Positions 1-50,504 of a stretch of DNA of 50,504 nucleotides are shown piece after piece. Source of the DNA: a virus. Under the pieces are notes generated by a model. The model did not search any database, was not told the DNA's origin, and worked only from the letters and a program-made list of their open reading frames with translations. Location of the stretch: positions 1 through 50,504 of the IMG/VR virus record IMGVR_UViG_3300046330_000113. The stretch is one strand, 5' to 3'. Positions within the stretch are counted from its first letter, which is position 1. Every line of letters starts with the position of its first letter. The translations under genes were made by a program, and so were the position numbers.

Positions 1-1
1 A

Positions 2-1249
2 AATGGTATAATTACACATAATACAGGAGGTACGGAAGGTGCTTCATTTGAAGGTTCTAAAAAATTATTTTATAATCCCGATGCTTATAATATTTATTCA
101 GTAGAAAATGTATATGATAAAAACGTACAAAGTTCTAATAAATGTGGATTCTTTTGGGGAGCTTATATGAATAGACATAGATGTTATGATATGGAATCTG
201 GTGAACCAGATGTTATTAAAGCATTAATTGAAATTATAGAAAATAGACACAAGATTGCTAAAAATGCATCTGACCCTGCAGCATTAACACAAGCTAGAGC
301 GGAGAAACCTATTACACCACAAGAAGCAATAATGCGTGTAGAGGGTACAATATTTCCTGTAGCAGACTTAGTGGATTATTTAAATAGTATTAAACCTGAA
401 GAACAAAGATTTTTATCACAACATTATGTTGGTGAATTAGTACACGATCAAGTTGAAGGTGTTAAGTGGATTCCCAATGCTGATTTAAGACCTATTAGAA
501 CAAATGATCCCGGAAAAAATAGAATAGGTGCTGTAGAAATATTTGAACTCCCTAAGCGTGGTGCAGATAATAGAATACAAACAGGTAGATATATTGGAGG
601 TATTGACCCTATTGATGCAGATGATGGAACATCATTATTTAGTATTCAAATAATGGATATGTTAACAGATAGGATCGTTGCGGAATATACAGGTAGATAT
701 CCTAAAGCAGAACAGTGTTACGAAATAGCACTTAAATTAAGTATTTTTTATAATGCACAAATAAATTATGAAAACAATCTAAAAGGATTGCATACATATT
801 TTAAACATAAAAATGCGTTACATTATTTAGCAGATACACCAGAAATACTTAAAGATATGGATATGTTAAAACCATCTATGTCTAATCCTAAAGGTACTAG
901 AGCAACTAAACCAGTTAATGCTTGGGGTAGACAACTACAAGTAAGTTGGATGTTAAGTGAAGCATATCACGTAGATGGTGAAACTAAAAAACTTAATTTA
1001 CACACTATTAGATCGTTAGGTTATTTAGAAGAGTGTATTGTGTGGAATGCTGATGGTAACTTTGACAGAGTTTCTGCAATGGGTATGTTGTTTATATTAA
1101 GAGAAGATAGACTTAGACAACAACAATCATTACGTAAACAAGAAGTTAAAACTAAAAATTCTTGGACGGATAGTAAATTTTTTGAAAAACTCTACGGTAA
1201 TAAATCAATATCTTCACAAGAAAAATATAAAACAATATTCAATGATTAG
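2..1249 (+). CDS. terL: Terminase large subunit, C-terminal part (cut by left edge)
   Basis: The reading frame is open from the first bases of the window, so the start and most of the ATPase domain lie to the left. The first ATG, at 167, is internal. The visible part begins at a GGTEG stretch typical of the end of the crAss-like ATPase domain. It continues into an RNase H-like nuclease domain: a GGIDPID strand around 595-617 gives the first metal-binding Asp, and NYENN around 765-777 gives a second acidic position. The protein would cut concatemeric DNA and, through the missing ATPase part, drive it into the prohead via the portal. The portal gene follows directly, which is the usual order. 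It ends in TAG. Identity rests on motif recognition plus context. Confidence 0.88.
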   Translation, partial: NGIITHNTGGTEGASFEGSKKLFYNPDAYNIYSVENVYDKNVQSSNKCGFFWGAYMNRHRCYDMESGEPDVIKALIEIIENRHKIAKNASDPAALTQARAEKPITPQEAIMRVEGTIFPVADLVDYLNSIKPEEQRFLSQHYVGELVHDQVEGVKWIPNADLRPIRTNDPGKNRIGAVEIFELPKRGADNRIQTGRYIGGIDPIDADDGTSLFSIQIMDMLTDRIVAEYTGRYPKAEQCYEIALKLSIFYNAQINYENNLKGLHTYFKHKNALHYLADTPEILKDMDMLKPSMSNPKGTRATKPVNAWGRQLQVSWMLSEAYHVDGETKKLNLHTIRSLGYLEECIVWNADGNFDRVSAMGMLFILREDRLRQQQSLRKQEVKTKNSWTDSKFFEKLYGNKSISSQEKYKTIFND

Positions 1250-1264
1250 CTATTTTAAGAAATT

Positions 1265-1303
1265 AATTATTTTAATATATCTATTAAAAATGTTGTATAT
1301 TTA
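1265..1303 (+). promoter_or_regulatory. Putative Bacteroidota-type promoter before the portal gene
   Basis: TATATTTA at 1296-1303 matches the Bacteroidota -7 element TAnnTTTG except for the last base. TTTA at 1271-1274 sits 21 bases upstream in the -33 position. The upstream block AATTATTTTAATAT (1265-1278) recurs at the same 31-base distance before the scaffold gene, which argues against chance in AT-rich DNA. It lies 24 bases before the portal ATG. Confidence 0.5.
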
Positions 1304-1327
1304 TAAATTAATCAAATTCAAAAATAC

Positions 1328-3697
1328 ATGAGTGGTATAACATCAAAAATGCCTAGACAGAAGTTGCCTTATAAACAAAAAGGTAAAGCGTGGAGAGTTA
1401 GTAATGTTGATGCTGCAGATAAGTATTCTTTTTATAATAACGAAAGAGTTCGACAAACTGTTCAAAATAGAGTAATTAATTTAAATCTTTATAATGGGAT
1501 TGTATCTTCAGAAGACATGATACAAACATTAAATCCTCAACAAATAGATGCTGAATTTATAACTAAAAAAATACCTCACAAACCAATAATGGTTCCTAAA
1601 ATTGATGTGTTAGTTGGTGAAGAAATTAACAGACCTTTTGATTGGTTTTTTACAGTTGTAAATAAAGATGCTATTTCTAAAAAAGAAGAAGAAAAATCTA
1701 AACTTGTAAAAGAAAAATTAATATCTATTTTACAACAAGGTTTATCTGAAGAAGAAGCTCAACAAGAATTAGAAAAACATAATAAATATTTAAAATATAA
1801 TTTTCAAGATTCTCGTGAAAGAATGGTTAATCATTTATTAAAACATTATTACGAAGAATTGGGTTTTGAAAATAAACTTAATGCGGGTCTTAAAGATGTT
1901 TTCATAATGGCGGAAGAAATATATCAGTGTGATATAGTATCTGGAGAACCAACTTTTGAAAAATTAAATCCTATTAAAGTACATAGTGTTAGATCGGGTA
2001 ATTCTTCTAAAATAGAAGATTCTGATTTGATAGTAATTGAAGATCATTGGTCACCAGGTAAAATTATAGATGTTTTTTATGATGAGCTTAAATCTGCGGA
2101 TATTGACACAATTACAGAGTATTCTACATCTACAGGTTCTTCTAAATATACTACAGATGATGAAAATCATTTATTATTAAGAGATCAACATTCAGAAGTT
2201 TTAAATGATTATATTGGTATTGCTGAAATTAACGGACATCAGTTTTCATCATCATTTATAGATTCTGCAGGGAATGTTAGAATACTTAGAGTGTATTGGC
2301 GTTCACAAAAGAAAATATTCAAATTAAAATTTTATGATGAATACGGTGAGGTTGATTATAAATATGTATCGGAAGAATATATACCTAATGAAGATTTAGG
2401 TGAAGAAGTAACTACATATTGGGTTAATGAATGGTGGGAAGGTACTAAAATAGGTAAAGATATCTATATTAGAATGCGTCCAAAACCTGTACAATATAAC
2501 AGACTTAGTAATCCTTCAGTATGTGGACCTGGAATTGTTGGAGAGGTTTATAACACTACACAAGGTAGAGCTGTATCGATGGTTGATAAAATGAAAAATT
2601 ATCAATATTTATATGATGTTATTTGGGATAGACTTAACACAGCAATTGCTAAAAATTTAGGTAAAATATTATTATTAGATATATCGTTAATACCTGCAGG
2701 TTGGGAGCCAGAAAAATGGATTGCTCAAGCTACTAAATTAGGTATTGGTGTAATAGATGGTTTTAAAGAAGGTAATGCTGGTGCTGCCCAAGGTAAACTT
2801 GCAGGACAAATGAATGGTACTAATACACGTGCTATTGATTTAGAAACTGGTAATTATATACAACAACATATTCAGCTTTTAGAATTTATTAAAACTGAAA
2901 TGGGTGAAATTGCAGGTATATCTAAACAACGTGAAGGTAATATTTCCAATAGAGAAACTGTAGGTGGTGTTGAAAGAGGTGTCACACAATCTTCTCATAT
3001 TACCGAATGGTGGTTTATGAAACACGAAGAAGTTAAACGTAGATGTTTAAGTGTGTTTTTAGAAACTGCAAAAATAGCATTAAAAGACAATACTAAAAAA
3101 CTTCAATTTATTACTGACGATATGTCTATGCAAATTATAGATATTGATGGTAATGAAATTAATGAAGCTGATTATGGACTTGTTGTGAGTTCAAGTGCTA
3201 ATATTAAAAAAGTACATCAAACATTAGAAACACTAGCTCAAGCGTTTTTACAAAATGGTGGTTCTTATACAACAGTTATAGACATTTTAACATCACAATC
3301 ATTAGCGGATATACGTAGAAAAATTGAAGATAGTGAAGAACAAACCAATGCTCGTAATGCTAAAATTGAAGAAGATAGAAATGCTGTTGCTCAACAACAA
3401 ATACAATCACAATCTGAAACTGCACAATTAGATAGGGAGTTAAAAGTTTATGAAATAGATAAACGTTCAGATACGGAAATACAAAAAGCAATAATTCATT
3501 CTAACGATAAACAACTTGCTTTAGAAAATACAGAAACTGAAGACAACGAACCTACTGATTTTGATTATCAAAAACATAAAGATGAATTAATGCTTAAAAT
3601 AAAAGCGTTAGATAATCAAATGAAAATGCATACAGATAAAATGGAAAAAGAAGATAAGAAAATAGCAGTATCTAAACAGAAAAAAGCTACGTCTTAG
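1328..3697 (+). CDS. Portal protein
   Basis: This 789-aa protein has the length and position expected of a crAss-like portal, directly after the terminase. Portals form a dodecameric ring at one capsid vertex through which DNA enters and leaves and to which the neck rings attach. The N-terminal ~100 residues are basic and mixed. The middle holds a charged helical segment (around residues 115-170) and a WWFMKHEE stretch (around residues 560-567) in the likely stem/wing region. The last ~130 residues (from about 660) are Gln/Glu/Lys-rich with heptad-like character and probably form the barrel helices and a coiled-coil tail. It ends in TAG and is followed by a 79-base gap with a promoter. The assignment comes from length, neighbours and general resemblance. 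Confidence 0.85.
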   Translation: MSGITSKMPRQKLPYKQKGKAWRVSNVDAADKYSFYNNERVRQTVQNRVINLNLYNGIVSSEDMIQTLNPQQIDAEFITKKIPHKPIMVPKIDVLVGEEINRPFDWFFTVVNKDAISKKEEEKSKLVKEKLISILQQGLSEEEAQQELEKHNKYLKYNFQDSRERMVNHLLKHYYEELGFENKLNAGLKDVFIMAEEIYQCDIVSGEPTFEKLNPIKVHSVRSGNSSKIEDSDLIVIEDHWSPGKIIDVFYDELKSADIDTITEYSTSTGSSKYTTDDENHLLLRDQHSEVLNDYIGIAEINGHQFSSSFIDSAGNVRILRVYWRSQKKIFKLKFYDEYGEVDYKYVSEEYIPNEDLGEEVTTYWVNEWWEGTKIGKDIYIRMRPKPVQYNRLSNPSVCGPGIVGEVYNTTQGRAVSMVDKMKNYQYLYDVIWDRLNTAIAKNLGKILLLDISLIPAGWEPEKWIAQATKLGIGVIDGFKEGNAGAAQGKLAGQMNGTNTRAIDLETGNYIQQHIQLLEFIKTEMGEIAGISKQREGNISNRETVGGVERGVTQSSHITEWWFMKHEEVKRRCLSVFLETAKIALKDNTKKLQFITDDMSMQIIDIDGNEINEADYGLVVSSSANIKKVHQTLETLAQAFLQNGGSYTTVIDILTSQSLADIRRKIEDSEEQTNARNAKIEEDRNAVAQQQIQSQSETAQLDRELKVYEIDKRSDTEIQKAIIHSNDKQLALENTETEDNEPTDFDYQKHKDELMLKIKALDNQMKMHTDKMEKEDKKIAVSKQKKATS

Positions 3698-3712
3698 CTA
3701 TACTGGATATTA

Positions 3713-3751
3713 AATTATTTTAATATTTTTTAAAAATATACACTATATTTG
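3713..3751 (+). promoter_or_regulatory. Putative Bacteroidota-type promoter before the scaffold/capsid genes
   Basis: TATATTTG at 3744-3751 is a perfect match to TAnnTTTG, with TTTA at 3719-3722 at N21 spacing. AATTATTTTAATAT (3713-3726) repeats the block seen before the portal gene at exactly the same distance. Downstream, AAAGGGGA at about 3762-3769 is an unusually good Shine-Dalgarno-like sequence for this genome and lies just before the ATG at 3777. This would suit strong expression of scaffold and capsid. Confidence 0.6.
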
Positions 3752-3776
3752 TTAAATATTTAAAAGGGGAAATTAA

Positions 3777-4868
3777 ATGGAAGAAGAATTAGGAATGATA
3801 AATTTTGATTTAGGTGATGAATTTTATGAAGAAGATTCAAATCCAAATCAAAACGAAGATGATAATATTGTAGTAAATACAAACGAAATAATAGAAGAAC
3901 TCGACGAGGGGAATAACCTAGATGAAGTAGTTGAGGATGATACAGAGGATGATGAAGACATTGATGAAAATAATGATGATACTTCTTCTCCCCCTTTATA
4001 TAAGTCCTTAGCATCTTATTTACAAACTGAAGGTGTTCTCACCTCTGTAGACTCTTCTAAATTAGAAAAAGTAGAAACAATTGAAGCATTAGCAGAACTT
4101 ATTAATGAAGAAGCTGATGCAAGAGTTTTAAGAAATTTTACACCACTACAACAAGAAGCAATTGAAGCTTTTAAAAATGGTGTAGATGTTGAAACTTTCA
4201 AACAACAAAAAATAGTCGAGAATAATCTTGATAGTATAACGGAAGATATTATTAATAGTGACCAAGAATTAAGAAGTCAATTAATTTATCAAGATTTTAT
4301 AAATCAAGGTTTTTCAGAACAAAAAGCACAACGTCTTACAGATAGAAGTGTACAAGCAGATGATGATATTGAAGATGCTAAAGAAGCATTAGAAAATATT
4401 AAAAAAGGTGTTAAAGATAGATATGTTGAAGAACAAACATATAAGTCTACACAAAAACAAAAAGAGCAAGATGATTATGTTGCTTCTCAAAAACTAATAG
4501 AAAAAAATATATTAGAAACAGAAGAACCATTAAAAGGTATCAAACTCAACGAAACTGCAAGAAAACAGATTCTTACAACTATGATGAATCCTGTTGGTAA
4601 AAATCCAGTTACAGGTGTTGATGAAAATCAGTTAATGAAAGATCAGCGTGAAAATAAAGATTTTTCACAAAAGTTATATACAGTATATACATTAAGTAAA
4701 GGTTTTACAGATTTTAGTTATTTTGGTAAAAAAGAAAAAGCTAATGAAATAAAAAATATTGAAAAAGCTTTAAAAAATAATCAACATGTATTACAAGGTG
4801 GTGATGCTAGTTTTCTAGATGATCCAAATGCTTCTGATTTTGAAATCGGAAATAAAATTTTATATTAA
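3777..4868 (+). CDS. Putative capsid scaffold protein
   Basis: A 363-aa protein between portal and major capsid protein, where tailed phages usually place the scaffold. Residues ~1-75 are extremely acidic (runs of Asp, Glu and Asn). The rest is predicted to be mostly helical and rich in Lys, Glu and Gln, with a charged helical core around 120-260. No enzymatic motif was seen. The acidic head, helical body and lack of Cys fit an internal assembly factor that leaves or is degraded as DNA enters. It has its own promoter and Shine-Dalgarno-like site. The function is inferred from position and composition, so a minor structural role is also possible. Confidence 0.65.
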   Translation: MEEELGMINFDLGDEFYEEDSNPNQNEDDNIVVNTNEIIEELDEGNNLDEVVEDDTEDDEDIDENNDDTSSPPLYKSLASYLQTEGVLTSVDSSKLEKVETIEALAELINEEADARVLRNFTPLQQEAIEAFKNGVDVETFKQQKIVENNLDSITEDIINSDQELRSQLIYQDFINQGFSEQKAQRLTDRSVQADDDIEDAKEALENIKKGVKDRYVEEQTYKSTQKQKEQDDYVASQKLIEKNILETEEPLKGIKLNETARKQILTTMMNPVGKNPVTGVDENQLMKDQRENKDFSQKLYTVYTLSKGFTDFSYFGKKEKANEIKNIEKALKNNQHVLQGGDASFLDDPNASDFEIGNKILY

Positions 4869-4904
4869 ATAAACAATAAATAATAATTAAAAAACAATAA
4901 ATTT

Positions 4905-6425
4905 ATGTCATTAGGAAAAAATGTAATGACTAAGGGACAGTATTGGAGCGGTTTAACTACTCGTAATCACCTTGGACAAATTTACGCAACAAGACCACAA
5001 GTAGCTTCTCAAATTACAGGTGTTTTACTTGCTAAAGCAGGTATGAAAAATTTAGACACTGTTCTAAATATGTTTCCTGTAAAATATATTGAAGACGAAG
5101 GTGATTTTACTTGGAAAATGATTGGTTCACATGAACGCAACATTCCTTTGGTAGAAGCTCGTTATCAAGGTTCAACTGTAACAAGTGGTACTACAAATGT
5201 AGGAGCCAATCGTACAGAAATTGAACTTGTGTTTGCAGAAAAATATTTTACAGACGTGCATGTAATTGCAGGTTCTAAACCAGATATTTATCAATATCGT
5301 ATTTTAGCAGATCCTAAATCAGAAGGACCAAATGGTCCTTATGTTTATACTGCAGAAGTATGGGGTGGTTCTGAAACATTTGCGGGTGTACCAGGTTCTG
5401 AATTATTGACAGGTGAAAGATTCTCTATTGAAGGTGCTCCTGTTGAAAGAACAATGTCTAATAAAGGTGCTGATATTAATTTCAGTTCTCCTTACACATT
5501 GAAAAATACAATGTCTCAGCTTCGTGTTGAAACAACTGTACCAGGTAATATGATCAATTGTAAATTAAATGCTACGGATGTATTTTATGCTAAAATTGAA
5601 TCATTAGATAATGAAGGTAAAATTAGATCTTCTAATACTTGGATGCAAGAAATTTACTGGAGATTTGAACAACACATTTCTAGATTAAAAGCTTATAATA
5701 TTATGTTTGGTAAAACAAACAGAGCTGAAGATGGTACATTTATGAATACTGGTAAATCAGGATTTAAAATTGAATCAGGTTCTGGTATTAGAGAGCAAAT
5801 GGAAGTTTCAAATATTGTTACATATAACTTGTTCTCATTGAGAATTTTGGAAGATATGTTGCATGAACTTTCTGAAGGTAAATTAGATTTTAGTGAAAGA
5901 AAATTTGTACTTCGTACAGGTGAGCGTGGAGCTAAACAATTTTCTCAAGCAATTAACCGTGAAGGTACTGCGTGGAAAGAATTGTCTCAAAACAATCCAG
6001 CTGTAGTTCAAAAAACTAGTTCTCAATTACATAGTAACTCATTTAAAGCGGGTTACCAATTTACAGAATACGAATTTGCAAACTCTATCCACGTAAGTGT
6101 TGAAGTTGATCCAATGTATGATGATAAAGTTCGTAACAAAATTATACACCCAGACGGTGGAGTTGCTGAATCTTACAGATATGATATTCTTTATATCGGA
6201 TCTACAGAAGAGCCAAACATTCAAAAAGTTGCTGTAAAAGAAAATGAAGAAATTCGTGGATATCAAGCAGGTTTTAGAAATCCTTTTACAGGAGAAAGAG
6301 GTTCTGGTAATATGGGAAGAATGGAAGATAGTGCCACAATCACTGCATATTGTATGCAAGGTGCAATGGTAAAAGATCCTTCTAGAACAGCATCGTTGAT
6401 TCCAAGTATCATTTATCAGTATTAA
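4905..6425 (+). CDS. Major capsid protein
   Basis: At 506 aa this matches the usual length of crAss-like major capsid proteins and sits in the standard slot after the scaffold. The N-terminus (SLGKNVMTKGQYWSG) is of the kind seen in this family. The body is mixed alpha/beta with many Gly and Asn, as expected for an HK97-type fold. The codons look less extreme in AT content than those of neighbouring genes, which suits high expression. A strong hairpin terminator follows within 20 bases, probably giving a short, abundant scaffold-capsid transcript from the promoter at 3713-3751. No protease domain was seen nearby that would clip the N-terminus. Confidence 0.85.
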   Translation: MSLGKNVMTKGQYWSGLTTRNHLGQIYATRPQVASQITGVLLAKAGMKNLDTVLNMFPVKYIEDEGDFTWKMIGSHERNIPLVEARYQGSTVTSGTTNVGANRTEIELVFAEKYFTDVHVIAGSKPDIYQYRILADPKSEGPNGPYVYTAEVWGGSETFAGVPGSELLTGERFSIEGAPVERTMSNKGADINFSSPYTLKNTMSQLRVETTVPGNMINCKLNATDVFYAKIESLDNEGKIRSSNTWMQEIYWRFEQHISRLKAYNIMFGKTNRAEDGTFMNTGKSGFKIESGSGIREQMEVSNIVTYNLFSLRILEDMLHELSEGKLDFSERKFVLRTGERGAKQFSQAINREGTAWKELSQNNPAVVQKTSSQLHSNSFKAGYQFTEYEFANSIHVSVEVDPMYDDKVRNKIIHPDGGVAESYRYDILYIGSTEEPNIQKVAVKENEEIRGYQAGFRNPFTGERGSGNMGRMEDSATITAYCMQGAMVKDPSRTASLIPSIIYQY

Positions 6426-6442
6426 TTAAATACATAAGGCTT

Positions 6443-6475
6443 TAAGGAATGTGCCCAAAAACATTCCTTATTTTT
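6443..6475 (+). terminator. Intrinsic terminator after the major capsid gene
   Basis: TAAGGAATGT (6443-6452) pairs with ACATTCCTTA (6461-6470) in a perfect 10-bp stem with an 8-base loop, followed by TTTTT. It lies 18 bases after the capsid stop codon. Some read-through must occur or another promoter exist, since no clear promoter was seen before the next gene. Confidence 0.8.
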
Positions 6476-6495
6476 ATAAATATTAAAAATTCAAT

Positions 6496-7374
6496 ATGAC
6501 GGTAAAAGAAGAAGTTAAGGAAATTGTAAAGGGGTTTACATTACCAAATGAAAAGATTACAATAAGATTTATTAAAAGAAATAAAGGTTTAGCCGCAGAT
6601 GTGAGCGATAATCATGTTATTTCTGGAGGTATGATTGAAGGAGCAACAAGAAAATTTTGTGTTCCACTTTTAAGAAATGGCGGTTTGAAAAATGTTCTTA
6701 CTAATGAAGAAAAAGAATTTTTTGAAAATGGACATTTCAATGGTGTCAAAATGTCTATATATAGTGACTTCTGGAAAACACAATATGTGTCTCTAGAAAA
6801 ATTAGATACAATATTAGACTTGTCGGTACCTGAAGATTATTTAAAATATAAAATATTGTTAGCTTGGGATGATGTTATTGCTCCAACATTACAACAATAT
6901 AAATTAGAAAATAAAGGAACTTACCAATTTTATATTACTAAAGATGGTGAAGAACTTAAAGACAGATCTAAAAAATTAGATTTAATTAAAGCCGCTTGGA
7001 AAGAATACTACAAGTTAGAAGATAATAGAGATGCTTTAGTTTCAATTGTTTATTTAATGACTGGTAAAAAACTTTCAGAAAATTCAACAATGAAATTTAT
7101 AAATACTGAAGTTGAAACTTTAGTAGATACAAGAACAAAAGATTTCTTAGCGTTAGTTGAAGATCCTAATTTTGAAACTAAAACATTAATTGCCTTAGCT
7201 GAAAATGTTGGAATTGTATTAAAGAAAAATGGTAAATACGAAACTGTAGATGGTTTAACTCTTGCAAAACAAGGTGAAATTGCTTCTTTAGTAAACGCTG
7301 TTAAATATTTAATAGATCCTAAAAATCACGAAGTTCGAGATTTAATTGAAGCGAGAGTAAAGACAAGTAAATAA
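6496..7374 (+). CDS. Conserved crAss-like structural protein downstream of capsid
   Basis: A 292-aa soluble protein with no signal peptide or membrane segment. The first ~60 residues hold a short beta-rich part with NHVISGGMIEGA. The remainder looks helical, with WDDVIAPTLQQY near the middle and a charged C-terminal helix. I know no catalytic motif in it. Its place directly after the capsid gene and before the neck proteins matches a family conserved in crAss-like phages and usually annotated only as a virion protein. A role in capsid decoration or head completion is the simplest guess, and nothing in the sequence proves it. The next gene starts 3 bases after its stop, so the two are co-transcribed. 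Confidence 0.5.
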   Translation: MTVKEEVKEIVKGFTLPNEKITIRFIKRNKGLAADVSDNHVISGGMIEGATRKFCVPLLRNGGLKNVLTNEEKEFFENGHFNGVKMSIYSDFWKTQYVSLEKLDTILDLSVPEDYLKYKILLAWDDVIAPTLQQYKLENKGTYQFYITKDGEELKDRSKKLDLIKAAWKEYYKLEDNRDALVSIVYLMTGKKLSENSTMKFINTEVETLVDTRTKDFLALVEDPNFETKTLIALAENVGIVLKKNGKYETVDGLTLAKQGEIASLVNAVKYLIDPKNHEVRDLIEARVKTSK

Positions 7375-7377
7375 TTT

Positions 7378-8118
7378 ATGATAACGTCTGAATTTTACAA
7401 CGAGTTTAACATTCTTTATAACAATATAAGTTCAAATTCTGCACCTGGTTTAGACAAATATGAAATAAGTGTTTATTTAACAAAGGCACAATATGAGATA
7501 GTCAAAGAATACAACGGTGTTGTAAACAAATATCAAAAAGGATTTGATGCGTCTGACAAAAGAAGAACAGATCTAAAAGAGTTAATTGTTGATTATAAAA
7601 CAACAAAAGGGTATAATTTAGAAGCAAAAATTACAGATAATTTACATTCTAAATTTTTTAAATTACCAAATGATGTATTTTTAATAAAATACGAAAGTGT
7701 TAGATATGTTCAAAACAATTGTAACTACGAAATACCTGTAAAACCTATTCCTTTAGATTTTTTTAATAGTGATGTTAAAAACCCTTTTAAAAAACCTAAT
7801 AAAGACATAGCTTGGAGAGTAGATATTAGTTCATCTTCGGGGAATTATCAAGTAGAAATAATTACAGATAGACCTGTAGAAACATATCACCTAAGATATT
7901 TAAAATATCCAACACCAATTATATTAACCAATTTATCTACAGATCCTGAATTTGCAGGAATGAACTTGTCAATAGATGGTAGACAAATTGAAGATAGTTG
8001 TCGTTTAAATGATGAAATTCATAGAGAAATATTAGATCGTGCTGTTGAATTAGCACACAGAGATTATAAAGAAAACACTTTACAAAATAAAGTTCAATTA
8101 AATAATAGAAACAATTAA
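7378..8118 (+). CDS. Putative neck ring / head-tail connector protein
   Basis: A 246-aa protein whose N-terminus carries the pattern YLTKAQYEIVKEYN (about residues 33-46), which recurs in ring or adaptor proteins of crAss-like and related podophages. The helical N-terminus is followed by a beta-rich middle and a C-terminal part with repeated Arg and Asp (about residues 205-235). Ring proteins stack under the portal to form the short neck that the muzzle closes. It is packed tightly between the two flanking structural genes (3-base and 12-base gaps). A tail-tube-A-like function is a related possibility. Confidence is moderate because the motif is short. Confidence 0.5.
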   Translation: MITSEFYNEFNILYNNISSNSAPGLDKYEISVYLTKAQYEIVKEYNGVVNKYQKGFDASDKRRTDLKELIVDYKTTKGYNLEAKITDNLHSKFFKLPNDVFLIKYESVRYVQNNCNYEIPVKPIPLDFFNSDVKNPFKKPNKDIAWRVDISSSSGNYQVEIITDRPVETYHLRYLKYPTPIILTNLSTDPEFAGMNLSIDGRQIEDSCRLNDEIHREILDRAVELAHRDYKENTLQNKVQLNNRNN

Positions 8119-8130
8119 AAAATTAAAAAT

Positions 8131-9144
8131 ATGGCGAGTATAATTTCTCCAAAAAATGTAGGTAAATTAATTATTGCTGACGCAGTAGCTTCAGAAACTA
8201 CAAATTCAACATTTGTTGCAACAGGTTCTATCGGTGAGATAGTTGTAGTTAAAGCAGATGGTTCAGCAGCAGCTGCTAATTTACCATTTAAAGTTGTAGT
8301 AAAAAACAACACAACTTCAACAGGTATTGATGCTAGTGATACAGTTGATCCATTACAAATTGATTATGTTAAACTTGGTGCATATAGTGCAGAAGTGCCT
8401 AAGATTGTAACAGTATCTGGATTTACAGGAAATGCTACAGTAAATGCTACTTATAGAGTATCTATAAAATTGTTTGATGCAATTCAATCTCCTGAAAACT
8501 TTAGACATGTACATGGATTTTATGTAACTCCTGCAGTAGGAACTGTTACACATGCAACTGTATTAACAGAATTAGTAAGAAGCTTAAACAGTTCACTAAA
8601 ACGTTCAGGTGAAATTGATTTTATTTCAGCGGCAGTGTCTGGTACAACTCTTGTAGTTACAGCAACAAATCAATCTTTTATCTTAGGTAAAGATTCTGGT
8701 GATGCTACACAATTTGAAGTTGAAGAAAACGTTGTAGACAATTCTCCAGCATCATTAGCAGTATCTGGTAGTTCTTATAGTATTTTAACTATTGCTACTA
8801 CACAAGCACCTAAACCAGGTGTTGGTACAGGTAAACAAGTTGCTCTTGCAGAATATTCATTAAAAGGATATGAAAATGCAGACTATGGTAGAGAAATGGG
8901 TTATCCAAACAACTTTAATGTAGATTATAAAGCTAACAAAACTGGTACTTATAACACAGTTGTTATAGGATTTCATAAAGATCGTGACGGTGTTAATGTA
9001 GAAAGACAATTTAAAGAATTAACGGTAGTTATGCCTTTTACAGTTGGTACTATTGCTACAAACGCTGCAATTAATGGTTATCTTGCTAAACTTAGAGTTG
9101 TAGCTCCAAATGCTACAATTCCTGCAAACTTAGCAGTAGTATAA
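8131..9144 (+). CDS. Putative auxiliary capsid or decoration protein, all-beta
   Basis: A 337-aa protein rich in Val, Thr, Ala, Gly and Ser with few charged residues, pointing to an all-beta structure with one or more Ig-like or jelly-roll domains. Its start is set by ATG at 8131 after an A-rich tract. Codon choice (many GCA, GTA, GGT) resembles that of the major capsid gene more than its other neighbours, suggesting high copy number. A strong terminator follows, as after the capsid gene. An auxiliary capsid protein is known in crAss-like virions, and this is the best candidate here. A tail-tube-like protein cannot be excluded from sequence alone. Confidence 0.45.
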   Translation: MASIISPKNVGKLIIADAVASETTNSTFVATGSIGEIVVVKADGSAAAANLPFKVVVKNNTTSTGIDASDTVDPLQIDYVKLGAYSAEVPKIVTVSGFTGNATVNATYRVSIKLFDAIQSPENFRHVHGFYVTPAVGTVTHATVLTELVRSLNSSLKRSGEIDFISAAVSGTTLVVTATNQSFILGKDSGDATQFEVEENVVDNSPASLAVSGSSYSILTIATTQAPKPGVGTGKQVALAEYSLKGYENADYGREMGYPNNFNVDYKANKTGTYNTVVIGFHKDRDGVNVERQFKELTVVMPFTVGTIATNAAINGYLAKLRVVAPNATIPANLAVV

Positions 9145-9170
9145 TCTTAAATTATTAAAAAATTAACCTT

Positions 9171-9209
9171 AAAGGGAAAAGAGACTAAAATTTTCTTTTC
9201 CCTTTTTTT
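9171..9209 (+). terminator. Intrinsic terminator after the putative auxiliary capsid gene
   Basis: AAAGGGAAAAGA (9171-9182) pairs perfectly with TCTTTTCCCTTT (9194-9205) across an 11-base loop, followed by a run of T to 9209. The stem ends 26 bases after the stop codon of the upstream gene and 15 bases before the next start. Confidence 0.85.
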
Positions 9210-9220
9210 ATATCAAAAAT

Positions 9221-9796
9221 ATGTCAATACTAATAAATAATTTAAAAATAACTGACAATGGTTTAAATTTAAATATTAATGTTACTACAAATATAGGACA
9301 CATTATATCTTCTATTTTCTTTTGGAAAATGAATGATTTTAAAAAAACAGAAGTTGCTATTGACCTATCGGAATATTTAGAACAGTCTTCTAATGTTGAA
9401 GATTTAGTAATTACTGCAGAATCAATAGGTCTTGAAAAATTTGAAGATATATGTTTTATAGAAATTACAAGTTCTTTTGAAGATTTAGATGATTGTGGTA
9501 ATTTACTATCTCCTTCAATAGGTATAACTTATGATTTATCACAATACTATGGATGTTTACTTGCGAGTTTATTAGAAATACCTCTAGATTGTACTTCTTG
9601 TAATACTGATAAAATAAATCAAAAAGTAATTACAATAAATATGTTAATTGACACAATAGTTAAATCAATAGATATTGCATATTATACAGAAGCTATTTCA
9701 ATGGTAAAAAAATTAAAACAATTGTGTGGATTAAATAATTGCAATACTTGTAAATCTATTGAGTGTATTAGCTGTAATAATTTTATACAAATATAA
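9221..9796 (+). CDS. Cys-rich virion or neck protein of unknown function
   Basis: A 191-aa protein with a beta-rich first half and a helical second half that ends in a Cys cluster. Cysteines occur as CTSC near residue 127 and then as CGLNNCNTCKSIECISC close to the C-terminus. This spacing could bind one or two zinc ions. The layout, with a YYGCLLASLLE helix, a Cys pair, an amphipathic helix and a terminal Cys cluster, recurs in Bacteroidota phage structural clusters, where the protein has no assigned role. The next gene begins at the base after its stop codon, so expression is coupled. No enzyme motif was seen. Confidence 0.45.
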   Translation: MSILINNLKITDNGLNLNINVTTNIGHIISSIFFWKMNDFKKTEVAIDLSEYLEQSSNVEDLVITAESIGLEKFEDICFIEITSSFEDLDDCGNLLSPSIGITYDLSQYYGCLLASLLEIPLDCTSCNTDKINQKVITINMLIDTIVKSIDIAYYTEAISMVKKLKQLCGLNNCNTCKSIECISCNNFIQI

Positions 9797-10450
9797 ATGT
9801 TAAGAAATAATCAAAAAGAACACACACTAACAACCTATGGTAGTTTAAATAAATCTTTTAATAATGCTATTGTTTTTGGAAAATTAAATTCTACAGATAT
9901 TTATGTATTAGATGCAATGTATAAATTATTAACAAGATGCAAGGAAAGTTTAACTACTTCAGAAATTGATATGTTGACATTATTATACAATGATCTTTTT
10001 TATAAATCTATGGATATATGTAAAACATATCCAAAAATAACAATTAGTAATCAATCTAAAACATCTAAATTTCAAAATTCATCAATATCTACAAATACAA
10101 CACCATCAATTAATTATATTAGTTATTGGAAAGAAACAGATTTAACAATTGATTTTGAAGAATTAAAAGTTTTAGTTCAAGATTCTAATTATTTAACACC
10201 TAAATCAAAAAACACATTTAGTAATTTTTCAAAAGGTTTAAATTTAATTTTTAATAATTTTGGTAGAATTTGTTTTTATTTACCAGATAATGATTCTTTT
10301 GAACGTTTTAAAATATATGATATTTTAAATAACGATATTACAGAAATGTTTGATGTGTATTCTGATTATGATAACAGATACAAAGTAATAATGTCAAAAA
10401 ATATATATGCTTACGGAGATATATATATTAAAATAATAAAACAAGAATAA
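9797..10450 (+). CDS. Hypothetical structural-cluster protein
   Basis: I do not recognise this 217-aa protein. It starts at the base after the stop of the Cys-rich gene and ends two bases before the first fibre gene. The N-terminal ~85 residues look helical, a Ser/Thr/Asn-rich linker follows (about residues 88-115), and the C-terminal half is mixed with many Phe, Tyr and Asn. No signal peptide, membrane span or catalytic motif is visible. Its position between a neck protein and a fibre suggests an adaptor or fibre-attachment role, but that is inference only. Confidence 0.4.
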   Translation: MLRNNQKEHTLTTYGSLNKSFNNAIVFGKLNSTDIYVLDAMYKLLTRCKESLTTSEIDMLTLLYNDLFYKSMDICKTYPKITISNQSKTSKFQNSSISTNTTPSINYISYWKETDLTIDFEELKVLVQDSNYLTPKSKNTFSNFSKGLNLIFNNFGRICFYLPDNDSFERFKIYDILNNDITEMFDVYSDYDNRYKVIMSKNIYAYGDIYIKIIKQE

Positions 10451-10452
10451 CT

Positions 10453-13434
10453 ATGTCTGATTATAGTAATATATTAGGGGGGTTAAACATTCTTTCCCAA
10501 ATACCTTTAGATATTAAAACATACTCTAAAGATGAAAATACACTTTCTAATTTAGGAACAGGTTCTAATTTGGCTTATTCTTATTATAAAGGATTAGTTG
10601 TATACTGTGCGGAAGAAAAAACTTCTTGGAAGTGGGAAGAAGTTCTTGTTGGTCAAGAAAATACAGGATTGTTAACTACAGACTTTCAATATCCAAATGG
10701 AATTGAAACTTTTGAAATTGATTATTCTAATAAAAAATATAACTTTTTTCAAGTTGAAATACCTTTAATTTCTACATTTATAGAAGAAGGTGATTATATT
10801 ACACTTGGAGGAATTGGAACTACTGAAGACCCCTATGTTATAACAGGATTATCTTCACCATTTAATACTACAAATAATAGTTATTTTCCAAGAAATAGAA
10901 ACGAATCTCAATTTGGAGATATTGGTGCATATTCTTATGATTTTAGTAACGCTTTAATTGGTGCGGATGGTGATGTTGATGGTCAAACTAGTCAAAATGG
11001 TGTACATCCTCAAGAAGTATATGGTGCTTTAGGCGATTATACTTTCACAAAAGGTTATAATGTATCCGCAGAAGGTGAGGGTGATTCAATTTTTGCAAAA
11101 TATAGTCGTTCGACAAATCAAAGTAATTATTCTTTTTTAACTGGTAAAAATAATTTTAACCAATCAAAATATAATTTCTTATCTGGTTCATTTAATGAAA
11201 TAAATAATAACACTTTAGGTAATAGTGCTGTTTTTGGTCAAGGAAATTATGTGTTTGGTTCTGCAAGTTTAACTGCAGGAGCAGCATTAATTAACAAAAG
11301 TTTTGGTACAACAGTGTTGGGTCAAGCAAATCTTGATTACATAAATACATCCGATGTTGTAAATGATTCAACAACACCTTTATTTATAATTGGTAATGGT
11401 ACAGTTGTTACAACTTCTGGAAGATGGTCTGATTTTAGTCGTAGTGATGCATTAAAATTATTAAAAAATGGTTTTTTAACATTACCAAGTGTTACTAATG
11501 CGTTAATTACTGCAGATATAACAGGTAAATCAGTTATAACAAAAGAATATTTAGAAAGTGTTTTACCATCAATATCTGATGGTTCTGAAACTATACTAGA
11601 GGCTGGTACAAATATTAGTATTACAGGATTAGGTACAATTGATTCACCGTATACTATATCTTCAAATAATGATAATATAACACAATATACTGACACACTT
11701 GCTCAAGAAGCAGTCGGTACTATTTTACAAAATAGTGACAATATTGAATTTTCTTATAATCCATTAACACCTTCAATTACTGCTAATTTAAGTGAAGATT
11801 ATAAAACAACTATTGATTTTAGATTTGAAGAAATTGAAAGTTTATTAAATAGAAATAGTTATATTGTAACTGTTGGTACTTATGAAAAAACAAGTTCTAC
11901 AAATTTACGAATAGATTCAAACTGGAATTGGAAAATTAATAGAGAATTATATAACAATACCGTTGTTCAAAATATCACAGTACCATTATGTGAAAATGGA
12001 TTTAGTAGGACAGATTTAATTGTTTTAAATCAATTAAACACTGCAGAATTAATTTTAGGTGTTGAAACAACAGGTACTGCAATATCTCCAACAGTTCCAA
12101 CAAATAAATTACAGGCTTTTTTATTAAATGTTGGTGATACAGATTTTGAAGAAGAAATACCTTTATTATTAAACCAAGTAAGTCAAGAAGTTAGAGTAGG
12201 TATTACAGAAACAGCACCTAGTGAACAAGCGGTAATTGATTATGTTTCTGAACAAACTACAATTTTAGATAACTCAAAAGCAGATAGATCTTTTATTACT
12301 GGTGCAACAAAAACTAAAATTACATATAACAATGAAGGAATTGTTATAGCTGGTGCAGATTTAATTGAATCGGATATTCCTACATTAGGACAAGCAAAAG
12401 TAACAAACTTAACAACTGATTTAAATTTAAAAGCCAATCTAGAAAATCCTACTTTTACAGGCTCGGTTATTGTTCCAAATGCAACAACAAGCACACAAGC
12501 GGTTAATAAAGGACAGTTGGATGTGGTTAGTTTAAATTCTGTTTTAGTTCCTTTAAACGAAGGAAACGGAATAGGTTATGTTATAAATGGTCGTACTGCT
12601 GCTAATTTTGGGAATGTAGGTTTAGACGCTTTTGATTTTTCAAGGTCAACAGGAGCATCTTCAACACGAGGCGCGACTGGATCAAGATCGTTTGTTACAG
12701 GAACTGACAATATAGGTTCTGGACAAGATTCAGTAATTTTAAATGGTAGTGGTAACACAGCAAGTGGTGGTAGTTCAGTAATTTTAGGAGGAGGTTCAAA
12801 TACAGCAAGTGGTGCTAATTCAGTAATTTTAAATGGTAGTGGTAACACAGCAAGTGGTGCTAATTCAGTAATTTTAAATGGTAGTGGTAACACAGCAAGT
12901 GGTCAACAATCTTATGTACTTGGCAGTTTAAATGTGGTAAGTGGATTAAATGCTTTTGCGTTAGGTAACTTCCTTACAGTTAACGCAGTTAGGGCATTCC
13001 TGCAAGGAATAGGGCATATAAATCCATCTTGCGGTGAGGTTGTAATGGGGGAGTTTGCTTTACAAACAACACCATCCTCAACAACAGTAGCGGTAAGTAC
13101 TGATAGAGCTTTTACACTAGGGAATGGAATATCAACAGCATCGAGAAGTAACGCTTTTGTTGTATTAAAAAACGGTTTAGCGACCTTACCTAGTGTTACC
13201 AATGCTTTGATAGTGGCAGAGGTTACAGGAAAAGCGATAGCAACTAAAGAATTTGTAGAAGCTAAACAAATACAAAGATTAGCACAGTACACAGTAGCAA
13301 CTTTACCAACAGGAGCACAAGGGGATTTAGCTTACGTTACAGATGCTTTGACACCTACTTATTTAGGAACAGCCGTTGGTGGTGGTGCAGTAGTTTGCAA
13401 GGTATTTTTTAACGGTACAAATTGGATAACTTAA
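10453..13434 (+). CDS. Fibre/adhesin protein with YadA-like head repeats
   Basis: A 993-aa trimeric-fibre-type protein. Residues ~1-130 probably form an attachment domain. Two regions (about 155-310 and 715-905) carry Gly/Ser/Asn-rich left-handed beta-roll repeats like those of trimeric autotransporter heads, with units such as SVILNGSGNTASGAN. Each region ends in a similar segment containing LKNG, TLPSVTNALI and TGK, showing an internal duplication. A central part has the TETAPS and PTFTGSV modules common in Bacteroidota phage fibres. The C-terminus (TLPTGAQGDLAYVTDA ... VFFNGTNWIT) is a widespread fibre-ending domain. It likely decorates the head or tail and binds the host surface. From about 12,500 on, the base composition is noticeably less AT-rich than upstream, hinting at an acquired C-terminal half. 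Confidence 0.7.
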   Translation: MSDYSNILGGLNILSQIPLDIKTYSKDENTLSNLGTGSNLAYSYYKGLVVYCAEEKTSWKWEEVLVGQENTGLLTTDFQYPNGIETFEIDYSNKKYNFFQVEIPLISTFIEEGDYITLGGIGTTEDPYVITGLSSPFNTTNNSYFPRNRNESQFGDIGAYSYDFSNALIGADGDVDGQTSQNGVHPQEVYGALGDYTFTKGYNVSAEGEGDSIFAKYSRSTNQSNYSFLTGKNNFNQSKYNFLSGSFNEINNNTLGNSAVFGQGNYVFGSASLTAGAALINKSFGTTVLGQANLDYINTSDVVNDSTTPLFIIGNGTVVTTSGRWSDFSRSDALKLLKNGFLTLPSVTNALITADITGKSVITKEYLESVLPSISDGSETILEAGTNISITGLGTIDSPYTISSNNDNITQYTDTLAQEAVGTILQNSDNIEFSYNPLTPSITANLSEDYKTTIDFRFEEIESLLNRNSYIVTVGTYEKTSSTNLRIDSNWNWKINRELYNNTVVQNITVPLCENGFSRTDLIVLNQLNTAELILGVETTGTAISPTVPTNKLQAFLLNVGDTDFEEEIPLLLNQVSQEVRVGITETAPSEQAVIDYVSEQTTILDNSKADRSFITGATKTKITYNNEGIVIAGADLIESDIPTLGQAKVTNLTTDLNLKANLENPTFTGSVIVPNATTSTQAVNKGQLDVVSLNSVLVPLNEGNGIGYVINGRTAANFGNVGLDAFDFSRSTGASSTRGATGSRSFVTGTDNIGSGQDSVILNGSGNTASGGSSVILGGGSNTASGANSVILNGSGNTASGANSVILNGSGNTASGQQSYVLGSLNVVSGLNAFALGNFLTVNAVRAFLQGIGHINPSCGEVVMGEFALQTTPSSTTVAVSTDRAFTLGNGISTASRSNAFVVLKNGLATLPSVTNALIVAEVTGKAIATKEFVEAKQIQRLAQYTVATLPTGAQGDLAYVTDALTPTYLGTAVGGGAVVCKVFFNGTNWIT
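12730..12909 (+). repeat. Four tandem 45-bp repeats inside the fibre gene
   Basis: Units start at 12730, 12775, 12820 and 12865, each beginning TCAGTAATTTTA and encoding 15 residues of the SVILNGSGNTASG type. Units 1, 3 and 4 are nearly identical in DNA. Unit 2 differs in its middle (GGAGGAGGTTCAAAT). In-frame copies like these can expand or contract by slippage or recombination and so change shaft length. Confidence 0.9.
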
Positions 13435-13470
13435 TAAAATAAAAAATGGCAAATTTAATAGCATAATTAA

Positions 13471-15147
13471 ATGAATAAAATATATAAAAAAAATAATTAT
13501 ATAATTATAACAGGTCCAGATATTATTTCTGAGTTTCCTATTACAAATATATATGTAGATAAAAAAGAATTAACAAATGAATATTATATATATTTTAATA
13601 GTGTTACAAGTAAATGTGTAGCTATTGTAAATGTACCTAATATATTAAAAGAAAACGATACACCCTACACTCAAGAAGAATGGGAAACATTTTATACTGT
13701 TAATACAGGTTTTTTTTTTAATGTAGGAGGTGATGGTGGTGGAGATACGGGCGCTATACCTGCAGATCAATTTGTAGAAACATATTCGGATTTACCAGAT
13801 CCAACAACTGTAATATATCAAATATGGATTGTTAAAAATTCAGAAGGAACTTCTTGGTTACCAGGAAGTTTAGGTGGTACATATTATCCTGAAGGGGGCT
13901 ATGCTTCAGATGGAACAAAATGGGTTTATCATAAAGATTCATATCAAGCATCACAATTAGAAGTTGATGCTGGAACAGTTACAAATAAATGGATTACACC
14001 ATTTACATTTGAAAATGCTTCCAAATGGCTAGATAAATATGATATTTCTAATCCTAGTGGCTATCAAACAGCTAGTCAAGTTCAGACTATTGCTGATGCA
14101 AAGGTTGTTCAAATAATTACAAATGGCGTAACTGAAACTGCTCCAAGTCAAGATGCCGTTTTTGATGCTTTGGCTTTAAAAGCACCATTAGCAAGTCCTA
14201 CTTTTACAGGAACGGTTAGAATTCCATCAATAGGAGTTCCTTCAATATTAAGTATTGGTACAAGTGGAGATATATCGCCTCTATCGCCTACAAGTTATGC
14301 AAGTCCAGATGAAATAGCACACGTAAAAGGCGTTACAAGTGCCATTCAAACACAATTAATCAATAAACAACCCCTAACAACGGTATTAACAAATACAACA
14401 GCATCATTCACAACAGCAGACGAAACTAAATTAGATAAATACCCAAGTACAGCCACAAACGGTAAGATACTACAAGGGAATGGAACAAACTATGTGGAAG
14501 TTGATGCGCCTAGTGGTAGCGGTGTTGCACCACAAACGGGACAAATCATTGTAACAAGTGGTGTGTCCTTTACAACCCCAGCGAATATAACTGTAAATAC
14601 CGTATTAAATATAGAATTAGTAGGAGCTGGAGGAGGTGGAGCTGGGGCTTTAAACACAACTTCGGGAGCTAAAAGTTCGGCTGGTGGTGGTGGTGGTTAT
14701 TGTTTTAAAAGGATTACAGGATTGTCTCCAAGTACAACATATACTTGTGCTATTGGTGCTGCTGGGGTTGGTTCTGCTTTAGGTGTAAATGGCAACGCAG
14801 GAACAGCTACAACTCTTACTATACTAGGTGTTACATATACCGCTAATGGTGGAGGTGGTGGATTAACTGGTGGTACTTTAGCTGGTGGTGTAGGCGGTAC
14901 TGCTATTAACGGAGATTTAAACTACTCTGGTCAAAACGGAGGTGATTCACTTACAGCTGGTCCTAGTGCACCTAGTGCTAAAGGTGGAGATACAGCTAAA
15001 GGTTGGGGACTAGGAGGTGCTAGTGTAAGAAATGCTATAGCAGGTAGTAATGCAACAGGTAATGGTGGGGGGGGTAGTGGTGGTCACGCTTCTGCTGGAG
15101 GTAATGGTTCAGGTGGAATTATATTTTGTCAATGGTTTAATCAATAA
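13471..15147 (+). CDS. Second fibre protein with glycine-rich receptor-binding tip
   Basis: A 558-aa modular adhesin. The N-terminal ~100 residues are a beta-rich domain of unknown fold. Then come a Gly/Asp linker (GGDGGGDTG), a module with GGTYYPEGGY and SDGTKWVYH, a TETAPSQDAV ... SPTFTGTV segment shared with the preceding fibre gene, and a helical ADETKLDKY segment. The last ~190 residues are dominated by Gly, Ser, Ala and Thr with runs such as AGGGGAG and NGGGGSGGHAS, ending in IIFCQWFNQ. Similar glycine-rich domains form polyglycine-II tips in phage adhesins and bind receptors. The short gap before it (13435-13470) holds only a 6-codon frame and no regulatory site I could identify. GC content is high for this genome, consistent with domain exchange. 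Confidence 0.65.
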   Translation: MNKIYKKNNYIIITGPDIISEFPITNIYVDKKELTNEYYIYFNSVTSKCVAIVNVPNILKENDTPYTQEEWETFYTVNTGFFFNVGGDGGGDTGAIPADQFVETYSDLPDPTTVIYQIWIVKNSEGTSWLPGSLGGTYYPEGGYASDGTKWVYHKDSYQASQLEVDAGTVTNKWITPFTFENASKWLDKYDISNPSGYQTASQVQTIADAKVVQIITNGVTETAPSQDAVFDALALKAPLASPTFTGTVRIPSIGVPSILSIGTSGDISPLSPTSYASPDEIAHVKGVTSAIQTQLINKQPLTTVLTNTTASFTTADETKLDKYPSTATNGKILQGNGTNYVEVDAPSGSGVAPQTGQIIVTSGVSFTTPANITVNTVLNIELVGAGGGGAGALNTTSGAKSSAGGGGGYCFKRITGLSPSTTYTCAIGAAGVGSALGVNGNAGTATTLTILGVTYTANGGGGGLTGGTLAGGVGGTAINGDLNYSGQNGGDSLTAGPSAPSAKGGDTAKGWGLGGASVRNAIAGSNATGNGGGGSGGHASAGGNGSGGIIFCQWFNQ

Positions 15148-15159
15148 ATAAAAATAAAA

Positions 15160-15579
15160 ATGGTACAAACAAAACAACCAATATTTTACGAAAAAAGAGG
15201 CGATAAACAGTCTATAGTTACCGTAGAAGTAGAATCTTACATAGTAGACAAAGACGGTTATTTATTAACGGTTAAAGACTATGTGCTTATAGATGAATTT
15301 AAAGTTTGCCACGAAACTAGAATAGTAAGATATTTCAATGAACAAATAAATCAATTGTCAGATTATATCGATGCTAATTTTGATTTAAAAGGATTATCAA
15401 AAACAGCTAAAGATTGGAAAAAATTACAAATTGGGTTGTTGATAGACACAACGACAAATTTATTATCTAGTGGTAAAACTATTTATAGATTAGAACCGAC
15501 AGATTGGGAACTTACACCTGAGCCTGTAATTGAAGAGTTTGTAGTTGAAAAACTAACTCCAAATGAAGAGCCTATATAA
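15160..15579 (+). CDS. Small fibre-associated protein, possible assembly factor
   Basis: A 139-aa soluble protein directly after the second fibre gene. The first half is predicted beta-rich with acidic and aromatic residues. A helix follows (about residues 66-110, with KDWKKLQIGLLIDTTTNLL), and the tail is Pro/Glu-rich. Proteins of this size and place are common next to fibre genes in Bacteroidota phages and may help fold or attach the fibre, but I cannot name a family. Its stop codon overlaps the next start (TAATG), so it is translationally coupled to the lysis genes. Confidence 0.4.
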   Translation: MVQTKQPIFYEKRGDKQSIVTVEVESYIVDKDGYLLTVKDYVLIDEFKVCHETRIVRYFNEQINQLSDYIDANFDLKGLSKTAKDWKKLQIGLLIDTTTNLLSSGKTIYRLEPTDWELTPEPVIEEFVVEKLTPNEEPI

Positions 15580-15917
15580 TGATACAAATAATATTATTTT
15601 TCGTTGCTTATGTTTTATTTTTGCCTTTGAGTTTATCGAATTACTTTTTTGTAGATAATAAAAAAGGTTATTTTTTAAGTTCAGCACTAAATTTAGATAA
15701 ATTTGCAAATAGAGAGTTTAGAACACTTTGGAATAAAGTTTTAAGAACCAACAAAGGGCATAAATTTGGGAATATTGAAGAAACTATTTCAAGTGCTTTA
15801 GGCAAAAATGAAAGAGATAAAACTCTTACAAATTATGGTAAGACATTAGTTTGGTTATTAGATAAAATAGATAAAAACCATTGTTTTAAAAGTATAAATG
15901 ACACATTAAAAAAATGA
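15579..15917 (+). CDS. Small membrane-anchored protein of the lysis cassette
   Basis: A 112-aa protein with a clear N-terminal hydrophobic segment (residues ~2-22, IILFFVAYVLFLPLSLS) followed by a charged, soluble domain with KFGNIEETISSALGKN and a short Lys-rich end. It overlaps the preceding gene by one base (TAATG) and the next by four (ATGA), so it belongs to the same translational unit. Proteins of this type occur just before holin-like genes in Bacteroidota phages without a proven role. It might regulate lysis timing or act as a spanin-like or holin-associated factor. The sequence shows only the membrane anchor and the linkage. Confidence 0.45.
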   Translation: MIQIILFFVAYVLFLPLSLSNYFFVDNKKGYFLSSALNLDKFANREFRTLWNKVLRTNKGHKFGNIEETISSALGKNERDKTLTNYGKTLVWLLDKIDKNHCFKSINDTLKK

Positions 15918-16105
15918 GTAGACAAGAAATAGTTGATAGATATTTTGGTAAAGCAATAAGTAAAACATTTACAGTATTTATTATAGCAACAATTGCATTA
16001 TTTGTAGGTGTACTTTCAGGTTCAGAATGGACAATAATATCCGCTATATATTTGGGAAGTACAAAAGCAACAGAAACAATATTAAAATTAAAAGATAAAA
16101 TTTAA
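15914..16105 (+). CDS. Putative holin (63 aa)
   Basis: A 63-aa protein with hydrophobic segments at about residues 19-34 (FTVFIIATIALFVGVL) and 38-50 (TIISAIYLG), separated by a short SGSE turn, and a charged C-terminal tail ending KLKDKI. Size, two short spans and a charged tail are what small phage holins look like. Position in a lysis cassette upstream of the CHAP endolysin supports the call. It overlaps the preceding gene by four bases (ATGA). A second small membrane gene at 16585 competes for the holin role. Confidence 0.5.
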   Translation: MSRQEIVDRYFGKAISKTFTVFIIATIALFVGVLSGSEWTIISAIYLGSTKATETILKLKDKI

Positions 16106-16117
16106 AATATTTATTAA

Positions 16118-16537
16118 ATGAAAAAATTAATAATTTTAATTTTAATGTTTTCTTGTAATACTGTCGAGATTGTAAAATATCAACCAATAAAAATAGAAGA
16201 AAAAGAATTAGTTATAGAAATAAATAAAGAAAGAAGTAATTTACAATTACAAAATTTAATTTCTGAAAAATTATTAACGGAAATAGCAAAAGAAAAAGTA
16301 GAAGACATGATTTTAAAAAATGAAATAAATCATGATGGATTTATAACACGTTCTGAAAAATCAAAAGCTATTTATTTTTCAGAAAATTTAGCCTATGGGT
16401 ATGCTACAGATTCATTATTAATTAAAGCGTATATGAATAGTAAAAGTCATAAAGAAAATATATTAAACATTGAACACACACATGTTGGAAATTATACAAA
16501 AAATAAATATAATTGTAGTGTGTTTGCAAAATATTAA
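16118..16537 (+). CDS. CAP-domain (SCP/PR-1-like) lipoprotein
   Basis: A 139-aa protein with a lipoprotein signal: KK, a hydrophobic run of Leu and Ile, then FSC with Cys13. Residues ~32-139 look like a compact CAP domain: INKERS in the first helix, then H72 (INHDGF), E89 (FSENLAYG), H111 (SKSHKENIL) and H120/H122. The CAP family is usually recognised by this His-Glu-His set around a metal-binding cleft, plus the SEN(L/I) and SxxHxxNIL motifs, both visible here. It would sit anchored in the host envelope facing the periplasm or cell surface. Bacterial CAP proteins have poorly known functions. A role in lysis or in blocking superinfection is inference from its position between two holin candidates. 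Confidence 0.7.
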   Translation: MKKLIILILMFSCNTVEIVKYQPIKIEEKELVIEINKERSNLQLQNLISEKLLTEIAKEKVEDMILKNEINHDGFITRSEKSKAIYFSENLAYGYATDSLLIKAYMNSKSHKENILNIEHTHVGNYTKNKYNCSVFAKY

Positions 16538-16584
16538 ATTAAAATACTTTAAAAAAAATAACAATTAAAAAAGCCTCAAACTTA

Positions 16585-16746
16585 ATGGATTACACAGAAT
16601 TGAAAATATGGTTAATAAATATAGCGACATTAACTTTTACATTTACAAACATAGATAATTTTTTAAAATTAACAGCATTGTTAGCAACAATTAGTTACAC
16701 ACTATATAAAACATATTTATTATATAAAACAAATAAAAAAAAATAA
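16585..16746 (+). CDS. Second small membrane protein before the endolysin, holin candidate
   Basis: A 53-residue frame from ATG at 16585 to TAA at 16744-16746. It begins MDYTELKIW, holds hydrophobic segments at about residues 9-22 and 27-41 and ends in a Lys-rich tail (YKTNKKK). The stop overlaps the endolysin start by one base (TAATG), the same coupling used elsewhere in this genome, which strongly suggests a real gene. Short two-span proteins with a basic tail directly before an endolysin are typical class II holins. It might act with, or instead of, the 63-aa protein encoded at 15914. Confidence 0.6.
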   Translation: MDYTELKIWLINIATLTFTFTNIDNFLKLTALLATISYTLYKTYLLYKTNKKK

Positions 16747-17189
16747 TGGAAAATAAAATTATAAATATTGCTAGAAAAGAAATTGGTCAGGGTGAAAAAC
16801 CATTAAACAGTAACAAAACGAAATATGGTAAATGGTTTGGTTTTGACGGTGTGGCTTGGTGTGGAATGTTTGTTAGTTGGTGTTATGCAGAAGCAAATTT
16901 TCAACTACCTAAAATTGGATTTACTAAAGGATTTGCAGGATGTCAGACAGCTGTTGCATATTTTAAAAAAAACAATATGATTACTACAAAACCTGTAGAG
17001 GGAAATATTGTTTTTTTTGATTGGAATGCTGACGGAAGATATGATCACACAGGTTTATTTGTTAAATGGATTGACAAAAACACATTTGAATCTATTGAGG
17101 GTAATACAGCTGTTGGTAACGATAGTAATGGTGGTAATGTGATGTTGCGAAAACGTATTAATAAAAATGTAATTTTTGTAAATGTATAA
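16746..17189 (+). CDS. CHAP-domain endolysin
   Basis: A 147-aa single-domain enzyme. The CHAP (amidase/peptidase) catalytic set is visible: Cys39 in AWCGMFVSWC, His101 in DHTGLF and Glu118/Asn120 in IEGNT. Such enzymes cut amide bonds in peptidoglycan (peptide stem or the MurNAc-Ala bond). There is no signal peptide and no cell-wall-binding domain, so it needs a holin to reach the wall, as usual for a Gram-negative host. It is one base into the stop of the small membrane gene before it and overlaps the next gene by eight bases. The length is normal for a minimal CHAP endolysin. Confidence 0.85.
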   Translation: MENKIINIARKEIGQGEKPLNSNKTKYGKWFGFDGVAWCGMFVSWCYAEANFQLPKIGFTKGFAGCQTAVAYFKKNNMITTKPVEGNIVFFDWNADGRYDHTGLFVKWIDKNTFESIEGNTAVGNDSNGGNVMLRKRINKNVIFVNV

Positions 17190-17787
17190 TAATCAAAAAA
17201 AACATTTAACAACACTATATATTATTATAATGTTGTTAATATCTAGTTTATTTTTACAAAGAAGTTGTAATAACAATAACAAATCTTTTCAAAAGATAAA
17301 CACTATTGTTCAATATGATACTGTGTTTAAACCTGCAGAAATAAAAACTAAAATTGTTACTAAATATAAAACATTAAAAGGTGACGATGTTTTAATTGCT
17401 GGAAAAGTTGATACAATTGAAATTAAAACTTTTGAAAAAGCTACAGATAGTGCACAATTTAATATGTTTACAAATGCAACTAAAATAAGGTCATATAAGA
17501 ACGAATTTAATGATAGTGTTGCAGATGTATCAGTTTATACAGAAACTAAAGGAGAACTGCTCAAAATAGTTGCTACAGTACATACAAAACAAGTTAAAAA
17601 AGTTGAAACAGTCTTTGCATTATATACAGGACTTGAAGTATATAACAATTTACAATTTAATAATCCAGGTGTTAAAGTAGACTTAGGAATACAAAATAAA
17701 AAAGGTGATATTGTTACAGGCGGATATGATACTAATAAAAACATATATTTAGGTTATAAGGTTAGATTAATAAATATTAGAAAATAA
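17182..17787 (+). CDS. Membrane-anchored periplasmic protein, possible spanin
   Basis: A 201-aa protein with an N-terminal signal-anchor (residues ~9-27, LTTLYIIIMLLISSLFL) preceded by Lys and Gln. The remainder is charged and would be periplasmic: a KTKIVTKYKTLK segment, a beta-rich middle and a C-terminal part with YKVRLINIRK. It overlaps the endolysin by eight bases, the place Rz-like genes occupy. A role in joining inner and outer membranes at lysis is likely by position. There is no obvious long coiled coil, so the spanin call is tentative. A Cys at residue 29, just after the hydrophobic run, might instead make it a lipoprotein. No terminator was seen after it; a promoter for the next gene follows at once. 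Confidence 0.5.
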   Translation: MYNNQKKHLTTLYIIIMLLISSLFLQRSCNNNNKSFQKINTIVQYDTVFKPAEIKTKIVTKYKTLKGDDVLIAGKVDTIEIKTFEKATDSAQFNMFTNATKIRSYKNEFNDSVADVSVYTETKGELLKIVATVHTKQVKKVETVFALYTGLEVYNNLQFNNPGVKVDLGIQNKKGDIVTGGYDTNKNIYLGYKVRLINIRK

Positions 17788-17798
17788 TTGACTAAATA

Positions 17799-17830
17799 TT
17801 TGGAATTTATAAAAATATAACATATATTTG
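17799..17830 (+). promoter_or_regulatory. Bacteroidota-type promoter before the exonuclease gene
   Basis: TTTG (17799-17802), 20 bases, then TATATTTG (17823-17830) is an exact match to the Bacteroidota primary-sigma consensus TTTG-N19/21-TAnnTTTG. It lies in the only gap of this cluster, 24 bases before the ATG at 17854. It implies that the exonuclease is expressed separately from the lysis genes. Confidence 0.7.
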
Positions 17831-17853
17831 TTCTAATTATAAAAAAATAATAT

Positions 17854-18771
17854 ATGACTGGGGAAAAAATTGAAGAATTTTTAAAAAATAAAAAAGGTTA
17901 TTTAAAAGAAGGTGGGGGTAGATTGTGTATTAGATTAAATTTAAAAATAAATACTACAAATATTAATTTGTGTAAACAGTCAATTAAAAATGTTAAAAGT
18001 GAATTAAATCCAATACAACCTGTTATTCATAAAACTAAAAGATTATTTTGGGATATTGAAACAAGTTATAATATTGTTAAATCGTGGAGAATAGGATATA
18101 ACTTAAACTTAAATCCTTCCGATATTATTCACGAAAGAGCAATTATTTGTTTATCATATAAATGGCAACATGATGATAAAGTTCACACAATTAGATGGAA
18201 AAATGGATGTGATAAAAATATTGTTAAAGAATTTGTAAAAATTGTGTCACAAGCAGATGAATGTGTTGGTCACAATTTAAAACGCTTTGATGAAAAATGG
18301 TTAATGACTAGGTGTATTAAACACGGAATATTAGCATTACCAAAATATAAAGTTTACGATACTCTTTTAAAAGCTCGTAGTAAATTTAACTTTAATAGTA
18401 ATAAATTAGATTATATTGCTGAATTTTTAGGACTTGGTAACAAACTTAAACATAGAGGATTAGATATGTGGGATGATATCATCCTTCGTAAATGTCCTTT
18501 AGCAATGGAAGAAATGGTTAATTATTGTGAAAAAGATGTTGTATTAACTGAAGAAGTGTACAATAAACTAGTAACTTACGATTTACCAACAATGCATGTG
18601 GGGGTTATGAATGGATTATCAAAAGATACATCACCATACACAGGAAGTTCTAATATTTCTCTTCATAAAACAGAAGTATCTTCTTTAGGAACAATTAAAA
18701 GAATGATGAAATGTAACGATACTGATAGATATTTTTATTTATCAAACACAGAATATTTAAAAATAATATAA
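17854..18771 (+). CDS. DEDDy-type 3'-5' exonuclease
   Basis: A 305-aa protein with an RNase H-fold exonuclease core at residues ~62-240. Exo I is DIET (Asp67, Glu69), Exo II is GHNLKRFD (Asn141, Asp146) and Exo III is YCEKD (Tyr224, Asp228). The Tyr marks the DEDDy subclass used for proofreading and related trimming. The N-terminal ~60 residues (KKGYLKEGGGRL) resemble a small DNA-contact region, and the C-terminal ~65 residues contain two Cys-free basic stretches of unknown role. It would degrade DNA or RNA from the 3' end. It has its own promoter and terminator inside a run of structural genes, which is unusual and suggests insertion. It is not linked to a polymerase in this window. Confidence 0.8.
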   Translation: MTGEKIEEFLKNKKGYLKEGGGRLCIRLNLKINTTNINLCKQSIKNVKSELNPIQPVIHKTKRLFWDIETSYNIVKSWRIGYNLNLNPSDIIHERAIICLSYKWQHDDKVHTIRWKNGCDKNIVKEFVKIVSQADECVGHNLKRFDEKWLMTRCIKHGILALPKYKVYDTLLKARSKFNFNSNKLDYIAEFLGLGNKLKHRGLDMWDDIILRKCPLAMEEMVNYCEKDVVLTEEVYNKLVTYDLPTMHVGVMNGLSKDTSPYTGSSNISLHKTEVSSLGTIKRMMKCNDTDRYFYLSNTEYLKII

Positions 18772-18783
18772 AACAAACACAAA

Positions 18784-18811
18784 CCCTCTCTTACAACAGA
18801 GGGGGTTTTTT
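18784..18811 (+). terminator. Intrinsic terminator after the exonuclease gene
   Basis: CCCTCT (18784-18789) pairs with AGAGGG (18798-18803); flanking A's and the GGTTTTTT tail can extend the stem with a small bulge. It lies 12 bases after the exonuclease stop, directly before the homing endonuclease gene. Confidence 0.75.
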
Positions 18812-18822
18812 AATTTTAAAAT

Positions 18823-19599
18823 ATGGAACAAAATATATCGTACGTATATAGACATAGAAGACTAGACAATAATCAAATATTTTATATTGGTATTGGTCGA
18901 GCTAAAAATTATGGACGAGCATATGTAAAAACTAAAAGAAGTAATTTTTGGAATAATATTATTAATAAAACAAAATATCAAATTGAAATAATTGCTGATA
19001 ATTTATCTTGGTGTGATGCTTGTGAATTAGAAACGTTTTTAATTCAAGAATATGGTAGAAAAGATTTAAAAACTGGAATATTGGTAAACATGACAGATGG
19101 TGGCGATGGTGGATTTAACGCAATTATTTCTATAGAAACAATACAAAAAAGAAGACTTAAAATAATTGGTCAAAAAAGAACAGAAGAATGTAAAAAAAGA
19201 TTGTCAGAATTAGCTACTGGTAGAAAACACTCAGAAGAAACTAAAATAAAAATATCACAAATTCAAATTGGAAAAAAACAATCTGCAGCATTAATAGAAA
19301 AAAGAAAATTATCATTAATTGGTAAAAAAAGATCTATTGAAGCTAAATTAAATATGTCAAATTCTATGAAAGGTTCATATAATTCTAAAGAGGTGTTATT
19401 AAACAATATTAAAACAACAAATAAAAATAGCACTCACAATATTATATCAAAATATAAAGGTGTTTATTGGTATAAAAATTATTCTAAATGGAAATCTAGT
19501 TTAGAAAGAGCGGGTAAAAAATATTTTCTTGGATATTTTGACAATGAAGAAGAAGCTTATTTAGCAAGAGTAAAAAAAATTAATGAAATTTTAAAATAA
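18823..19599 (+). CDS. GIY-YIG homing endonuclease with NUMOD3 and AP2-like domains
   Basis: A 258-aa freestanding homing endonuclease. The N-terminal GIY-YIG nuclease has YVYR (7-10), FYIGIG (20-25) and a probable catalytic Glu at 68 or 70 (CELETFLIQEYG), followed by NMTDGGDGG. Two NUMOD3-like DNA-binding motifs follow, around residues 130-142 (GRKHSEETKIKIS) and 165-180 (GKKRSIEAKLNMS). The C-terminal ~50 residues (YKGVYWYKNYSKWKSSL ... YFLGYFDNEEEAYLAR) match the AP2/ERF-type DNA-binding fold found in some phage and algal homing nucleases. It would cut a genome lacking the insertion and so spread itself. It sits between a terminator and a ring-protein gene whose ATG follows at the next base. 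Confidence 0.85.
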   Translation: MEQNISYVYRHRRLDNNQIFYIGIGRAKNYGRAYVKTKRSNFWNNIINKTKYQIEIIADNLSWCDACELETFLIQEYGRKDLKTGILVNMTDGGDGGFNAIISIETIQKRRLKIIGQKRTEECKKRLSELATGRKHSEETKIKISQIQIGKKQSAALIEKRKLSLIGKKRSIEAKLNMSNSMKGSYNSKEVLLNNIKTTNKNSTHNIISKYKGVYWYKNYSKWKSSLERAGKKYFLGYFDNEEEAYLARVKKINEILK

Positions 19600-20286
19600 A
19601 TGGCAACAACAAAAGAAATTATATATAGTGTTAGAGAATTATTAAATGAGTATTCGGATGATTCTTTATATGATGATCGTTTTATTTTACATTTGTTTAA
19701 TATGAAACGAGAGGTTGGATTACGTAGATTATACGACGATAAATCACGTAATTTTGATAAATTATGTACGCAATCTTTATGTTTATCTCTTAAAGAAATA
19801 GATAAAGGATTGTGTGGTATTACTGCAGATTGTACTGTATTACGTAGTACACAAACTCTTCCCACATTATTAGCGGTTAGAAATAGAGAAACTTTAATTT
19901 CTGTAACTGCACCAATAATGTTGTCAGGTTCTTTTAAGATTATAGACTTTTTTCAAGCTTCTACAATATTAGAAAGACCTTATAGTAATAGTATATATGT
20001 AACTTTTGATTCAGAAGGATATCTTTATTTATTTTCTAAAATTCCAGAACATAAATTGATTAATTCTGTTAACGTAATTGGCGTATTTAGCACTCCTTCA
20101 GATTTAGAAAATTACACAAATTCTTGTAATTGTGAAACAGTTCAAGAATCATGTTTCACATTAGATACAGAATATCCTGCACCAGCATATATTATTGATT
20201 TAGCTCGTGATGAAATTATTAAGTTATTATTAGGTACTAAAGAACAAATTAAACCCGATGAACAAAACAACTCAAGTAGTAACTAG
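19600..20286 (+). CDS. Neck ring / connector protein of crAss-like type
   Basis: A 228-aa protein whose N-terminus holds SVRELLNEYSDDSLYDDRFILHLF, split here as SVRELLNEY and DDSLYDDRFI (residues ~10-31), a pattern I associate with conserved ring proteins of crAss-like phages. The helical N-terminus leads into a beta-rich middle with several Cys (including CNCETVQESC near 168-177) and a C-terminal helix (YIIDLARDEIIKLLL). It starts at the base after the endonuclease stop. The predicted role is a stacked ring in the neck between portal and muzzle. I saw no promoter of its own, so transcription must come through from upstream. Confidence 0.55.
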   Translation: MATTKEIIYSVRELLNEYSDDSLYDDRFILHLFNMKREVGLRRLYDDKSRNFDKLCTQSLCLSLKEIDKGLCGITADCTVLRSTQTLPTLLAVRNRETLISVTAPIMLSGSFKIIDFFQASTILERPYSNSIYVTFDSEGYLYLFSKIPEHKLINSVNVIGVFSTPSDLENYTNSCNCETVQESCFTLDTEYPAPAYIIDLARDEIIKLLLGTKEQIKPDEQNNSSSN

Positions 20287-20791
20287 AAGTTCTAAAAAAA
20301 TACCCGCTCAATTTGGTATGGTGGATTATTATAAATTTTACAATAAAAACTATCCTTATAAAATTGCAAAAATAACATACAACAATATTATAACAGATTT
20401 AAATAAATTTATAGTAGATGAAGTTGTTGATAAAGCAGATACTTTCGCATTACCACATAGAATAGGATATATTAAAGTTGTTAAAAGAAAGCAAGGTGTT
20501 AAATTATTACCAAATAATGTAGTATATAATAATGCACCTCCTGATTGGAAAGCTACAAATGATTTGTGGAAAATAGACGAAGAAGCTAAATTAAAAAAAA
20601 TTATAGTAAGACATAAAAATAGTCATACTGGGGGATATGTTTATAATATTAAACATGATAAATATAATGCTAATTTTAAAAATAAAACAGTATATTTATT
20701 TAAACCTGCTAGAGATTTTAATAGATCTTTAGCTAAAAGAATAAATAATTATTCTAAAGAAAAATATAACGCTCACGAAATCAAATATTAA
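20258..20791 (+). CDS. Conserved crAss-like virion protein, basic
   Basis: A 177-aa Lys/Asn/Tyr-rich basic protein. Its ATG lies 29 bases inside the preceding gene. I kept that start because the residues that follow (VVTRSSKKIPAQFGM) look like a genuine N-terminus; the next Met is at residue 21. A motif IGYIKVVKRKQG (about 69-80) and the C-terminal KPARDFNRSLAKRI are its most distinctive parts. High positive charge may mean contact with DNA or with acidic neighbours in the neck. Context between two ring proteins supports a virion role. I cannot assign a specific function. Confidence 0.5.
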   Translation: MNKTTQVVTRSSKKIPAQFGMVDYYKFYNKNYPYKIAKITYNNIITDLNKFIVDEVVDKADTFALPHRIGYIKVVKRKQGVKLLPNNVVYNNAPPDWKATNDLWKIDEEAKLKKIIVRHKNSHTGGYVYNIKHDKYNANFKNKTVYLFKPARDFNRSLAKRINNYSKEKYNAHEIKY

Positions 20792-20796
20792 AAATT

Positions 20797-21492
20797 ATGA
20801 ATAATTCAAAATATGTATCTATAAAAACAATATTATATGATATATCTAAATATCCTTTTGTTGAAGGAATCCAAGCAGAAGATATTGCAATATATTTAAA
20901 TAGTTTGTTATCTCTTGTAGGTAGTCCTTTTTTGTTTGATAAAAAATATGCTGAAATAAAAATTGTAAATAATAAAGCGTTGTTACCGTGTGATTTAATT
21001 ACTATTGATGGTACAAGATACAAATATAATAATAGTGACGCTTATACAGCTTTAAAATACGCATCAGACATATATCATTCTAAATATCATTGTGTAAATA
21101 GTCCTGATTTAACTTGTGTGTCTGATAACAGTTATTCTATAAATAATGGAGTTATTTACACTTCTTTCTCAGAAGGTATTTTAGAAATGGCTTACCAAGG
21201 CATTGTTACAGATGAAGAGGGGTTACCTATGATTCCCGACAATGCTTCATTTAAACAAGCTTTAAAATATTATATTTTATGGCAATATGGTGAACCTGCA
21301 AGATATAGAAACGAAATTACACGAGATATTTATGAAGATATTAAACAAAATTATTTTTGGTATGTAGGACAAGCGTCAAATTCATTTAATATGTTAACAC
21401 CTGATAGAATGAAATCTTTAGAAAATGGTATTGTTAGACTTTTTCAAAATACAGATTTTCATAGTACTGGATGGCAAACGTTTAATAAATAA
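20797..21492 (+). CDS. Neck ring / tail connector protein
   Basis: A 231-aa protein with an N-terminal helical part (YDISKYPFVEGIQAEDIAIYLN, about residues 14-35, here described in two pieces YDISKYPF and QAEDIAIY), a beta-rich centre including INNGVIYTSFSEG and a C-terminal helical half with FKQALKYYILWQYGEPARYRN. That last type of helix (aromatic, then GEPARYR) resembles those of head-tail connector rings that pack as dodecamers. It lies two bases before the muzzle gene and five after its left neighbour. The family is conserved in crAss-like phages as far as I can judge from memory; the exact ring number is unknown. Confidence 0.5.
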   Translation: MNNSKYVSIKTILYDISKYPFVEGIQAEDIAIYLNSLLSLVGSPFLFDKKYAEIKIVNNKALLPCDLITIDGTRYKYNNSDAYTALKYASDIYHSKYHCVNSPDLTCVSDNSYSINNGVIYTSFSEGILEMAYQGIVTDEEGLPMIPDNASFKQALKYYILWQYGEPARYRNEITRDIYEDIKQNYFWYVGQASNSFNMLTPDRMKSLENGIVRLFQNTDFHSTGWQTFNK

Positions 21493-21494
21493 AT

Positions 21495-24400
21495 ATGGAA
21501 AAACAAATTAAACATAGTTTTAAAGGATTAAATCAAGATACAGGTAAATCTAAATTTTCTAATGAATATTATTTTGATGCTTTAAACATAAGATTAAATT
21601 CTACAGATTCTCAAAAATTAGGTACTATTTCTAATGAAAAAGGAAATGCTAAATTATTAAATATACCAAATATTAATATTGATTACAATGGTAAAATAAT
21701 AACTTATTCCAATAAAATATTAAAATTTAAAAATAATGAAATAAATTATACCATTCAAAGTGGTGATCAAAAAATTATTGCACAATGTCCAACGAGAGAT
21801 TCTATTGTTTTTATTTCAACAGATAATAATGGTTTTGACTGTATTTGGAATTATGATTATACAAATGTAGTATTAACACTATTGTATTTAAGAAATTTAA
21901 ATCTTTCTCCAGAAAATCCGATTCAAATAATTAATAATTTTGAAAATGAAAAAATAGATAAAATATATTGGGTTGATAGTAAACATCAAATAAGATTTTT
22001 AAATTTAAAACATTCTATTTTAAATGGTGACTCTGAAGAACTTATTGATGTTTCACAAAACATATTAGAAATTGTTGGAAAATACAAAATATCTTTTCCA
22101 AATATTGTAGAAATAGTATCTGGAGGTAGTCACACTGCAGGTATGATTCAATATGCTTACAACTTATATTCTTTAAACGCTGCTCAAACTAAAATAGGAC
22201 CATTAAGTAAATTAATATCTTTAGATAATCAGGAATTTGGAGGTGGTGATTTAAACGAAATTGTTAATTCAACACCTATTGTTGAAATCAACAATATCGA
22301 TTCAAATTATACACATATAAAAATATATGCTGTAAAATATACATCATTTAATCAGATACCCTCTATTTCACTAATTGTAGATCAAAAAATACCAGATTCT
22401 AAAAATATACAAATTGCAGATAGTGGTACAATTATAAATACAATTTCTTTAGAGGAATTTTTATTTTTAGGTTCTGATATAATAATTCCAGAAAATATAG
22501 TAAGTAAGGATAGTGTACTTTTTTTAGCAAACTATAAAGAAATTAATTTTGAAATAGATTTAGACACTCGTGCTTATTCTTTTAATAGTTTGCGACAATC
22601 TAAAGTATATAAAGATATAAAATTAGATATTAATTCTGAGCTATTAATTAGTGACGAAGCTCCAGTAATTATAATTAATGATGGAGATTATGATAACATA
22701 GCTTTAATTAAACACGATAGTATTAATTTAAACTATGACTCTTATAAATTTCAAAAAAATGGAACAACTTTAGGTGGAGAAGGAAAGTATTTAAAATACG
22801 AACAGTCTTATATTTTAGAAGTCGAGGCAAGTGATAAAGATAAATATTTTAAAGATGATGAAATTTATAGACTTGGAATAAGTTTTTATAATAATTATGG
22901 ACAGTCTACTTTACCAAATTGGATTGCAGACTTTAAATCTACGGATGGAAATTTAAGAGGAAGATATAACACGTTAAAAGTTACACTTAAAAATGAGTTT
23001 TTTACATGGTTAAATACACAAAATTTTGAATCAGAATACTACAAACCAGTAGGTTATAAAATTCTTGTTGCTGAAAGAACCACAAATGACAAAACAATTC
23101 TTTCTAGTGGTTTATTATCAACAATGATGATTAACGATAAATCTAGTAAAGATGTTCAATATTCAAAACCTGAAGACAAGTTGTATGTTCGTGATAAAGC
23201 TGATACAATTGTAAAAATGCCAAATATTTTAATTAGAAATTACAATCAAGTAGATTTTACAAATGATGTTACAATGCCTTTAAGATCGTCTCAACATTTG
23301 GCAGAAATGAATACAAATAGTACCTCTAACAGTCCATATAATAGTGAAATACAAAGAAGTGGTTACGTTCGAAATGCGGGTACAGCGTATGTTGTTTACG
23401 ATGGTTTTGTAAAAGGTAGATGTTACCAATTTAATTCAATGATGCAAATGTATTCTCCTGAAGTTTTATTTGGTGAAAATATTAAATTCCCAAGTAATTT
23501 AAAGTTAAAAATTAAAGGTCGTGTACAAAACAATACTAATAATTGTTGGGCAAGAAATTATGATAACTTTGTTGAGGGTGGTAATCTTTTAGATGAAGGT
23601 ACTGTTACAGGTGCTATTTCTCCTTATTTTAATCAGTCAAATTCAGTACATAAAAAAATATCGAATCAAGGTGCGGAAGCGGCTTTATATGAAGGTTTAA
23701 TAAGTCAAGCAATTGTAGGTAGTAGGGATCGCTATATGTCAAGAGTTTCACATGTTATGATTGATAGAAAATATGGAGTGAATAATGATTTTACAAAACG
23801 TCATTTTAATTACTTTAAATCTTCGAGAAATACAGAACACGACATTTATAATAAACCTGAAATAACAGAACGTGGTCAAAATGCTAAAAATTACAATAAC
23901 GATCCTAATTATAGATATCAAAATAATTTAATAGATATTTTAACGGATGGTAATGCAGATCTTAAACATGATGGTGATTACAACAGATCCATTGTTTCTA
24001 TTAATAGTGAAAATAACAGATGTGTAACTATTGTTATGGGCTCTAATGAAGAAACATCTCATTATGACAGATTAAATCATGAATATTTAGGATTTGTCAG
24101 TGTTACTGGTGATAATAATGGATTAATTGGAGAACTAGTAAAAACTAAAAATGATATTTATTTATCTGGTATTTATGGTGGAAACAAATACAGTGATAAA
24201 AGACGTACTAATTACGTTGAAGTTGGAGAATATAAAAATATTAACAGTTTAACTCCTACAATTACAATTAATTCTCCAGGAGATACTTTTGTAAATACAT
24301 TTAGCTTTATAAGAATTATAAAAGCAGATAACGCAGTTGTTAAAGATGGAGTTCATGTTTTAGAAGAACTTGTTTCAGTGTTGTGTGAAACTACATTAGA

Positions 24401-25613
24401 TTTAAAAAATAGAAAAGATTTAAGTTTTCAAGAATGGGATACCAAGTTTCAACCTTTATATACGGAATATCATAAATACAATAAAGTTTATTCACAACAA
24501 CCAACATTAATAGCAAAAAGAAATTTAGATTATAACATTAAAAAAATAAATAATTTTGATGCTAATATTATAGCAACTAAGAAAAAAAATGTAGGCGAAT
24601 TAATTGACAGTTGGTCAGATATTTCAATTAATGAAGTAATGACGTTAGATGGTAAATATGGAGCCATAAAAGCAATTAATAATTTTAATGATGAAATATA
24701 TGCTATACAAGAACAAGCTTTAGCACGAATATCTATTAATCCTCGTGTACAAATTCAAGGTAATGATGGTATAAGTGTACAATTAGGTACTGGACAATTA
24801 CTTAATGATTATAACTACATATCTACAACTTCTGGAACACTAAATAAATGGAGTGTTATATCTACACCAAGTGGATTATATTATTATGATTTTTTAAATA
24901 AATCTTTAATGTTGTTTAACAATCAACTTATAAATTTATCAAAAATTAAAGGAATGAATAGTTTCTTTAGTAATAATACAGACTCTGAAACTATAATTAC
25001 AGATAATCCTTTAATAGGTAAAGGTATCACAATGGGTTATGATAATATAAATAATGATTTATTTATTACATTTAGACAATTGAATAAATCTTCTTTTACA
25101 CTTTCATACAATGAGTTGTTTAATGAATTTGTATCTTTTTATAGTTTTATACCTTCTCTTTATGTTAGTAAAGGATTTCATTTTTTAACAATACCCTCAT
25201 TTAGTGAAAATAACGTGTTTAAGCACGGTAATGGTGTTTGTGGTAGTTATTATAATAATCTAAATTTATATCCCTCACATGTAACTTTACACGTAAATCC
25301 AGAAGCTGATAAAGATTGTATTTTCAATAATTTAGAATATAAATCAGAAATATATATTAATGGTGTAGATCAACCCACAAGTACATTAACAAGTATTCAA
25401 ATATGGAACGAGTATCAAAATAGTGGTGAAAAATCTTTATTGTTAAATTCAAATCTATCTCGTAAATTTAGAAATTGGAGAATAACATTACCTCGAAATG
25501 CAAATTCTAGAGATAGAATCAGAAACCCTTGGGTATTTTTAAAATTAAAATTTGAAAATAGCTCAAATAAAAATTTAACACTTCACGATATGTCTGTAAG
25601 TTATACAACATAA
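21495..25613 (+). CDS. Tail muzzle (nozzle) protein
   Basis: A 1372-aa protein beginning with FKGLNQDTGKSKF and YYFDALNIRL (about residues 9-34), a start shared with tail nozzle proteins of short-tailed phages, in which GLN-D and DA-N-R motifs recur. Length and position after the ring genes match the large muzzle protein that closes the crAss-like tail. Most of the protein is predicted beta-rich, as expected for propeller and barrel domains, with a YEAS/DKDKYFKD-type region around residue 440. No peptidase or glycanase motif was seen. It probably forms a hexameric tube that holds cargo proteins until infection. It is the last gene of this unit; a promoter follows 34 bases after its stop. Confidence 0.7.
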   Translation: MEKQIKHSFKGLNQDTGKSKFSNEYYFDALNIRLNSTDSQKLGTISNEKGNAKLLNIPNINIDYNGKIITYSNKILKFKNNEINYTIQSGDQKIIAQCPTRDSIVFISTDNNGFDCIWNYDYTNVVLTLLYLRNLNLSPENPIQIINNFENEKIDKIYWVDSKHQIRFLNLKHSILNGDSEELIDVSQNILEIVGKYKISFPNIVEIVSGGSHTAGMIQYAYNLYSLNAAQTKIGPLSKLISLDNQEFGGGDLNEIVNSTPIVEINNIDSNYTHIKIYAVKYTSFNQIPSISLIVDQKIPDSKNIQIADSGTIINTISLEEFLFLGSDIIIPENIVSKDSVLFLANYKEINFEIDLDTRAYSFNSLRQSKVYKDIKLDINSELLISDEAPVIIINDGDYDNIALIKHDSINLNYDSYKFQKNGTTLGGEGKYLKYEQSYILEVEASDKDKYFKDDEIYRLGISFYNNYGQSTLPNWIADFKSTDGNLRGRYNTLKVTLKNEFFTWLNTQNFESEYYKPVGYKILVAERTTNDKTILSSGLLSTMMINDKSSKDVQYSKPEDKLYVRDKADTIVKMPNILIRNYNQVDFTNDVTMPLRSSQHLAEMNTNSTSNSPYNSEIQRSGYVRNAGTAYVVYDGFVKGRCYQFNSMMQMYSPEVLFGENIKFPSNLKLKIKGRVQNNTNNCWARNYDNFVEGGNLLDEGTVTGAISPYFNQSNSVHKKISNQGAEAALYEGLISQAIVGSRDRYMSRVSHVMIDRKYGVNNDFTKRHFNYFKSSRNTEHDIYNKPEITERGQNAKNYNNDPNYRYQNNLIDILTDGNADLKHDGDYNRSIVSINSENNRCVTIVMGSNEETSHYDRLNHEYLGFVSVTGDNNGLIGELVKTKNDIYLSGIYGGNKYSDKRRTNYVEVGEYKNINSLTPTITINSPGDTFVNTFSFIRIIKADNAVVKDGVHVLEELVSVLCETTLDLKNRKDLSFQEWDTKFQPLYTEYHKYNKVYSQQPTLIAKRNLDYNIKKINNFDANIIATKKKNVGELIDSWSDISINEVMTLDGKYGAIKAINNFNDEIYAIQEQALARISINPRVQIQGNDGISVQLGTGQLLNDYNYISTTSGTLNKWSVISTPSGLYYYDFLNKSLMLFNNQLINLSKIKGMNSFFSNNTDSETIITDNPLIGKGITMGYDNINNDLFITFRQLNKSSFTLSYNELFNEFVSFYSFIPSLYVSKGFHFLTIPSFSENNVFKHGNGVCGSYYNNLNLYPSHVTLHVNPEADKDCIFNNLEYKSEIYINGVDQPTSTLTSIQIWNEYQNSGEKSLLLNSNLSRKFRNWRITLPRNANSRDRIRNPWVFLKLKFENSSNKNLTLHDMSVSYTT

Positions 25614-25645
25614 CGATTTAATATTAGAAAATAACATTAAAAAAA

Positions 25646-25677
25646 CTTGACTTTACATTAAAAAAAGATTATATTTA
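25646..25677 (+). promoter_or_regulatory. Putative promoter before the cargo-protein operon
   Basis: CTTG (25646-25649), 20 bases, then TATATTTA (25670-25677) follows the same plan as the promoter at 17799 with one mismatch in each element. It lies 4 bases before the ATG at 25682, so the transcript would be leaderless or nearly so. It could drive all cargo genes to 47204. Confidence 0.5.
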
Positions 25678-25681
25678 CACT

Positions 25682-26515
25682 ATGGAAAATACTAATGACA
25701 TAGTTTCTAACATTCAACCCCCTTTTGAAACATCATCTGGGGGTTCTTTGAATAAAGAAACACTTACTTCTTATCAAAAGAAAATATATGATAATGCTTT
25801 ATCGTATGCTACAAAAAATAATGATCCATCACCTAAAGATTTTGCTTTAAATGCAGCAACTAAAACACAAATATCTTATGGTAAAAATAATCCATTTGGA
25901 GATTTGGCAACTAAATCACAACCTGGAACTATTAAAAACGGTATTAAATATAGAGATTATTCTACTGTTGAAATACCAATGTCTAAACAATATGAACAAC
26001 ATATACAAGAATTAAATAATCAACAACTTGCCCAAGAACAAGAAATTGATAATTTAGCACAAACACAACAAGTTCCTGAAGAACAATTTGTTCAACAAGA
26101 ATTATCACAAGAACCTCAACAATCACAAGAATTACAACAACCACAAAATAACATACAATTTCAACCACAACAAGCACAAAGTGTTTATGAAAGAAATTAT
26201 TCTGATCAACAAGTTCAAAGTAATAATTCTACACAACAATTAGACGCTATAAATCCAATACAACAAATGGCACACGGTGGTTACACTGGTAAATCATATG
26301 AAGGTGGTGGTAATTTAAATCGTTTTGATGTGGGTGGTACACATGAACAAAATAAAAAGTATTCTGGAATACCTCAAGGTATGGGAGTCAATAATAAATT
26401 AAATACTGTAGAGCAAAACGAGTCGTCTTTTAATATTAGCGGTAAAAAATTTATTTTCTCAAATAGAATTATGTTAGACGGTAGTTATAGAGATCATCCT
26501 TTAAATAAAAAATAA
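25682..26515 (+). CDS. Cargo (ejection) protein, probable N-terminal half of a split gene
   Basis: A 277-aa protein. Residues ~1-110 are hydrophilic with TLTSYQKKIYDNALSY; ~115-195 are Gln-rich (QEPQQSQELQQPQ) and probably disordered. The C-terminal ~85 residues carry Gly motifs AHGGYTGKSYEGGG and FDVGGTHEQN followed by VEQNESSF and KFIFSNRI. That last block is usual in crAss-like and related phages for proteins carried in the virion and expelled with DNA, where I expect it to run on into a FKLP ... KSFADASK region. Here that continuation is found only after the next gene, in the product starting at 27396. The stop codon overlaps the endonuclease start by one base (TAATG). This is best read as the upstream part of an interrupted gene. 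Confidence 0.6.
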   Translation: MENTNDIVSNIQPPFETSSGGSLNKETLTSYQKKIYDNALSYATKNNDPSPKDFALNAATKTQISYGKNNPFGDLATKSQPGTIKNGIKYRDYSTVEIPMSKQYEQHIQELNNQQLAQEQEIDNLAQTQQVPEEQFVQQELSQEPQQSQELQQPQNNIQFQPQQAQSVYERNYSDQQVQSNNSTQQLDAINPIQQMAHGGYTGKSYEGGGNLNRFDVGGTHEQNKKYSGIPQGMGVNNKLNTVEQNESSFNISGKKFIFSNRIMLDGSYRDHPLNKK

Positions 26516-27393
26516 TGGGTAAAATATTAACAAATTTAGAATTTATTAAAAAATTACCAGATAATATTAAAAATAATTACGACATATTAGAAGACTATAA
26601 AGGATGTAAACAAAAACTATTAATAAAATGTAAATGTACAAAATTATTATACAACTGTAATACTGAAAAATTATTGATTGGAAACAAACCTTCTATAAAA
26701 AGTGCTGTTAATAAATCAGAAATATTATCTCATAGAATAAAACAATTACATCCTACTTTAATGTTATTGACTTTTTCAGATAATATTAAAGATTATATTA
26801 TAGTTAGTGATCAACACAATATTCGTTATAAAATATCTCAAGATTCTTTATTACAAGGGAGATGTCCAACTATTGATAGTGCAATATCAAAAAATGAATA
26901 TATTAAAACTAAAGGTAATACTATTCATGATAATAAATATAATTATACTAATTTAGATTATAAAAATGCTAAAACAAAATTATCTATTATTTGTCCAATA
27001 CATGGTGAATTTAAACAGCAATTAAACGCTCACATAAATGGTTCAGGTTGCATAAAATGTGTAAAAAGAAAAGGTGGTTATAATTTAACTAATTGGGAAA
27101 ATACTGCTAAAAATTCCAAAAACTTTGACAATTTTAAATTATATATTATTGAAATCTGGGATAGTAATGAAAAGTTTTATAAAATAGGTAGAACTTTCAC
27201 AACTACTAATTTTAGATTTTATGGTAATACTAAATTACCATATAATTATAAAATTATAAAAGAAATTTTAGGTACGCCACAAGAAATATTTGAATTAGAA
27301 AAATTATTACACAAACAACATAAATTATATTCTTATAATCCATTAAAATTTTTCAATGGTTTAACAGAATGTTTTTCATATATAAATATATAA
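26515..27393 (+). CDS. Putative homing endonuclease with zinc motif and GIY-YIG-like domain
   Basis: A 292-aa protein. Residues ~130-185 hold a HDNKYNYTNLDY segment followed by CPIHGEF (Cys160, His163) and GSGCIKC (Cys179, Cys182), the treble-clef-like zinc unit common in phage-borne homing endonucleases. From ~208 on there is a GIY-YIG relative of the T5orf172/MUG113 type: LYIIEI (209-214), FYKIGRT (221-227, with Arg226) and a Glu-rich helix (FELEKLLHKQH, Glu260/262), then GLTECF. The N-terminal ~125 residues contain further Cys and may bind DNA. It starts in the stop of the cargo fragment before it (TAATG) and ends 2 bases before the ATG of the next fragment. It is in a different frame from both, so it is not an intein. 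Confidence 0.7.
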   Translation: MGKILTNLEFIKKLPDNIKNNYDILEDYKGCKQKLLIKCKCTKLLYNCNTEKLLIGNKPSIKSAVNKSEILSHRIKQLHPTLMLLTFSDNIKDYIIVSDQHNIRYKISQDSLLQGRCPTIDSAISKNEYIKTKGNTIHDNKYNYTNLDYKNAKTKLSIICPIHGEFKQQLNAHINGSGCIKCVKRKGGYNLTNWENTAKNSKNFDNFKLYIIEIWDSNEKFYKIGRTFTTTNFRFYGNTKLPYNYKIIKEILGTPQEIFELEKLLHKQHKLYSYNPLKFFNGLTECFSYINI

Positions 27394-27395
27394 CT

Positions 27396-29246
27396 ATGAA
27401 CACAAATAATAAAGAATTAATAAATCGTTTTAAACTTCCTTTATATATACAAGGAAAATCGTTTGCAGATGCTTCAAAAGCTATATCTGACAAATTTAAA
27501 GGACGTAATGATATGATTTCTAACAATACTAAAAATGAATTGTTAAAAAGATTAGCTGACGCACAAGAGTATTCTAAAACACAACCAGAACAATCTAATC
27601 AAATGGCTGGAGGTGGTTTTGCAGATAGTACTATAGGTCAAGCATTTGGTGATGAATCAACTGGTGCACAAAAAACAGCGGCACTTGGTGCAGGAGTAAA
27701 CACACTTCTTTCAGGTGTAGATCTTGCAAAAACAGCTTTTGGTAAATCTAACATAGACACTTCTGGACAATTTGCATCGACATCTGTAGACTCTGGTGCA
27801 ATGATTGGGGGAGCAGCATTAAAGGGAGCTAGTGCAGGAATGGCATTTGGTCCAATTGGTGCAGGTGTAGGAGCGTTAGTTGGAGGAATTGCAGGAGTAT
27901 TAGGTTCAAATAAAGCTAAAAAAGCTACTAATGAAAATACAAATAATTTTGCTACAGTTACAAATAGAAGACTGTCTGATAATTATTTTGCAATGGGTGG
28001 TGAAATAGATCCTCTTAAAATTACTAAAAATCAATCAATAAACAATTCTATTGTGTCAAATACTAATCCTACTGTACAATCAGATAGATTTAAATATGCT
28101 GTAGGAGAACAAGGTGGTGTACAACATGGTACATCTGGTGAAGCAGGACATTATTTATATTATGGTAAAAAACCTGGAGATGCTGGATTTAATCCAAATA
28201 TAAATAGAGAATTTGTTAATCAAAATGGATATAATACATATATGAATTCACCACAAGGTCAACAATATAGACGTAATTTAAATACACAAACTAATCAACC
28301 TATTGAACAATTAAGTTATGGTGGTGAAATAAATAAATATGTTGATGGTGGACCATTTCCAAAAAACTATAAAGATTTAAATATTTTAAATAATTATGGT
28401 GAAGATCCTAACACAATTCAAAGTATTCAAGATTCTAAAAAATTAGGGTATCACAATTATAAAATTGGTGATGCAGATTTAAACGGTGTTGTAAATAGTA
28501 AAGATGTATTAAAAAAAAAATCAACTAAAACAAATCCTTTAGATTTTTTAAAAAATAATTCAGATTTACTTCGTTATGCTCCAGCAGTCACAAATGCATT
28601 ACAATTAAAAAATCTTAAAAAACCAACAAATGTATCTTTAGATAAACTCGGTAATAGATATAAACCAAATTATGTAGATTTAGCACAACAACAAAATATT
28701 GTTAATCAAGAATTAAATAATGTTAACAGTGCAATACAACAATCTGGTGCATCACAAGGACAATCTAGAGCCGCAATGTTAGCATCACAATTAAATAAAA
28801 CTAAGGCTTTATCTAATGCTTATATGAATGCTGAACAACAAAATGCACAACAAGATGCTGCAGCACAACAATTTAACTTAGGTGTTGATCAAGTTAATTT
28901 ACAACAATCCAATAGTCAACAAGATATTAATGATAGAAATATGGGAGCATATGACACTCAAAAATCTAATTTAATTTCTGGTATTGCACAAAATTTAAAT
29001 GGTATTGGTAAAGAAGAATTTTATAAAAAAGCTCCTGAAAGAATGGGTTTAATATATGATTACAAAGGAAATCCTATAAATGGTGCTTATAAAGATAAAC
29101 AAGGTAACACTTTTAATAAAGAAGGTGTTATGATTTATGACAAAGATGGAAAAGAAGTTGTAAATAAATCAGCTAAAGGTGGTTATCTTAATCAAAATGT
29201 GTTAGATCACATAAACACAATGTATACAAAACGTAATAATAAATAA
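27396..29246 (+). CDS. Cargo (ejection) protein, probable C-terminal part of a split gene
   Basis: A 616-aa protein. The frame is open from 27369, but ATG at 27396 is preferred because it follows the endonuclease stop by 2 bases and begins a sensible MNTNNKELINRFKLP. Residues ~10-60 (FKLPLYIQGKSFADASKAI, split for length) resemble the middle of related single-chain cargo proteins. A Gly/Ala-rich hydrophobic stretch at ~134-170 (AMIGGAALKGASAGMAFG) looks like a glycine zipper that could insert in a membrane, as in pilot/ejection proteins. GGEI and VDGG motifs recur near 200-320. At 359-370 DADLNGVVNSKD fits a dockerin/EF-hand calcium loop. The Gln/Asn-rich part at ~430-530 is probably helical. 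Confidence 0.65.
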   Translation: MNTNNKELINRFKLPLYIQGKSFADASKAISDKFKGRNDMISNNTKNELLKRLADAQEYSKTQPEQSNQMAGGGFADSTIGQAFGDESTGAQKTAALGAGVNTLLSGVDLAKTAFGKSNIDTSGQFASTSVDSGAMIGGAALKGASAGMAFGPIGAGVGALVGGIAGVLGSNKAKKATNENTNNFATVTNRRLSDNYFAMGGEIDPLKITKNQSINNSIVSNTNPTVQSDRFKYAVGEQGGVQHGTSGEAGHYLYYGKKPGDAGFNPNINREFVNQNGYNTYMNSPQGQQYRRNLNTQTNQPIEQLSYGGEINKYVDGGPFPKNYKDLNILNNYGEDPNTIQSIQDSKKLGYHNYKIGDADLNGVVNSKDVLKKKSTKTNPLDFLKNNSDLLRYAPAVTNALQLKNLKKPTNVSLDKLGNRYKPNYVDLAQQQNIVNQELNNVNSAIQQSGASQGQSRAAMLASQLNKTKALSNAYMNAEQQNAQQDAAAQQFNLGVDQVNLQQSNSQQDINDRNMGAYDTQKSNLISGIAQNLNGIGKEEFYKKAPERMGLIYDYKGNPINGAYKDKQGNTFNKEGVMIYDKDGKEVVNKSAKGGYLNQNVLDHINTMYTKRNNK

Positions 29247-29247
29247 T

Positions 29248-31008
29248 ATGAATAGATATAGTCAATACAACGTTGCACAGTATGATCCGTTATCTATGCA
29301 AGAAATAATTGCGGCACCACTTTACAAGCAAAAAGTTTATGATGCTTTAGAAGAAGCACGTGTTAAACAAGCAGAAATGTTTAAGGTTAATCCCTTAGAT
29401 GTTCATACAGAAAGAGCTAAAAAACTTAATGATGAATACATGTCTAAAGTTGATGCGCTTGCAAATTATCAAACTAAAACAGGAGATATACAAGGTTCTA
29501 AAAGTAAATTTTTAGATTTACAAAGAGAATATAAAAAGTTAAATGATCCTATGGGAGAAGTTTCTAAAATTAATAATGCATATGTTGCAGAAGCTGCAGA
29601 AAAAACAAGATTTTTAGAAGCCGCGTCTAAACAATATGGTAGTACACAAGCATTAAATTTATGGAATCAGCATAGAAAAAATTATACAGGTGTTAATGAT
29701 AAAAATGAAATAGTAAATATTGACCCTAAAGGTATTGTAGCAAATCAAGATTTTATGAAAGATGTTAAAGAGTTTCATGATTTAATGGGTAAAACAACAA
29801 GCAGTATTGCTGGATCTGGTTATCAAATTATAGAAAGACCTGAAGGATTAGTAATGGTAAACAGTTCTGGTAAAACAGTTACAAATAATAATTTTGAACA
29901 ACTTAAAAATGCAGAAAAAGCACTAAATTCAAAATGGATACAACCTACAGGAGAAGGTACTTTATTTAATATTGAAGCAGGTAAAAACGCTGAAGAATTT
30001 AAAAATTATTTTACTAACACAATGTATTCACAACGTGAATCTGGTGTTACTAAAGATTCTAATACAAGTGCTACTTTTATTGGTAATAAAACAAATAACA
30101 CTTTAGATGGTGAAAATGTACCACTACCTGAAATTACTGTTCAAAATAAAAATAAAAATTTATTAGAAAAATTAACATTAGGAAATTCTTCATCTGGTTC
30201 ACCAAAATATTTAGATTTAAATACTGGACGTAATGGTAATTCAACAAATGTGTGGACTAAAAATAGTGATATAATACAAGATCCTGATTATAAAGCTATT
30301 GCTTACGGATTAAATAGAAAAAATGGTAAGAATTTTAAACCTGGAAGTATAGAAGAAAGAAAAGCCGTTGTAGAATACTTAACAAATAATACAGGTGTTG
30401 GAATTCAAAATGCAAGAATAGATCCCAATGTGAGTGTTTCAGGAAATTTATTTGCTAATAAATCAATACCTAAGGATAAGACAAAAGCTTCTGAAAATTT
30501 AACAGATAAATTAAAAAGAAATGAACTTTTAGCAGTAACTGAAAATGGAGAAAAAATTGAAGCTGAAGATATGGAATCTTTTACTTACACAGGTGATTTA
30601 ACGGCAGAATCTACAATTACTGCATTTAGCGCTTACGATTCAAGATCTAACAAACTTGCACATACAGGTTATATTACAAAAAAAGATGGAGATAAAGTTG
30701 TACATGTACCTGTATATGTATCTAGAAGTATTAATGATTTTGATAAATCAGAGTATAAAGGAGGTGTTGATTTTTATAATATTGCAAATACTGTAAAAAA
30801 CAGACCTGGAATATATGCTCAATTTAGAGATGATTTAATTTCAGGAAATCAAGGAAAAAATATAAAAGATTTTGAAGTAAAATATAATTCTACTAAAAAA
30901 ACATATGATATTAATTATTACGATGTTAGTAATAAAAAAACTGTAAGTATTAATAACATGGATGAAAATAAATTCCAAGAAGCATTAATTATAAGTAATA
31001 ACAGATAA
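29248..31008 (+). CDS. Internal virion (cargo) protein
   Basis: A 586-aa hydrophilic protein, one base after the previous stop. Residues ~1-120 are strongly helical and charged (LYKQKVYDALEEARVKQAEM, about 26-45), like the N-terminal parts of ejected phage proteins. The rest is mixed with many Asn, Lys and Thr, including GGVDFYNIANTVKNRPG near 507-523. No enzymatic motif, signal peptide or membrane span was found. Its place between the glycine-zipper protein and the three giant proteins indicates that it travels inside the virion. I cannot assign a molecular role. Confidence 0.5.
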   Translation: MNRYSQYNVAQYDPLSMQEIIAAPLYKQKVYDALEEARVKQAEMFKVNPLDVHTERAKKLNDEYMSKVDALANYQTKTGDIQGSKSKFLDLQREYKKLNDPMGEVSKINNAYVAEAAEKTRFLEAASKQYGSTQALNLWNQHRKNYTGVNDKNEIVNIDPKGIVANQDFMKDVKEFHDLMGKTTSSIAGSGYQIIERPEGLVMVNSSGKTVTNNNFEQLKNAEKALNSKWIQPTGEGTLFNIEAGKNAEEFKNYFTNTMYSQRESGVTKDSNTSATFIGNKTNNTLDGENVPLPEITVQNKNKNLLEKLTLGNSSSGSPKYLDLNTGRNGNSTNVWTKNSDIIQDPDYKAIAYGLNRKNGKNFKPGSIEERKAVVEYLTNNTGVGIQNARIDPNVSVSGNLFANKSIPKDKTKASENLTDKLKRNELLAVTENGEKIEAEDMESFTYTGDLTAESTITAFSAYDSRSNKLAHTGYITKKDGDKVVHVPVYVSRSINDFDKSEYKGGVDFYNIANTVKNRPGIYAQFRDDLISGNQGKNIKDFEVKYNSTKKTYDINYYDVSNKKTVSINNMDENKFQEALIISNNR

Positions 31009-31010
31009 TT

Positions 31011-34000
31011 ATGGAAGATGAAGAAATAAATGGAAATTCTGATTTTTTAAAAATAGCACAACACGTTAACAATCCTAAAAGAAAGAAAACAGGTTTATCA
31101 CACTATACGGAACTTTCTCGAAATAAAGTAAATTATAATCTTGGTTCTTATGGAGAATCTAAATATGATAAAGATTTAAATTGGGCATATGAAGTAAATA
31201 CAGATAATATTGAAGAATCTGTAAACGAACACCGCGCACAAAATCAATCTTGGGGGGCTAAAGCATCTGCAGGTATTGCTAGAATAGGTGTAAAAGCAGG
31301 AATAGAAATTGCTAAATTAGCTCCTACAATTGGTGGTATTATAGCATCACCATTTGCTGAAGATGGTCAAGGTTGGGAAACAGCTTTTAATAATGCTGGA
31401 CATAAAGCTTTAAATGCTTTAAACGAAGATATAAATAATGAATTACTTCCAGTATATGTAAAAAAAGCAGTATCTGAAGGTAACTTATGGGATAATTTAT
31501 CATCTATAGATTTTTATGCTACAGAAGGTGCTGATGGATTAGGATTTATGTTATCAATGTTTGCCCCAGGTGCTGCTTTTAAAGCACTTGGTGGTGCAAA
31601 CAAATTTAAATCTTTAGTAGGAGGATTTAGAGCAGGTGAAGAATTTATGTCTGGTACAAATATGATGACTAATGCTGCTAATTTAGGTTTAAAAGCTGAT
31701 GAAATAGGTATTACAATGTTTAATACTTTTGCAGAAGCTGCAGCTGAATCAGGTAGTCAAATGGAAGCGTTTAATAATTATAAACCTGATTGGATAAAAA
31801 GTAAAACTTCTAAGATTCAAAAAGAATTAGAAACTGGTAAAATTAATTCTGAACAAGCAAAATTTAAAATTGCAAATTTAGAAACTGAATTTAATCAACA
31901 AAAAGGTTCTGTAGGAAAAGAATCATTTTGGATGAATATGGGATTATTAGCTGTAACAAACTTTGCAAATACTAAAATGTTAGGACTTGCGGGGGAATCA
32001 GCTACAAAAAAAGTAGGTTCACAAGCTATACATAATGCAGAAGGTAATATTGAAAAATCTATTGCATCGAGAACATTAGTTGATAGACTTAAAGACATAC
32101 CCTCAAAAGCGGGTAAAATGTTTTTAAATGAAGGTTTTGTTGAAGAAGGTACACAATCTACAATTGAAAATTATCTATCGGGAAAAGCTAAACAAGGAGA
32201 ATTAACAGGTGATACATTAAATGATTTTAATTTAAAAGAATTTGGTGAAGAATATGCTGACATGGTTACTACTACTGAAGGACAAAAAGCTATTGCGTTA
32301 GGTGGTATATTAGGTTATGGTTCTGTAGCGGCTAGAAGTGCTAAACAATTAGCATTGGGTAGAACGATTACAGATCCTGAAACAGGTTTACCTACAAAAG
32401 TTAGACAAACAGATGATGGTTTAGAAATAGATAGAATTAATAGACTGTTAGATAAAGGTGTAGAAGCAGAAGCATATTTTGCTCAAATTAATTCTGATAT
32501 TTATAAAAGAACAGAAGAAATAAATCCTGAAACTGGTGAAAATGAATATGAATTAGTAAATGGTAAAAAAGTAATAGATCCTGTAAAAAGAGATACACTA
32601 TTAACAAATATTAAAATCACTGAAGATGATAGTAAAATTTGGGATAAAGCTGTTGCTGAAAATGATGTTGAAACAATAGAATATTTACAACAACTTGCTG
32701 AGGCAAGACTTGTAAACTCTTTTATTGCTGATAGTCAAGACGGTCTAAATATATTATCAGAATACTTAAAAGACAGCAAACTTCCAGAAGATCGTAAAAA
32801 ATCTATTATGGAAAAAGCTAATGTTACACAAAAAGCTCATGAACAATTTATTAGTTATGCACAACCTGTATTAGATCTTAAAAATAAAGACGCTACACCA
32901 GAAGATTTACAAAAATTTTATAATACTCTTGTAAACACTAATAAAATGAATACTATGAAACAATTTGAAGCTTCAAAAGCTTTAGATGTTCACAATAAAA
33001 AAATAAATGATTTATTATCTCAACACGGTTTAGATAGAACTAATTTAGAAAATGAAAGATTACGTTCACAATTAGCAACAAGAGATATGCGATTTGCTAA
33101 AGAACAAGAATTAGAAAATTATCACAATTCTTTATTGGAAGATGTTAAACAAACTAATTTAGATTTGTGGAATCCTAAAAAACAACAAGAAGCGTTTGAT
33201 AAAATTGTTAATGATAATAAAATAACACGTGATAATAATTCTGCAGAAAATGTAGCTAACGCTGATGCTATCACAGAAGCTATTGCTGCAGCACAAACTA
33301 TTGATGAAATTGACGAAAGTATTAATAATACAACCGTAGATCCTCAAACAGCAGAGGTAATAAATCAATTAGCTGATGATAAAAAGAAAGAAATTGTTAT
33401 AGCAGATAAAGAAACTTTAACTAAAAACAATGAAGAAGTTAAAGAAGAAATAAGAAGTAAATATCAAGCTGTTGATTTAGAAGGTATGGAAGATTGGTAT
33501 CAAGATACTGAAACAGGTGAATATGTACATAAAGATGAATTAGATGCATTAAATAATCTCGATAAAGAAAAAGTAATAGATACAAATGAATCTAAACAAG
33601 AAGATTTAACAGATTTAGTTGTTGAAGGGATTGTTGAAGATGAAATTATAGAAGTTCCTATTGAATTGCAAAATTTAGAAAAAGGTGATAAATTACAATT
33701 TCCTGGTGTTGCAACTATGGGTATTGATAGAAGTGGTAATACTTCTGGTAAATTTTCACAATATATTTTAGAACCTTTTAGAAATTTTATTAATAATTTT
33801 AAAAGTGTAAAAGATACAGTTGTAACATTTACTAAACCTGCTTATTTAAATAATTCAAATAAAATAGCATTAAGATATTTAGATGCTAAATATGTAAATT
33901 ATACTAATGAGCAATTAGATTTTATGTATAGACATTTACCATTACAAGTAAATGTTGATAAAAATACATTTACATTTATTGCGTCTTTAACAGACCAAGC

Positions 34001-35393
34001 GTCGCCCGATATAACAACCTATCAAGCTAGAAAACTAATAGTAGATGCTATTATTAAACATGGTTATGAAAATGTAACATCTAAAATACAATATCAAAAA
34101 GGTGGTAAATTAACTTATTTAGATGCAACTGTTGAAAATAAAATAATAAATATTAAAGAATTTGATGGTAAATCAAAAGATGTAAAACTATTTTGGGTAC
34201 AAGATATTGATGGTAATATTATCAATGAAAAAAATACAACTGTTGATAAAAAAGTAGAATTTCCATTTCCATTAAAAAACCCATCTAAACAAAAAGGTTA
34301 TGTATATACAATTATACACTCACCTGGTGGTATAGCAACACCTGTTAAATTAAATGTTAGAAAAATTACTACAGAACAAGCACAAATGATTTACAAAGTG
34401 TATAAAGCACTTTATGATTATAATCAAAATCCTGAAGGAGGAATTAGACTTGGACAAAATAATGCTAAATTAAGTGATTTATATAAAATAGATTCTACAT
34501 TAAAAGATTTAATTGAGAAAAATTTTCAAAGAGAATTTCAATTATTTAAAAATGGTGACCAAACTTCTATAGGTAATTTTATGACATTGTTTATACACGA
34601 TAATATTACATTAGAAGGTGAAACTAAACCTTACACAACTAAATATCAAAATGGTGAAATTATAATTGGTCAAGAAGGTGTGTTATCATTTGAAGGTGGT
34701 AAAATGTCTGAACAAGATTTTTTAGATTTTTTAACTACTAAAAAACGTCAAAATACTAAAATAGAATATCTTACAAGTGATTTTATTAACAGTCAAGAAT
34801 ATAAAAAGTACTTATTAGAAGAAGTAACAAGTATAAATATAGACACACTACAACCTTTTAGTGGTGATATTAATGTTTATGTTGATAGTAATGTTACTGT
34901 TATTAAAAAAGTACAAAAACCGTCCGAAGGTGAGAGGGTAAAAGTATCTCCAGTTAATGAAAATGTTAAAAAGATTATTATTAAAAATGTAAAAATTGGT
35001 AATTTACAAATTACTCAAACAGTAAATAGTAAAGGAAATATAGAAAGAGAAATTAAAAATTTAAAAAATAACAAATCTTTATTAAATATAATTACTTCTG
35101 AGGGTGATTCTAAGTTTTATTCATTACCTAATATTAATGCATTAATTGATAATAAATCAAAAACAATTAAAGATGTTGTTGGAAATATAGATGTTACTGC
35201 AGAACTAAAAGCATTACAGTCTAACCAAACAACATTAGAAAATAATACACAAAACATTTTGATTTCTGATAATGTTAATGTATCTTTGGATGAGAGTTAT
35301 AAAACAGAAGCTATAACTGAAGAAGGATTAAATCAATTAAAAAGTCTTAAAAAGAAAAAAGGTTTAGATAATAAACCACCAACTAAATGTTAA
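31011..35393 (+). CDS. Giant cargo protein 1 (1460 aa)
   Basis: First of three giant genes in tandem. Residues ~80-125 (KASAGIARIGVKAGIEIAKL), ~175-205 (GADGLGFMLSMFAPGAAFKA), ~305-326 and ~420-447 (AIALGGILGYGSVAARSAK) are Gly/Ala-rich hydrophobic segments that could cross or perturb a membrane. Residues ~530-880 look helical and highly charged. From ~890 on the protein becomes mixed alpha/beta with FPGVATMGIDRSGNTSGKF and LFWVQDIDGN. It ends in Lys-rich residues and PPTKC. In other crAss-like phages the first giant gene accompanies the polymerase gene and its product is packaged. I infer it helps pass cargo or DNA through the host envelope. No catalytic site was recognised. Confidence 0.6.
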   Translation: MEDEEINGNSDFLKIAQHVNNPKRKKTGLSHYTELSRNKVNYNLGSYGESKYDKDLNWAYEVNTDNIEESVNEHRAQNQSWGAKASAGIARIGVKAGIEIAKLAPTIGGIIASPFAEDGQGWETAFNNAGHKALNALNEDINNELLPVYVKKAVSEGNLWDNLSSIDFYATEGADGLGFMLSMFAPGAAFKALGGANKFKSLVGGFRAGEEFMSGTNMMTNAANLGLKADEIGITMFNTFAEAAAESGSQMEAFNNYKPDWIKSKTSKIQKELETGKINSEQAKFKIANLETEFNQQKGSVGKESFWMNMGLLAVTNFANTKMLGLAGESATKKVGSQAIHNAEGNIEKSIASRTLVDRLKDIPSKAGKMFLNEGFVEEGTQSTIENYLSGKAKQGELTGDTLNDFNLKEFGEEYADMVTTTEGQKAIALGGILGYGSVAARSAKQLALGRTITDPETGLPTKVRQTDDGLEIDRINRLLDKGVEAEAYFAQINSDIYKRTEEINPETGENEYELVNGKKVIDPVKRDTLLTNIKITEDDSKIWDKAVAENDVETIEYLQQLAEARLVNSFIADSQDGLNILSEYLKDSKLPEDRKKSIMEKANVTQKAHEQFISYAQPVLDLKNKDATPEDLQKFYNTLVNTNKMNTMKQFEASKALDVHNKKINDLLSQHGLDRTNLENERLRSQLATRDMRFAKEQELENYHNSLLEDVKQTNLDLWNPKKQQEAFDKIVNDNKITRDNNSAENVANADAITEAIAAAQTIDEIDESINNTTVDPQTAEVINQLADDKKKEIVIADKETLTKNNEEVKEEIRSKYQAVDLEGMEDWYQDTETGEYVHKDELDALNNLDKEKVIDTNESKQEDLTDLVVEGIVEDEIIEVPIELQNLEKGDKLQFPGVATMGIDRSGNTSGKFSQYILEPFRNFINNFKSVKDTVVTFTKPAYLNNSNKIALRYLDAKYVNYTNEQLDFMYRHLPLQVNVDKNTFTFIASLTDQASPDITTYQARKLIVDAIIKHGYENVTSKIQYQKGGKLTYLDATVENKIINIKEFDGKSKDVKLFWVQDIDGNIINEKNTTVDKKVEFPFPLKNPSKQKGYVYTIIHSPGGIATPVKLNVRKITTEQAQMIYKVYKALYDYNQNPEGGIRLGQNNAKLSDLYKIDSTLKDLIEKNFQREFQLFKNGDQTSIGNFMTLFIHDNITLEGETKPYTTKYQNGEIIIGQEGVLSFEGGKMSEQDFLDFLTTKKRQNTKIEYLTSDFINSQEYKKYLLEEVTSINIDTLQPFSGDINVYVDSNVTVIKKVQKPSEGERVKVSPVNENVKKIIIKNVKIGNLQITQTVNSKGNIEREIKNLKNNKSLLNIITSEGDSKFYSLPNINALIDNKSKTIKDVVGNIDVTAELKALQSNQTTLENNTQNILISDNVNVSLDESYKTEAITEEGLNQLKSLKKKKGLDNKPPTKC

Positions 35394-35396
35394 ATT

Positions 35397-38300
35397 ATGA
35401 GTTGTAAATTTATAAATCCACATACAAATAACGAATTAGAATTATCTAAACAGTTAATGAAATATTATAAACTTGATGAATATGAAGAATTAGATGAAAA
35501 TATGTCTAATTTTTTAGATTCACAAGTTAGTTATTTCTTTTCCGATAGTTTTAAAGAAGCATTTGGTGATTGGACACAAACACAATATCCTGAAGATAAT
35601 CGTTTTGATTTTAATGGAGGTCCTAAACTATTTACAGATAGTAGTAACAAAATGTATGTTATTGATAAAGACAACAACAAAATGTTTATCAACAATACTC
35701 GTTTTGAGGGATTAAATGCTTTTGATATGTTTAAAAATCAAATTACAAGTATTAAAAACGATGCTAAAGTAATGATTACTAAATATATTTTTGACAAATA
35801 CAAAAATACTGAAGATGATATTACAGATTTTAATAATTTAAAATTTAATATTAAAGATGAAGTAGTTGCGTTTTTTGATAATCAAATTATTGAACGACCA
35901 GATAATACAGATGTTTATGAATTGTTTAAAGAATTTACAGATGACTTTGTATTAGAAGTAAAAGACTTTTTAAATTCTGTAAATTTATCATACACTGAAA
36001 ATGAAGATGATGACGATAGTGTTACACAAGAACAACAAGAAGAAAGTGGTGCTATTGTAGGTAAAGGTAGTGTAGAAAGAAATAGTAAAGATAATGCTAC
36101 TGGTAACATTAAATTAATGTTGTCATTATTACCAGATAAAACAAATACCTCTATATTTTTTGTAGGTGATAGTATGGTTCCATTTGATACAATATGGAAT
36201 GAAGTACAGTCTGAATTAGCAGGTATTCCTAAGTTGTTAACTTCTGATGGACAAGCCGTAAATGTGTTAGATGTTATGAAAGACAAATTAAATAAAATGT
36301 CTTCTACAAAACCTTATATAATACATTTATTAAATTCATTAAATTCTTCTAGTCCAAATTTACAAGCACAATTTTTTCAAGCTTTTGGAAATTTAGGTAA
36401 AATGACTCAAGATACAATGGAGGTTAATTTATCAAATAATAGTTATAAATCAACTAATTCTGCAGAATCTTCTACTAAAAAAACTAAAGTGTTAGAACAA
36501 GCAGGTGTAGAATTTAAAACTAAATTTACTATATTTGATGAAAAAACAAACACATATTCATTTAATTTAGTAGCTTATTCTAAATTAAGACAGAAATATT
36601 TTGATTTATTTCGTACAGAAAATGGTGTTTACACTAAATTAAACAATGTTGATTTAGCAATAGCTAGAGCTACAACAGATGGTAAAACACCTACAAAACA
36701 ATTATTAGACCAACGCACACAATTAAGTAAAGAGGGACAAGATTTATTTTACAATATTATTACAGATTTAGGATTTAATTTAGATGAAAATTCATTTAAT
36801 TACTATTTAACTAATAATGGTAATTCTTATGAGGTAACACCTGAAACAATTATTGCTAGATTAGGGGAATTTAATACAGCTTTTGATAGATTTGATAAGG
36901 GATTAGTTAAAGATGCTACGGCTTCAATTGAAAATCAAAACAAACACGCATTAAGTGTGTTATTTAAAGAAGATGTTTATCAAAATCCTTTAAAGGGAGA
37001 AGGTAATACTTCTATGGGTCAAAAAGTTATTGTTCAAATAGCAGAGGCTATTGCTAAATTTGATACAGAGATGTCTGAAAATATGGTGATGTCTGGTAAC
37101 AAATCTATTTGGGCATATTCTCTAATGTCACAATTATCAGATACAATTAATATTTTAAATAATTCCACACAAGAAGTTGAAAAAAGATTAAAATTAGCTT
37201 ATAGTAGACATTCTGTATATCTTAAACAATTACAAAAAGGTAAATTAGTTAAATTACATCGTACTAATAGTATGATGGAAAAAGATAAAGCTGACGGGTC
37301 TGTTGATAATACAAATACATCTAAAGGAGATGCTATTGTAAGAGATGTATTTGAATCATTGTTAGGTAAAAAAGTTAATGGTAAGTCATTATATCCAACA
37401 GCCGTACCATCAGATAAAGGAACAGCTTTAAAAACACAAACAGATTTCTTTTTAAATACTAATGTTCGTCGTGAAGATGATAAAGTTATAGTTAATGATG
37501 AAACTTTAAATATATTTAGAGGTTATATTAACGATGAATTATCTGTAGCAATTGAGGCTAAAAAACATATTGACAATAATACAGATGCTGTAACAGGTAA
37601 AGTAGACACTTCAAATCTTGTACAATATTTACATACTGATGCAAACGGTAATGTATTTGATATTTTAACACATGGTGGTAAATCTATATTTGATAAAAAT
37701 TTTACAGACAAAGTAGATAGAACTAATATTCAAGATATACAAAGATATATTGACAACAATCTTGACAATTCATATAGAAAAATATATGTAGGTGGTGCTT
37801 TTAAAAATTACATGATTCAATCATTATCACCTAAAAGTTTATCTCAAGGTAAATATAAAGAAGCTTTTGGATTATTTTATAATGAAGATTTTTCACCAAT
37901 AGATATAGATGTTATTAAAAATATTAATAACGATACATTAACACCTAAACAAATTGCTTTTTTAAATTCTTATTTAACAAATACATTAAGTGAAGTAATT
38001 AAAGAACACGGTAAAAAATTAATTGAGGCGGGTATATTTGAAAAAAATGGTGCTAGAGGTAAATTTGATAAAGAATTATATGATTTATATTTTGATAAAG
38101 ATTTAGGTCCTATTGGTACAATGACACAAATTGTATCAGATTATGCAATTAATTCCGTTATTGCTCAAATAGAATATTCTAAAATATATAATGGTTCTAT
38201 CAATAATCATAAAAATATTGTAGATTATTTCAAACGTGCTGCAAAAGCATATATTGATGGTAAGGGATTATTATTAGGACTTGAACATAATGATCATCTT

Positions 38301-41300
38301 TCTAAAATTGCTGTATTACAAGACATTGAAACATCTTCTCCTTACATTGATGAAATGGGATTGTCTACTGATGAAAAAGATTTTGCAACAAAACACTACG
38401 GTAATAATAAAATAAATCAAGCTGATGCTCAAGCATATATTACACCAGAAAGATGGAAATTCTTATTAGAAAGATTGGGTCAATGGGATAATATTTCAAA
38501 AGATATTTGGGATAAAATTCAATTGATGGAATCTGGTAAAACTGTAGAATTTACTAAAGATGAATTAAAACACTTATCTACAAAACCATTAAAAGGTGTT
38601 TATTTCAATAATGATGAAAATAATCCTTTATATTTAAAATATTCTCAATCTGTATTATTAAAATCTTTTGTTAAAGGTTCTCCATTAGAGAAATTATTAG
38701 ATAAAATGAGAGATCCTAATAATCCTATTGATGAAGCAATTATGCAATCAGGAGTTAAAGTAGGTGCTCAATTTGCTAATGAAAATGTATCAGAAGCTAT
38801 TTTAAATAATAAACCGTTTGAATTAAAAGCAATTACTATTGATAATAGATTTTGGAAATTACAACAGGATTTACCAAATAAAGGTATTAAAGATACATTA
38901 TTAGGTTCTCAGTTACAAAAAAATATATTTGATAATTTTAAATTTGATACAAATTATATATTTAATAACAACACATATTCTGGTGCTGAAGTTTATAATA
39001 ACATACATTCCATTATAGGTGAAAAATCTAATAGAGCTATTGAAGACTTTAGAAAAAAGTTTGAAATTGGTGATGATTATGTAATTAATAATTGGGGTGA
39101 ATTTGCTAAAGATATTGCAGATCAATTACGTAAAGAAAAAATTGATGAAAATGTAATACAAGCTGTTGAAAAAGAATTAACACCTTATGTAATACCACAA
39201 GCTAGAGATAAAGTGTTGTCTACAATTATGAGTATTATTAATAAAGCGGCTATTAAATTAAAAACTAACGGTACTTCATTAATACAAATGTCTAATTATG
39301 GATTAGACCAAAATTTAGCAGATGAAACAGGTGTATTGTGGATTAAAGATAAACAACAACTTGCAGAACCTAGAAAAATATTAATTGATGATAAACCTAC
39401 GGTATTACCTGGACAAGTATTTATATCGGGTAATTTATTAAGTAATTATATTCCTAATTGGAGAGATTATTCTTTAGACGAATTATTTGGTGCTGATAGA
39501 CAAGGTGGAATGTTTCCTAAAGAAGTATTACAATTACTTGGATATAGAATACCTAATCAAGCAATGTCATCTAATGATGCTTTAGAAATAGTAGGTATAT
39601 TACCTGATACATATATTGATACTGTTGTAGCATATACAGGTATTACTACTAAAACAGGTTCAGATTTTGATGTTGATAAAATGTTTGTATTTTTACCAAG
39701 TTTTAAAAAGTCAAATGTTGGTGTTGAATATGAAAATTATAATAATGATTTATCAATAACAGAACAATCTGAAGGTGCTTTAAACAATAGATTGTTTGAA
39801 ATGTATTATGGTATATTAACACATCCTGATAATTATACTAATTTAATTACACCTATTGATCATCCGCACATTAAAGATTTTATTAATAAAAAACTATTTC
39901 CAACAAGTGAAAATTTAAATGATTTACAAGCTTTTTCACCATTATATCAAATTGATTTAAAATATGGTTTTATTGCGGGTGGTTTTGGTATTGGACAAGT
40001 AGCTAATAATTTAGTTAATAGTGTAATGAATCAAAATGTACAAATGTCATTAGATAATTACATTGGTTGGGGTAATTTTAAAAACACTAGTGAAAATAAA
40101 CAAACTGTTTTTGAAATGAAATCTGATAAAGGTTATTATGATGAAAGTAATAAATATTCAATTAGTGCTAGTTTAACAGCTGTTCTTAACGCATTTGTAG
40201 ATATTGCAAAAGATGATTATATTACAAAAGCTAATTGGAACACACAAACTACAAATACAGGACTGTTTTTAATTAGAGCAGGTGTACATCCAGATAAAGT
40301 TTTAGCTTTCTTAGCACAACCAGCATTAGTTGAAATGGTGTCTAAAATATCTGAAAAAGAAGGTATCACATCTAAAATTAAAGATAGTGCTAATGTTGTA
40401 GATGATTTAAAGAAAGAATATTTAGATAAATTACAAAAATCCTTAAATTTTAATAAAGATAATTTTGATAATTTATTAAAAGTAATTGAAGAAAAAAAAC
40501 AATCAAAACTAATTGATGGTGTTTTATCAAATAATAAAATAACTACAAGAAGCGCAAATGAATTAGCTACACATGTTAATATTAATACAGGTGAAAAAAC
40601 ACCACAGTATTATTTAGATCAATATTTAACTTTAAAAGAATATGAAAATTTAAAACCTACAGTAAAAGAATTTACTAAAATGGTAAGTGCTTCTAAATAT
40701 GGTGAGCGAGGTGTTGGTAAAAGATTGACAGAGTTTTTAAGTCAACGTAATAAAACAAGTGATGTATTAAATAAAGGTGTTATACAAGGTTTTATTAGTA
40801 TGTTATATAACAAAGAACAAATTGATAATGGTTATACATCATTAGGTGTACATCAAAAAAATTCAGAAACATTTTTTACAAATCTTGTACAATCTAATCC
40901 TAGAATATTTTTAACCGCAGGTAATTATTTTTCAAACATAATGAACGAAATGTCTGCAGAAATTCATAAAAATAAAAAATATTTAGATGATGATAATTTA
41001 GGAAAAATATTTGAACAATCATTTTATACAATGATTACATCACAATCTAAAGTATTTGCATTAGATAATAAAAATAATGAATTTGATGTATTATTTAAAA
41101 AAGCACCTAAAGACAAAATGCATCTTGTAGAACAAATGGTTCTTGCACGTGAATCATTTAGAAATACTAAAACACCTAATTTTTTATTAGAAAATATTGA
41201 AATAAAAGAAGATGGTGAGTTTGCATTTTTAGGTATAGATAGTCGTAAGGGTAGTACTAACGGATTTAAAGAAAAAGCAGCAGATGCTTGGAGAGATTTA

Positions 41301-42953
41301 GAAAAAGATAATCCTGATTTATCCGATAATTTAGTTAAATATTCTTATCATCAATCTGGTTTTAAATACAATGCTAATCAAATGTATCAATTTATTCCTC
41401 ATGAAGTATTTGTAAAAAACAGAATGAATAATTATATTGATAATGTTTATAACAGAATTGTTGAAAATAAAATAGATCCCGAAGTATTACAAGATCAAAT
41501 ATATCGTCATAATTGGAATAATAGCACAATAGTACCTGTTATTAAAAATGAAGATATTGTGCAAACAAGTAGTAATACACCTAGAATATATGCTAATAAT
41601 GCAGGATTTAGATTGAAATATGATTCTAATAGACATTCTAATCAAAATGAAAAAGTTAAAACCTTTCCTAAATTTGTAACTTATAACAATTTATTATATA
41701 AATTAGATAGCTATATAGAAGTTGTTAAAGATAAAGAAACTGTTTCAGAACCTGTATATTTTATAACACATAAACTTGGTTATAAATCTAAACAAGGACA
41801 ATTTCACGAATATTCAATGCGTGACAATAAACAATCTTCTAAATTCAATGGTAATAATGTTATGACAAATGAAGTTGTAGAGTCAATAAATACAATTAAA
41901 AACACAGATGCTTTTCAAACCGCAGTATCACATAGTGAGTTTGGTAAAACTGAAAATGAATTTGTTATTGAACAATTATTATTTGAAAGAGATAATGTTG
42001 TGGAAATTGAAACTGAAGTTAAATCTGAAAATAAATCTACAATAGTTAAAAATAACTGGACTAAAGATTTGCCAAAAGAAAATCTTGATACTGCTTATAT
42101 ATTTACAGAAAATATAAATTCTATTGGTTCAACAAGAATTGGTGGAGGAAGTGCTATCATTAGGAATAATCCAAATGCAATAGGTATAGTAACTAAAAAA
42201 TATTATGTATATTCAGAAGATAGGAAAGGAGAAAATATTACTTCTAAAGGTTCTGAATTTGCTAAAAAATTAACTAATGTTGGAAATACAGTAGGTTTAA
42301 ATTATAAAGGTAAAGAATATGTAAATTCTGAACATGCTTATCAAACTTGGAAATCTGAAGAGTTTAATCAAGCAGGTTATGATTTAAAAGGCGGTAAAGT
42401 TAGAAGAGGTAAAATAGGAGATACATTGTTTATAATGACAGATATTCTTACAGAAAAGCTTAAACAACACCCTAATTTAGTCCAAGGAATAAATGAAAGA
42501 GGTGGTTTAGCGTATATTAAAGAATCTACACACAATATAATAAGTGATAAGTTTTGGGAATCTGTTGGAGAAAATAATTTTATAAAAGCTTTAACTAAAG
42601 CTGCTGAAAATGCAGGAGTTGCTAAAGATTGGAATCAAGATTTTCAAGATACAGCGGCTGATTTTGAATTGTTTAAAAAAGTAAATTTAGAACAATTTGT
42701 TAAAATAGATAAGTATGAAAATAAAATATTTCCTCAAGGATTTGCTTCAAATTTAGCTAAAATACCAACAAGATTTGCAGAATGGTTGCAAAATGAATTA
42801 CTAAATAGATATGGATTTAATAAAACAGGACTTATTTCTAAAAGTATTCAATCTACAATAAAAAATTCTACAACAGCTAAATCTGAACAATTATCTTTAT
42901 TTAAAGATTTACCAGGTACATTAGAAGATATACCTACAACTAGTAATTGTTAA
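35397..42953 (+). CDS. Virion-packaged RNA polymerase (2518 aa) with C-terminal NADAR-like region
   Basis: The signature GYRIPNQAMSS (Arg1384 on), IVGILP and then TGSDFDVDKM (Asp1423, Asp1425, Asp1427) mirrors the beta-prime pattern of an RPxxxR-type motif followed by the metal-binding DFDGD loop. It is the form known for the phi14:2 virion RNA polymerase (DFDID there). Upstream, QSGVKVGA (Lys1121) and LLGSQLQK (1169-1175) are candidates for the beta-like barrel. Single-chain polymerases of this kind are injected and transcribe early genes. The N-terminus has SDSFKEAFGDW, usual in giant phage polyproteins. Residues ~2230-2406 hold TENINSIGST ... GGGSAIIRNNPNAIGI and then NSEHAYQTWK (Glu2312), KLKQHPNLV and KFWESVGENNFIKAL, resembling NADAR domains. 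It ends TTSNC. Confidence 0.85.
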   Translation: MSCKFINPHTNNELELSKQLMKYYKLDEYEELDENMSNFLDSQVSYFFSDSFKEAFGDWTQTQYPEDNRFDFNGGPKLFTDSSNKMYVIDKDNNKMFINNTRFEGLNAFDMFKNQITSIKNDAKVMITKYIFDKYKNTEDDITDFNNLKFNIKDEVVAFFDNQIIERPDNTDVYELFKEFTDDFVLEVKDFLNSVNLSYTENEDDDDSVTQEQQEESGAIVGKGSVERNSKDNATGNIKLMLSLLPDKTNTSIFFVGDSMVPFDTIWNEVQSELAGIPKLLTSDGQAVNVLDVMKDKLNKMSSTKPYIIHLLNSLNSSSPNLQAQFFQAFGNLGKMTQDTMEVNLSNNSYKSTNSAESSTKKTKVLEQAGVEFKTKFTIFDEKTNTYSFNLVAYSKLRQKYFDLFRTENGVYTKLNNVDLAIARATTDGKTPTKQLLDQRTQLSKEGQDLFYNIITDLGFNLDENSFNYYLTNNGNSYEVTPETIIARLGEFNTAFDRFDKGLVKDATASIENQNKHALSVLFKEDVYQNPLKGEGNTSMGQKVIVQIAEAIAKFDTEMSENMVMSGNKSIWAYSLMSQLSDTINILNNSTQEVEKRLKLAYSRHSVYLKQLQKGKLVKLHRTNSMMEKDKADGSVDNTNTSKGDAIVRDVFESLLGKKVNGKSLYPTAVPSDKGTALKTQTDFFLNTNVRREDDKVIVNDETLNIFRGYINDELSVAIEAKKHIDNNTDAVTGKVDTSNLVQYLHTDANGNVFDILTHGGKSIFDKNFTDKVDRTNIQDIQRYIDNNLDNSYRKIYVGGAFKNYMIQSLSPKSLSQGKYKEAFGLFYNEDFSPIDIDVIKNINNDTLTPKQIAFLNSYLTNTLSEVIKEHGKKLIEAGIFEKNGARGKFDKELYDLYFDKDLGPIGTMTQIVSDYAINSVIAQIEYSKIYNGSINNHKNIVDYFKRAAKAYIDGKGLLLGLEHNDHLSKIAVLQDIETSSPYIDEMGLSTDEKDFATKHYGNNKINQADAQAYITPERWKFLLERLGQWDNISKDIWDKIQLMESGKTVEFTKDELKHLSTKPLKGVYFNNDENNPLYLKYSQSVLLKSFVKGSPLEKLLDKMRDPNNPIDEAIMQSGVKVGAQFANENVSEAILNNKPFELKAITIDNRFWKLQQDLPNKGIKDTLLGSQLQKNIFDNFKFDTNYIFNNNTYSGAEVYNNIHSIIGEKSNRAIEDFRKKFEIGDDYVINNWGEFAKDIADQLRKEKIDENVIQAVEKELTPYVIPQARDKVLSTIMSIINKAAIKLKTNGTSLIQMSNYGLDQNLADETGVLWIKDKQQLAEPRKILIDDKPTVLPGQVFISGNLLSNYIPNWRDYSLDELFGADRQGGMFPKEVLQLLGYRIPNQAMSSNDALEIVGILPDTYIDTVVAYTGITTKTGSDFDVDKMFVFLPSFKKSNVGVEYENYNNDLSITEQSEGALNNRLFEMYYGILTHPDNYTNLITPIDHPHIKDFINKKLFPTSENLNDLQAFSPLYQIDLKYGFIAGGFGIGQVANNLVNSVMNQNVQMSLDNYIGWGNFKNTSENKQTVFEMKSDKGYYDESNKYSISASLTAVLNAFVDIAKDDYITKANWNTQTTNTGLFLIRAGVHPDKVLAFLAQPALVEMVSKISEKEGITSKIKDSANVVDDLKKEYLDKLQKSLNFNKDNFDNLLKVIEEKKQSKLIDGVLSNNKITTRSANELATHVNINTGEKTPQYYLDQYLTLKEYENLKPTVKEFTKMVSASKYGERGVGKRLTEFLSQRNKTSDVLNKGVIQGFISMLYNKEQIDNGYTSLGVHQKNSETFFTNLVQSNPRIFLTAGNYFSNIMNEMSAEIHKNKKYLDDDNLGKIFEQSFYTMITSQSKVFALDNKNNEFDVLFKKAPKDKMHLVEQMVLARESFRNTKTPNFLLENIEIKEDGEFAFLGIDSRKGSTNGFKEKAADAWRDLEKDNPDLSDNLVKYSYHQSGFKYNANQMYQFIPHEVFVKNRMNNYIDNVYNRIVENKIDPEVLQDQIYRHNWNNSTIVPVIKNEDIVQTSSNTPRIYANNAGFRLKYDSNRHSNQNEKVKTFPKFVTYNNLLYKLDSYIEVVKDKETVSEPVYFITHKLGYKSKQGQFHEYSMRDNKQSSKFNGNNVMTNEVVESINTIKNTDAFQTAVSHSEFGKTENEFVIEQLLFERDNVVEIETEVKSENKSTIVKNNWTKDLPKENLDTAYIFTENINSIGSTRIGGGSAIIRNNPNAIGIVTKKYYVYSEDRKGENITSKGSEFAKKLTNVGNTVGLNYKGKEYVNSEHAYQTWKSEEFNQAGYDLKGGKVRRGKIGDTLFIMTDILTEKLKQHPNLVQGINERGGLAYIKESTHNIISDKFWESVGENNFIKALTKAAENAGVAKDWNQDFQDTAADFELFKKVNLEQFVKIDKYENKIFPQGFASNLAKIPTRFAEWLQNELLNRYGFNKTGLISKSIQSTIKNSTTAKSEQLSLFKDLPGTLEDIPTTSNC

Positions 42954-42965
42954 ATAATTTAAAAT

Positions 42966-45900
42966 ATGGCGTGTAAAAAAGACGTAGAAGAAGTAATATA
43001 TAATGTAGTAAATAGAGATATTAAAAACATTACAAAATTAAATAAAGAAGGTTTTGCTGAAGTTACAAAAGACTTTGGTAAAACTGACTTTGAAAATATT
43101 AAAATTTTAAATGATAAATTTAAAGAAAGAGTTATTAATCATATTAAATCTACAGATAATGATTTACCAGGAACTATTCAAATAAAAATATCTGAACCTT
43201 TATATGAACAATATATTAGAATTATTGAAAAAGTCCAACTTAAAAAAGCAACTGAAGAAGCTAAACAACTAGAACTTGAAGATACTTCTAGAGCAGATAT
43301 GGGCGAAAATCCTAGTTATTTGTTTGAGTCTAAAAAAAATTTAAATGATTTAGTATCTCGTACAACTACAGATAAATTTGGTAAGACTAAAATTGAAACA
43401 CCTGAAGAAATTAGATATGAATACTCTGAGGAAATTAAAAATACAATATTTGCAGGTGAACCTCGTAACATAACAGCTAAAGAAGCTTTATCAAACATAT
43501 TAAATACTGGAATATTTGATAAAAATTCTAAAGAATTTGAACAAATTCACAGAATGATTATATCCACAAAAGCAACTATTAAATTAGTTGATTCTAAAGA
43601 TATGAAATCTACAGATACTTATATGCAATATAATACTGTAGATAATACTATCGAAATGTCTGTAGATAATCTTGGTGATGTATCATCGGTTAAAGAAGGT
43701 GTTGAAAAGTTTTTACATGAAGTATATCACGATAGAACATTACGTGTTTTAAGGACTCCTAAGAATGCAACTGAACAAAAACTACGTAATGATTTAAAAA
43801 AAGTTTATGATGGCTTAAAACCATTATTAGAAGATAAATATCCACACGAAATGTCTTCATTAGAAGAATTTACTGCAGGAATGTTTAGTAATAAGCAATT
43901 TGAATTTGAAGTTGAACAATTAATTAATGCTAAAAAATCATTTTGGGACGTGTTAACTGCATTTTTTAGAGATTTATTTGGACTTGATAATTCCTATAAT
44001 AAATTAATAAATAATTTATTAAGACTTATAGATACTACGGATGAAAATTATACTGGAATAGATACATTAGAAGCTAAATATACTTATGGTCAAAAGAAAT
44101 TAGTTGCTAAAAAAGGTTTACAATCTATTACCATAAGTATTGAAAAAACATTTAGTGATTTAGAAGTTATTGCAAATAGAAGTCAAATGCAAGATTCACC
44201 GTTTTTAACAAAATTAAAAACAGTTAAAAATGAAATTGATGTGTTATTAGACAAATATGTTAAAGACAGTGATGAATATCGTTTAGAAAGTATTAAAATA
44301 TTTAATAAGTTTATGGAAGAACAATTAAATTCTTCTAATAAAATATTAGCTAATGTAGATATTACATCTCAACAATATGAAAATGTAAAAGTATACAACA
44401 ACACATTTAAATCATTACAAATACATATAGATAATGCCGTTGAAGATCTAGAAACAAATAATATCATTACAGCTGAAGAACATGTTAAATTAAATCAAGA
44501 AATTGAGGCATTAATATCTAATTCTAAAATAATTGATAAAAAATTATTAAAAGTTGCTAAAAAATTAAATAGAAAATCTGCAATATTTCAAGAACAATAT
44601 AAAGATGTATTATTAAAATATGAACAAAAATTTCGTCAAGAAGGTAAAGCTAAAGGTTTAACTAAAGCAACACTTGATGAATATGTAAATAAACAATTAT
44701 CTGAAAATAGAGAGTTGATTCAAAAAGAAACTGATGAAACATGGTTTGATTTAATTGATTCACCATTAACAGATATTACTTCTTTAAGTGCTACAGTAAA
44801 TAGTGAAAAAGATTTTACACATCCTATTATTAGAGTATTTTCTAGAATATTAGATAAAGTAAAACATGAATATACTAATTTAATACAACCTAAATTATTA
44901 GAACTTCAAGAAGCTACAAATATATTTTTAGATGGTAGTAGAATTAAGTCTTCTGATGAAAATTATAAAAATTTATTTGAATGGTCTAAAAATGATGAAG
45001 GATTTTTATTAGGGGAATATCAAATTGGATTTAGAGATAGTTTTAATGAATTAATGAACACTGTGAATGCTGAAGATTTTGGTAAAGATTTATCTGACGA
45101 AGATAAATTAAAATTAAAAAAATCTAAAATGCGTAATTGGTTTAAACTTAATACAGACAGTATAAAAAACTTTGATGAAGACGGTAATCCTTATTATATC
45201 ACAAAACCCGCTAAACAGTGGAAAACAGATTTTTCTAAATTAACACAAAAAGAACGTGATTATTTAGCTGTGTTACAATCTCAAGCTAAGGAAGCTAACG
45301 ATAATTATGGTATTAGTGTCAAAAGTCTAAAAAAAAATACACTAGGTGTAGACTTTTATCAATTACCATCACATCATAAAGAAACTATAACACACTTAAA
45401 AAACTTAAATAAAGATATTTTTAAAGAATTATGGCAAGATACTTTTAAATTAAGAACAGATGATACAACACAAGGAGAACAAGATTTTGTAGATGATAAA
45501 AATGTTCACATTGTTCGTCGTGATTTATCGGGTAAAGAAGTAGATTATATTCCTATACATTTTAGAGGTAAAATACCAAAATCTAAACAATCTACAGATT
45601 TAGCCACAATGTATGCAATGGAAATACAACAATCTATTAAATTTAAAAGTAAAACTAAGGTACATACAGATTTAAAAATATTTATCGATATTATTCAAGA
45701 AAATGGTTTTATTAAAAAACAAGGTTTAGGTAGTCGGGTTGTTTCTTATTTTAACAATGATGGTACAACTTCTCCTGTTATTGTGGATAAGCAAGATGCA
45801 CATTTAATAAAAATGCTTGAAACAATGATGAACAATCGTTTATACGATAAAACAAGTACATATTTAGGTAAAATTGGTAATGCGGATGGTGCTAAAATTG

Positions 45901-47204
45901 AAAGTTTTATTAGAGGTGTTGTTTCAAGAACTTCACAAGCTATAAATTTTGTTGGAGCACCTGCAAATGCTATAGGTGGTAAAGTTCAATCTATATTGGA
46001 AGTAATAAGTGATCCAAATTTAAGTGTTAAAAATATTAAAAATGCGGAAATATTCTTCTTTAAACATCTTGGTAATACTATTGATGATGTAGGTAGAAAT
46101 ATTTATAAATCACTACCTAACCAATTATTAATGTCTTTTGGAGGTTTAGTAACATCTGATTTAATTCAAAATAATTTTGAAAAAAATAAAGCGTTAGCAT
46201 TAACTAATACAAAACCTTTATTTTTTATGCAAGAAGGTGGTGAACATTGGATTCAATCTATTCACACAATGACAATATTAGATGGTGCTAAAATATTAGA
46301 TGAAAAAGGTAATTATTTAGATAAAAACGGTAACGTTACAACTAAAGAAAACGCTGCAAGTATATTAGATATTTCAGTATTGGAAAATGGTAAATTAACA
46401 ACATCTATTAAAACACCATTTTACACTACAATTGACAGAATGACAGAATATAATAAAGGTGGTAATTCAACATTAAGATCTTATATTCAATCATCGTTAA
46501 TTAAATCACAAGGTCAGTATAGTACAGAATATCAATCTGAATTACAACGTCATACTTTAGGTAAAGCTGTGGCACATTTCAAGAAACACATTATATCTCC
46601 AGGATTACGTAGATTTAGAGGACTTGGTACAAATGCTTTTTCAAAACCAGAAGATGTTATTTTAAATTTTGAATCAGATTTATTAAGACCCGATGAAGGA
46701 AATTATGTTACATGGTTGAGATTTTTAACACGTAGTGTGGCACCTAAACTTGCAAAATTACAATTTTCATTAATTGTTAAAGATTTTAATGAAATGGATG
46801 AGTGGGAAAAAGGTAATATTGTTAGAACTTTTACAGAATTAGCATATATTATGGTAATGGCAAATTTAGCATTACTTGCCGCTGGTGCAGCTTCAGATGA
46901 TGACGATAATGATGTTTTTTGGTATATTGCCGCAATTACAAGAAGAAATCAATCTGATGCTCAACAATTTATAGATCCACGTGAAGCTTGGAGAGTACTT
47001 AAAAATCCTATTAGTTCGTTAAAATTTATAGAGAGTAGTACCGATGTTATTGCTGCATTAAGTAATTATGTTAATCCTTTAGCTGAAGATAGAAATGAAA
47101 AAATAACAAAAGCTTCTTCTAAAATGATTAAATATTTAATTCCAGGTTATGGTCATCTTTTAGACACAACCCCTAAAGAGCAATACGGTTGGAGTAATAG
47201 ATAA
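42966..47204 (+). CDS. Giant cargo protein 3 with zincin-like protease motif (1412 aa)
   Basis: Residues 251-255 read HEVYH, the HExxH zinc site of metallopeptidases, in the context KFLHEVYHD. A third ligand is plausible at Glu300 or Glu301 (SSLEEFTAGMF), about 45 residues on, as in gluzincin-like enzymes. A zincin domain has been noted next to the polymerase in crAss-like giant genes, where it may process cargo or help entry. The centre (~400-620) is helical and charged. The C-terminal third has aromatic and Gly-rich parts and a hydrophobic segment near 1295-1312 (AYIMVMANLALLAAGAAS). The N-terminus is MACKK. It is the last plus-strand gene and is followed by a strong bidirectional terminator. 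Confidence 0.7.
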   Translation: MACKKDVEEVIYNVVNRDIKNITKLNKEGFAEVTKDFGKTDFENIKILNDKFKERVINHIKSTDNDLPGTIQIKISEPLYEQYIRIIEKVQLKKATEEAKQLELEDTSRADMGENPSYLFESKKNLNDLVSRTTTDKFGKTKIETPEEIRYEYSEEIKNTIFAGEPRNITAKEALSNILNTGIFDKNSKEFEQIHRMIISTKATIKLVDSKDMKSTDTYMQYNTVDNTIEMSVDNLGDVSSVKEGVEKFLHEVYHDRTLRVLRTPKNATEQKLRNDLKKVYDGLKPLLEDKYPHEMSSLEEFTAGMFSNKQFEFEVEQLINAKKSFWDVLTAFFRDLFGLDNSYNKLINNLLRLIDTTDENYTGIDTLEAKYTYGQKKLVAKKGLQSITISIEKTFSDLEVIANRSQMQDSPFLTKLKTVKNEIDVLLDKYVKDSDEYRLESIKIFNKFMEEQLNSSNKILANVDITSQQYENVKVYNNTFKSLQIHIDNAVEDLETNNIITAEEHVKLNQEIEALISNSKIIDKKLLKVAKKLNRKSAIFQEQYKDVLLKYEQKFRQEGKAKGLTKATLDEYVNKQLSENRELIQKETDETWFDLIDSPLTDITSLSATVNSEKDFTHPIIRVFSRILDKVKHEYTNLIQPKLLELQEATNIFLDGSRIKSSDENYKNLFEWSKNDEGFLLGEYQIGFRDSFNELMNTVNAEDFGKDLSDEDKLKLKKSKMRNWFKLNTDSIKNFDEDGNPYYITKPAKQWKTDFSKLTQKERDYLAVLQSQAKEANDNYGISVKSLKKNTLGVDFYQLPSHHKETITHLKNLNKDIFKELWQDTFKLRTDDTTQGEQDFVDDKNVHIVRRDLSGKEVDYIPIHFRGKIPKSKQSTDLATMYAMEIQQSIKFKSKTKVHTDLKIFIDIIQENGFIKKQGLGSRVVSYFNNDGTTSPVIVDKQDAHLIKMLETMMNNRLYDKTSTYLGKIGNADGAKIESFIRGVVSRTSQAINFVGAPANAIGGKVQSILEVISDPNLSVKNIKNAEIFFFKHLGNTIDDVGRNIYKSLPNQLLMSFGGLVTSDLIQNNFEKNKALALTNTKPLFFMQEGGEHWIQSIHTMTILDGAKILDEKGNYLDKNGNVTTKENAASILDISVLENGKLTTSIKTPFYTTIDRMTEYNKGGNSTLRSYIQSSLIKSQGQYSTEYQSELQRHTLGKAVAHFKKHIISPGLRRFRGLGTNAFSKPEDVILNFESDLLRPDEGNYVTWLRFLTRSVAPKLAKLQFSLIVKDFNEMDEWEKGNIVRTFTELAYIMVMANLALLAAGAASDDDDNDVFWYIAAITRRNQSDAQQFIDPREAWRVLKNPISSLKFIESSTDVIAALSNYVNPLAEDRNEKITKASSKMIKYLIPGYGHLLDTTPKEQYGWSNR

Positions 47205-47214
47205 TAAAAGTCAA

Positions 47215-47254
47215 AAAAAATCCCTATATACAATTAAGTATATAGGGATTTTTT
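47215..47254. terminator. Bidirectional terminator between convergent operons
   Basis: AAAAAATCCCTATATAC (47215-47231) and GTATATAGGGATTTTTT (47238-47254) form a perfect 17-bp stem with a 6-base loop. The A run on one side and T run on the other let it end transcription from both strands. It lies between the plus-strand stop at 47204 and the minus-strand stop at 47258. Confidence 0.92.
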
Positions 47255-47257
47255 ATT

Positions 47258-48307
47258 TTAATTAACTTCTAATATTAATTCGCTTGGTATAGATTTATTT
47301 TGAATACAACTATCATAAGTCATTTGCACTCTATGTTTAACTTCTTTCTTGTAATAATCTTTAATTTGTAATTTATCTTCATTTGTAGAAGAAGAACGGT
47401 ACAATTTATCATAATACACTAAATTATCAGAATTACTCAAACTATTCCAATCAGTATTTAATTGTGATAATACATTTTTAAAACCAACAGTTGTTAAAGC
47501 TTTATTGTATGTAATATGACTAGAATTTAATCTCAATAAACTACCAACTTGTAATGCATATTTTTTAATATCAAAATTGTTTAACATTTTAATACCTAAT
47601 TCTATTGTAGTTGCATCTTTAGATTTTAACATTGTATCTAATGATTTATATAATTCATCATTAAGTTCGTTAGAGTTTTTAGATGTTATATATTCTTCTA
47701 AATTTTCTTCCGTAATACATTTATCAATATTATCATAAATATCATTAATTACATCAACATTATATTTATTATAATTTGCAAGTTGTAAACATTCAACTTC
47801 TCTATAATTATTACCCTGAATTAAAAATTTATCTTGTAATAAACATATAAAAGATTCAATTATTGTGGATTTATTATATAATGTTGTTAATTTTTGTGAA
47901 TTTTGAACACTCCCGTTATAATTATAAAAATAAATTCTATTTGTCAATAAACATTCTACACCAATATTAACCGTTGCATTACGACTGAAAAATTCAATCA
48001 TAGGTGTAACCAACCAGGTTGCTTTTGGTATTTGAATTGTTTTTAAATTTTTACAATTTGATGTAAATTTAAATCTTGGATATTTACTTTCTTTAAAAAA
48101 ATATATAACATCTTCTTCTTTAATGTCTACTTTTTTAGTTTTAAAAAGGTTGTATTTATCTTTAAAATCTATAATTTCTGGTGTATTTTCAATTGGTTCA
48201 CCATACCGTTGATGAATATTTGTTAATGTAAAATCATCTTTACTTTTTCCTCCTTGCCATGAACAATTTAATGAAAAACTGTTCCCTCTCTTCCATATTT
48301 TTAACAT
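47258..48307 (-). CDS. Third gene of the MoxR-VWA operon, unknown function
   Basis: I do not recognise this 349-aa protein. It starts 3 bases after the AAA+ gene, so it is in the same operon. The N-terminal ~130 residues are beta-rich with aromatic residues (KIWKRGNSFSLNCSWQGGK; FFKESKYPRFKF). The C-terminal ~220 look helical, with paired acidic and Lys-rich helices and an ELYKSLDTMLKSKDATTIELG segment that has the feel of a HEAT- or TPR-like repeat. Two Cys occur in the first half. No transmembrane span was seen. By analogy with MoxR-VWA systems it could be the substrate-binding or adaptor partner, which is inference from operon structure alone. Confidence 0.5.
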   Translation of the reverse strand: MLKIWKRGNSFSLNCSWQGGKSKDDFTLTNIHQRYGEPIENTPEIIDFKDKYNLFKTKKVDIKEEDVIYFFKESKYPRFKFTSNCKNLKTIQIPKATWLVTPMIEFFSRNATVNIGVECLLTNRIYFYNYNGSVQNSQKLTTLYNKSTIIESFICLLQDKFLIQGNNYREVECLQLANYNKYNVDVINDIYDNIDKCITEENLEEYITSKNSNELNDELYKSLDTMLKSKDATTIELGIKMLNNFDIKKYALQVGSLLRLNSSHITYNKALTTVGFKNVLSQLNTDWNSLSNSDNLVYYDKLYRSSSTNEDKLQIKDYYKKEVKHRVQMTYDSCIQNKSIPSELILEVN

Positions 48308-48310
48308 ATC

Positions 48311-49534
48311 TTATCCTATTATTTTCTGCATTACTTTTGGATTCATTAATAGTTTATTAGTTCTAGTGGGATATTTACCAACTAAATTTCTAATTAAATT
48401 GAACACTAAATCTTCCGCAAGTAATATTTTATCGTAATTAATAATTTCCAATATTCTATTACAAACAGTTGCTGTATCTGCATCTTTATCTGTATCAAAA
48501 TAATTTTGAATATAATTAATAAATCTTGTTGTTAATGTTGCACCAATATCAGCTCTATAAGAACTGTTTTCACCTGAATATATACATTTGTCTAACTTTC
48601 TAGAAACAGTGTCCCATTTGTCAAATAACATATCTTCTGGTTGAATTAATTGATGTAAACGATTGTTAATAAACATTGTAAATAAATTACCAACAATATT
48701 TTCTTTAGATGTAAAACATCCTTTGGCAATTAACATTATTTTATATAGACTATCTGTAGAATCAAAATCTTTTAATCCAGAAATAGTATTAAAAAATGTA
48801 ACTAAACTTCTAGGATTTACAGTTTGAACACTTCCTTCTTTTTTAAAAATTTCAGGATATTGTAATGCAAAATTTATACATACACCATTAATCTTTTCTC
48901 CCTCAGCCCATTCAGCCCAAGCATCTTTATCAAAATCTAATTCAAAACTAATATATCTAGTTTTTTGAGCATTATCTAACGATGATACATTATAATCTCC
49001 ATTATCTGGATTAGCACTTAATATAATTGTACAATTATCTGGTAATGACCAAGATATATATTCACCTCTATCAATCATTTCCATTAGGGCGGTAATCATT
49101 CTACCATCTGCTCTTGTCCAATCATCAAGACACAATATAACACCATTAGGATTAGTATTTTTAGGAACCCATTCAGGTGGTGCGTAAGACATTCTAACTT
49201 TTGCGTTTTCAACAATATTATAACCTAATTTAATATAATTTTGTAACAAACTTTCTGCAACCCATATACACTTTCCGTCTGGTGAACAAATATAATATTC
49301 TTTAATGCAAAATCCAATTAAATCTCCTAATTCTTCAAGTTGTCCAAGATTTAATTTTACAAAATCCATTTTACGTTCTTGTGCAATTTGTATAATTGCT
49401 GAAGTTTTACCAATACCTGATTCACCAATTACTTCTACAGCAGTTGTTTTTTTATTTTGTTCACGTAAAGTGTTATTGTTGTCAATTATATAACTAACAA
49501 TATTTTTTAATTCTTTAATATTTAAATTGTTCAT
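48311..49534 (-). CDS. MoxR-like AAA+ ATPase
   Basis: A 407-aa ATPase with Walker A GESGIGKTS (37-45), Walker B VILCLDD (132-138), a sensor-1 Asn in LSANPDNGDY (about 175) and NPRSLVTFF further on as a sensor-2-like region. The insertion pattern and the GDYNVSSLD segment after sensor 1 match the MoxR/dynein-related branch. These ATPases work as hexamers with a VWA partner to remodel or load metal into other complexes. Its gene begins directly after the stop of the VWA gene (TAAATG), and an unknown gene follows after 3 bases. The last ~110 residues look helical and presumably bind the partners. It is a phage version of the RavA/MoxR type, not a helicase loader as far as I can tell. Confidence 0.82.
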   Translation of the reverse strand: MNNLNIKELKNIVSYIIDNNNTLREQNKKTTAVEVIGESGIGKTSAIIQIAQERKMDFVKLNLGQLEELGDLIGFCIKEYYICSPDGKCIWVAESLLQNYIKLGYNIVENAKVRMSYAPPEWVPKNTNPNGVILCLDDWTRADGRMITALMEMIDRGEYISWSLPDNCTIILSANPDNGDYNVSSLDNAQKTRYISFELDFDKDAWAEWAEGEKINGVCINFALQYPEIFKKEGSVQTVNPRSLVTFFNTISGLKDFDSTDSLYKIMLIAKGCFTSKENIVGNLFTMFINNRLHQLIQPEDMLFDKWDTVSRKLDKCIYSGENSSYRADIGATLTTRFINYIQNYFDTDKDADTATVCNRILEIINYDKILLAEDLVFNLIRNLVGKYPTRTNKLLMNPKVMQKIIG

Positions 49535-50504
49535 TTAATTTATTTTAGGTATTTTAATTTTATAACCTGGAAATAATCCAAGATCTTCTGTTCCTGCGGA
49601 TGATATAACCCACATCATTTGTTTGTGTGGTTTACACTCAACTGGTGCATAACCATCGGTGAAAAACACAAGTGTTGTAAATTTATTTTTATGTTTATTA
49701 TAATATTCAACAGGTGGTGTAAAATCTGTACCCCCACGTCCTACAACACTTCCTTTAAATTTACCTTTGTATTCATAAATATCATTAATTTTAGTATCAC
49801 ATTCTATAATTGTAACTGATGCACCTGCTTTATAAATATGATGTATTTCACTAAAAAATTCTAATAGTTCTGCATTACTAACAGAACCTGATGTGTCAAC
49901 AGCAACTAAAATATGATGTTTTTGTTTAATTTTAATTCCAGCATTATCTTCAAATCTCTTAGACATTTTTCTACGAGATTTTTTTGTATATACTTCTGAT
50001 GAACAACCCATTTTTCTTCTAAAATAAGCTTTCCAATTAAAAACTTCTTCTGTAATTTTAAATAATTCATCAATTAAAGATTTTAATTCTCCAGGAATAG
50101 TTCCTCTAGATTTAGTAATTTGTGTTGCAGATTCTTTAAGAATGTGTTCTACTTGATTTTGAATTAATTTTTTTTCAGTATCTGTGAGATTTTCAAATTC
50201 TTTCCAAGTAGGATGTAAATCACCATCACCATCTGTAGGTGGACCACTTTGACCACCCATTAAAGATTGTAATCCTGGATCAGGATCTTTAGAATTATTA
50301 TTTTCTAATAATTTTTGATAATAATAATTAGTTCCAGCTTTTAATTCTAATGTTAATGTTGGAAAACTAGTCATTACAATAGCGCCATCGGGTAAATAAT
50401 CATTGTCAATATATTGATTAATTTCTAAATCAGCGGCAATATTAAATAATTTTTTATCTACAAAACTATTTCTCATTGTTAAATGAAAAAAACAAATATG
50501 TAAT
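49535..50504 (-). CDS. VWA-domain protein with metallopeptidase-like N-terminus (cut by right edge)
   Basis: Counting from the ATG at 50476, the VWA domain at ~185-300 has the MIDAS residues DTSGS (194-198), GRGGTDF (Thr250, Asp251) and FFTDG (Asp274). The N-terminus LFNIAADLEINQYI is the standard core of VWA-like (DUF2201-type) proteins, which normally follows a HEVLH...H zinc motif. The frame stays open through the right edge, and the codons before the ATG encode LHICFFHLT, which fits the end of that motif. So the true start lies past 50504 and the ATG at 50476 is internal. A Gly/Asp/Pro-rich linker sits at ~64-90. It partners the AAA+ protein encoded next to it. Confidence 0.82.
   Translation of the reverse strand, partial: LHICFFHLTMRNSFVDKKLFNIAADLEINQYIDNDYLPDGAIVMTSFPTLTLELKAGTNYYYQKLLENNNSKDPDPGLQSLMGGQSGPPTDGDGDLHPTWKEFENLTDTEKKLIQNQVEHILKESATQITKSRGTIPGELKSLIDELFKITEEVFNWKAYFRRKMGCSSEVYTKKSRRKMSKRFEDNAGIKIKQKHHILVAVDTSGSVSNAELLEFFSEIHHIYKAGASVTIIECDTKINDIYEYKGKFKGSVVGRGGTDFTPPVEYYNKHKNKFTTLVFFTDGYAPVECKPHKQMMWVISSAGTEDLGLFPGYKIKIPKIN

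Follow-up and report, generated by a model that had tools for sequence, protein, structure and literature searches.

Organization of the locus

The window, i.e., the whole stretch of 50,504 nucleotides that was analysed, comes from a crAss-like phage and encodes cargo protein 1 as two separate chains, with an endonuclease gene located between them. The features of the locus are as follows.

25682–26515, + strand: chain 1 of the split cargo protein 1, an ORF of 277 residues matching positions 12–70 of the Pfam CARG1 profile
26285–26470, + strand: N-half of CARG1, the β-strand part, ending in FIFSNRI (HMM built from relatives, 6e-21; strands in the L021 model)
26471–26512, + strand: 14-residue tail MLDGSYRDHPLNKK of chain 1, after the CARG1 N-half
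26515–27393, + strand: apparently free-standing homing-type endonuclease gene, 292 residues (matches to phrog_681 and phrog_559)
26893–27072, + strand: module of the DUF723/treble-clef type, endonuclease residues 127–186, recurring in relatives
27139–27390, + strand: GIY-YIG (T5orf172/MUG113-like) nuclease domain, from the alignment with phage relatives passing the Pfam T5orf172 cut-off
27396–29246, + strand: chain 2 of the split cargo protein 1, an ORF of 616 residues aligning with g069 of phage phi14:2
27405–27617, + strand: C-half of CARG1, the helical part, LPLYIQGKSFADASK (HMM, 2e-24; Pfam positions 75–128; helices in the L021 model)

Chain 1 is composed, in order, of an N-terminal region, a Q-rich stretch, the CARG1 N-half, and the short tail, and chain 2 of the CARG1 C-half, a Gly/Ala-rich hydrophobic stretch, and a C-terminal region with an LRYAP motif. 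An alternative in-frame ATG at 27369 would lengthen chain 2 to 625 residues. The endonuclease start overlaps the stop of chain 1 in the sequence TAATG (26513–26517), and 2 nt lie between the endonuclease stop and the chain 2 ATG at 27396; the ORF listing agrees with the preliminary description of this DNA in the placement of all three ORFs, including the overlap and the gap. The same description had chain 1 ending with GGG/VGG motifs and KFIFSNRI. These motifs do lie near the end, but not at the very end, as FIFSNRI corresponds to residues 257–263 and is followed by the 14 residues of MLDGSYRDHPLNKK.

One CARG1 domain divided between two chains

The Pfam family PF25725 (crAss_CARG1, Crassvirus cargo protein 1) is a profile of 133 positions, of which chain 1 matches positions 12–70 (4e-7; 30.6 bits versus a cut-off of 27) and chain 2 matches positions 75–128 (8.7e-5; 23.1 bits, just under the cut-off). 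A six-frame search with the CARG1 profile gave the same two half matches (1.1e-9 and 5.9e-7) and no further copy within the window, and gave no match in any of 14 control genomes. Judged from these profile matches, the split CARG1 match is far beyond chance. The complementary profile positions bear out the earlier proposal that in relatives a single chain contains both the end of the 277-residue product and the start of the 616-residue product; the cargo-protein domain, which crAss001 and the further gut relatives under study encode within a single ORF, is divided here between two genes. The window shares this arrangement with 24 relatives, in which CARG1 is likewise encoded by two ORFs and not as a single polypeptide. 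Chain 2 is 43% identical to g069 of phi14:2. In a phmmer search against the PDB, neither chain 1 nor the endonuclease had a match and those of chain 2 were all chance matches, and single-protein searches of viral contigs with chain 2 or with the GIY-YIG part gave nothing usable.

In crAss001, gp45 residues 425–552 form a compact portal-bound domain, present in 12 copies on the portal wing, and a contribution to the ejection channel has been proposed for gp45 (PMC10172136). The CARG1 domain of a one-ORF relative (L021) was predicted from 45 alignment rows (pLDDT, 83; pTM, 0.74), and the model has the fold of the crAss001 domain (7qog_M; E-value, 2.4e-7; TM, 0.68/0.75). It consists of β-strands in residues 7–53, a loop, and α-helices from residue 65. 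The FSD motif is located at residues 53–55 of the model, so in the split phages the two genes meet within the loop that joins the strand part to the helical part. In the predicted model, this loop is a plausible cut site that may leave both halves foldable.

The endonuclease gene between the halves

The product of the intervening gene matches phrog_681 (endonuclease; 1.1e-34) and phrog_559, and its relatives are present in 489 phage records, with no clear relative found in the crass-like loci used. By itself it stays under the Pfam cut-off (MUG113; E = 0.015), and it was assigned to the GIY-YIG type through an alignment with phage relatives whose own matches exceed the T5orf172 cut-off. The motifs LYII (209), FYKIG (221), R234, and E262 are recognizable; the FYKIG region and R234 are shared with these relatives, and E262 with nearly all of them, and the set includes the catalytic Arg and Glu. 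The phrog_681 match and the motif alignment bear out the proposed endonuclease with a GIY-YIG domain between the halves, and with an ORF of its own, bounded by the TAATG overlap and the 2-nt gap, it is apparently free-standing. The DUF723-like module at residues 127–186 recurs in many phage endonucleases, with DUF723/DUF4379 found in the phage relatives, and is presumed to be the DNA-binding part; by its motifs, the gene product would be an active endonuclease. The GC content of the gene, 20.7%, is the lowest among the 17 genes checked, and this very low value fits a recent arrival. A second endonuclease gene, matching the HNH endonuclease family phrog_1314 (4.6e-47), lies near the end of the window on the minus strand (49535–50476).

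The same junction in relatives without the endonuclease

Known phages and two alignment-based scans of viral contigs, with duplicate contigs removed by hand, provided 63 sequences with both CARG1 halves, the window included. A single ORF contains both halves in 38 of the 63, and two ORFs share them in the other 25. In all 25 split sequences the junction is identical, at or just past a conserved (I/V)FS, and none of the 24 other than the window has an endonuclease there. The first ATG of the second gene is found −4 to +10 nt from the stop of the first gene in 22 of the 25, with a 1-base overlap (TAATG) in seven and a 4-base overlap in two of these close junctions. The exceptions are the window with its endonuclease (gap, 853 nt), L051 (gap, 3179 nt), and phi14:2. 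Frame offsets of 0, 1, and 2 all occur, which excludes a conserved frameshift.

The preliminary description had held the endonuclease responsible for the split, and had named as evidence to the contrary any endonuclease-free homologues that also have two genes at this point. Such homologues exist: 24 relatives without the endonuclease are split at the same position, among them the nearest one, L048. This part of the description is therefore not supported, and the split is probably older than the endonuclease, which, as far as the comparison of these sequences indicates, probably moved into an existing gap.

Two of the exceptions have peculiarities of their own. In L051, the insert of 3.2 kb at the same boundary (15718–18896) contains a gene for a 957-residue surface-type protein with PARCEL repeats. 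In phi14:2 (L001, 8358–8363), a lone TAA separates the two halves, which share one reading frame, and in the record no ATG opens the second half; the annotated start of g069 falls within the CARG1 domain.

Extra sequence at the gene boundary

In the other split phages, chain 1 continues for 2–550 residues after the CARG1 N-half, and the 14-residue tail MLDGSYRDHPLNKK of the window appears to sit in the same slot. In 13 of the 25 split phages, one or two HExxH stretches are found in this position (L001 8364–10142, which is phi14:2 g070 with two stretches, L041, L080, L085, L087, L092, L094, L098, L103, L106, L108, L110, and L112), with the H, E, and H invariant and a further Glu downstream. These stretches indicate that the gene boundary acts as an insertion slot. 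The HExxH-bearing domains received no Pfam name in a Pfam scan, and the predicted fold gave weak matches only (best E, 0.017), of which the best ranked include metallopeptidases or their relatives (ArdC, PprI, deuterolysin, and selecase).

At the other end of chain 1, the N-terminal parts in L023, L082, L106, L112, and L113 have a lysozyme-type look by eye (HES.G and GGPGRG.YQFE); the two scanned, from L106 and L112, had no Pfam match.

Closest relative and mosaic history of the region

In L048, which is the closest match of the window for chain 1, the start of chain 2, and four flanking genes, the genes of the same two chains are separated by 2 nt and no endonuclease is present. The two chain 1 sequences are homologous over the full length (35% over 277 columns; 6e-33), their match breaking off no more than two residues from a common point at the shared FIFS.RI, and residues 6–76 of chain 2 are 63% identical. 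The N-terminal region of window chain 1 has a clear match in L048 only (1e-13). The window and L048 are sisters in the tree of the four concatenated upstream genes (support, 100; 60% identity) and in the CARG1 tree built on 129 columns (98/90). In the latter, one group (89/90) comprises 24 split sequences together with the one-ORF L021, whereas the split L117 is placed elsewhere and, from its position in the tree, may represent a second, separate fission.

Other parts of the region give a different picture. In the tree of the stabilisation protein the window falls among one-ORF phages (100), and parts of its chain 2 are 76–80% identical to one-ORF phages, indicating that the region is a recombinant mosaic. 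Along 17854–35393 of the window, the middle of the stabilisation protein and parts of chain 2 are most like one-ORF phages, and the flanking genes and chain 1 are most like L048. In an AU test on CARG1, joining the window to the one-ORF phages was not rejected (p = 0.06 and 0.34). Over these conflicting trees we gave the most weight to the complete chain 1 match and the shared chain 2 start.

It was also considered whether the 3′ end of the endonuclease had replaced the original tail of chain 1 (TAACTATGAA versus TAATTATGAA in L048). This is kept as a hint only, because the DNA is about 73% AT.

Origin of the split

It is most likely, with a probability of roughly 0.8, that the split goes back to an old fission of the CARG1 gene, that the boundary so formed served later as an insertion slot, and that the two chains dock jointly. 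An ancient cut in the gene for cargo protein 1 (the gp45 homologue) would have fallen in the loop joining the β-strand and helical halves, and the two genes would have remained neighbours, their stop and start codons in most cases overlapping or almost in contact. The boundary would then have taken up extra sequence, as HExxH fusions to chain 1 in many relatives, as the repeat-protein gene in one, and as the free-standing GIY-YIG homing endonuclease in the window; we infer this order, fission and then insertion. Chains 1 and 2 would presumably be translated in a coupled way, the half-domains may come together during assembly as a single CARG1 unit on the portal, where both chains probably dock together, and both would be ejected with the other cargo. 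The MS/MS annotation of the two phi14:2 chains, g070 and g069, supports the arrival of both chains in the virion. The one-ORF L021 inside the split group speaks against the old fission. An extension of this reading, possible but doubtful, is that the split is a functional design that has spread through environmental crass-like phages, in which the chains would be joined on the portal only through their CARG1 halves and would separate on ejection, as a split-domain latch; chain 1 often carries the HExxH domains and chain 2 the presumed membrane-channel part.

The other explanations differ in the part they assign to the endonuclease. Insertion into an intact one-ORF gene in the window lineage, in the manner of mobE, with L048 and the others split independently, is unlikely, although it agrees with the position of the window among one-ORF phages in the stabilisation-protein tree, is allowed by the AU test, and could appeal to the RIMLD sequence present both in window chain 1 and in the one-ORF relative L077, as well as to the true endonuclease split of gp45 known in cr112_1. 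It is opposed by L048, which is split without an endonuclease and yet shares the full-length chain 1, the flanking genes, and the chain 2 start MN..KELI..FKLP, and by the region of about 200 residues before CARG1, which the window and L048 possess and nearly all of the closest one-ORF relatives lack. An endonuclease might instead have split the ancestor of the whole group and then been lost in nearly all descendants, the window having kept it or been invaded again. This would account for the one shared junction, endonuclease-caused splits are known (PMC2988022), and the trees, blurred by recombination, leave room for it, but with 24 split relatives having no endonuclease at the junction, with stop and start overlapping at many junctions, and with a GC content of the window gene that fits a recent arrival, we regard it as very improbable. 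Scarcely credible is the remaining explanation, that the two ORFs yield one protein by frameshifting, stop readthrough, or a recoded stop codon: phi14:2, with its single in-frame TAA and no ATG opening the second half, has the appearance expected of it, but across the split sequences all three frame offsets occur, with gaps from −4 to +10 nt and of 853 and 3179 nt.

The split of this virion docking domain is real and extends across the clade. A structurally solved docking domain of 12 copies can be encoded as two halves, cut at one fixed point between sub-domains, and among the environmental crass-like phages studied a large proportion show this, providing a natural experiment on the packaging and modification of ejection proteins. 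A literature search of incomplete coverage found no published report of a CARG1 split. The locus also corrects a tempting inference, as an endonuclease between two gene halves need not be the splitter.

Comparison with known systems

CARG1 of the window is shared with phiCrAss001 gp45 (PDB IDs: 7qog, 7qoi, 7qoj, 7qol, and 8ckb) by sequence (PF25725) and, in the model of the one-ORF relative L021, by fold, and the upstream neighbour is a stabilisation protein in both. The domain, divided in the window, is undivided in gp45, a single chain of 842 residues, and the transmembrane stretch of gp45 precedes CARG1, whereas the Gly/Ala-rich stretch of the window comes after it. Cellulophaga phage phi14:2 (Akihdevirus balticus) has a two-chain split (g070/g069) at the same point; both products are annotated in the record as virion proteins from MS/MS. 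It differs from the window in having no endonuclease and in a chain 1 that goes on with two HExxH stretches.

In cr112_1 (Kehishuvirus splanchnicus; L005, 4009–4584), cargo protein 1 is likewise interrupted by an endonuclease gene. Unlike that of the window, it is of the endonuclease VII/HNH type (phrog_1035) and is located in the linker before CARG1. The gp45 homologue of cr106_1 (L011) is intact and is 91% and 93% identical to that of cr112_1 on the two sides, and the cr112_1 junction carries a repeat of about 15 residues; the intact relative with about 90% identity marks cr112_1 as a recent, true endonuclease split of gp45.

Both situations have counterparts among T4-type phages. The insertions of mobE in Aeh1 nrdA and of mobA in T4 gene 60 are thought to have split these genes, and the start of T4 mobE overlaps the upstream stop (UAAUGA) (PMC2988022). 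Like the window gene, mobE is a free-standing endonuclease between two parts of one protein; it is, however, an HNH enzyme, and where a mobE-type insertion predicts an intact target in endonuclease-free relatives, 24 such relatives of the window are split. For seg43(25), an endonuclease of the Seg (GIY-YIG) type, entry into a gene 43 that was split beforehand has been suggested (PMC2988022). As at the present locus, Aeromonas phages 25 and 44RR present a free-standing endonuclease in a split gene and a relative split without endonuclease, although gene 43 encodes a DNA polymerase and not a virion ejection protein, and in 44RR an untranslated insert is given as the cause of the split. By analogy, the window would fit this second T4-type situation, the entry of an endonuclease into an already split gene.
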